Shown here one piece after another: positions 1 through 37,912 of a stretch of 37,912 bases of DNA. Under the pieces are notes generated by a model that searched no databases, had not been told where the DNA came from, and was given only the letters and a program-made list of their open reading frames with translations. The number at the start of each line of letters is the position of its first letter. Position 1 is the stretch's first letter. The position numbers were made by a program, and so were the translations under genes. The DNA lies in the NCBI GenBank assembly GCA_945862235.1, contig CAMAYU010000037.1, positions 1 to 37,912 on the forward strand, written 5' to 3'. The DNA is from Schlesneria paludicola DSM 18645 (GTDB lineage Bacteria > Planctomycetota > Planctomycetia > Planctomycetales > Planctomycetaceae).

Positions 1-708
1 GTCTGCGTCAAAGAGCCGAAGCCACCCTGCGCGAAGTGCGGCAAGAGTCCGTGCGAATGCGGGCCGAAGGTCTGCTCAACGTGTGGACTGACTCCGTGCG
101 TATGCGACAAACCGACCAAGAAACGCATCAAGATCAAGCTGGCCGATGGCAAGGAACGGACCATCCAACACATGATGGCGACGAGCTTCTGGCACCCGGA
201 CGGGACGCCGATGTCGGCTCAGCAATTCATGGAAAGCCTGTACGGCAGGTCCCCCGACTTCTTCCAGAACGAAGCCGAGCTGCGGTCGCTGTGGAGTGCT
301 CCCGATACACGTTCAAAGCTGCTGGAAGGACTGGCCGAGAAGGGCTTCGGCCTCGACCAGATGACCGAAATGCAAAAGATCATCGACGCCGAGAAGAGCG
401 ACCTCTTCGACGTGCTGGCGCATGTCGCGTTTGCTCTGACGCCCCTGACCCGCGAAGAACGGGCCACCCGAGCCAAGCTCGAAATCAGCACGCACTTCGA
501 CAGCAAACAACAAGCGTTCCTCGACTTCGTGCTGGCTCAATACGTGAAGGAAGGCGTGGGCGAACTCAATCAGGAGAAACTCAGCCCCCTGCTGAAGCTG
601 AAGTACAACAACGCCATCTCCGACGCCATCGCCGATCTTGGACAACCCGAACGGATCAAGGACACGTTCTCGGACTTTCAGAAGTACCTGTACCAAGGCG
701 CGGTCTGA
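1..708 (+). CDS. hsdR: Type I restriction enzyme subunit R, C-terminal part (5' end outside window)
   Basis: The frame is open from base 1 and ends at TGA 706-708, so this is the last 235 residues of a longer protein. Residues about 58-233 resemble the C-terminal helical domain of EcoEI-type HsdR, with the hallmark stretch DLFDVLAHVAFALTPLTREE followed by a helical region. In type I enzymes HsdR is the ATP-dependent translocase and nuclease, and this domain docks it on the HsdM/HsdS methylase core. Immediately before the domain lies a Cys-rich linker (residues 2-35) with two successive C-x2-C-x4-C-x-C motifs, which looks like duplicated zinc-binding knuckles. The motor and nuclease domains lie upstream of the window. 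It sits in an integrase-bearing island next to tRNA-Asp, consistent with a mobile defence locus. The ATG at 172 is internal, not a real start. Confidence 0.85.
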   Translation, partial: VCVKEPKPPCAKCGKSPCECGPKVCSTCGLTPCVCDKPTKKRIKIKLADGKERTIQHMMATSFWHPDGTPMSAQQFMESLYGRSPDFFQNEAELRSLWSAPDTRSKLLEGLAEKGFGLDQMTEMQKIIDAEKSDLFDVLAHVAFALTPLTREERATRAKLEISTHFDSKQQAFLDFVLAQYVKEGVGELNQEKLSPLLKLKYNNAISDAIADLGQPERIKDTFSDFQKYLYQGAV

Positions 709-768
709 CCGACCCGGCAAATTGGACGCAACAACATCCACGCAGAATTGAATTGAAGTTTACGGGAC

Positions 769-792
769 ATGGTGTATCATCTGATACACCAT
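769..792. promoter_or_regulatory. 24-bp perfect palindrome covering the start codon of the HTH gene (likely operator)
   Basis: The arms are ATGGTGTATCA (769-779) and TGATACACCAT (782-792), separated by TC. The right arm contains the first two bases of the ATG at 791. No Shine-Dalgarno sequence is visible in the 20 bases before that ATG. A dimeric HTH protein bound here would block its own promoter or start, so autoregulation of the HTH-integrase pair is the natural inference. The symmetry is seen directly; the role is inferred. Confidence 0.6.
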
Positions 793-1033
793 GCAAGACG
801 AACAGCCGATCACAGACGCATTGAAGACAGCCATCGAGTCGAGCGGGATGTCGATCAAGGCCCTGGAGCGTGAAACGGGAGTCTCCCGTCAATCCATGAT
901 GCACTTCATGCGAGGAACGCGAACGCTACGCCTCGACATCGCCGACAAGCTGGCCGCGTTCTTCAAACTGGACGTGAAGCCAGCCACAAGTAAGCCCACA
1001 ACGAAAGCCGCTCCGAAGCGGAAGGGGAAGTGA
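791..1033 (+). CDS. Small XRE/Cro-type helix-turn-helix regulator
   Basis: An 80-residue protein. Residues about 8-60 form an HTH fold: the segment SIKALERETGVSRQSMMHFM reads as helix-turn-recognition helix, followed by a helix pair typical of XRE/Cro proteins (LDIADKLAAFFKL). The tail is a basic Lys/Pro/Thr-rich extension that may add non-specific DNA contacts. The start ATG is embedded in a perfect palindrome (769-792), suggesting that it binds its own control region. One base separates its stop from the integrase ATG, so the two are probably co-transcribed and the protein may control integration or excision. It could alternatively regulate the upstream restriction genes, like a C protein, although those lie upstream of its operator. 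Confidence 0.75.
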   Translation: MQDEQPITDALKTAIESSGMSIKALERETGVSRQSMMHFMRGTRTLRLDIADKLAAFFKLDVKPATSKPTTKAAPKRKGK

Positions 1034-1034
1034 C

Positions 1035-2963
1035 ATGGGAACCGTCTACAAGAAAACCGCGACGAAGCCGATCCCCAAAGGGGCGGAGTTGTTCACGAAG
1101 AATGGCAAGCGGTTCGCCCGTTGGAAGCCGTCCACCGGCAAGGCGAGAACCGCCCCCGTCACGACGGGCCACGATGGGACTGATCGAATCGTTGTCACCG
1201 TGGGAACCTACCTCGCCAAGTTTCGGGACGGCTCGGGATATGTCTGCGAAGTCTCGACCGGATGCCGCGATGAGGATGCCGCTCGTTCGGTTCTCGGCAA
1301 ACTGGAACGCCGCGCCGAACTGGTCAAAAGCGAAGTCATCTCGGCGGGGGAGGCCGCGACAGCCGATCATCTGTGCGAGCCGTTCGCCGATCACTTCGGC
1401 TTGTATCTGCTCACATTGCAGGCGAAAGATGTCTCTCCGAAGCACCTTGTCGAGACGAAACGGTTGGCGACGCGGCTGGCGAGGGACTGCAAGTTTGTCC
1501 GGCTCGCCGATGTTGGATTGCAGCCGGTCGAACGCTGGATGACGGCACGCAAAGTCGAAGGCATGTCCGCCCGCACTCGCAATTCGTACTCTCAGTCGCT
1601 GTCGGGGTTCTGCAAGTGGTGCGTTCAAACCGAGCGACTCGCCTCGAATCCACTGGCTCGCATCGCCAAGGCGGACGAGAAGAGTGATCGACGACGGCAA
1701 CGGCGGGCGATGACGGAAGCCGAACTGGTGAAGCTGTTGGAAGTGGCAAGATTGCGACCGCTCGCTGAGTTCGGACGAGAGACGCTGGCCGTGGATGCCA
1801 GCGAAGCCGAAGCGACCGGCAAACGCCGCAAGCGGTCGAACTGGACGTACAAGCCGCTGACACTCGATTCCCTACACGCCGCCACCAAACGGGCACGGGA
1901 ACGGCTCGCCGACAATCTCGACTTCGTGGCCGAACTGGAACGGCTCGGGCGAGAGCGGGCGTTGATTTACAAGACGCTCGTTCTGACCGGGCTTCGCAAA
2001 GGGGAACTCGCATCGTTGACGGTGGGGCAACTGGAACTCGACGGGCCGATGCCGTTCGTCGTGTTGAACGCGGCGGACGAGAAGAACCGGCAAGGCTCGA
2101 CGATTCCGCTACGTCACGACTTGGCAAACGATCTGAGGGATTGGCTGTCCGACGCTCCAAGCTCGGCAACGCTCAAGCTAGGCCACTCAAACCGCATTTC
2201 TGACAGGGAGCGACTACAGTCCCAATTGTTCACCGTTCCCGAGTCACTCGGAAAGATTCTCGACCGCGACCTGCTCGCCGCTGGGATCGACAAGGCCGAC
2301 GAGAGAGGCCGCACCATCGACGTTCACGCTCTGCGGCATTCGTTCGGGACGCTGTTGTCCAAGGGAGGCGTTGCTCCACGAACGGCTCAAGCCGCAATGC
2401 GTCACAGCAACATCAACCTGACGATGAACGTCTACACCGACCCGAAGTTGCTCGACATTCAGGGGGCGTTGGACTCGCTCCCGTCACTCAACCTCAATCC
2501 CTCGCCATCGACCGAACGCCAGATGGTGCGAGCGACGGGGACGGACGATCAAGACGCGATGCCTGACGCAAGACATTCCGTCATGAAGTTTGCACCAGCG
2601 TTTGCACCAAATGTTGGCGAACGGGGGCAAACTGTGTCATTTGCTGTCATCTCATCAGATGATGCCGATGAACGAATGGCGAGAACCGCAACTCACGAAA
2701 ACCATATGGATCAAAGCAAAAAAGCCTTGCCCGCAGTGATTGCGAGCAAGGCTCTTCAAACGAGATCGACGGGACTCGAACCCGCAGCCTCCAGCGTGAC
2801 AAGCTGGCGATCTAACCAATTGATCTACGACCCCTCGTTGGTTCCGGCCAGATTCTTTGAGTTCAGTCACTCATCGTTTTCTCAGCCGGAGCGGCGGGCG
2901 ATTCTAACGCCACCGAACTCGCCGTCAAGCAAGCCTCGCCTCCTGCAACAGCCACATTGTTGA
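1035..2963 (+). CDS. Tyrosine recombinase/phage-type integrase, reading through the tRNA-Asp gene
   Basis: A site-specific recombinase with an N-terminal SAM-like core-binding domain (about residues 113-210) and a C-terminal catalytic domain. Visible catalytic residues are R321 (TGLRKGE), probably K350, H431 and R434 (HALRHSF), H457 (MRHSN) and nucleophile Y467 (NVYTD). A charged stretch at about 211-275 lies between the domains. The start ATG at 1035 follows a purine-rich SD (GAAGGGGAAG). The frame stays open past the expected end near residue 490-575 and runs through the antisense strand of tRNA-Asp (residues about 576-600) and on to TGA at 2961-2963. The last 65 or so residues are therefore probably not family sequence. 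This is typical of an element inserted at a tRNA 3' end, and it implies an attachment site here with the island extending leftward. Confidence 0.9.
   Translation: MGTVYKKTATKPIPKGAELFTKNGKRFARWKPSTGKARTAPVTTGHDGTDRIVVTVGTYLAKFRDGSGYVCEVSTGCRDEDAARSVLGKLERRAELVKSEVISAGEAATADHLCEPFADHFGLYLLTLQAKDVSPKHLVETKRLATRLARDCKFVRLADVGLQPVERWMTARKVEGMSARTRNSYSQSLSGFCKWCVQTERLASNPLARIAKADEKSDRRRQRRAMTEAELVKLLEVARLRPLAEFGRETLAVDASEAEATGKRRKRSNWTYKPLTLDSLHAATKRARERLADNLDFVAELERLGRERALIYKTLVLTGLRKGELASLTVGQLELDGPMPFVVLNAADEKNRQGSTIPLRHDLANDLRDWLSDAPSSATLKLGHSNRISDRERLQSQLFTVPESLGKILDRDLLAAGIDKADERGRTIDVHALRHSFGTLLSKGGVAPRTAQAAMRHSNINLTMNVYTDPKLLDIQGALDSLPSLNLNPSPSTERQMVRATGTDDQDAMPDARHSVMKFAPAFAPNVGERGQTVSFAVISSDDADERMARTATHENHMDQSKKALPAVIASKALQTRSTGLEPAASSVTSWRSNQLIYDPSLVPARFFEFSHSSFSQPERRAILTPPNSPSSKPRLLQQPHC
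2718..2753 (-). terminator. Rho-independent terminator behind tRNA-Asp
   Basis: Stem AGCCTTGC (2723-2730) pairs with GCAAGGCT (2746-2753). An inner CGCA/TGCG stem extends the hairpin. On the minus strand it is followed by a run of T (complement of the A run 2718-2723). It lies 7 bases beyond the tRNA 3' end and also overlaps the 3' part of the integrase frame. Confidence 0.75.
2761..2834 (-). tRNA. tRNA-Asp (GTC)
   Basis: Read on the minus strand, a 74-nt cloverleaf folds with acceptor GGGGTCG/CGATCTC (two G-U pairs), discriminator G, D-stem GATC/GATC, anticodon stem CCAGC/GCTGG with loop TTGTCAC giving anticodon GTC, and T-stem GCGGG/CCCGT with loop TTCGAGT. CCA is not encoded; TTT follows. 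The integrase gene lies directly beyond its 3' end, so this tRNA is the probable integration target of the island to its left. Confidence 0.93.
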
Positions 2964-3308
2964 TGTGTGGCGGCAGGAGTTCCGGTTATCACGCCGGGAA
3001 TGATCGGCCACTTGGTTGTTGTTGCCCAAAAGATTGAGGATCGCGCAGCAAGGCTTCGCCAACCAGACCGAATGGGCGCGCTCCACGAACTTTTCCACCG
3101 AACATTCTTCCGTGATTACAGCGACCCAGGGAGAACGTGGACAAGTTGTCGCCAAACTCGCTCGCGAAGCGAGCAGCCTCCGCCCGGAAACCCGGCACTA
3201 CATGAAAGGTTCGGCCGTGGCGATCAGGCTCAGGTTGCCGTGAACTTTGTGAGGAGTCTTGTTAGATTCTCGCCCCTCGCGTCGGGGTCAGGTACGGAAT
3301 GGCGGCTC
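2964..3308. other. Intergenic stretch with no supported gene
   Basis: About 350 bases between tRNA-Asp/integrase and the glnN promoter region. Several overlapping short frames exist on both strands, but none has a recognisable motif, a convincing ribosome site or consistent codon use. A short GC-rich repeat (CCCC then GGGG, about 3271-3289) could form a small hairpin. It may be degraded sequence left by the island boundary. Confidence 0.5.
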
Positions 3309-3322
3309 GGCATAGTGGTTGC
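3309..3322 (+). promoter_or_regulatory. Candidate sigma-54 (-24/-12) promoter of glnN
   Basis: The sequence TCGGCATAGTGGTTGCT contains GG-N10-GC (GG 3309-3310, GC 3321-3322), and the flanks match the GGCA...TTGC consensus of RpoN promoters. It lies 62 bases before the glnN ATG, a sensible leader length, and nitrogen-regulated sigma-54 control is common for glutamine synthetases. One site found by eye can occur by chance, so this is moderate-to-low evidence. Confidence 0.4.
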
Positions 3323-3384
3323 TCGTCGCGGGGAAGCGGTGGTGTTTTTTTCGCGCTCAACCTGATTTTGGAAGGCTTTGTGTT

Positions 3385-5586
3385 ATGAGTGGCAGTGCGT
3401 CGCGGATGAATGCAATCAATGCAGTCACAAGCTTTGAGTCGGCTCCGGCTCCTCTGAACTTCGCCGAGACTTCGGCAGGCGAACTGTTCGGTTGCAATGT
3501 GTTCAGCCAAAAGGTGATGAAGGATCGTCTGCCAAAGAGCATCTACAAGTCGGTCTTGAAGACGATTGAGATGGGCGAGCCACTTGCCGCCGATGTCGCC
3601 GACACCGTCGCCGCCGCGATGAAGGACTGGGCCATCGAGAAGGGTGCGTCGCACTACGCTCACGTTTTTCATCCGCTTACCGGCTTGACCGCCGAAAAGC
3701 ACGACAGCTTCCTCAACCCGGACGGAGCGGGCGGAGCGGTCGCCGAATTCAGCGGCAGCGCCCTGATCCAAGGCGAACCGGACGCATCAAGCTTCCCCTC
3801 GGGTGGCATCCGCGCCACGTTTGAAGCGCGTGGATACACCGCATGGGACGTGACGAGCCCCGCTTACATCCTCGAAAACGCCAACGGCACGACGCTGTGC
3901 ATCCCGACCGCGTTCTTCTCGTGGACCGGCGAAGTGCTCGACAAGAAGACGCCACTGCTCCGTTCGATGAAGGCGGTCAATGTCCAAGCTCAGCGCATCC
4001 TGAAACTGTTTGGCCACAAGTCGCCAGCGCTTGTCGTCTCGACCTGCGGGGCAGAACAGGAATACTTCCTGATCGACCGCAACTTCTTCTTCGCCCGGCC
4101 CGACCTGATCAATGCCGGTCGCACGCTGTTCGGTGCGCCCTCCCCGAAAGGTCAAGAGTTCTGCGATCAGTACTTCGGTGCGATCCCCGACCGCGTACTC
4201 GCCTGCATGTTGGATGCGGAACGTGAGATGTTTAAACTCGGTATCCCGGTGAAGACTCGTCACAACGAAGTGGCTCCGAGCCAGTACGAGATCGCGCCGG
4301 TCTACGAGAACGCCAACGTGGCGGCCGATCATCAGCAGCTCACCATGCTGATCCTGAAGAAGGTGGCTCAGAAGCACGGGCTCGAATGTCTGCTGCACGA
4401 GAAGCCGTTCGCGGGCGTGAACGGTTCCGGCAAGCACTGCAACTGGTCGCTCGGCAACGCCACGCAAGGGAACCTGCTCGAACCAGGCAAGACCCCGCAC
4501 GAGAACATGCAGTTCCTCGTGTTCTGTGCCGCCGTCATTCGTGCCGTCCACAAGCACGCGACACTGCTGCGAGCGGTCGTCGCCCACGCGGGCAACGATC
4601 ATCGACTCGGTGCGAACGAAGCTCCTCCCGCGATCATTTCGATCTTCCTCGGCGACCAATTGGCCGACGTGTTCGAGCAGATCAAGAAGAGCGGTTCGGC
4701 CGCAACCAGCAAGCAGGCGGGTGTCATGACGGTCGGCGTCGATACGCTCCCGCCATTGCCGAAGGACGCAGGCGACCGCAACCGCACCAGCCCGTTCGCC
4801 TTCACGGGCAACAAGTTTGAATTCCGCGCGGTTGGTTCGAGCCAGTCGATGGCGGGACCGCTCGTCGCATTGAACACGATCATGGCCGAGTCGCTCGACT
4901 ACTGTGCGACTGAACTGGAGAAGGTCGCCTGCGGTGATGCCGCCAAGTTCGGCGGAGCGGTGCAAGCGCTGCTCAAGTCGATCATCGACGAGCACGGCGG
5001 AGTGATCTTCAATGGCGACGGCTACACCGAAGAATGGCAAACTGAATCGGCCAAACGCGGCCTGCCGAACCGGAAGCAGACGATCGACTCGCTGCCAGAT
5101 CTCACTGATCCCGCTGTCATGTCGATGATGGACAAGTACAAGGTGTTGACGCCGCGCGAACTCGAAAGCCGCCGCGAAATCTACTTCGAGCAGTACGTCC
5201 TCACTCTGAACGTCGAAGCCAAGCTGACGCACGAGATTGCGAAGACGACGATCTACCCGGCCGCCGTCCGCTACCAGAGCGAACTCGCCGGCGCCGCGGC
5301 CAACTGCAAGGCGGCGGGTGTTGAATTCGATGCCTCAATACTGACCAAGCTCAGCAGCCTGATCAAGACGCTGAACCAGAGCGTCGCCGCGCTGGAACAC
5401 CTGATTCACGAAGGTGGCCACGGCGGCCACGGCGTCTCGAACCCGCAACAGGCGGCCGGTCGCTGTGCGAAGCAGGTCAAGCCCGCGATGGAAGCCGTCC
5501 GAGCCGTCGCCGACGAACTCGAAGGGATCGTCGCTGACGACCACTGGCCGCTGCCAACCTACCAGGAAATGCTCTTCATCAAGTGA
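3385..5586 (+). CDS. glnN: Glutamine synthetase type III
   Basis: Makes glutamine from glutamate, ammonia and ATP in the cytoplasm. At 733 residues it is the size of GSIII rather than GSI/GSII (about 350-470). The GSIII signature [12 protein letters not shown] is followed by an Asn/Ala-rich stretch, a DHQQ motif, and the catalytic [18 protein letters not shown] region that positions glutamate and metal. The N-terminal GSIII region includes [14 protein letters not shown]. The C-terminus is the long helical extension peculiar to type III, with a His/Gly-rich patch (HEGGHGGHG). ATG 3385 is chosen over the upstream TTG at 3319 because homologous sequence begins after it and the upstream residues resemble leader sequence. 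It is monocistronic: a possible sigma-54 promoter precedes it and a 13-bp-stem terminator follows. Confidence 0.95.
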
Positions 5587-5680
5587 TGCCCTTCGTCACG
5601 AACCCCGTACCGTAATCCCGTCGCTCGGCCGACGGGACTACTCACGCGGGAAACAAACAAGACCTTCCCATCAACCCATC

Positions 5681-5718
5681 GCGGCCCGAGGTGCTATCAC
5701 CTCGGGCCGCTTTCATTT
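5681..5718 (+). terminator. Very strong rho-independent terminator after glnN
   Basis: Perfect 13-bp stem GCGGCCCGAGGTG (5681-5693) / CACCTCGGGCCGC (5698-5710) with a CTAT loop, followed by TTTCATTT. A second, shorter hairpin without a T run (CCCGTCG 5617-5623 / CGACGGG 5630-5636) lies between it and the glnN stop. Confidence 0.85.
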
Positions 5719-5868
5719 GATCTGCTCGATACTCGTTGCTTTCTGCCTGCTGACTCGCGATTGAGGTGAGAATCTGAAAGACTTCTGACCATGCGACATG
5801 TTCGTCGCGAGCGGTCCGTCGGAGTGAGATCGGGCTGTTCATGTCCTCAATCACGGAGAGTGTCTGCC

Positions 5869-6561
5869 ATGTCATCGCACCGTAAGTTTCTGGTTGCCGG
5901 ATTGATCGCCCTGCTGTCGGTTGGTACGGGTTGGTCTCAGGAGAAGAAAGAAGCTCCCGTCGTGCCGCCGCGCGAGGGGAAGCGGGAGGTGGTCGAGATC
6001 TTCAACGGGAAGGACCTCAAGGGTTGGGTGGGCAACGAGAAACTCTGGTCGGTCAAGGACGGAGTCATCATCGGCAAGAACACCGACGAGGTGAAAGTCA
6101 GCACGTATCTGCTGACCGAGAAGGGTTACAGCGACTTCCGCCTGACCTTCGACTTCAAACTGGCCGAGTCCGAAATGCACTCGGGCATCGCGATGTGGGG
6201 CCGCATCGCGCCGGACAAGGGCGACCCGCTGACCTATGCCGGGCATCTGGTCATGTTTCCGTCGGGCCACGGGTTCTATGACCTCTACGGCCGAAACATG
6301 ATTCACACGAACAACGAGATCGCCGCACCGCTCAGCAAGCAGCACGACTGGAACAGCTACGAAATCCTCGCGCAGGGGAACCGCATCCGCTTCGTGCTCA
6401 ATGGCAAACTGGTCTCAGACTGGCGCGAGCCGGAACCGGACCGGATCAAGTCCGCCCCGATCGGCCTCCAGTTGCACTCGAACAAGCAGCCGCAGGAGGT
6501 CCAGTGGAGAAACCTCAAGCTGGAAACATTCCCCGATGACAAGCTGCTGACGGTGAAGTGA
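5869..6561 (+). CDS. Secreted DUF1080 (3-keto-disaccharide hydrolase-type) protein
   Basis: 230 residues from ATG 5869. Upstream in-frame codons lack a ribosome site, whereas ACGGAGAG precedes 5869. A signal peptide is visible (basic MSSHRK, hydrophobic core to about residue 20, cleavage near GWSQ). The mature part is a single DUF1080 domain, a concanavalin-like beta sandwich, with the characteristic FNGKDLKGWVG opening, HSGIAMWGR in the middle and a closing QEVQWRNLKLE strand. DUF1080 proteins are greatly expanded in planctomycetes; some act on 3-keto-glycosides or other carbohydrates outside the cytoplasm. The substrate cannot be read from sequence. The gene stands alone, convergent with the photolyase, with a palindromic repeat between them. 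Confidence 0.85.
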   Translation: MSSHRKFLVAGLIALLSVGTGWSQEKKEAPVVPPREGKREVVEIFNGKDLKGWVGNEKLWSVKDGVIIGKNTDEVKVSTYLLTEKGYSDFRLTFDFKLAESEMHSGIAMWGRIAPDKGDPLTYAGHLVMFPSGHGFYDLYGRNMIHTNNEIAAPLSKQHDWNSYEILAQGNRIRFVLNGKLVSDWREPEPDRIKSAPIGLQLHSNKQPQEVQWRNLKLETFPDDKLLTVK

Positions 6562-6668
6562 ATGAAACGGAGCACGTCACACGTGAATCAATACCGTGAG
6601 CAATCGGAGGGAGCCAATGACTCGAGGCGGTTTCAAAGCCTGATTGCGACGTAATAACCGCTTATGCT

Positions 6669-6783
6669 ACCGGCAAGAAATGATTTACCCGAACACGCCA
6701 ACCCGAAGTGTGAACGAGGTCGTCGATCGACTTCGCCCTCGTTCACACTTCGGGTTGGTGTGGGCAAGACAAGTCTTGCCGGT
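6669..6783 (+). repeat. Palindromic dispersed element, copy 1
   Basis: An imperfect palindrome of about 115 bp with outer arms ACCGGCAAG (6669-6677) and CTTGCCGGT (6775-6783). The inner stem is perfect over 22 bp (6698-6719 with 6737-6758), including ACCCGAAGTGTGAACGAGG and its complement. Related copies lie at 19371-19495 and 33409-33527. It lies between convergent genes and ends 4 bases before the photolyase stop codon, so it may serve as a two-way terminator. It has no coding capacity. Confidence 0.9.
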
Positions 6784-6787
6784 CGCC

Positions 6788-8266
6788 TTAAACAAAAGTC
6801 TTCAGGTATTCGCGAACGCATAGCTTCTTGCGGGTGTTATCGGAACTCATGTATCGAATGGTTCCGAAGATGGGACGCTCTGGTCCCCACGCGCGGTCGT
6901 ATCGGCCGAGTACCCAGAAGATGCCGGAGTACGAATTTGGGTTCCGGCCGTCGAGAGCAAATTTGTTGTTAAGCTCGATCATCACCTCGAGCGCGTCGCG
7001 AGGCGTCGCGGTCCATTCGAGTATCTTCTTGCCCCAGAGCATTCGTAGATAGTTGTGGATGCGGCCCTCACGAACGAGCTGCATTTGCGCGGCGTTCCAA
7101 AGTGGATCGTGCGTTGCAGCGGCAGCGAATTGGTCGAGACAGTAAACGAACGGGCGAGGATCGCGCTCGTGCTTCGACAGCGTGGCTTGGGCCCAATCGG
7201 GGAGCGATTCGTACTGGTCGTAATCGTCACGGTGCGAGGTCATGTTGTATCCCAGCTCGCGCCAGGTGATGAACTCGTCAAGCCACGACTCAGCACCGGG
7301 ACTCGCGCCCCACCAGCCTTCACGCTTGCCTCCGGTCTTCTCGCCGAGGCAGAGCGGCGACCATTCCTCTCGCGTCATCAATTCGTGAAACAACTCATGA
7401 GACGAGATGTGACCGAAGTGCAAATACGGCGAAAGGCCGCTGCGATTTTCGGCATCGGGATCGTTCGCCCCGGCCGCGTACTGTGACAGATGCTGGTCCA
7501 AAAACTTCTTCAAGCGATGCCGAGCCAGCGTTGATCCGCCACGCGCTTCGACAATGCCGACCGAGTGGTCAATCGGCAATGCCGCGAGTTCCGCCCTGTC
7601 GCCAGCCAACAACTTCGCTGACACCGGGGGCCAGCGCGTGGTTATCTCCGGCGGCAGCGACTGGATTGGTGGAAGACGCACGCCGCTCAAGGGGTTTGGC
7701 TTCGGAAATTCTTCAAGATGCGGGGGCAATTCCTTCTGCAGGTAAGCTCGGAACGAGAATGCCGTTGTAAAAACGCGGCCCGTGGCGCGCAGCGGCAGTA
7801 GGCCGTTTGAATCCACGGACTCCAGTCGCACCGGCAATCGAGCTGCCGCTGCCGAAACCATGTGTGGCAAAAAGGCTGACGGGAAGTCATCCGTCACGAC
7901 GACACAAGCTCGCTTGGCCAGCGCCAGCAGCAATCCCTTGTCGGCATTGGGCAATGGTTCGACATACGGAAAGTACATCACGCCGGGATTGTTGAGCGCG
8001 TTGATTCGAGCCGCGTTTTCGGCCATGCCGTCGATCATGAAACGATGAATCCGATCGCACGCCCACCGATATTCAGTTCGTAGTGGCTCGAAGATCACCA
8101 GCGGCTTTTGCAATTCAACAGCCAACTCCACCGCGCGCTGCAAGCTGAAATTGGAAGACAGTCGCCGGAATGAAATCATCCAATACAACACGAACTCGCC
8201 GTCCGCTCGAATCGGCGCGTCGTTGCAGTTTTGAATGCGGATCTGTGGAACGAGGCTGGCACTCAT
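6788..8266 (-). CDS. phr: Class II CPD photolyase
   Basis: 492 residues. A flavoenzyme that uses blue/near-UV light to split cyclobutane pyrimidine dimers. The N-terminal alpha/beta domain includes VLYWMISFRRLSSNFSLQRA and a VVTDDFP strand. The C-terminal FAD domain carries the class II motifs LSPYLHFGHIS, WLDEFITWRELGYN, WNAAQMQLVREGRIHNYLRM and LDGRNPNSYSGIFWVLGR. ATG 8266 is chosen because the upstream gene stop (TGA 8268-8266) overlaps it by one base, indicating translational coupling; the longer open frame to 8752 reads antisense-like sequence inside the TspO domain. It is co-transcribed with the SDR-TspO gene and lies downstream of a CarH/LitR-like regulator, the usual neighbourhood for light-induced photolyases. 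Confidence 0.95.
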   Translation of the reverse strand: MSASLVPQIRIQNCNDAPIRADGEFVLYWMISFRRLSSNFSLQRAVELAVELQKPLVIFEPLRTEYRWACDRIHRFMIDGMAENAARINALNNPGVMYFPYVEPLPNADKGLLLALAKRACVVVTDDFPSAFLPHMVSAAAARLPVRLESVDSNGLLPLRATGRVFTTAFSFRAYLQKELPPHLEEFPKPNPLSGVRLPPIQSLPPEITTRWPPVSAKLLAGDRAELAALPIDHSVGIVEARGGSTLARHRLKKFLDQHLSQYAAGANDPDAENRSGLSPYLHFGHISSHELFHELMTREEWSPLCLGEKTGGKREGWWGASPGAESWLDEFITWRELGYNMTSHRDDYDQYESLPDWAQATLSKHERDPRPFVYCLDQFAAAATHDPLWNAAQMQLVREGRIHNYLRMLWGKKILEWTATPRDALEVMIELNNKFALDGRNPNSYSGIFWVLGRYDRAWGPERPIFGTIRYMSSDNTRKKLCVREYLKTFV

Positions 8267-10206
8267 CAGGAATTCAACCTCCAGAGATTCAGGTTCAGGA
8301 TGACGGCGAACGATGTCCACGCCAGATACGGAACCAGCAACCATGCGGCCGTGCGCGACTTGGCTTGAAACGCGAGGCAGGTCGCGACAATTGAGAGGCA
8401 GAGTACGAGGATCTCGGCGAAAGCGAGGCCAGGGCGTTCCAGGCCGAAGAACAGAAATGACCAGACCACGTTGAACGCGAGTTGAATGCCAAACCAATTC
8501 AACGCTGTCCTCGCGGCACTCCACCCGTGGGCATGCCACACGAGCCACGCGGCGACGGCCATCAGAAAATAGAGGGCAGTCCAAACCGGGCCAAAGAGCC
8601 AGTCGGGCGGATTCCAATTCGGTTTCGCCAGCGTTTGATACCAGCCGCCGACGGATGTCGACGTGAACGCCGCCCCCAAACCAGCCGACAGGAAGCAGAC
8701 TGCCATGAATCCAGCCAACCCCGCCACTTGTCGAAATACGGTCGGTTGCCACGTTGTTGTTTCGACTGAACCACGAGCGGTACTCGCGATGCCATTCAGC
8801 ATGCCACCGAAAACGAACTCATGCAGCGGATAGATCGCGTACCAATAGACTAAGCCCGTCAGGCCAATCGAATCGAACACCGCCGTTTGTCGGATGCGCG
8901 AACCGTTGTCCGTCGGCTCGACTTCAAATTCGAGCCACGCTCGGCCGGGAAGCTTCATCTCGGCGGACAATTGCAAACGGCGACTCTGCTCCAGCGACTC
9001 GACTCGCCAGCAATCGACGGGATCGCTGACTCGCAGATCAACCGCATCGCGCCGACCGCGTCGTAAGCCGACTCCACCGACGAGCAAATCAAGCCAGCCT
9101 CGAAGTCTCCACAGCCAATGGCCGTAGTACCAACCGGTTTGACCGCCGATCCGTTGAATCGGAGCGAACGCGGCTACGGCCGGAACATCGACGTCAACTT
9201 CGCGCGAATCGACCAGTCGCGTTCCGAATCGGATTCCACCCCAGCGATGGGGGTGGCCCGAGGCACTGATTGCATCGGACCAGCGTGTGGCCGTCAGTTC
9301 GTGGTCTTCGGTGACGAGCGCTCGTGCGATGGCATCACGGACGCCACGCGGGCAAATCGTGAACACGTCGTGGGCGTGTGAGTTCGTGACCACGGTCGGG
9401 TTTCTCAGGCTATCGACCGGTTTGCGGCCGATGCGAGCGTAAACGGGAGTCACCAGTCCGAGCCACAAGCTCGACAATCGTGGCGAAAGAAACGGCACCG
9501 AAACCATCCCGCGTTTCAACCCGCGCTGTCGCGCGTACTCTTGCATGATGTCACCGTAGGAGACTTGATCGGGGCCGCCGATCTCGAAGATGTCGCTGGA
9601 CCCTTCGGGCAAATCAATCGCGGCCAACAGGTAGTTCAGAAGGTCTTCAATCGCGATTGGCTGCGCGGGCGTTGAGACCCATTTCGGGCAAATCATTACA
9701 GGAAGTTTTTGCACTAACGTTCGGGTCGGTTCAAACGACAAGCTGCCGGAGCCAATCACGATTGACGCCCGGAACTCGACGACTTGTGCGCCGGACTCGC
9801 GCAGGATCGCACCAACCTCTTGTCGGCTGCGCAGATGTTTTGAGAGTTGCTGCTGCTCGCCACCTAGTCCGCCGAGGTAGACGATGCGCCGTACTCCGCT
9901 TTGTTTCGCGGCTTCGGCAAAGTTGCGGGCGGCGATGCGGTCTTCGTCCCCGAAGTCCCTGCCCGCTCCCCTGGAATGCACGAGATAAAACGCGGTTTCG
10001 ATCCCTTCGAGAGCAGACATCAATGTCTCTGGCTGCAACACATCTCCAGCGACAACCTCCGTCTGCGGCCGCACGCGCTGCTGCAAGAACTCTGGTAGCC
10101 GAGCTAGGCAACGAACCAGATGCCCACGCTGTTCAAGTAACGGAATCAATCTTCCTCCGACGTAGCCCGTGCCGCCGGTGACAAGAATTCGCGAACCAGC
10201 AGACAT
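8266..10206 (-). CDS. SDR (NmrA/DUF2867) - TspO/MBR fusion protein
   Basis: 646 residues in three parts. Residues 1-300 form an extended/atypical short-chain dehydrogenase Rossmann domain (VTGGTGYVGG at 9-18, a YLVHS strand, RIVYLGGL). Residues about 320-480 match the DUF2867-type domain that usually follows such SDRs. Residues about 487-646 form a five-helix TspO/MBR membrane domain with the family motifs WYQTLAKPNWNPPDWLFGPV, WTALYFLM, FNVVWSFLFFGL and NLNLWRLN. TspO proteins bind porphyrins and tetrapyrroles and take part in oxidative and light-stress responses. Joining a soluble NAD(P)-binding enzyme to TspO suggests a membrane-attached redox or tetrapyrrole activity, but the reaction is unknown. 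ATG 10206 is chosen over GTG 10242 because the Rossmann motif begins right after it. The stop overlaps the photolyase start. Confidence 0.88.
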   Translation of the reverse strand: MSAGSRILVTGGTGYVGGRLIPLLEQRGHLVRCLARLPEFLQQRVRPQTEVVAGDVLQPETLMSALEGIETAFYLVHSRGAGRDFGDEDRIAARNFAEAAKQSGVRRIVYLGGLGGEQQQLSKHLRSRQEVGAILRESGAQVVEFRASIVIGSGSLSFEPTRTLVQKLPVMICPKWVSTPAQPIAIEDLLNYLLAAIDLPEGSSDIFEIGGPDQVSYGDIMQEYARQRGLKRGMVSVPFLSPRLSSLWLGLVTPVYARIGRKPVDSLRNPTVVTNSHAHDVFTICPRGVRDAIARALVTEDHELTATRWSDAISASGHPHRWGGIRFGTRLVDSREVDVDVPAVAAFAPIQRIGGQTGWYYGHWLWRLRGWLDLLVGGVGLRRGRRDAVDLRVSDPVDCWRVESLEQSRRLQLSAEMKLPGRAWLEFEVEPTDNGSRIRQTAVFDSIGLTGLVYWYAIYPLHEFVFGGMLNGIASTARGSVETTTWQPTVFRQVAGLAGFMAVCFLSAGLGAAFTSTSVGGWYQTLAKPNWNPPDWLFGPVWTALYFLMAVAAWLVWHAHGWSAARTALNWFGIQLAFNVVWSFLFFGLERPGLAFAEILVLCLSIVATCLAFQAKSRTAAWLLVPYLAWTSFAVILNLNLWRLNS

Positions 10207-10254
10207 CAGTGAGATCTCGACGACGGACTGGAACCTGCACACGCAATCAACGCG

Positions 10255-10286
10255 AAAACACCTGAGCCGAACGACGGCTCAGGTGT
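10255..10286 (-). terminator. Terminator of the FAS1 gene
   Basis: Perfect 12-bp stem ACACCTGAGCCG (10258-10269) / CGGCTCAGGTGT (10275-10286) with a 5-base loop, followed on the minus strand by TTTT (complement of 10255-10258). It lies 50 bases beyond the FAS1 stop and 49 bases before the SDR-TspO start, so those two genes are probably separate transcripts. Confidence 0.8.
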
Positions 10287-10336
10287 TGTTGCAGGGTTGG
10301 CAGTCAACCGATACTTGGAAACACACTCGAACGGTA

Positions 10337-11359
10337 TCAGCGACGGAAGTGGCGAGTTTGGACCAGAGAGTACGTCACTCGACCGGAGGTCGGACAGACG
10401 TTCGACACAATTGTCGGCTGAGACTGCATGACGTGTGAAGTCTTCACCGTGGCGGCTGCAGGCAACATCACACTATCAATCACATGAATGACTCCGTTCG
10501 AGGCATCAATGTCGGTCGCAATGAGTCCGGCACCATTGATGGTCGCCGCACCGTTCTTCATCGTGGCGGTCAACGTCCCGCCTTGAACGGTCTTCAATTC
10601 TGCTTTGCTCAACACTTCGTTGGAAAACACTCGACCGGCGACAACGTGAAACTTCAGAATCGCTGCGAGCTTCTCTTTGTTCTCGGGCTTGAGCAGGCTC
10701 TCGACCGTCCCGGCAGGCAGCTTCGCAAACGCTTCGTCCGTCGGTGCGAAAACCGTCAGTGGCTGATCGCCAGCCAACACTTCCACGAGGCCAGCCGCCT
10801 TCGCAGCCGCGAGCAATGTCTTGAACGTTCCCGCCTTGGATGCCGTCGCTGGAATGCTGTCCGCAGAAGGCAGCAGCACCTGATCGATCACGTGAATGAT
10901 CCCATTCGAGCAATGAATGTCGGCCTTCACGACGGTGGCTTGATCAACTCGCACGTGGCCATCCTCGACCTTGATGTTCACTCGCTGACCGTTCACCGTC
11001 GCCGCCGCATTCAGTTTGACGACCTGCGCCGCCGCCACGTTGCCAGCCACGACGTGATACGTCAGCACCGACACGAGTCGGGCTTTGTTCTCTGGTTTCA
11101 GCAGCATCTCCACTGTTCCTGCGGGCAAATTGGCGAACGCCTCGTCGGTGGGAGCAAGAACCGTGAACGGCCCTTTGCTTTGCAGTGTTTCCACCAATCC
11201 GGCGGCCTTCAAAGCCGCCGCCAACGTCTTGAACGAACCCGCCTCGACTGCCGTCGTCACGATGTCTTTTGCCGCCGCATCCGCAGCTATCAAGCTGCCT
11301 TGAGTCAAGCCGATCGCCGCCACCGCTGCCGCACTCAAAAAGAATCTTCGATTCAACAT
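10337..11359 (-). CDS. Secreted fasciclin (FAS1) repeat protein
   Basis: 340 residues. The N-terminus [18 protein letters not shown] is a Tat-like twin-arginine signal (NRRFFLS) with cleavage near the AADA segment. Two FAS1 domains follow, about residues 30-165 and 170-305. Each has the H1 motif [17 protein letters not shown] / [17 protein letters not shown], a middle strand with the YHVV or FHVV signature and the closing I-H-V-I-D motif ([24 protein letters not shown]). The domains are alike and probably arose by internal duplication. FAS1 proteins are extracellular adhesion or matrix modules, and in bacteria they often sit in stress and light-response neighbourhoods. The gene diverges from the CarH-like regulator, sharing a 354-base control region, and has its own terminator. 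Confidence 0.92.
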
Positions 11360-11713
11360 GTCGCTCTCCCTAATCTCTGGTTCTGAGACTTCCTGAGCGA
11401 TGCCCGGCTTGGAATAAGTCGTGCAAATCGTTCAGTGGGATTCAGACCGTCTTCGCCCGAAAGACTTAACCGGATTCTGTTTTTTTCTTCTCGCAATCAG
11501 CTCGCCAGAGCGCCGCTAGATAGCGGGGCGTGACGTTTCTGGTTCGTGGTCACCCCGATTCGAGTGTGACAAGGCATCCGTCCGACGGCCAGACTTTTGA
11601 CTGAAATGGACGTTTTGAATGTTTTTCACGTTGAGAGTTTTCGTGACTGACGGTAGTGTCTCAACCAGCTTGGGAAGTCCGACGAATTCATCAGTCCGCC
11701 ATTGAAGCGAGTC
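11360..11713. promoter_or_regulatory. Divergent control region between the FAS1 gene and the CarH-like regulator
   Basis: 354 bases with no gene. It must hold the promoters for the minus-strand FAS1 gene and for the plus-strand regulator operon. The part nearest the regulator (about 11590-11650) is AT-richer with several TTTTGA/TTTTCA tracts, a TTGACT hexamer (11597-11602) and a small inverted repeat TCACG (11626-11630)/CGTGA (11642-11646) that could be an operator half-site pair. A T-run follows CGGATTCTG at about 11480. No exact CarH-type operator was recognised. Promoter placement is inference. Confidence 0.4.
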
Positions 11714-12619
11714 ATGCAACACCTTCTTTCACCGAAGCAAGTGGCCAATGCGATTGGGGCCAGCGAATCATCGCTCAAGCGGTGGTGTGATCAGGGATTA
11801 TTGACGACGGTGAAGACCGCGGGCGGGCATCGGAGGATTCCGGTTCAAGAAGCTTTGCGATTCGTGCGCGAGCACAATCACGCGGTCGTCGAGCCACACA
11901 TCCTGGGGATGTCAGCTACCGATGACCGCAAGGGACGTCGGATCGAAGGCTGTGCCGAGCGACTGGCGACGGCACTGCTCACGAACAACGAGCAAGCCTG
12001 TCAGGCCATCGTGTTCGATCTGTTTCTGGCTGGTCAGCCAGTGAGTCAAATCTTTGATGAAGTCATCGCCGTGGCGTTTCGGACCATCGGCGAGAAATGG
12101 AAATGCCACGAAGCCGACATTTATGAAGAGCGTTGCTCGTGCCAGATCGCGTTGCGGATCTTGCATGAGTTGCGGTCGAAGCAGACGCCGCCGAACTCGG
12201 GACTCGTCGCGCTGGGCGCGACCATTGAAGGGGATCAGTACGCGTTGCCCGTGACGATGTCCGAGATTGTGCTGCGCGAGGTCGGTTGGGATGCCCGGCT
12301 GCTCGGTTCGTCGATCCCGTTTGATTCGATGGCGAATGCCATCCAGCAGATTGAACCACGAATGTTGTGGCTCAGCATTTCGTTCATCTCGGACGAGTCG
12401 GCCTTCATCGCCGGTTTCAATCGCTTGTTCGAGACCGCGTCCAAGACCAACACCGCCGTCGTTGTTGGCGGGCGAGCGTTAACGACCGAGATTCGGGCGC
12501 GGCTCCACTATTCCGCCTTTTGCGACACGATGCGTCATCTCGAAGAGTTCGCCAAGACGTTGCGTCGGCAGGCTGAGATTGCTCCCACGAAAACTCGCAA
12601 ACCACGAAAGAACGCTTGA
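11714..12619 (+). CDS. MerR-type CarH/LitR-like regulator with degenerate cobalamin-binding domain
   Basis: 301 residues. An N-terminal MerR winged HTH (residues 2-52; SPKQVANAIGASESSLKRWC, then the AGGHRRI wing) is followed by a CarH-like helical bundle (about 80-155) and a Rossmann cobalamin-binding-type domain (about 160-285; LLGSSIP, SISFIS, VGGRAL). CarH/LitR proteins use adenosylcobalamin as a light sensor to repress photolyase, carotenoid and lipid genes. Aligned by eye to CarH, W129 and E139 of the W-x9-E-H motif are kept but the next His is R140. The cobalt-ligand motif E-x-H-x-x-G reads D-Q-Y-A-L-P (174-179). B12 sensing in the standard way is therefore doubtful. ATG 11714 is preferred to TTG 11702 because the HTH starts right after it. 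The next gene follows 7 bases later. Confidence 0.88.
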   Translation: MQHLLSPKQVANAIGASESSLKRWCDQGLLTTVKTAGGHRRIPVQEALRFVREHNHAVVEPHILGMSATDDRKGRRIEGCAERLATALLTNNEQACQAIVFDLFLAGQPVSQIFDEVIAVAFRTIGEKWKCHEADIYEERCSCQIALRILHELRSKQTPPNSGLVALGATIEGDQYALPVTMSEIVLREVGWDARLLGSSIPFDSMANAIQQIEPRMLWLSISFISDESAFIAGFNRLFETASKTNTAVVVGGRALTTEIRARLHYSAFCDTMRHLEEFAKTLRRQAEIAPTKTRKPRKNA

Positions 12620-12626
12620 GGCACCG

Positions 12627-13943
12627 ATGACATTCGCTCGATTCAATCTCGCCGTAACCACGATCGCCAGAACGTGTGTTTTCTCTTGTGTGGCCCATGT
12701 TGTGGTGAACGCGGCTACGACACTGTTTGCAGCCGATCCCACCGCGACTTGGCCGCAGTGGCGAGGTCCGTCGCGCGATGGGCAAGCGGCAGCGACGCCC
12801 GCGTGGCCGGATCAGGTCGATGAAGCGACGCTCACTCAGAGATGGCGAGTCGAATTGCGGCCAAGCTATTCCGGGCCGATCGTCGGTGAGGATCGAGTCT
12901 TCGTCACCGAGACTCGCGGCAAGAAGACCGAGGTTGTGCAGGCATTATCGCGAGCCGACGGCCAAGTCTTGTGGACTGCCGAGTGGCCGGGGGCGACATC
13001 GGTTCCGTTCTTCGCGTGGGAGAACGGCGAATGGATTCGAGCGACTCCAGCCTACGACGGCGAATCGCTGTTCGTCGCAGGAATGCGCGATGTGCTGGTG
13101 TGCCTTGATGCGGCGAACGGCAAGGAACGCTGGCGAGTCGATTTTGTCGAGCGGTTCAAATCACCTTTGCCCACGTTTGGTTGCGTGTCATCGCCGCTGG
13201 TCGATGGCGAGCATGTTTACGTTCAGGCCGGAGCCTCGTTCGTGAAGCTCAAGAAGCGAAACGGCGAGACCGTGTGGCGGTCTCTGCAAGACGGCGGTGG
13301 CATGAACGGCAGCGCGTTCTCGTCGCCGATGAAAGCCACGATCGCAGGTCAACCGCAGTTCTTAGTGCAGACCCGCGAGAAACTCGCGGGGGTCGATGAG
13401 GCCACCGGCAGTGAACTCTGGTCGCAAAAAATCGAAGCCTTTCGCGGCATGAATATCCTCACACCGGTGGTGTTCGGGGATTCGATTTTCACGAGTACCT
13501 ATGGCGGCAAATCTTGGCTGTTCGATCTTACGAAGAGCGGCGATGCGGCCACTGCTGGTAAGAAGATGTCGGTGACCGAACGCTGGCAGAACAAAACGCA
13601 AGGTTACATGTCCACACCGGTCGTCATCGACGGGCACATCTACACGCATCTTAAGAATCAGCGTTTCGCGTGCATCGATTTCGCAACGGGCAAGGAACGC
13701 TGGGTGACCACGCCGTTCGGCAAGTATTGGAGCCTCGTCGCACAAGGCAAAAAAATCCTGGCCCTTGATGAACGGGGCGACTTGTTGCTGATCAACGCCA
13801 ATCCGTTGAAGTTTGAGTTGCAGGATCAGCGCCACGTCAGCGATTCGCCAACATGGGCGCATTTGGCTGTGTGCGGCGATGAAGTTTTTGTCCGCGACCT
13901 GAACGGGCTGACGAGCTTTCGTTGGCCTGCCAAGAAACAGTAA
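12627..13943 (+). CDS. Secreted PQQ-type beta-propeller (BamB-like) protein
   Basis: 438 residues. A signal sequence spans about residues 1-35, ending near FAADP. The mature protein opens with WPQWRGPSRDG, the hallmark of a large planctomycete family of PQQ-like propeller proteins. Repeating blades carry the G-x-x-x-W motifs (DGQVLWTAEWPG, NGKERWRVDF, NGETVWRSL, TGSELWSQKI, TGKERWVTTPFG). No dehydrogenase catalytic motif is seen, so it is more likely a scaffold or binding protein than a quinoprotein enzyme. ATG 12627 has GAGG just upstream. It follows the regulator by 7 bases and precedes the FAD oxidoreductase by 14, so it is in the same operon, but its part in the pathway is unknown. Confidence 0.85.
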   Translation: MTFARFNLAVTTIARTCVFSCVAHVVVNAATTLFAADPTATWPQWRGPSRDGQAAATPAWPDQVDEATLTQRWRVELRPSYSGPIVGEDRVFVTETRGKKTEVVQALSRADGQVLWTAEWPGATSVPFFAWENGEWIRATPAYDGESLFVAGMRDVLVCLDAANGKERWRVDFVERFKSPLPTFGCVSSPLVDGEHVYVQAGASFVKLKKRNGETVWRSLQDGGGMNGSAFSSPMKATIAGQPQFLVQTREKLAGVDEATGSELWSQKIEAFRGMNILTPVVFGDSIFTSTYGGKSWLFDLTKSGDAATAGKKMSVTERWQNKTQGYMSTPVVIDGHIYTHLKNQRFACIDFATGKERWVTTPFGKYWSLVAQGKKILALDERGDLLLINANPLKFELQDQRHVSDSPTWAHLAVCGDEVFVRDLNGLTSFRWPAKKQ

Positions 13944-13957
13944 AGGATGACGCCATC

Positions 13958-15244
13958 ATGAAGATCGCGATCATCGGAGCCGGAATTTCCGGACTGACGG
14001 CGGCGTATCGACTCAGTCTCTCCCATGACATCACGCTGTTTGAGGCCAACGACTATCTCGGCGGGCACACGAATACCGTTGAGGTCGATTTGGCCGGAGA
14101 GCGGCAGGTGATCGACACTGGGTTCATCGTGTTCAACGATTGGACGTATCCCAATTTCATTGAACTGTTGAACGAACTGGGCGTCCGATCGCAGGCGACA
14201 TCAATGGGTTTCAGTGTGCGGTGCGATGCGGCGAACTTGGAGTACAACGGTTCGTCGCTGAACGGACTGTTTGCCCAACGCCGGAATTTACTGCGGCCGA
14301 GCTTCTACCGGATGCTGGCCGACATTCTGCGATTCAATCGCGACGCGCCCGAATTGGTGCTGAGCGGCCCGACGACGGACCAAACAACGGTGGGTGAGTT
14401 CCTCGCGAGGCAGCGGTACTCGCGCGAGTTTGCCGAGCATTATCTGCTGCCGATGGGAGCCGCGATCTGGTCGTGCCCGGTCGGGATGTTTGAAAACTTT
14501 CCGATCCGGTTCATCGTCGAGTTCTACCGCAATCATGGTTTGTTGAACGTTCGCAATCGGCCGACGTGGCGGGTCATTGAAGGTGGCTCGCGAACTTACG
14601 TCGCCAAGATGGCCGAGCGGTTTCGGGATCGCATTCGACTCAGTACGCCGGTTGAGTCGGTTCGCCGCTCGGCAGACGACGTGGTCGTCGTCCCGCGAAA
14701 TCACCCGCCGGAAACCTTCGATCAGGTTGTGTTTGCCTGTCACAGCGACCAAGCTTTGCGGATGTTGGCCGATTCGACCTCGACCGAGCGCGACGTGTTG
14801 TCCGAGTTTCCTTACGGACGCAACCTCGCCGTACTGCACACCGATCAAACTGTCTTGCCGAAGCGGCGGCGAGCTTGGGCGAGTTGGAATTACCATCTCA
14901 CCGGGCCGTCATCGAATTCTGCCAGCCAGACAGCCACGGTGACTTATCAGATGAACCTTTTGCAACGTCTGCAATCAAAGCACGTCTTCAACGTGACGCT
15001 CAGCAACGCGACGCTGAACAATAACGAGCGAATTGACCCGGCGAAGGTGCTGCGGCGATTCGAGTATCACCATCCGATCTTCACTGTTCAGCGTGCCGCC
15101 GCGCAGGCACGGCATGGCGAAGTGATCAACGTCAACCGGACTTCTTACTGCGGCGCGTATTGGGGCAACGGCTTCCATGAAGATGGCGTCGTCAGTGCCT
15201 TGCGCGTTTGTGAGGCCCTCATGCCGAAGGAGCCGCGACCATGA
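13958..15244 (+). CDS. NAD/FAD-binding amine-oxidase-like oxidoreductase (COG2907 type)
   Basis: 428 residues. The N-terminal dinucleotide-binding motif [15 protein letters not shown] (G7-x-G9-x-x-G12) is followed by an acidic strand end (LFEAND) and the LGGHTNT segment typical of this amine-oxidase/desaturase-like flavoprotein family. The C-terminus has the closing FAD motif around [20 protein letters not shown]. Members of this family occur almost invariably next to DUF1365 and CFA-synthase-like genes, in clusters linked to photo-oxidative stress and to fatty-acyl modification (desaturation during furan fatty acid formation has been proposed in Rhodobacter). The start ATG is at 13958. The stop overlaps the next ATG (ATGA at 15241-15244), showing translational coupling. 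The precise reaction is inferred only from context. Confidence 0.85.
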
Positions 15245-16089
15245 GAAGCTGCCTTTATGAAGGTGTCGTGCAGCATCGACGGTTCGATCCGATTGAGCAT
15301 TCGTTTCGATATCGGTTGTTTCTCGTCTTCGTGGACTTAGCGGAACTGGACTCGTTGTTCGGACGACGTGGAGTCTGGTCCACTCGCTGGCCAGCACTGG
15401 CGCGATTCCGACGTGCCGACTATTTGGGAGACCCAGTTCGCCCGTTGGACGACTGTGTCCGCGATTTGGTTGAGCAGCGAACCGGGCATCGACCATCTGG
15501 ACCAGTCGGGGTGCTGACCAATTTTCGCTACTTCGGCTTCGGCATGAATCCGGTCAGTTTTTATTACTGCTTCGACACGGCTGGCGAGCGGGTTGAAACC
15601 GTCGTCGCAGAAGTCAGCAACACACCTTGGAATGAACGGCACTGCTATGTGTTGAGCTTCGCAGTCTCGGACGCTGCTGCGATGCATTTGCACGATGAGC
15701 AAACCGGGACGGAATCCCAATCGACGGGGCGGTTTGAGAACCCAAAAGAGTTTCACGTTTCGCCGTTCATGCCGATGGACATGACCTATCGCTGGCGAGT
15801 CACCGAACCGCGCGAGCGGCTGGCGGTGACCATCGAGAACTACTCGAACGACACCAAGCGCTTCGACGCGACGCTGTCACTGCAACGAAGACCGATCACG
15901 CGCTGGCAGCTTGCTCGCGCGTTGCTGCGGTATCCCTTGATGACGATGCAGATTTTTTTGGGCATCTACTGGCAAGCGCTGCGGCTGTGGCTGAAGCGAG
16001 TCCCGTATGTGCCTCATCCACGAGTTGCCGTTCCGATGCCGACGGCGTCTGGGCCGCAGCTTTCATCCTCGAAACAGACGACACTATGA
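15241..16089 (+). CDS. DUF1365 family protein
   Basis: 282 residues. It matches DUF1365 by its opening [20 protein letters not shown], the central [36 protein letters not shown], the [17 protein letters not shown] block and a C-terminal amphipathic region ([19 protein letters not shown]) that may sit on the membrane. No enzymatic activity is firmly established for the family; conserved His/Asn/Tyr residues suggest catalysis. It is joined to both neighbours by ATGA overlaps (15241-15244 and 16086-16089). Its fixed place between the FAD oxidoreductase and the CFA-like methyltransferase implies a step in, or presentation of substrates for, fatty-acyl modification. Confidence 0.9.
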
Positions 16090-17405
16090 CGACAGCCTAC
16101 GCAACCAAATCCACGAACTCGCCGTCGAACGACGACGCTGCACCTGCACCTGCACCGAATCGCATGGGGTTTGTAAGTCGGTTAGCCCGACGACTGGTGT
16201 TACAGAAGCTGCAAGAGTTGAACGGCGGGACCATTCAATTGGCCGATGCGACTGGCGCAAAAACGCTCGGTCGCGGCGGCGACTTGCAAGCAGCGCTGCA
16301 AGTCCACAACCCAGCCTTCTTCCGCCATGCCGTTCTGGGCGGAAGCTTGTCGGTGGCCGAGTCGTATCTGCGCGGCGATTGGGACTGCGACGATCTGACG
16401 GCCTTCATTCGGATTTTCGTGCGGAACATCGAGGCGACGGATCAGCTTGATCGCGGGCTGTCGCGAATCTCCAAGTGGGTCAACCGGCTGTATCACCACT
16501 GGCACGCCAACAGTAAGTCGGGAAGTCGTCGCAACATTCACGCTCATTACGATCTCGGCAACGACTTCTTTCGGCTCATGCTCGACGACACGCTGGCGTA
16601 TTCGAGTGGCATCTTTTTGTCGGCCACCAGCACACTGCACGAGGCTTCGCTGGAGAAAATGGATCGCATCTGCCGCAAGCTCGATCTGCGTTCGAGTGAC
16701 CATCTGCTGGAGATCGGCACCGGCTGGGGCGGGTTGGCAATTCACGCGGCCAAGCAATTCGGTTGCCGCGTTACGACGACGACGGTCTCACAGCAACAGT
16801 TTGATGTCGCTCGTCAGCGGATCGACGAAGCAGGGCTGTCCGATCGCGTGACGTTGCTGTTGCAGGACTATCGCGACCTGACGGGCCAGTTCGACAAGCT
16901 GGTCTCCGTTGAGATGATCGAAGCGGTCGGGCATCGGTACTACGACACTTACTTCCGCAAATGCAGCGAGTTGCTCAAGCCCGAGGGGACGTTCGTGCTG
17001 CAAGGGATTGTGATGCCGGATCGTCGCTATGCTAAGTATTTGAAATCGGTGGACTTCATTCAGAGATACGTCTTTCCCGGCGGTTGCCTACCATCGATGA
17101 GTTCCATGTTGGAGTCGATGTCGCGCGCAACCGACCTGCGATTCGTTCACGCCGAAGATTTCGGCACGCACTACGCCCAGACTCTGCGCGAGTGGCGGCA
17201 ACGATTTCATGAGCGATTGGATGACGTTCGCGAGCTGGGATTTCCCGACCGATTCATTCGCATGTGGAACTACTATCTGAGCTACTGCGAGGCGGCGTTC
17301 GAGGAACGGTTCACCGGCGTTGTGCAAATTCAATTCGATAAACCACGCTGCCAACGCGATCCAATCGCCATCGGTTCCCGTGCCGCAGCGGGGAGGTTGG
17401 TATGA
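16086..17405 (+). CDS. Cyclopropane-fatty-acid-synthase-like SAM methyltransferase (1)
   Basis: 439 residues from ATG 16086, which overlaps the DUF1365 stop. The N-terminal CFA domain includes [14 protein letters not shown] (residues 91-104) and [13 protein letters not shown] (154-166). The SAM-binding motif [10 protein letters not shown] lies at 207-216, followed by [10 protein letters not shown] (274-282). CFA synthases methylate double bonds of membrane phospholipid acyl chains. Aligned by eye with the E. coli enzyme, the catalytic Glu (E279) is kept and the Tyr of THYAQTL fits, but the bicarbonate-site Cys is Ser (YSSG, S174) and the His is Gln (Q306). It may therefore make methylated, non-cyclopropane products, like the methyltransferases of the 10-methyl or furan fatty acid pathways. 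The stop overlaps the start of a second CFA-like gene. Confidence 0.9.
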
Positions 17406-18451
17406 GCCTGATGTCCTTGGGCATTGAAGCGGTGGAACGAGGTTTGATCCCGGATGTGATCACACGCATGGCGATTCGGCGATTGTGCGAGCAGCGCCTG
17501 CGTGAATCTGATCGCGACAGTGACAACGCCGATTCAACTGAACCCCAAGCGTTTGTCGAGTCGATGCGTGCGGGGCCGATCGCGCCTGTTCCAGAGAAAG
17601 CCAACGAACAGCATTACGAATTGCCGCCAGAGTTCTTCACCGCTGTACTCGGCCCACACCGCAAATACAGCTCTTGCTTCTGGCCGACCGCAGACTGTTC
17701 GTTGGCCGAGGCTGAAGCAACGGCACTTGAGATCACTTGCCAGCGAGCCGAGCTAGCCGATGGCCAACAGATTCTGGAACTCGGTTGTGGCTGGGGCTCG
17801 CTGTCGTTGTGGATGGCCGACCGGTATCGAAACAGTCGCATTACGGCAGTCTCAAATTCGACTGGGCAAAGGCGATTCATCGAATCGGAAGCGGCCGCGC
17901 GTGGGCTCACGAACTTGCACGTCATCACGGCGGACATGAACCAGTTCGTGACGGAGTCGAACCGCTTTGACCGTGTCGTCTCAGTTGAGATGTTCGAGCA
18001 CATGCGGAACTACGAATTGCTGTTGGAACGAATCGCGTCGTGGCTGCGACCGGACGGCCGGCTGTTCGTGCATCATTTCTGCCATCAGCAACTCGTCTAT
18101 CCGTTTGAAACTGAGGGCGATGCGAACTGGATGGGCCGCTACTTCTTCACCGGCGGTTTGATGCCGAGCGAGAACATGCTGCGGCAGTTCGACCGGCACA
18201 TGACGGTCGTCGAGCAATGGCGCTGGGACGGCAGGCACTATCAACGCACGTCCGAAGCGTGGCTCGCGAACTTGGACGCTCATCGCCGCGAGGTGTTGCC
18301 GATTCTTGTCGCAACTTACGGACGCCCTGAGGCCCGCCGCTGGTTTCACCGTTGGCGTTTATTTTTCCTCGCCGTGTCCGAGTTGTTTGGTTACGCGAAC
18401 GGCACGGAATGGTTCGTGTCACATTCGCTGTTGCAGCCGAGCGGAAAGTAA
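17402..18451 (+). CDS. CFA-synthase-like SAM methyltransferase (2)
   Basis: 349 residues. The SAM-dependent methyltransferase core has motif ILELGCGWGSLSLWMA, the TAVSNSTGQRRFI strand-loop and VVSVEMFEHMRNYE, which corresponds to the CFA catalytic Glu segment. The substrate-channel motifs HYELPPEFFTAVLG and YSSCFW align with the CFA family. It is shorter and more divergent than the preceding paralogue and belongs to the group often annotated as CFA family or coclaurine-N-methyltransferase-like. Two consecutive CFA-like genes in one coupled operon suggest successive or alternative acyl modifications rather than redundancy. The start overlaps the upstream stop (ATGA 17402-17405); the next gene begins 4 bases after its stop. 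Confidence 0.88.
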   Translation: MSLMSLGIEAVERGLIPDVITRMAIRRLCEQRLRESDRDSDNADSTEPQAFVESMRAGPIAPVPEKANEQHYELPPEFFTAVLGPHRKYSSCFWPTADCSLAEAEATALEITCQRAELADGQQILELGCGWGSLSLWMADRYRNSRITAVSNSTGQRRFIESEAAARGLTNLHVITADMNQFVTESNRFDRVVSVEMFEHMRNYELLLERIASWLRPDGRLFVHHFCHQQLVYPFETEGDANWMGRYFFTGGLMPSENMLRQFDRHMTVVEQWRWDGRHYQRTSEAWLANLDAHRREVLPILVATYGRPEARRWFHRWRLFFLAVSELFGYANGTEWFVSHSLLQPSGK

Positions 18452-18455
18452 ACCC

Positions 18456-19274
18456 ATGACGCCACTGACCGCGATGTTGCTGAACTCGGCGCTGGTCGTG
18501 ATTGCCACGATGACGTGCTTGTGGTTGTTCAGCCTCGCACGCCGCGATGCCAGTATCGTCGATCCTTTTTGGGGAACCGGGTTCATCGTCGTGACTGGGT
18601 TCACACTGACATGGACTCCAGTAGCACAAGTGGTCGAGCGATCATGGTTGCTTGCCGCGCTGACGACGGTTTGGGGTTTGCGGTTGTCGCTGTACCTGCT
18701 GTGGCGAAATTGCGGACACGGTGAAGACCGACGCTATCGAGCGATGCGTGAACATCACGGGCCGCGTTTCTGGTGGGTCAGTCTGCTGACGGTCTTTCTG
18801 TTGCAGGGAGCCATCCTCTGGATTGTGTCGATGCCAATTCAAGTCGCGATGGCCGCAACGACATCGCCGCCGCTCGGCTGGCTCGATCTGGCGGGCGTGG
18901 CTCTGTGGGGCGTCGGCCTGTTGTTTGAAGCGGTCGGGGATTTTCAAATGGCTCGTTTTCAAGCCGACCCTCAAAACGCTGGCCAAGTGATGGATCGCGG
19001 CCTGTGGCGACTGACTCGGCACCCGAATTACTTCGGCGACTTTTGCGTCTGGTGGGGCTTGTACTTGATCGCGTCATCCGGCGGTGCCACATGGACGATC
19101 TTCAGCCCGCTGCTGATGTCGTTCCTGCTGCTGAAGGTTTCCGGTGTGACACTGTTGGAGAAAACCATCACCAGTCGTCGTCCCGAGTATGCCGCTTACC
19201 AGATGCGAACCAGCTCATTCTTTCCGTGGCCGCCGAACTCGTGTTGCGGTGATCGCCCGCCTCGCCCCGAATGA
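18456..19274 (+). CDS. DUF1295 integral membrane protein (steroid 5-alpha-reductase-like)
   Basis: 272 residues with about six or seven hydrophobic segments. The C-terminal motif GLWRLTRHPNYFGDFCVWWG is the signature of DUF1295, which is related to the steroid 5-alpha-reductase and isoprenylcysteine methyltransferase fold; the RHPNYFG turn is the likely NADPH- or SAM-contacting part. The N-terminal RRDASIVDPFWG motif is also family-typical. Members usually accompany CFA-like genes and are thought to reduce or methylate lipid substrates in the membrane. The start ATG 18456 lies 4 bases after the upstream stop, so it closes the operon; a palindromic repeat about 100 bases downstream may end the transcript. 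Confidence 0.9.
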   Translation: MTPLTAMLLNSALVVIATMTCLWLFSLARRDASIVDPFWGTGFIVVTGFTLTWTPVAQVVERSWLLAALTTVWGLRLSLYLLWRNCGHGEDRRYRAMREHHGPRFWWVSLLTVFLLQGAILWIVSMPIQVAMAATTSPPLGWLDLAGVALWGVGLLFEAVGDFQMARFQADPQNAGQVMDRGLWRLTRHPNYFGDFCVWWGLYLIASSGGATWTIFSPLLMSFLLLKVSGVTLLEKTITSRRPEYAAYQMRTSSFFPWPPNSCCGDRPPRPE

Positions 19275-19370
19275 CAAATCAAGCCGCTAAGGAACCGGCT
19301 CGAAACAACTTTCCGTTGCCTTTCATTCCTCCCCGCCGAGGGGAGGGAACAAGGCGCAAGCCAGGAAGTT

Positions 19371-19495
19371 AGGCGAGCGGCAAGAAATGGTTTACCGGTA
19401 CACATTAACCCGAAGTGTGAACGAGGATGTTGATCGACTTCGTCCTCGCTCACGCTTCGGGTTAATGTGGGTCGGACAACTCCTTCCGCTCGCCT
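19371..19495 (+). repeat. Palindromic dispersed element, copy 2
   Basis: 125 bp with outer arms AGGCGAGCGG (19371-19380) and CCGCTCGCCT (19486-19495). The inner arms, TTAACCCGAAGTGTGAACGAGG and its near-complement with two substitutions, match copy 1. It lies between the convergent DUF1295 gene and the Tat-exported TIM-barrel gene, 20 bases from the latter's stop. Confidence 0.88.
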
Positions 19496-19515
19496 TATTT
19501 CGCACCGGATCCCAA

Positions 19516-20478
19516 TTACTCGAAGGCTTTCGCCACGGCGGCTTTGGTTTTTTCGAGGCCGGTCTTGGCGACTTCCAGTCCGTCCTGTTTCCAGTAGTTG
19601 GGATTGAACAACTCCAGCGACAGAACGCCGCGATAGCCGTTGTCGCGTAGAGTGCGGAAGATGCTGGTGAGCGGAGCGACACCGTCGCCGCAGTAAACGC
19701 GCGCGGCGTCATTGATCGTGGCGCGCAGGGGATCGGCGGGGTAGTCATTCACATGGAAGTTGAACATGCGCCGACCGGCGAACATGTTCAGGCCCTCGAA
19801 GTCTGAACCGCCTTTGTAGATGTGGTAGACATCGAGCAGGAAGCAGGCTTTCGGATGAGCCGCTTCAATCCCGACGAAGGCCGCTTCCCCGAGTCGGGCC
19901 AGCGTTTTTGAGAAGCCCCACAGTTCGAGTTGCGGATAGACGCCCTCTTGTTGGCCGACCTCGCACAATGCGCGATAACGTTCGCTCAGTTGGAGCAGAT
20001 CGAGGCCCGTCTTATCGGTGACTCCAACCGGGGGAGCGGCCAACCGTTCGCCACCGATCTCGCGGACCATCCCCATGCAACGCTTGGCCTCTTCGAGTCC
20101 TTCTTTCCGTTTGGCTTCGTCTTCGTGCAAGAAGGCCGCGAAGCCAATCGCGCTCTCGACAGTCAGTCCTGCGTCGGCAATCCGCTTGCGCAGGTCCGAC
20201 AGCACGCCGCCCCCTTTGACATAGTTGTCGAGCGATCGGATCCACGGTTCGATCCCGGTGTACCCGGCCTTTGCAGCGATCTCGATCTCGGAAACGGCAT
20301 CGACCTTTTTCCCTTGGAATTGGCACTCGCGAATCGTGCTCGTGTTGAGGCAGTACCGGAATGGAGAACCCTTGTCCGACGCAGGCTCTGCGCCAGAAGC
20401 TCGAACAGTGGTCGAAGCGGCGGCGAGCGAAGCGGCAGAGGCGGCGAAGAAGCCTCGTCGGGACAGATCGAGCGGCAT
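19516..20478 (-). CDS. Tat-exported sugar phosphate isomerase/epimerase-like TIM-barrel protein
   Basis: 320 residues. The N-terminus MPLDLSRRGFFAASAASLAAA carries a twin-arginine motif (SRRGFF) and a hydrophobic core, so the folded protein is probably exported by Tat. The rest is a xylose-isomerase-like (AP endonuclease 2 family) TIM barrel: YTGIEPW early, LELWGFSKTL mid-barrel, CFLLDVYHIY, FNFHVNDYP and YRGVLSLELFNPNYW near the end. The Glu, Asp, His and Glu in these strands are the usual metal ligands. Such exported sugar isomerase/epimerase-like proteins are numerous in planctomycetes and probably act on carbohydrates or inositols in the periplasm. The exact substrate is unknown. It is a single gene with the palindromic element directly downstream. 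Confidence 0.87.
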   Translation of the reverse strand: MPLDLSRRGFFAASAASLAAASTTVRASGAEPASDKGSPFRYCLNTSTIRECQFQGKKVDAVSEIEIAAKAGYTGIEPWIRSLDNYVKGGGVLSDLRKRIADAGLTVESAIGFAAFLHEDEAKRKEGLEEAKRCMGMVREIGGERLAAPPVGVTDKTGLDLLQLSERYRALCEVGQQEGVYPQLELWGFSKTLARLGEAAFVGIEAAHPKACFLLDVYHIYKGGSDFEGLNMFAGRRMFNFHVNDYPADPLRATINDAARVYCGDGVAPLTSIFRTLRDNGYRGVLSLELFNPNYWKQDGLEVAKTGLEKTKAAVAKAFE

Positions 20479-20605
20479 GGGTAACGAGCCTTGAAATCTG
20501 GGAAGGAGAAAACGCGGAGCGTCAGGATACGTGGGAAAAGTGCGATCAGAAAGTCAGGCTGCTGAAGAGCGGTCAGACAACTCGAAGTCCGGCTAACAAA
20601 GCGAA

Positions 20606-20704
20606 CAGCCTGTTGAAAAAGCCCTAGCACGGCCGGCCCGCCTGTGTTTCTTAACTGGAAATGAAATCAGGCGAGCCGCCTGCTCTACGTTCTTCAACAG
20701 GCTG
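20606..20704. repeat. 99-bp element with 12-bp terminal inverted repeats
   Basis: Ends CAGCCTGTTGAA (20606-20617) and TTCAACAGGCTG (20693-20704) are perfect inverted repeats. The interior has GGCGAGCCGCC-type sequence and CTACGTTCTT. No target duplication is obvious. The GTTGAAAAA end resembles the left side of the repeat at 27775-27849, so these may be related small non-autonomous elements. Confidence 0.7.
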
Positions 20705-20963
20705 CTAAGCCGGGATTCGACCCATCGGAATCGACCTCCCAATGACGTTGATTGAATAGCCTCTTGGTGGCAAGTAGACTGCGGTGGTCAAGTTGAATTT
20801 GCGGGTTGGGCTGATTTGGTGAAATTCTCTCGTATTGACGGGGGTTAGAAAGTGCGGCGATTGATCCGGTTGGTTGGGTCGGTGTCGTGCTGCGTCCGAG
20901 ATGCGTTCAGAGTCGATAGATTGAAACCGTACGAGGTCGCCGTGGGGAGTTCGGCAAAAGAGA

Positions 20964-21017
20964 GTAGACCGGTCACTCCGTGACCGGAATCTTCGAGTCA
21001 CGGAGTGACTCGTCTAC
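20964..21017. repeat. 54-bp nested palindrome
   Basis: GTAGACCGGTCACTCCGTGAC pairs with GTCACGGAGTGACTCGTCTAC with two mismatches, and the left arm contains its own palindrome CGGTCACTCCGTGACCG. It lies about 130 bases before the ATG of the large unknown protein. It could be a mobile hairpin repeat or a leader structure. Confidence 0.6.
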
Positions 21018-21144
21018 TGAGGGTAAGAGATTTGTTGCCCACCGCCTGGTGACGGGTCCTCGTCGGATTGATGATCGAAGTGAATCGCGCTGTGAGTCGC
21101 ATCGGACGGTTTTGAAACATTGAAGAATTCAACGGAGTGGTCTC

Positions 21145-23364
21145 ATGGAAAACCGAGCAATTCAAGCAACACAGGCGATGCGTCCGCAGTATTGGCGGGG
21201 ACGAAACTGGGCACGCGGTCTGGCGGCGCTTGGCGTCGTGGCGGGTGTAGTCACGGGGACTTGGGCCGTTGAAGAGGCGACGAAATCGGGGCCTCCCGGC
21301 TTGAAGGGCATTCTGTCGAACGTGGCTCCGACGGCGCTCAGCGTCGAGGAATTCGCGAAGCTCGACGGGACTTGGACCGAGTGGTCGCAAGGGGCGGCGG
21401 CGGCGGTCGCGGACTTCTATGTTAAGCTCGATTCGTCGGACTCGAAGGGACAGCGAGCAGCGCTCGACCTGTTGAAGCGCAAGCTCGACGTGATGCAGCG
21501 GGCGATCAGTGATGCCAAGTTTGCATCGTTGCATGACCCGTTGAATGTTCTCCACAACCGTCTTGCTCGCCGTGTCGACTTGGCAGAAGCAACGCTCGAC
21601 ACGATTGAGATGGACCCGGTGGCCGCTCGTGCGGCGAACCTCGCTAAGGCTGGACAGGCGATTACATCCTCTACTTCGGCTCTGCAAACCTATCTGAGCG
21701 GGATTGGTGGCGGCGGACCGTGGCTCGCGTATGTGAAGGCTGACCAGCTCAGCGCGGCACTGGCCAAGGGGGCCGACAGCGAAGCGGCGATCACGGCCGC
21801 GAAGCTCGGTAAAGAGAAGATCGCGGGACGAGCGACTCTGACTGCGGAAGACCAGAAGCAGTTCCTCGGACGACCGGCGTTTCTCGCTTATGAAGCGGCC
21901 GTCGATCAGTACCTGACCGTAGCGAATTGGCAAGCTCCGGCCGATGCGACCGAGCAGTTGCGAAGCCAGCTCAAGGCTCTGTTCGATGCGACTGACGCCT
22001 ACGCGGAATCTCGCGCGAAAGAAGATGCGGGCAAAGTGCGGGCGGCGTATGCGGCGATCCGCAAACTCGCGCCGGATGGTGGCGAGCGTCTGTCGGCCGT
22101 CCTGCAGAAGTACCTCTTCAATTACAACAGCCGCATCGTGGCGAGCGAAGAATTTTTGAATCGCCTACTCTCGGATGCTCGCACCGAAAACGGGCAAGTT
22201 GTGGACAACATCCTCGGCGCACAGGTCAGCGGTCATCAAACGACTTCGACTACTGTCGGGATCGATCTGCGACCCAGCCCGAACACGGCTCGGTTTGACA
22301 TGGCCTTGTCGGGGACAATTCAGTCCAACACGGTCGGCGTGACGAGCCAGGCAACGGTGCAGACCTCGGGCAACCACACGTTCTTGGCGGCGAAGGGTGT
22401 CACCTTCGACGGACAGAAGTTCTACACGTCACCTGCCACGATCTCGGTCAATCCGCACAACACGACGACGGGGATCTCAACGAATGCCGGGGGCTTCCTG
22501 TTTAGAGGGATTGCCCAAGACATCGCTTCCCAAGAAGTGGAGGCTCGACGCGGCCAGGCCGAAGCGATCACCGCGAGTCGCATCCAAGATCGCGTACTCC
22601 CCAAGTTCAACGAGGAAGTGGATCGTTCTTTCGCTGACGCGACCGCCAAGGTTGAGAAGGAAGTGTTTACGGGACTCCGTGCGGCGGGGCTTTATCCCGA
22701 CGCGATCACGTACCAATCGACGGACACCACACTGCGTGTGAATTCACGTTTGATGGGGGCAGGCGAGTTGGGTGCCGATGTGCCTCACGGTAGTCTCGCT
22801 TCGGATCGCGGTGCGACGGTGATGCTGCACGAGTCGGCCATCAACAACTCGATCGACCGTTTGGAGCTTGCGGGGCAGACGCTGAACGACACCGAATTGC
22901 GGGCGAAGCTCGAAGCGTTTCTCAGCAAGGCACTGAATCGCGAGGTGAAGCTGGACACGGTCAAGGCCGCCGCAGAAGACGGGGACGAAGCCAAGTCGCT
23001 GAGTGCGATTGCGTTTGCACCGGCCGATCCAATGCGCGTCCGCCTCGAAGGAGGAGAGCTGGTGCTAGTGATTCGCGCCGGCTTCAAGCAGGATGGGAAA
23101 GACGACATCCCCGCCCGCGAGATCGTGGTCCCCATCGCGTTTGAAGTGAAGGGGAAGCAGATCATCGCGACTCGCGGAAACGTGGCATTTCCAGAGGGCG
23201 GTGGCCTCGCGACGAACGGCGTGATCCGCAAGAAGATTCAGTCGGTCCTGCCCGACCGTACGCTCGAGGGCAAGATTGACATCAAAGGTCCGAAGAAGAC
23301 GGTCACCGCTCACGTCTCGCGAATCAAAGTAGCCGACGGCTGGATCGCGATCACAGTGAATTGA
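21145..23364 (+). CDS. Large exported protein of unknown function
   Basis: 739 residues; no known family recognised. The N-terminus has a basic stretch then a hydrophobic segment (about 25-42, GLAALGVVAGVVTGTWAV) that reads as a signal peptide or anchor, so the protein is probably exported. Residues about 60-340 are mainly alpha-helical and Ala/Leu/Lys-rich. Residues about 355-460 are Thr/Ser/Asn-rich with beta character and one Gly pair. The C-terminal third has alternating strands (DPMRVRLEGGELVLVIRAGF, REIVVPIAFEVKG) that could be a beta-sandwich or lipid-binding barrel. ATG 21145 has GGAG about 8 bases upstream, and a clear terminator follows the stop. It is probably a lineage-conserved planctomycete envelope protein, but this is a guess from composition. 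Confidence 0.8.
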   Translation: MENRAIQATQAMRPQYWRGRNWARGLAALGVVAGVVTGTWAVEEATKSGPPGLKGILSNVAPTALSVEEFAKLDGTWTEWSQGAAAAVADFYVKLDSSDSKGQRAALDLLKRKLDVMQRAISDAKFASLHDPLNVLHNRLARRVDLAEATLDTIEMDPVAARAANLAKAGQAITSSTSALQTYLSGIGGGGPWLAYVKADQLSAALAKGADSEAAITAAKLGKEKIAGRATLTAEDQKQFLGRPAFLAYEAAVDQYLTVANWQAPADATEQLRSQLKALFDATDAYAESRAKEDAGKVRAAYAAIRKLAPDGGERLSAVLQKYLFNYNSRIVASEEFLNRLLSDARTENGQVVDNILGAQVSGHQTTSTTVGIDLRPSPNTARFDMALSGTIQSNTVGVTSQATVQTSGNHTFLAAKGVTFDGQKFYTSPATISVNPHNTTTGISTNAGGFLFRGIAQDIASQEVEARRGQAEAITASRIQDRVLPKFNEEVDRSFADATAKVEKEVFTGLRAAGLYPDAITYQSTDTTLRVNSRLMGAGELGADVPHGSLASDRGATVMLHESAINNSIDRLELAGQTLNDTELRAKLEAFLSKALNREVKLDTVKAAAEDGDEAKSLSAIAFAPADPMRVRLEGGELVLVIRAGFKQDGKDDIPAREIVVPIAFEVKGKQIIATRGNVAFPEGGGLATNGVIRKKIQSVLPDRTLEGKIDIKGPKKTVTAHVSRIKVADGWIAITVN

Positions 23365-23401
23365 AGCTGCCGGTGAGCAGTAGCAATCGACGACTTGGAC
23401 A

Positions 23402-23436
23402 AGCCCCGCAGGCTCTCGCTTGCGGGGCTGTTTCGT
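23402..23436 (+). terminator. Terminator after the large unknown gene
   Basis: Perfect 9-bp stem AGCCCCGCA (23402-23410) / TGCGGGGCT (23421-23429) with a 10-base loop, followed by GTTTCGTT. It lies 37 bases after the stop codon. Confidence 0.8.
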
Positions 23437-23496
23437 TGGGGTGAACATCGCCGAACCGCAGCGTGAGCGAGCGTGGATCGCGCGCGATGATTCACC

Positions 23497-23561
23497 AGCC
23501 CGGCGCGCAAGCGAGGGTTTCACTATGATTTCACGCGAAGCCTTGGCTTGCGCGTCGGGCT
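23497..23561. repeat. Hairpin repeat before the copper ATPase gene
   Basis: AGCCCGGCGCGCAAGCGAGG (from 23497) pairs with the complement of CCTTGGCTTGCGCGTCGGGCT (to 23561), with a few mismatches, around the internal GGTTTCAC sequence. It looks like a mobile intergenic palindrome and lies 27 bases before the ATPase ATG, so it may affect its translation. Confidence 0.65.
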
Positions 23562-23588
23562 AGTCAGTGTTCGTGGGGGAGGCTGCTC

Positions 23589-26195
23589 ATGACTGAAGAC
23601 TCGTCACCATTGCGATCACCCGCGTTGTTCTCGTTGAAGGTTCTCAACAACGAACCGGATGCCGCGGGGCCAGCATCGACTCACGCCATCGACCCGATCT
23701 GCGGGATGAGTGTGGATCGTGCGACGGGTCTGTCGTGCGAGCGCGACGGGACGAGGTGGTACTTCTGTTGCGAGTTCTGTCGCACGAAGTTTCTCAACTC
23801 GGCACCCGCTTCGACCGAGCCTCCGCCTCCCGGCACGAACTACTCCTGTCCGATGTGCCCCGGCGTGACGAGTGGCCACCCGGCCGCGTGTCCGACGTGC
23901 GGGATGGCACTCGAGCCGGAGGCATTTTCGCTCTCGTCGCCGCAGGTCGAGGACGACTCGATGCAGCGCGACTTGTGGCGGCGATTCCGCGTCGCCGCAG
24001 TTTGTACTCTGCCCTTGTTTGTGCTCGCGATGGGACCGATGTTCGGGTTGCGGGTCGATCGCTGGTTGCATCCATTGTTTTCGGCATGGTGGCAGGCATG
24101 CCTGAGCACGCCGGTCGTTTTGTGGTGCGGCTGGCCCTTCTGGGTCATCGGCTTCCAATCCTTGCGGACTCGCTCTTGGAACATGTTCACACTGATCTTG
24201 CTCGGTGTTTCCGCGGCGTACCTTTTCAGTTGGGTCCGGCTTTGTGATGAGACCTTCGTAACGGGATCGAAGTTCGACGATTACGTTCATCGCGATGACT
24301 ATGGCCGTCCAGATAATCGGTCAGTCAAGCGTCCGTCGATCGGCGACTCAATCTCACACGACGAGTCGCGACATCCGCCACGTCACTTAAATCTTTACTT
24401 CGAGTCGGCCGCTGTGATCACAACGCTGGTGTTGCTCGGCCAGCTTCTGGAGCACCGCGCGCGGCGGCGCACGGGACGGGCGATTCGTGAGTTGATGCAC
24501 CTCGCGCCGCCAACCGCCTGCGTGATTCGCGAAGGTGTCGAACAGATCGTCTCGCTGGGCGAGGTCATGCCGGGTGAAACATTGCGCGTGCGACCAGGCG
24601 AGACGGTGCCGGTCGATGGGACTCTGGTGGAGGAAGAGAAGCCCTTGCAATCCAGCCCTCTCCCGACCACCAAAGTGGCGGTACTCAAGCTGGAGCGAGG
24701 GGACAAAGCCAGCATCCCCGCCGCTAGCTTGTCTGGCTCTCAGCCCTCGACCATCAACCTTCAACCTCCGATAACAACTATCGACGAGTCGATGCTCACC
24801 GGCGAGTCGATGCCCGTGACGAAGTCGATCGGTGATGCAGTGATCGGCGGGACGCTCAATCAGACCGGCTCATTCTTGATGCGGGTGGAGCGGGTCGGTC
24901 GCGAGACGATGCTGTCGCGAATTATCGAACTGGTCGCAAAGGCTCAGCGCAGCCGTGCTCCCGTGCAGCGGCTGGCCGATGTGGTGGCGAGTTGGTTCGT
25001 CCCTGCGGTGTTGAGTGTGGCTGCGATCACTCTCGTGGCGTGGTCACTGGCGGGATCGTCGAGTCACGGGCTGGCCAATGCGGTCGCGGTCCTCATCATC
25101 GCGTGTCCGTGTGCGCTCGGGCTGGCGACTCCGATGGCGATCACGGTCGGCATGGGTCGAGCCGCCCGCAGCGGAATCCTCTTCCGCGACGCCGAATCGC
25201 TCGAAGAACTGCATCGCATCGACACGCTATTCATCGACAAAACCGGCACACTGACCGAGGGGAAGCCGAGCTTGTTCGACATCCAGCCCGCAGACGGTTT
25301 CACGATTGAGGAGTCACTTCAACTGGCGGCATCGGTGGAACGATTGAGCGAGCATCCGTGGGCGCGAGCGATCTGCACGCAAGCAGAGAAGGAGCGCGTG
25401 GTCCTCAACGAAGTCACTGACTTCACAGCGTTGCCGGGCCAGGGTGTGAGCGGCGTAGTCGAAGGTCGTCGCGTGCGCATCGGATCTGCCAAGTTCACCG
25501 GAAGTCGCCAGCAACCGGCGATCTGGGACGAGGACTTGGCTGATGATCGCCCCTCGCTCAATGATGTGCTGCCGCGTCCCGAGTCGTTCGTCTGGATGAC
25601 GGTCGATGGTCACGATGCGGCACTGTTTGAAGTGGGAGACGAAATACGCGGCTCATCATTCGAGGCGGTGCGGCGGCTGAAAGCGGCCGGGGTGCGCATC
25701 GTGTTGCTCACGGGAGACCGCAGCGAAGTGGCTCAGTCGGTCGCCAAGATGCTGAACATCGAAGACGTGCGGGCCGAATCGTTGCCTCATCTAAAGTTGG
25801 AGGAGATCGTCGCCGATCGTCGTGCCGGTTTCGTCGTTGCGATGGCGGGTGACGGGATCAACGATGCGCCAGCACTGGCCGCGTCGAATGTTGGCATCTC
25901 GCTGGGAACCGGCACCGACGTGGCAAAGCAATCGGCGGGAGTGATTCTCATTCAGCCCGATCTGCGGCGGATCGTCACCGCATTGGCGCTCAGTCGGGCC
26001 GTAATGCGGAACATCCGCCAGAACCTGTTCTTTGCGTTCGCCTACAACGCACTGGGTGTGCCGCTCGCGGCGGGCATTCTCGAACCGTTTGGTGGCCCGG
26101 CCCTCGACCCGATGCTCGCGGCGTTGGCGATGAGTCTCAGTTCATTGTCCGTGATCGGCAATGCGCTGCGGCTAAACGGCTTGCAGGACGAGTGA
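23589..26195 (+). CDS. copA: Copper-type P1B ATPase with YHS and heavy-metal-binding N-terminal domains
   Basis: 868 residues. Pumps Cu(I) or a similar soft metal across the inner membrane using ATP. The N-terminus lacks the usual CxxC HMA domain. It has a YHS domain (about 36-72, DPICGMSVD and FCCEFCRTKF) and a heavy-metal-binding domain (about 84-111, YSCPMCPGV...CPTCGMALEP). P-type core motifs are TGES (404-407), the transmembrane CPC metal site (506-508), DKTGT phosphorylation site (550-554) and GDGINDAP hinge; an HP motif is visible in SEHPWARA. Two stretches look inserted: about 217-267 in the extracytoplasmic loop before LYFESAAVITTL, and about 349-396 in the actuator domain just before TIDESMLTGES. 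The CPC motif and YHS/HMBD arrangement favour copper (CopA/CopB family). It stands alone with no neighbouring metal regulator visible. Confidence 0.93.
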   Translation: MTEDSSPLRSPALFSLKVLNNEPDAAGPASTHAIDPICGMSVDRATGLSCERDGTRWYFCCEFCRTKFLNSAPASTEPPPPGTNYSCPMCPGVTSGHPAACPTCGMALEPEAFSLSSPQVEDDSMQRDLWRRFRVAAVCTLPLFVLAMGPMFGLRVDRWLHPLFSAWWQACLSTPVVLWCGWPFWVIGFQSLRTRSWNMFTLILLGVSAAYLFSWVRLCDETFVTGSKFDDYVHRDDYGRPDNRSVKRPSIGDSISHDESRHPPRHLNLYFESAAVITTLVLLGQLLEHRARRRTGRAIRELMHLAPPTACVIREGVEQIVSLGEVMPGETLRVRPGETVPVDGTLVEEEKPLQSSPLPTTKVAVLKLERGDKASIPAASLSGSQPSTINLQPPITTIDESMLTGESMPVTKSIGDAVIGGTLNQTGSFLMRVERVGRETMLSRIIELVAKAQRSRAPVQRLADVVASWFVPAVLSVAAITLVAWSLAGSSSHGLANAVAVLIIACPCALGLATPMAITVGMGRAARSGILFRDAESLEELHRIDTLFIDKTGTLTEGKPSLFDIQPADGFTIEESLQLAASVERLSEHPWARAICTQAEKERVVLNEVTDFTALPGQGVSGVVEGRRVRIGSAKFTGSRQQPAIWDEDLADDRPSLNDVLPRPESFVWMTVDGHDAALFEVGDEIRGSSFEAVRRLKAAGVRIVLLTGDRSEVAQSVAKMLNIEDVRAESLPHLKLEEIVADRRAGFVVAMAGDGINDAPALAASNVGISLGTGTDVAKQSAGVILIQPDLRRIVTALALSRAVMRNIRQNLFFAFAYNALGVPLAAGILEPFGGPALDPMLAALAMSLSSLSVIGNALRLNGLQDE

Positions 26196-26415
26196 CACGA
26201 ACGTGCCGTCAGGATTTCTCGGTGGTTTGAAAAGGTGAAAAGTCTCGTATCCGTCGATGGTTCGGCATCAGAAGGCTCTGATTCGGCTGGCCTCCCAAGC
26301 AGAGTTGATGGTTGTGAGACTTTCCCTTGACCAATAGAATGCCTCCCTATTTCAGCAGCTTTTGATCTGACCTTTCCGGTCGATACGGCTGCAAAGTTGG
26401 AGTTGGACCGACCGC

Positions 26416-26892
26416 ATGCGTTTTCTCCTCATTGATCGAATCACCGAGCTGGTGCCGCATCAGTCGGTCACGGCTCTCAAAAATTTGTCGCTGTCCGAAG
26501 AGTATCTGGCTGACCACTTTCCCGGTTTTCCCGTCATGCCCGGCGTCTTGATGCTTGAAACGCTGGTTCAGGCGGGTGGGTGGTTGATTCGGCACTCAGA
26601 AGACTTCGCTCAAAGCACCATCCTGCTGAAAGAGGTGCGGGCGATCCGATACAACAGCTTCGTTTCCCCCGGTAACACACTTCAAGTCGAGATGACCGTT
26701 AAGAAACGTGATGGTGGTCTGTGGGACTTTAATGGCAAAGGTACGGTGAACGGAACTTCGGCAGTTTCCGCCCGGTTGACGCTCGAAGCGTTTAATCTCG
26801 CCGACACTAACTCAGAGCTGGCCGAGTCCGATTCACACCGCCGCGAGGTTTATCGCGGGCTTTTCCACCAAATTTGGAAGCCCACAGCTTGA
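26416..26892 (+). CDS. FabZ-like hotdog dehydratase (1)
   Basis: 158 residues. A hotdog-fold 3-hydroxyacyl-ACP dehydratase relative. The core motif HFPGFPVMPGVLMLE places catalytic His at 34 and Glu at 48, matching FabZ. The N-terminus MRFLLIDRI is the usual FabZ start, and the C-terminus carries an extra acidic, Ser-rich tail of about 25 residues. It would dehydrate 3-hydroxyacyl-ACP to trans-2-enoyl-ACP. It begins a fab cluster (FabG 107 bases downstream). A TTGACC/TATTTC hexamer pair, with a spacing of only 15, lies about 70-90 bases upstream and could be a promoter, but that is weak. Confidence 0.85.
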   Translation: MRFLLIDRITELVPHQSVTALKNLSLSEEYLADHFPGFPVMPGVLMLETLVQAGGWLIRHSEDFAQSTILLKEVRAIRYNSFVSPGNTLQVEMTVKKRDGGLWDFNGKGTVNGTSAVSARLTLEAFNLADTNSELAESDSHRREVYRGLFHQIWKPTA

Positions 26893-26999
26893 GTACGATT
26901 TCGTGAACGCTTTGTGTCCGTCAGGGCATTCACGCTGGAATACATTAGATCGGAATATCCAAGTCGATCGACGATTTTGGGATGAAGGGTGACTCTTCG

Positions 27000-27755
27000 A
27001 TGAAGCTTGCAGGACGAATCGCGTTGGTGACCGGCGGAAGTCGCGGGATTGGGCGGGCTATCGTTTGCCAGTTGGCGGAAGCGGGGGCGAAGGTGGCCTT
27101 CGTCTACCAGTCGAACCGCGACGCTGCCGAAAACTTGGCCAAGGAACAAGCGGACTTGGGCCGCGAGGTGTGGGCCTTGCAGGCCGACGTGAGCAAAAAA
27201 CCGGAAGCCGATGCCGTAGTCGAACAAGTGCTGGCAAAGTGGTCGAAGATCGACATCCTCGTCAACAACGCCGGGATCATTCGAGACAAGCCGATCCTCG
27301 CGATGTCGATCGAAGAATGGCAACAGGTGATCGACACCAACCTGACCAGCGTGTTCAACTTCTGTCAGGCGGTCGTTCGCCCGATGATGTCGGCTCGCTA
27401 TGGGCGGATCATCAATATGTCGAGCGTCTCGGCAGACTTCTCGAACCCCGGGCAGGCCAACTACGCCGCGAGCAAGGCGGGAATCGAAGGGTTCTCGCGC
27501 TGTATGGCAGTCGAATACGCCAAGCGGGGCATCACGGTGAACTGCGTGGCTCCTGGATTTATCGAAACGGACATGACCGTGGCGGTCGTCAATGCGGCCG
27601 GTGACAAGATTAAGAATGCGATCCCCGTGAAGCGACTGGGCAAGCCAGAAGACATTTCCAACGCCGTGCTGTTCTTCGCCTGTGAAGAGGCCAGCTACGT
27701 CACCGGACAAGTGTTGAAGGTAGATGGTGGACTCACGCTGGGCGGCATGGGCTGA
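27000..27755 (+). CDS. fabG: 3-oxoacyl-ACP reductase (FabG-like SDR)
   Basis: 251 residues. NADPH-dependent reduction of 3-ketoacyl-ACP to 3-hydroxyacyl-ACP in type II fatty acid synthesis. Classical SDR motifs: TGGSRGIGRA (11-20) for the cofactor, NNAG (89-92), catalytic S142, Y155 and K159 (NMSSVSADFSNPGQANYAAS), and a PGFIETDM segment after the active site. ATG 27000 is preferred to ATG 26982 because AAGGGTGA gives a well-spaced ribosome site for it. It lies between the first FabZ-like gene and the ACP, but a palindromic repeat separates it from the ACP, so the operon may be interrupted there. Confidence 0.92.
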   Translation: MKLAGRIALVTGGSRGIGRAIVCQLAEAGAKVAFVYQSNRDAAENLAKEQADLGREVWALQADVSKKPEADAVVEQVLAKWSKIDILVNNAGIIRDKPILAMSIEEWQQVIDTNLTSVFNFCQAVVRPMMSARYGRIINMSSVSADFSNPGQANYAASKAGIEGFSRCMAVEYAKRGITVNCVAPGFIETDMTVAVVNAAGDKIKNAIPVKRLGKPEDISNAVLFFACEEASYVTGQVLKVDGGLTLGGMG

Positions 27756-27774
27756 CGGTTAGCTGCTTGTTGAA

Positions 27775-27849
27775 AAACGTAGGGTAAGCCTTTGGCTTGC
27801 CCGTCTTCCAACAGCAATTACGGGCAAGCGCGACGCTTACCCTACGTTT
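27775..27849. repeat. 75-bp cruciform repeat between fabG and the ACP gene
   Basis: Outer arms AAACGTAGGGTAAGC (27775-27789) and GCTTACCCTACGTTT (27835-27849) are perfect. Inner arms GCTTGCCCGT (27795-27804) and ACGGGCAAGC (27820-27829) are also perfect. It begins after a GTTGAAAAA sequence similar to the end of the 20606-20704 element. It could act as a terminator or attenuator between fabG and acpP, though no T tract follows. Confidence 0.8.
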
Positions 27850-28052
27850 CTAATAGGCCGTTGTCGGTCGCTGTGGATTGAATAGCGGGATTTCGCTGCG
27901 TCGCCTCAAGGCGGCGTGGCTCTGAAATAGGTGTGGGTTCGATTGGCCGGAGCGTTGCCCCGGCGGTCAATCGTCAATTCAGGGTGGCAATGGGTGGGAT
28001 GGTGGTTCGCGGGCTGGGTGTTCGCCGAGCTGCCTCCCCAGGAGATTTTTGG

Positions 28053-28451
28053 ATGCCTTCACGCGACGAGATTTTGGAAAAGGTTCGAGAAACATTGGTC
28101 GATGCGCTGGGACTGGATGACGATGAGGTCACGCCCACCTCGCGCCTTAAAGCCGATTTGGGTGCCGAGTCGATCGACTTCTTAGACATTGTGTTTCGCC
28201 TGGAAAAGAACTTCAACACGAAGATTCCTCGCAACGAACTGTTCCCCGAGAGCCTCTTCTCGGCGGACGCGGGCTTTGCTGAGAACGGCCGCGTCACCGA
28301 AAAGGGACTGATCGAACTGAGGACGCGTCTGCCTCACGCCGATCCCGCGACGATCGACAAGCTCGCAGCGGATCCGAAGGTTGAGAATGTCGAGGACTTG
28401 TTCACGGTCAACATGGTCGTGAATTTTCTGGCCAACAAGCTGGGTGCGTGA
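28053..28451 (+). CDS. Acyl carrier protein with internal insertion
   Basis: 132 residues, against about 80 for a usual ACP. The N-terminal half is a clear ACP: four-helix start, DDDEVTPTSRLKADLG, then the phosphopantetheine site ES(40)IDFLDIV, where the usual DSL reads ESI. Helix 3 (EKNFNTKIPRNELFP) is followed by roughly 45 extra residues (about 65-112; FSADAGFAENGRVTEKGLIE and beyond) before the final helix VEDLFTVNMVVNFLANKL. ATG 28053 has AGGAGA upstream. It lies in a fab gene cluster. It may be a specialised carrier rather than the housekeeping ACP; that is inference from the insertion and context. Confidence 0.88.
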   Translation: MPSRDEILEKVRETLVDALGLDDDEVTPTSRLKADLGAESIDFLDIVFRLEKNFNTKIPRNELFPESLFSADAGFAENGRVTEKGLIELRTRLPHADPATIDKLAADPKVENVEDLFTVNMVVNFLANKLGA

Positions 28452-28499
28452 TTGGCCGAATCGCTACTTTAGAGCGAGTCCTTTGTAATCGAGTGCGTC

Positions 28500-28520
28500 C
28501 CGGTAACGGATCGTTGCCGG
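28500..28520 (+). other. Small hairpin in the ACP-FabZ2 spacer
   Basis: CCGGTAACG (28500-28508) pairs with CGTTGCCGG (28512-28520) with one G-U-type mismatch around a 3-base loop. It has no T run, so it is not a terminator. It may be an mRNA structure near the ribosome site of the next gene. Confidence 0.3.
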
Positions 28521-28541
28521 TGACGTCCCGAAGGGTGTTTC

Positions 28542-29036
28542 ATGCGTTGGTTCTGGGTCGATCGGTTCACCGAATTCGAGAGTGGTTCTCACGCCAAGGC
28601 GATTAAAAACGTCACCTTGGCGGAAGAGCATCTGCACGATCATCAACCCGGTTTCCCGGTCATGCCCGCTTCGCTGATTCTCGAAGGGTTGGCTCAAACG
28701 GGTGGGCTGCTGCTCGGTGAGAGCCGTCAGTTTTCCAAGCTGGTCGTGCTAGCCAAGGTTCCGCGTATGACCTTTCACGGTTGGGCGGGACCGGGCGACA
28801 CGCTCACTTATTCGGCCAAGCTGACGGACTCGCGCGATGAAGGCGGGATGGTGGATGTAACGGCTCATGTGGGCGACCGCTTGGTGGCTGACGGTGAGAT
28901 TGTTTTTGCTCACGTCGATGAAAATGAAGCGGGAGCGGGCCGTGCCGATCAGATGAATTGTGTGTTCACTCTGCTGCGCGGCGTACTGGACATCGGTAAA
29001 GCAGGTAATGGATCGAAGGCGGCCAGTCCCGCGTGA
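28542..29036 (+). CDS. FabZ-like hotdog dehydratase (2), divergent
   Basis: 164 residues, a paralogue of the protein encoded at 26416. The signature is HQPGFPVMPASLILE, with catalytic His 34 and Glu 48 at the same positions as in the first copy but HFPG changed to HQPG and PGV to PAS. It may be a dehydratase of altered specificity or a structural partner, as in heterodimeric FabZ-type enzymes. The C-terminus adds about 25 residues (GNGSKAASPA). ATG 28542 has GAAGGGTG upstream. It lies between the ACP and FabF. Confidence 0.83.
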   Translation: MRWFWVDRFTEFESGSHAKAIKNVTLAEEHLHDHQPGFPVMPASLILEGLAQTGGLLLGESRQFSKLVVLAKVPRMTFHGWAGPGDTLTYSAKLTDSRDEGGMVDVTAHVGDRLVADGEIVFAHVDENEAGAGRADQMNCVFTLLRGVLDIGKAGNGSKAASPA

Positions 29037-29074
29037 CGGTTGCGATTCGAGCATAGAGGCGAGGGGAGAATCTC

Positions 29075-30358
29075 ATGAGACGCAGAGTCGTGGTGACCGG
29101 GATTGGTGCCGTGACCCCGATTGGCAACTCCGTGGATGCCATGTGGGCGTCTCTGCAGGAAGCGAAGAGCGGGATCGGTTCGATCACGCATTTCGATGCC
29201 TCGCATTTTCCAACCAAGTTCGCGGCCGAAGTCAAAGGCTTCGATCTCGGCAACTATGTCGATGACCCAAAGCGGTTCGAGTTCTCCGGACTCAATATTC
29301 GCTTTGCTGTCGGCGCGGCCAAGCAGGCAATCGACGATTCGGGCTTGCTTGATGGGAAGCTCGATCCCGCGCGGTTCGGCGTCTACTTGGGAGCGGGCGA
29401 AGGCCAGCAAGATTTTTCCCTGCTGATGGGGTTGTGCGCGGAGTCTCAGCGCGACGGACAAGTCGATCTTGAACTCTTCACACGCGGCGGATTGCAGCGG
29501 CTGCACGCGCAGACTGAATTGGAACAAGAACCGAACATGCCCGCCGGCCATCTGGCGGGGTTGTTCGACGCACAAGGACCAAATCTGAACTGTCTCACCG
29601 CGTGTGCCGCTTCGAGTCAGGCGATTGGCGAAGCGACGGAACTCATTCGGCGTGGCGACGCGGATGCGATGTTGTCCGGCGGCGCTCACAGCATGATTCA
29701 TCCGTTCGGAGTGACCGGATTCAATCTGCTCACCGCACTCTCGACGCACAACTCCGATCCCCAGGGAGCGTCCCGTCCATTCGATCGTGACCGCGACGGC
29801 TTCGTCCTCGGCGAAGGAGCTGGCATGGTCGTCCTCGAAGAACTCGAACATGCCCTTCAACGGGGAGCACGAATTTACGGGGAAGTCGTTGGCTATGGAT
29901 CGACGGCCGACGCTTATCGCATCACCGACATTCATCCCGAAGGTCGCGGTGCCGTCGCCTGCATCCGCATGGCCATGCGCGACGCGAGCCTCAACCCGGA
30001 AGACATCCAGTACATCAACGCGCACGGGACGAGTACCGAAGTCAACGACAAGGTCGAAACCTCGGCCATTCGGCAGACGTTTGGCGACGTGGCCTACAAG
30101 ACGCCCGTCTCCAGTATCAAAAGCATGATGGGACACTTGATCGCTGCGGCAGGAAGCGTCGAAGCGATTACATGCCTGCTGGCGATCCGAGATGGTGTAC
30201 TCCCACCGACCATCAACTATTGCACGCCCGATCCCGACTGCGATCTCGACTACGTTCCGAACGAAGCGCGTCAGGCCCCGGTCCGCCGCGCGCTCTCCAA
30301 TAGCTTCGGCTTTGGTGGTCAGAACGTCTCGTTGATCTTCTCGGAGTTCCGAGGCTGA
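29075..30358 (+). CDS. fabF: 3-oxoacyl-ACP synthase II (FabF-like)
   Basis: 427 residues. Condenses acyl-ACP with malonyl-ACP during chain elongation. The Cys-His-His triad is present: C177 in LTACAASSQA, H317 in NAHGTSTEVND and H354 in KSMMGHLIAAAG (with K349). The N-terminal RRRVVVTGIGAVTPIG and C-terminal NSFGFGGQN motifs are those of KAS II. A segment at about 120-155 (around CAESQRDGQVDLELF) looks longer than in E. coli FabF. It closes the fab cluster; ribD starts 26 bases later and may be co-transcribed. Confidence 0.93.
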   Translation: MRRRVVVTGIGAVTPIGNSVDAMWASLQEAKSGIGSITHFDASHFPTKFAAEVKGFDLGNYVDDPKRFEFSGLNIRFAVGAAKQAIDDSGLLDGKLDPARFGVYLGAGEGQQDFSLLMGLCAESQRDGQVDLELFTRGGLQRLHAQTELEQEPNMPAGHLAGLFDAQGPNLNCLTACAASSQAIGEATELIRRGDADAMLSGGAHSMIHPFGVTGFNLLTALSTHNSDPQGASRPFDRDRDGFVLGEGAGMVVLEELEHALQRGARIYGEVVGYGSTADAYRITDIHPEGRGAVACIRMAMRDASLNPEDIQYINAHGTSTEVNDKVETSAIRQTFGDVAYKTPVSSIKSMMGHLIAAAGSVEAITCLLAIRDGVLPPTINYCTPDPDCDLDYVPNEARQAPVRRALSNSFGFGGQNVSLIFSEFRG

Positions 30359-30384
30359 TCGTTTGGTACAGCACGGGACCGGTC

Positions 30385-31500
30385 ATGTCGCCGCCGATTG
30401 TCACTCCCGTCGAAGCTATGAGTCGCGCGATCGAACTCGCGCGGCGCGGTATCGGTTTCGTTGAGCCGAATCCTGCGGTTGGCGCGGTTTTGGTCGCGGA
30501 CGATGGCCGCGTGCTGCGTGAAGGCTGGCACGAACGATTCGGTGGCCCTCATGCGGAAGTGATGGCTCTCGCGGCGGCTGGTTCTTCGACCCGCGATGCC
30601 ACGCTGTACGTGACGCTCGAACCGTGCTGTCACTTTGGTCAGACGCCGCCCTGTTCGCGCGCGGTGATTGCTGCGGGAATTCGTCGTGTGGTGGTGGCCA
30701 CTGTCGATCCGGCGGCACATGTCAATGGAGGTGGCATCGCCGAGTTGCGTGCGGCGGGGATCGATGTCGAAGTGGGGCTGATGGCGTGTGAAGCCCGTCG
30801 TCTCATCGCGCCATTCGCAAAACTGATGACCACGGGCTTGCCGTGGGTTCACGCCAAATGGGCAATGACGCTCGATGGCAAGATTGCGTCGAAGACCGGA
30901 TCCTCGCGCTGGATCACGAACGACGCTTCGCGCGAGATCGTGCATCAACTGCGAGGCCGCATGGACGCGATCCTTGTCGGGGTGGGCACGGTTCTGGCTG
31001 ACGATCCCGCGCTGACGGCGCGGCCTCCGGGGCCACGAACTCCCACGCGGATCGTACTCGATTCGTCAGCCCGCGCGCCGCTGGAGTCGCAGCTTGTTCG
31101 CACCGCCCGTGAGACACCGACCATCGTGGTGACGACGGTTCACGCCGACGCTGATCGTTGTTCCGCACTCCGTACAGCGGGCGTTCAAGTCCTCATGATC
31201 GAGAGTGACTCCAGCGGCCATCCCGATCTTGAAATCCTGCTCACAGAACTCGGACGCCAACGCCTGACGAACGTCTTCGTCGAAGGAGGCGGGCAAGTAC
31301 TGGGTGCGTTCTTCGCTCGAAACCTGATCGACGAGGTTCACGCCTTCATCGCGCCGAAGCTGATCGGCGGAGCAGACGCGGCCTCGCCACTGATGGGCGA
31401 AGGCCGTACCGACATGCGTGAGGCGCTGAGCTTGGAAGATGCGACGGTGAAAAGCCTCGATGGCGATGTGTATCTCCACGGTTGGACGGCTCGAGCCTGA
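30385..31500 (+). CDS. ribD: Bifunctional riboflavin deaminase/reductase RibD
   Basis: 371 residues. Carries out two early riboflavin steps: deamination of 2,5-diamino-6-ribosylamino-4(3H)-pyrimidinone 5'-phosphate and reduction of the ribosyl side chain. The N-terminal cytidine-deaminase-type zinc domain shows HAEVMAL and EPCCHFGQTPPC (Zn ligands His and two Cys, catalytic Glu). The C-terminal reductase domain begins near PWVHAKWAMTLDGKIA and contains SRWITNDASR and a TNVFVEGGGQVLGAF segment. The start ATG 30385 leaves a normal N-terminus; an in-frame ATG at 30418 is a less likely alternative. It follows fabF by 26 bases and has a terminator downstream. Confidence 0.94.
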   Translation: MSPPIVTPVEAMSRAIELARRGIGFVEPNPAVGAVLVADDGRVLREGWHERFGGPHAEVMALAAAGSSTRDATLYVTLEPCCHFGQTPPCSRAVIAAGIRRVVVATVDPAAHVNGGGIAELRAAGIDVEVGLMACEARRLIAPFAKLMTTGLPWVHAKWAMTLDGKIASKTGSSRWITNDASREIVHQLRGRMDAILVGVGTVLADDPALTARPPGPRTPTRIVLDSSARAPLESQLVRTARETPTIVVTTVHADADRCSALRTAGVQVLMIESDSSGHPDLEILLTELGRQRLTNVFVEGGGQVLGAFFARNLIDEVHAFIAPKLIGGADAASPLMGEGRTDMREALSLEDATVKSLDGDVYLHGWTARA

Positions 31501-31621
31501 GTTGGCCGTGTGTGAACGACAGGTAGATCGCGCCTCTCGACGAAACCACACTCGCACGTTTCTACCTCGCGTGGTTATTGATGAGACATCTGAGCGAGAT
31601 ATGAACGAACTCGAAACGAAG

Positions 31622-31659
31622 AAGCCGGAGGCGAACAGTGACGTTCGTCTCCGGCTTTT
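31622..31659 (+). terminator. Terminator after ribD
   Basis: Stem AAGCCGGAGGCGAAC (31622-31636) with GTTCGTCTCCGGCTT (31643-31657; one mismatch), ending in TTTTG. It lies between ribD and the convergent YTV gene and is best oriented for the plus strand. Confidence 0.75.
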
Positions 31660-31704
31660 GTGTCTGGCAGTCTCTTCACCGTCAAACGGCGGGCGACTCG
31701 TAAA

Positions 31705-32913
31705 TCAGTTCGCACAGCCACCGGTGGCACAGGCGGCACTCGGAGCAGCACAGCCCGCTTGAGCACACGGATCGGTTGGGCAGCAGGTCTGGACGGGGAC
31801 TCGACGGCAGACCGTGCGAGGAACGCAGATGACTTTCGTCTCTTGAATCTGTCGTGGCGTGCAGTGAGTCTTTGTCACCATGCGAGTCTCACAGACTTGG
31901 CGACAGGTCGTATAGGGAACCTTGCGGGTCCGCACTTCCTGAGTCATCGAGCAGGTCGTGTAAGGAACTTTCTTGGTGATCGTTTCGCAGGTCCACGAGC
32001 AGGTCGTGTATGGAACCTTCTTGGTAATCGTCTCGCAGGTCCACGAGCAGGTCGTGTAAGGCACCTTCTTGGTGATCGTCTGTTGCTCGTAGCGGACGCA
32101 GGTGTATGGGACTTGCTTCACGCAGGTGACCGGGACTCGGCGGCAGACCGTGTAGGGTTGCTTGCAGTGACGAACTTCCTGCACCATCCGAGTGCAGCAT
32201 ACCGTTCGCATTTCGGTGCGAGGCACCCACCGTCGGCAGCAAATCGTGCGAGTCGTCTGGCAGCAGCCGGTGCTGGTGGCAGAGCAACCCGTGTTGCAGG
32301 TCGAGGTGCATGAGGGCTGGGCACATACCGGTCCCGGAACTTGCTTGGTCTCAGTTACCCAGTCACCCGTGCAGACTTCAACTTGTTTGGTCTCAGTCAC
32401 CGGCTTGCAGACGGTGTGGCACACGTCGCGATAGCAGGTTTCCGTTTCGGTCTTATAGGTCGTGCAGCAAACTTCGCGGCACTTGGTCTCATAGACCGGC
32501 TTGCAGATCGTGCAGCAAACATCCCGATAGCAGGTCTGGTAGCAGGGCTTGCGAACAGTGCAGCAGACATCGCGATAGCAGGTCTGGTAGCAGGGCTTGC
32601 AGACCGTGTAGCACTCGTCGCGATAGCAGGTCTCGTAAACATTGCGGGTGCAGGTCACGGGAACTTGCTCGGAACACTGTTCGTAAACAGTCCGACAGCA
32701 ATTGACTGTTTGCTGTTCGTAGACGGTTTCTCGCACCGTTTTATAGCGGGTTCCGCAGCAGCGTTTGGCTGCCAAGAAGTTGCCGCACGGGGCACACGCA
32801 TCGGAGGGACAGCATCGTGCGCTGGCCGCTCCGCAATAGAAGGCTTCCACTCGTGTGTCGCTGCCGAGAGCCAACAAACTTGCTGCGACGACAATCCAAG
32901 CTGCGTGTCTCAT
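31705..32913 (-). CDS. Cys-rich YTV-type repeat protein (planctomycete wall protein family)
   Basis: 402 residues with 60 Cys (about 15%), exported by an N-terminal signal (MRHAAWIVVAASLLALGSDT). Two blocks of tandem 16-residue repeats are visible: CYQTCYRDVCCTVxKP-like (residues 92-171, five units) and ITKKVPYTTCSWTCET-like (residues 280-343, four units). Between them lie other Cys-Tyr-Thr-Val-rich segments. This matches the cysteine-rich YTV proteins described from the planctomycete cell wall of Rhodopirellula, where abundant disulfides are thought to make a stable protein coat. ATG 32911-32913 has AAGGA upstream. It is a single gene convergent with ribD. Confidence 0.92.
   Translation of the reverse strand: MRHAAWIVVAASLLALGSDTRVEAFYCGAASARCCPSDACAPCGNFLAAKRCCGTRYKTVRETVYEQQTVNCCRTVYEQCSEQVPVTCTRNVYETCYRDECYTVCKPCYQTCYRDVCCTVRKPCYQTCYRDVCCTICKPVYETKCREVCCTTYKTETETCYRDVCHTVCKPVTETKQVEVCTGDWVTETKQVPGPVCAQPSCTSTCNTGCSATSTGCCQTTRTICCRRWVPRTEMRTVCCTRMVQEVRHCKQPYTVCRRVPVTCVKQVPYTCVRYEQQTITKKVPYTTCSWTCETITKKVPYTTCSWTCETITKKVPYTTCSMTQEVRTRKVPYTTCRQVCETRMVTKTHCTPRQIQETKVICVPRTVCRRVPVQTCCPTDPCAQAGCAAPSAACATGGCAN
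31885..32076 (-). repeat. Tandem 48-bp coding repeats in the YTV gene (four units)
   Basis: Encodes residues 280-343: units ITKKVPYTTCSWTCET (twice), ITKKVPYTTCSMTQEV and RTRKVPYTTCRQVCET. The first units are nearly identical at the DNA level, showing recent slippage or duplication. Confidence 0.88.
32401..32640 (-). repeat. Tandem 48-bp coding repeats in the YTV gene (five units)
   Basis: Encodes residues 92-171, with a core of CYRDVCCTVCKP in each 16-residue unit. It has the same 48-bp period as the other repeat block, but a different sequence. Confidence 0.85.
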
Positions 32914-33558
32914 CGATCGGTCCTTGTCCCTGTCTATACGGCGAACTCAAGTGGTCAATCACGGAGGCACTCAAGGTGCGCGCAGCGGACGGTTTCGCCT
33001 CCTCGGAGATCGACCGTTCCACCCACCCAACTTGAGACAAAATGTGCACCCACGCACACCGCGATCCGTCGCACATGTTCTCCGTCGGCCCTTCACAGGG
33101 GCCGGTATTTGATCGAAGAAGTCTTCGAGGATCACACTTGAGACTCCAAGTACGCTCACCTGCGAAGCTATTTCTGCCGTGATCATCATCGGTCGAGTCC
33201 TCGAATCGTCTTCGCAGTATTTCGCCACGACTTTGCTCAACTTGCAGAATTCCCAGATTGCCACCGGGCCTCGACGGTAGGAATCGCCAGCACCGGCTCA
33301 ACCGGCAAGAACGGCCGGAGAGCGTGTGGACGTTCCACGTCGAATCACTTTGAGCTGTCGGCTCGACTTGTCGCCGAGAACACTTCACGATGTTTTGCGA
33401 TGTTGATAAGGCGACCGGCAAGACTTGTCTTACCCATACCAACCCGAAGTGTGCGCGAAGTCGATCGACGACCTCGTTCACACTTCGGGTTGGTGTGTTC
33501 GGGTAAATCATTTCTTGCCGGTCGCCTAACGAAACCTACTCGTGCAGGAGTTGCCATC
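32914..33558. other. Intergenic region before the YTV and TIM-barrel genes, no supported gene
   Basis: 645 bases between divergent genes. It contains the third copy of the dispersed palindrome (33409-33527). The YTV gene promoter should lie just right of 32913; on the minus strand a TTGACC and a TATAGA hexamer are present about 14 bases apart, shorter than usual. Other short frames read through repeats and look spurious. Confidence 0.5.
33409..33527 (-). repeat. Palindromic dispersed element, copy 3 (inverted orientation)
   Basis: 119 bp with outer arms AGGCGACCGGCAAGA (33409-33423) and TCTTGCCGGTCGCCT (33513-33527), perfect over 15 bp. The interior shares ACCAACCCGAAGTGTG and CGAGGTCGTCGATCGACTTCG-like sequence with copy 1 in reverse orientation. 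It ends 32 bases before the GTG start of the next gene, unlike the other copies, which lie between convergent genes. Confidence 0.9.
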
Positions 33559-34395
33559 GTGAAGTTTGCGATCTGTCAGGAGCTGTTCGTCGATTGGGAA
33601 TGGGAACGCCAGTGTCAATTCATTGCTGAGACCGGTTACACGGGGATTGAACTTGCACCGTTCACACTCGCACCCCGCATCACCGATGTCAGCGCCGCGC
33701 GACGTTGCGAGTTGCGGACGGTTGCCGAATCGCACGGCCTGACGATCTGCGGCCTGCATTGGTTGCTCGCAAAGACCGAAGGACTGCATCTCACCACTGC
33801 GGACGCGGACGTGCGCCGCGCGACGGCTCAGTATCTGAGAGACCTCGGCAGCGCTTGCGGTGATCTGGGCGGGACATTCATGGTCTTCGGTTCACCAATG
33901 CAGCGCAGTCTGATGGCGGGAACATCACGCGCGCAGGCAATGGATCGCGCGGCTGAAGTCTTTCGCGCGGCGATGCCCGTCTTGTCCGATCGCGGCGTGA
34001 CGATTGTCATGGAGCCGCTCACGACCAAAGAGACGAACTTCATCAATACCTGTGCCGACGCGGTCGAGTTGATGACGCTGGTCGATCATCCGAGTTTCGT
34101 GCTGCACCAAGACGTGAAAGCCATGCTCAGCGAACCGACGCCGATTCCCGAACTGATCGCACAGTACGCCAACGTGACCGGACACTTTCACGTCAACGAT
34201 GACAACCTGCTCGGCCCAGGCATGGGACGCACGGACTATCACCCGATCTTCGAGGCACTGCTGCGAACAGAGTACTCGGGATGGGTGTCAGTCGAAGTCT
34301 TCGACTACTCACCGGGCGCTGAGCACATCGCGCAGGTCAGCATGCGTTACATGCGCGATGTGCTGCGAGACCTTGGTGTGGGATGCGTGAGATGA
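33559..34395 (+). CDS. Sugar phosphate isomerase/epimerase (xylose-isomerase-like TIM barrel)
   Basis: 278 residues, cytoplasmic (no signal). Motifs: KFAICQELF start, GYTGIELAPF (first Glu), GLHWLLA, IVMEPLTTKETNF (Glu), LHQDVKAML (Asp), HFHVNDDNLLGPG (His, Asp) and SVEVFDYSPG (final Glu), matching the metal-binding barrel of the AP endonuclease 2 family (IolE/D-tagatose epimerase-like). The start is GTG 33559 with AGGAG 9 bases before it; the longer open frame to 33400 runs through a palindromic repeat and is rejected. The substrate is probably a ketose or inositol derivative, but no neighbouring sugar gene identifies it. Confidence 0.87.
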   Translation: MKFAICQELFVDWEWERQCQFIAETGYTGIELAPFTLAPRITDVSAARRCELRTVAESHGLTICGLHWLLAKTEGLHLTTADADVRRATAQYLRDLGSACGDLGGTFMVFGSPMQRSLMAGTSRAQAMDRAAEVFRAAMPVLSDRGVTIVMEPLTTKETNFINTCADAVELMTLVDHPSFVLHQDVKAMLSEPTPIPELIAQYANVTGHFHVNDDNLLGPGMGRTDYHPIFEALLRTEYSGWVSVEVFDYSPGAEHIAQVSMRYMRDVLRDLGVGCVR

Positions 34396-35288
34396 TGGTC
34401 CTCATGTTGATCGGGGCCACTTACAGCAGCACGGCCACGGTCACTTCTGCCGCAGTTGCTCGCACGTTGATTATGCGAGTCGCGAGTCACCGAGATCGAC
34501 ACTCTGAGGTGGGCACTGTTGTACTGAGACATCATTGCACGAGAGTGACACATGCGTGTGGAGTTCGCTCCATGACTTACACTTCGACTACGCGCTCTCG
34601 GTACGAGTGCTTGAACACTTGTTCGGCCGTCCCCGTTCGCGCTGCGCATCGGTATCACCAACTCATCGGCTTCATGCCGTAGATCTTGATACGCAGCGCG
34701 GAGTCGGTCAGCGGGGATCGCGAGAAACAGCCTGTTTCATAGGCTAAATGAGTCGCACACGGCGTGGGTCGCATTCCATCGACAGCTCTCGTCGCGCAGT
34801 GTACTCGTCGTGACGCGAGGTCTCATCGCGCCTTGTTCGCGCGACATCAGTGGGTGCCGAGCAGCCTGTCACGCGTGGTCATGCCATCGTTCATTCATCG
34901 TGAGTGAGTTCATCCCATGCGCTGCGCTCGCGCGGTCGTTGCGAAGGCGCAGCGCGCGCACGATCACATCGAGCCGCGCGAGAACTTCTGCAAAATGAGT
35001 TTTTTATTGCCATCAACGCGCAGAATTGCCTTGAAGTATTCTTCGGAATACGTAGGATGTCGCGCAGTTTGGTGTCTGGGGCCTTGAACCATTTACTGTC
35101 AAGTCAACGTCAACGAATTGCTGCCGCGATGAGTGACGCACGAGACGGTGAACAAGCTTTCAGACACGCGGCCTATCAAGGTTGATGGGTCGAATGGATT
35201 CGGATGGTGTGACTCGTCAAAACCGATCTGCTTAGCCCGGTGCGCCAGCGGTTGAAACGGTCACACAACAAACTCTTGGAAGGAGTAC
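34396..35288. other. About 0.9 kb without a supported gene, upstream of the histone-like gene
   Basis: Short frames on both strands lack family motifs and convincing ribosome sites. Composition changes along it. The first two thirds are rich in short CGCG/GAGTC/ATCGCG words; the last 300 bases before 35289 are less GC-rich and include a T-run at 35000 and GTATTC-TTCG-GAATAC (35036-35051), a 6-bp stem with a UUCG tetraloop. The 3' end supplies the ribosome site GGAAGGAG for the histone-like gene. It could hold an unrecognised RNA or a decayed gene. Confidence 0.4.
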
Positions 35289-35465
35289 ATGCAAGTGGCC
35301 AAGAAGAAAGCAGTAGCGAAGAAGGCAGTCGCGAAGAAGGCAGTCGCGAAGAAGGCAGTTGCCAAGAAGGCCGTCGCCAAGAAGGCAGTTGCTAAGAAGG
35401 CAGTTGCCAAGAAGGCCGTCGCCAAGAAGGCAACGAAGAAGGCCGCCGCCGCGCCGGCTTCCTGA
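35289..35465 (+). CDS. Short lysine/alanine-repeat histone-H1-like protein
   Basis: 58 residues encoding MQVA, one KKKAVA, seven KKAVA pentads and a KKATKKAAAAPAS tail. Nearly half of the residues are Lys, so it should be strongly basic and bind DNA without sequence specificity, like the C-terminal tails of bacterial histone-H1-like proteins (Hc1/AlgP type). The 15-base unit is repeated with silent third-position changes (gtc/gtt, gcc/gcg), which indicates selection on the protein rather than recent slippage only. A good ribosome site (GGAAGGAG) precedes the ATG and a terminator follows. The opposite strand gives an Ala/Phe/Leu/Thr frame that is a shadow. Confidence 0.8.
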   Translation: MQVAKKKAVAKKAVAKKAVAKKAVAKKAVAKKAVAKKAVAKKAVAKKATKKAAAAPAS

Positions 35466-35510
35466 ATGATCGGCCTCACGGCCTGATCTCGCTTGCTACA
35501 ACGAAGAAGT

Positions 35511-35545
35511 GAGGCGGTTGGTTTTCCAGCCGCCTCTCTTCTTTC
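35511..35545 (+). terminator. Terminator after the histone-like gene
   Basis: Stem GAGGCGGTTGG (35511-35521) with CCAGCCGCCTC (35526-35536), 11 bp including one G-T pair, TTTT loop, then TCTTCTTTCTTTG. It is best oriented for the plus strand; the convergent RNase III stop is about 105 bases beyond. Confidence 0.8.
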
Positions 35546-35650
35546 TTTGTTTCACCTTCACTTGAGTCGAGTGCGTGAATCGCCCAGTTTGCACTCACCA
35601 AACCAGTGAGCATCCATGCTGATGGCGAGTCAGCCCATGTGGGTTCGCCC

Positions 35651-36520
35651 TCAGGCTTGCACGCATGCAGGCTCAGGCGGCATCTCACCGAATGGTTCTT
35701 CTTCCACGACAGGCTCGGACGCGGATGGTGGCATCGGCTCCGTGACAGCCGCAGAGACAACTGCTGTCGCGGCTGCGACGACAGGCAATATCGCGCTGCT
35801 CAGGTACGGCGGCTCTTGTTCTTGAAGTTGGCATAAGGCGTTCTCGGCCGCTCGTTGTTCGGCCTCCTTCTTGTTCGGTCCCCATGCTGGAGCATACGAG
35901 TCGCCGTTGACGAGAACCGCGACAAGGAAGCACTTCGAGTGATCCGGCCCGGTCTCATCGAGTACTTGATAGACCGGTGTTCCCCGATTGTTCTTTTGCA
36001 CGAGTTGTTGAAGCAGGCTCTTGTAGTTCTTGCCGTGACTGGTCTCGACCGTCCGTTCGATCTCAGGTGCCATCAGGCGGCGAACGAGGATTCGGGCCGC
36101 ATCGAAGCCGCCATCGAGATAGACGCCCGCAACTATGGACTCAAACACCGCTGCCATAATGGAAGCGGGAAGTCGCTCCGGGTCGGTCAGTCCTTTGCCA
36201 AGTTGCACGCAGTAGTGCAGACCCAAGTCGGAACTGATTTTGGCACAGGTCGCCCGACTGACAATCACCGACTTGACGCGCGTCAGGTCTCCCTCGGCCT
36301 TGCTGGGATACAACTCGAAGAGTTGCTCACAGACGACCGCGCCCATGATGGCGTCACCGAGGAACTCCAACCGCTCGTTCGATTCCAATCGCGTTCGAGC
36401 GATCGAGGCGTGTGTCAAACACAGCGTGAGCAATTGGCGATCATGAAAGCGGTATTCGAGCGACGCTTCACACTGGTCTAGCGTTCGGTTCATGGCATCC
36501 GACTCAAGCTGGTCCGTCAT
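35651..36520 (-). CDS. rnc: Ribonuclease III with an altered metal-ligand position and acidic tail
   Basis: 289 residues. Double-stranded-RNA endonuclease that processes rRNA and mRNA. The signature [11 protein letters not shown] (48-58) supplies E52 and D56. A dsRNA-binding domain follows (about 165-235; [35 protein letters not shown]). In the second catalytic helix, the position of E. coli D114 reads Ala (A124 in [19 protein letters not shown]) while E127 (E117 in E. coli) is kept. The last 45 residues are a Pro/Glu/Ala-rich acidic tail not part of the RNase III fold. ATG 36520 has GAGGA upstream; ATG 36493 is an alternative. It is a single gene on the minus strand. Confidence 0.93.
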
Positions 36521-36651
36521 CCGATCAGGTCCTCATTTTCACGGTGGCGGCCAGCCGTGCGACACAGGGCTGGAGAGGCTTTCCTCTATATTTCGCGGGC
36601 ACAGCAGTGTCAATCCGCTGCCAACCAGTCAGGCCGGCTCACCAACCACAC

Positions 36652-37695
36652 TCACCGCTTCAAATTCAACATACCTGTCACTTGCGAATGGAACTCCTTC
36701 AGATCGACCTGTTGGCCACTCTTCGGGAACGCGTGTGTTGTAAGAAACCATTCTTCGGTGAACGCAGCCGACTCACCTGGCTTCAGTCGTTCGCGCGAGC
36801 CGATCGGCTCGAGTTCGATGCGCGGGCCAGTGGGATACCAGACGGACAACGTGAGTCCGGCGGCTTCACTGTAGACGCGGTCGGGGTGCGTGGCGAAACG
36901 TTTTACAAAGAGGGTGTCATTCGGCATGAGATAGCCGAGCCAGCCGGCGTAGGTGTCGAAGCCGAGTTTGGGCTTGCGCGGGGGAGCGAGGATTTCGAGA
37001 AAGCCGTCTCGTTCGCGGATCAGGTCGTCCTTGGTACGAACGTTGATGATCGCGCTGTCTTCGTACATCGCGTACTTCGACGGAAAGCGGCTTGGTCGAT
37101 CACCAAGCGGGACCAGGCAGATTCCGCCGCCGGGCGAGAACGAGCGGCCCCAGTGACAGACCTCCTGCACCTTGTTTGAGATGTTCAGGATCGTCTGTTT
37201 GCAGATCAGGCTCGGTGCGACGGGCTTGCCGTCCACAATGGCCTCGGGCGTGAGCGAGAACTCGCGCACGAGTTGAATTCCCGCCACTTCATCGCGCGGG
37301 CTGGTGAGCTTCGCCGCACACGGCTCGACGATCTCACCGGTCCAATCGCCCGACCAAAGCTTCTGATGCGGAGTCGTCACCAACTCGGGGCCATAGTCAA
37401 ACCGCCCGGCCGAGATCGAACCAGCCTTGCCCGGCTGCCACTCTTTTTCCTGGTCATCGAGATACATCGTCCCTTTGCCATCCACCGAGAAGTCGAGCAC
37501 GCGGCCTCCCGCCTCGGGTGACAGGATGGCGCGTGCCGTTCCCCGCTTCAGTGCGATGGCCTTCGTGTAGTTGAAGTGTTTGACGACCTGAGCTGATCCG
37601 GCATCCGGGCGCGCTGCCAGTTGCTGTGCGAGGCATGGCTCTATCTTGACGGACACGGCAAGGAACAGGATGAACAACCGAAATGAACGTCGCAT
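36652..37695 (-). CDS. Secreted DUF4380-like (mutarotase-fold) protein
   Basis: 347 residues from ATG 37695 (a TTG just before it is not used). A signal peptide is visible (RRSFRLFILFLAVSV, cleavage near CLAQQ). The mature protein is beta-rich and resembles the galactose-mutarotase-like DUF4380 family: ILSPEAGGRVLDFSVDGK near the start, KLWSGDWTGEIVEP, a CHWGRSFSPGGGICLVPLG stretch and LTLSVWYPTGPRIELEPIGS near the end. Family members probably bind carbohydrate in the periplasm, but no catalytic residues are certain. It lies 131 bases upstream of RNase III on the same strand and is not obviously related to it. Confidence 0.7.
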   Translation of the reverse strand: MRRSFRLFILFLAVSVKIEPCLAQQLAARPDAGSAQVVKHFNYTKAIALKRGTARAILSPEAGGRVLDFSVDGKGTMYLDDQEKEWQPGKAGSISAGRFDYGPELVTTPHQKLWSGDWTGEIVEPCAAKLTSPRDEVAGIQLVREFSLTPEAIVDGKPVAPSLICKQTILNISNKVQEVCHWGRSFSPGGGICLVPLGDRPSRFPSKYAMYEDSAIINVRTKDDLIRERDGFLEILAPPRKPKLGFDTYAGWLGYLMPNDTLFVKRFATHPDRVYSEAAGLTLSVWYPTGPRIELEPIGSRERLKPGESAAFTEEWFLTTHAFPKSGQQVDLKEFHSQVTGMLNLKR

Positions 37696-37774
37696 CAATT
37701 GTCTCCGAAGAAGTTACGCACGATGGGTGAGGAGAAGCCCCCTCACCCTAGCCCCCTCACTGCAAGGCTTGAAC

Positions 37775-37912
37775 TTACCCACATCTTTGGTTCATTGCGA
37801 CGAATCCTCTGATGGCGAGTAGGAGTTTGTCGAGGCCGCGCCAGAGTGTGATCCAGCCGGGGTTTCCATCGCGCTTTCTCATGAGGAAGCCGCCGAGGCC
37901 GGCGAGGTGGCG
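37775..37912 (-). CDS. IS4-family transposase, C-terminal end (5' part outside window)
   Basis: 45 residues plus TAA, read on the minus strand from the right edge. RHLAGLGGFLMRKRDGNPGW and ITLWRGLDKL match the conserved C-terminus of IS4/Tn5-like DDE transposases (LGG-x-LGRK-x-DG-x-PG-x-x-T-x-WRG). The catalytic DDE residues and the IS right end are beyond the window. The left inverted repeat should lie within about 100 bases left of 37775; the CCCCTCAC-type repeat at 37736-37760 may be part of it. Whether the element is intact cannot be seen. Confidence 0.75.
   Translation of the reverse strand, partial: RHLAGLGGFLMRKRDGNPGWITLWRGLDKLLLAIRGFVAMNQRCG

Follow-up and report, generated by a model that had tools for sequence, protein, structure and literature searches.

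Regulators of the CarH and class I LitR type (Thermus, Myxococcus) combine a MerR-type helix-turn-helix (HTH) domain with a four-helix bundle and a Rossmann cobalamin domain. The published signature of cobalamin photoreceptors comprises the motifs GxxW, EH, GxxH, and GxxxP, as set out in PMC11796333, which also describes CtMerR of Chloracidobacterium thermophilum (PDB 8jbs and 8jbt), a protein with EH and GxxH, as binding adenosylcobalamin (AdoCbl). Related modules have taken other paths: CarA of Myxococcus is a CarH relative that works without B12, the class II LitR proteins of Pseudomonas (PplR1-3, PmlR1/2) are CarH-like without B12 and lie beside photolyase, SDR, FAD oxidoreductase, and cyclopropane-fatty-acid-synthase (CFA)-like genes, and the SCHIC domain of AppA holds another tetrapyrrole in a cobalamin-type fold. 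On the DNA-binding side, BldC of Streptomyces, a protein of 68 residues with no effector domain, is reported to bind 9-bp head-to-tail repeats of the form AATTXXXX(C) via Arg30 and His46 (PMC5859096), and in the LitR-LitS pair of Streptomyces a CarH-type regulator has a sigma factor as its output, as outlined in PMC12705666.

We analyzed a regulator gene of Schlesneria paludicola DSM 18645 and its surroundings in a window of 37,912 nucleotides, by which we mean the whole stretch of DNA under study (Table 1). A preliminary description, made from the sequence alone, had viewed the encoded protein as a CarH-like regulator that has lost the cobalamin-ligating His yet still controls a light-type gene set, possibly by sensing something other than AdoCbl or by relying on a partner.

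Table 1. Positions of the regulator, its pocket motifs, the adjoining gene sets, and the predicted operator sites in the 37,912-nt window
Feature	Position	Strand	Remarks
Photolyase-like ORF	6788..8752	-	TIGR00591 phr2, match from about residue 181; ORF bounds
SDR-DUF2867-TspO/MBR fusion, one ORF	8266..10242	-	ORF bounds
Two-fasciclin-domain protein	10337..11359	-	First gene of the divergent set
Divergent promoter region	11360..11713	.	Common to the two gene sets
Predicted operator site 1	11416..11438	+	Near the fasciclin-side start; 25.6 bits, held-out matrix
Predicted operator site 2	11594..11634	-	Tandem 9-bp repeats near the regulator-side start; held-out matrix
Regulator	11714..12619	+	BldC-like HTH (residues 4-52), four-helix bundle B12-binding_2 (81-150), Rossmann B12-binding-like (166-265)
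Upper motif W-K-C-H-E-A-D-I-Y-E-E-R-C-S-C	12098..12142	+	Residues 129-143; retains W129, has E139-R140 for EH, and shows C131 and C143, typical of the clade
Lower motif D-Q-Y-A-L-P	12233..12250	+	Residues 174-179; Tyr176 in place of the His of D-x-H
PQQ/BamB-type beta-propeller protein	12627..13943	+	7 bp after the regulator; start by eye
FAD amine-oxidase-like oxidoreductase	13958..15244	+	Start by eye
DUF1365 protein	15241..16089	+	
CFA-synthase-type methyltransferase 1	16086..17405	+	Start by eye
CFA-synthase-type methyltransferase 2	17402..18451	+	
DUF1295 protein	18456..19274	+	Start by eye

Domain layout and cobalamin pocket of the regulator

The regulator ORF encodes 301 amino acids plus stop, with an in-frame TTG at position 11702 as a possible alternative start upstream. 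Among Pfam families, HTH_17 matched the HTH and B12-binding_2 matched the four-helix bundle over its cut-off, and the Rossmann part was matched by B12-binding (PF02310) at 29 bits (E 1e-6), slightly below the cut-off of 32.1. By sequence, the closest solved relative is the AdoCbl photoreceptor CtMerR (8jbs; phmmer E 1e-26), and the score against the NCBIfam CarH equivalog was 50.5 bits at a cut-off of 400, a value that none of 246 genomes of the same phylum reached. An AF2 model built from 56 sequences (mean pLDDT 92) matched the CtMerR cobalamin domain best among PDB structures (Z 27.1, rmsd 2.0 over 217 residues; Foldseek and VIA-align), followed by photocobilins (Z 23-24), CarH (5c8d; Z 20.8), and the heme-binding SCHIC domain of AppA (Z 20.0). 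The predicted model thus has the four-helix bundle and Rossmann cobalamin fold of CarH, and this fold, common to cobalamin and heme domains, reveals no ligand for the regulator.

The name CarH-like suits the protein in this predicted fold but not in its HTH, which aligns with that of BldC (6ama, E 9.7e-6), R23, W24, and H39 being the counterparts of Arg30, Trp31, and His46. The NCBIfam BldC model gave 32.7 bits (E 4.9e-8) at a cut-off of 77. Where CarH has the recognition helix RxWERRY, the regulator has SESSLKRWCD; the CarH-type homologues of the same phylum with an aligned HTH (18 rows) carry RxWERR or RxWEQR.

In the alignment to 8jbs, the EH of CtMerR becomes E139-R140 and its EGDLH becomes E172-G-D-Q-Y176, which turns GxxH into G173xxY176; unchanged are G126xxW129, G198xxxP202, S221xS223, and G252G253. 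The CarH motif D/ExHx2G/P...SxT/V...GG correspondingly reads D174-x-Y176-x-x-P179 with SxS and GG retained, and Wx9EH reads W129 x9 E139-R140. Two of the four photoreceptor motifs, GxxW and GxxxP, are therefore present, and in the other two, EH and GxxH, the His alone is altered. This alignment bears out the motifs that the preliminary description had read by hand at residues 139-140 and 174-179, including the absence of the cobalamin-ligating His and the persistence of W129 and the overall fold motifs.

These replacements are shared widely. The homologue set comprised 152 rows, from which 31 duplicates were removed to leave 120 counted proteins plus CtMerR (one fragment of 112 residues was omitted). 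Tyr176 was found in 116/120 distinct homologues and His at this position in 0/120, with Arg140 in 116/120, W129 in 117/120, and G253 in 120/120; when rows at least 90% alike were removed, Tyr176 and Arg140 each stood at 107/111. The His is indeed gone, as had been described, but this is not the loss of one protein. A substitute His, the finding that would have spoken against such a loss, was not seen as an invariant or near-invariant column in the cobalamin domain, the best columns over 114 rows being H151 (70%) and H275 (69%). The signature columns had a mean entropy of 0.20 vs 1.88 for the whole domain, and 0 of 20,000 random column sets were as low; the 114 rows used here had been selected on positions 139, 140, and 176, which fixes those three columns, and the conservation of the pocket appears in the unselected counts over 120 homologues as well. 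Low entropy and fixed replacements argue against simple decay, and judged from the sequences, the pocket belongs to the best-conserved parts of the cobalamin domain and appears to be remodelled rather than decayed.

Some exceptions were noted. Five locus rows (L244, L245, L229, L242, and L240) carry Thr or Ser instead of Tyr at position 176, so that fixation of the lower residue is not complete. Two divergent homologues, L086 and L087, have C at 129, miss D-x-H/Y, and have lost most of the signature; they are possibly decayed or repurposed paralogues.

Spread among planctomycetes and probable order of the pocket changes

Regulator-like proteins were found in 79/120 genomes of the family (E 1e-10) and in 141/198 genomes of the class (E 1e-15), and GTDB contigs contained matches at 429 places, of which the best 80 were examined; to go by their record names, we take these 80 to be planctomycetes save for L131 ("bacterium"). 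Two weak matches were all that a search of a plasmid collection returned. The replacement of the His, as read from the homologues, is found across the class and is not a loss in a single protein. A search for CarH in the same phylum matched 81/246 genomes at E 1e-12, and some of these loci served as outgroup.

Homologues of the same phylum without a BldC-like HTH in the alignment (30 rows, 18 of them with a CarH-type helix and the rest with an HTH that was not aligned) have His176 in 30/30 and EH in 29/30 cases. On the branch with the BldC-like HTH, DxH is kept in three rows with EH (L203, L232, and CtMerR). With near-copies removed, DxY occurs on this branch in 27/35 rows with EH vs 127/129 rows with ER, and the rows with ER are marked by three cysteines that are rare in those with EH: C131 (110/129 vs 1/35), C143 (125/129 vs 1/35), and C270 (112/129 vs 2/35). 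The single EH row with both C131 and C143 is L242.

For a tree, 90 rows were picked, 22 of them from the best 80 of the 429 GTDB loci, and columns 139, 140, and 176 were excluded. Proteins with ER and DY fell on one side of a branch with an SH-aLRT of 89, beside groups with EH and DY, and the fewest state changes that the tree allows are 2 for column 140 and 12 for column 176. The two changes at position 140 fit one replacement of His by Arg and one return, in L242, whose EH lies within the ER clade. Many forks of the tree are open, among them those with the three DxH rows that belong to the branch with the BldC-like HTH, and CtMerR sits on a long branch. The pattern suggests that His176 changed to Tyr first and that His140 changed to Arg later, in one clade that also carries the three cysteines; the polarity of the first step comes from the CarH-type outgroup, as change counts cannot separate gain from loss.

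Gene neighbourhood and predicted operator

From the regulator to the DUF1295 gene, the genes of the window are separated by 4-14 bp or overlap (starts by eye), so that regulator, PQQ protein, FAD oxidoreductase, DUF1365 protein, the two CFA-type methyltransferases, and DUF1295 protein probably form one operon. In the divergent set, the photolyase-like ORF matched phr2 with E 1.8e-100 and 337 bits, below the cut-off of 550, and had no Pfam match at E 0.01. A hairpin-like repeat was seen by eye between the SDR-DUF2867-TspO ORF and the fasciclin gene. Elsewhere in the window, in the region 26416-29033 (+), two similar-looking short ORFs (26416-26889 and 28542-29033) resemble FabZ-like dehydratases by eye and are followed by a ketosynthase-like ORF at 29075.

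To place this gene set in a wider frame, we surveyed 154 loci longer than 9 kb, 144 of which contained the regulator and 125 of which remained after removal of duplicates. The most frequent neighbours were sigma-70 factors (50 loci), FAD oxidoreductases (42), CFA-type proteins (40), and PQQ proteins (40), followed by DUF1295 (32), DUF1365 (30), fasciclin (25), DUF1501 (21), polyketide cyclase (20), and an SDR-DUF2867 family whose members may or may not carry TspO (16). Less common were phr2 (13), sulfatase (11), cry/phr (9), the TspO domain (9, the window included), and UvdE, GTP cyclohydrolase I, ferrochelatase, and yfcH (8 each). In 20 control regions from the same genomes, 17 tested families were absent except for DUF1501 (2), a control that informs on frequent families only and is too small for those in about one-tenth of the loci or fewer, among which are the clearest light genes (phr2, cry/phr, and UvdE). 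Light-inducible genes of class II LitR in Pseudomonas include phrB, ufaM, and folE according to PMC9758184, and furan fatty-acid genes are reported as part of the singlet-oxygen regulon of Rhodobacter (PMC6852236). Taken across the 125 loci, the neighbours suggest a light or photo-oxidative gene set, to which a divergent sigma factor is often joined, and the light-type gene set claimed for this locus agrees with that picture. The CFA-type cluster was seen with ER regulators only (40/100 vs 0/23 with EH), so that EH regulators may govern a different regulon.

The sigma-70 neighbours are RpoD-like, mostly divergent from the regulator, and in 49 of the 50 loci within 3 kb, which makes a pair similar to LitR-LitS; they accompany both EH and ER types (13/23 EH loci; examples are L226:10101-11462, L049, L055, and L132). 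The best homologue of this sigma factor in the regulator's own genome, 41% identical and encoded at C2:3736-4602, has no operator above 9 bits in its locus (L260) and is at most a candidate for the regulator's partner.

Upstream of the 100 ER regulators, the strongest hexamer was CGTTCA (147 observed vs 23.4 expected, in 65 loci), and it is also enriched upstream of the 23 EH regulators (26 vs 5.4). In loci with more than 150 bp of upstream DNA it was oriented forward 149 times vs 25 times in reverse, with 35 same-strand pairs at a distance of 9 bp. De novo, the predicted operator emerged as the 9-bp direct repeat AAAtCGTTC AAAtCGTTC A, which matches the BldC half-site of an AT-rich four, any four, and C. 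The combination that characterizes BldC, the Arg30/Trp31/His46 triad with 9-bp direct repeats, is thus found here with a predicted operator.

A first matrix gave 232 matches above 14 bits in 4.56 million positions of regulator loci vs 7 in the reversed-sequence control, and 1 match in 0.80 million positions of the control regions. At this threshold, a site lies within 400 bp upstream of the regulator in 77/125 loci (64/100 ER, 13/23 EH, and 0/2 others) and is absent from that interval in 48/125. A second, held-out matrix was built from 56 sites of 88 distant ER loci, to which neither the window nor its close relatives contributed; it recovered 15/23 EH loci (control 2%) and 9/12 of the held-out close ER loci (the window being one of these 12), at a background of 2-4% of random stretches. 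With this matrix, the two strongest predicted sites of the window both fall into the divergent promoter region, for which the preliminary description had proposed a check of light-dependent DNA binding: site 2 reaches 28.4 bits in its best 23-mer (11603-11625, -), with overlapping registers at 14.6 and 8.7 bits, and the next separate site in the window scores 8.0 bits. A simple repeat search of the intergenic region 11360-11713 by itself missed the operator, and a promoter scan of 11300-11760 yielded no sigma-70-type match.

Gene starts within 400 bp of a predicted operator belonged to the sigma factor in 43 loci, fasciclin in 18, FAD oxidoreductase in 11, and polyketide cyclase in 9, some of them sharing the regulator's own intergenic region. 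The own genome contains 60 operator-pattern matches vs 22 in the control. Among the 30 of these 60 that were scored at locus level, only the two window sites and C164:4230 (28.2 bits) exceeded 20 bits, and three more sites above 14 bits lie inside ORFs. Contig C164 (L296:900-7250) carries its 28.2-bit site before a probable second fasciclin gene and a 13.3-bit site before another fasciclin gene, with an SDR and a FAD oxidoreductase on the same contig (all by eye); it is likely a second locus of the regulon.

Candidate signals and relation to known systems

Computation gave the sequence changes and how far they are fixed, a predicted fold and operator, and the neighbourhood; from these we infer the order of the changes, repression, operon structure, light or photo-oxidative input, and the nature of the ligand. 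With moderate confidence, we view the protein as a direct-repeat regulator of a light-damage regulon, probably a repressor under its own control, and as one that senses by its remodelled pocket or thiols and not by His-ligated AdoCbl. Its BldC-like HTH would bind the 9-bp head-to-tail repeats of the divergent promoter region and so control both the set that runs from the regulator itself to DUF1295 and the set of fasciclin, SDR/TspO, and photolyase genes, most likely as a repressor of its own gene as well. The CarH-type domain would probably still form an oligomer and carry the conserved pocket, in which Tyr176 below and Arg140 above stand in for the two cobalt-facing His and C131 and C143 are added beside the upper motif. 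Given these two replacements, photolysis of His-ligated AdoCbl is not expected to be the switch; the signal would be read by the remodelled pocket, through another tetrapyrrole or a cobalamin held otherwise, and/or through thiols.

Among the more specific readings, it is unlikely that the protein still is a cobalamin photoreceptor that is switched by light with its cofactor base-on or with Tyr176 (perhaps Cys131) as the cobalt ligand. Such a role would suit the retention of GxxW, GxxxP, SxS, GG, and E139, that is, of most pocket residues besides the two His, as well as the fact that, in fold and sequence alike, an AdoCbl photoreceptor is the closest relative with a solved structure. However, the two replaced positions are those of CarH H142 and H177, described as proven key residues for AdoCbl binding in passages of PMC11796333, and the only Tyr named in these passages is at the position of CarH His132, not at that of the lower ligand. 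A PduO-type adenosyltransferase in 40/40 relatives searched, the own genome included, also fits a cobalamin photoreceptor, and AdoCbl may be available in these cells (CobA-type enzymes occur in 3/40 genomes, the own one not among them); yet PduO is likewise encoded in genomes without a listed regulator match (G005, G006, G008, and G009), and we discarded the adenosyltransferase as a marker of B12 use since it is uninformative. Rather unlikely, too, is a SCHIC-like use of the former cobalamin pocket to sense heme or a porphyrin that acts as a photosensitiser, with Tyr176 as a tyrosinate ligand. Tyr-ligated hemes are known, Tyr176 and Arg140 are fixed, ferrochelatase and TspO domains occur among the neighbours, and the SCHIC domain of AppA binds heme instead of cobalamin in the same fold; but the heme ligand of SCHIC is, according to PMC9144470, a His shifted by two residues, and the regulator has no His at 174-178.

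A thiol sensor of photo-oxidative stress, in which oxidation of C131 and C143 (and C270) would change oligomerization and DNA binding, we regard as improbable when taken alone. In its favour, the three cysteines accompany R140 in most of the ER clade and are rare in the EH group, and UV-repair genes lie among the neighbours, along with CFA-type genes such as occur in a singlet-oxygen regulon. Against this, C131 is missing from 19/129 and C270 from 17/129 ER rows, ER arose once on the tree so that the co-occurrence of cysteines and R140 amounts to one event, and the EH group without the cysteines keeps both operator (13/23) and sigma neighbour (13/23). We give still less weight to a regulator of the class II LitR type with a ligand-free domain that is bound by a separate photoreceptor, such as a short LOV protein. 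Class II LitR proteins are described as making no use of B12 and governing phrB, FAD oxidoreductase, SDR, and ufaM genes, and PmlR2 as being released by a short LOV protein (PMC9758184). By motif, no LOV domain was found in the own genome (97.3% complete), where one with a divergent motif could escape, or in the 125 regulator loci, although the same pattern does detect LOV kinases in relatives. BLUF was absent from 36/40 genomes, the own one included, and present in 4/40; the suggested reliance on a partner of this kind thus found no backing. The class II operator TGTACA-N12-TGTACA is absent from the window, and the pocket is strongly conserved. A looser LOV pattern did hit an ORF of 143 residues in the own genome, which we rejected as the sequence around the motif is unlike a LOV domain; among relatives, LOV-domain histidine kinases have a patchy distribution (L317, L316, L310, and L304). 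A vestigial pocket in a constitutive regulator whose cobalamin domain only oligomerizes is very unlikely: both ligand His are gone from the regulator and nearly all homologues, as it would predict, but few columns of the domain are better conserved than those of the pocket, where the replacements are fixed instead of drifting.

Carried from this one protein to the whole class, the remodelled-pocket reading becomes more tentative. It would then describe class-wide planctomycete sensors in which the CarH pocket was rebuilt in two steps, with Tyr below and with Arg and two cysteines above, to read another signal related to light (heme or porphyrin with a Tyr ligand, a non-His cobalamin, or a thiol switch), coupled to a direct-repeat operator of the BldC kind and, for many of the species, to a sigma factor as partner. 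Our searches of the open-licence PMC literature showed neither a description of this regulator group nor one of a light or photo-oxidative regulator for Planctomycetia, and the present work would name a likely one. The natural series from DxH with EH over DxY with EH to DxY with ER and cysteines would show a B12 photoreceptor fold changing its chemistry at a constant predicted DNA target. Since the operator, the gene set, and the residues are specified, what can replace AdoCbl in a CarH-type switch becomes directly testable.

Among characterized proteins, the nearest relative is CtMerR because the DNA-binding half of the regulator is BldC-like and not CarH-type. Architecture, HTH sequence, cobalamin-domain fold, GxxW, and GxxxP are alike, and the regulator differs by ER, GxxY, and three cysteines in place of EH and GxxH. 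From CarH and class I LitR it is set apart, despite the shared build, by the absence of RxWERRY, by Wx9ER and DxY, and by the predicted 9-bp BldC-like repeat. AppA is not a DNA-binding HTH protein, and its SCHIC domain differs by the displaced heme His that the regulator lacks. CarA, for which PMC9304148 reports a retained B12 motif and EH but no Trp, is the reverse case. Class II LitR proteins have no recognizable B12-binding domain, whereas the regulator has PF02310 below cut-off and the full predicted fold; their operator T(G/A)TACA-N12-TGTA(C/T)A does not occur in the window even when 2 mismatches are allowed, and the short LOV partner that they possess has no equivalent by motif in the own genome. 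BldC shares the HTH triad and the AT-rich 9-bp head-to-tail repeats ending in C, but the regulator joins them to an effector domain and stays under the NCBIfam BldC cut-off. As for LitR-LitS, LitS is described as an ECF sigma factor (PMC12705666), whereas the sigma factor that adjoins 50/125 homologues here is RpoD-like with sigma-70 regions 2 and 4 and is not beside the window gene. By its sequence, the regulator thus has the build of CarH and LitR and departs from CarH in three features (HTH, EH, and DxH) and from class II LitR in three others (domain, operator, and LOV), and it is best placed close to CtMerR in a separate group with a BldC-like HTH.
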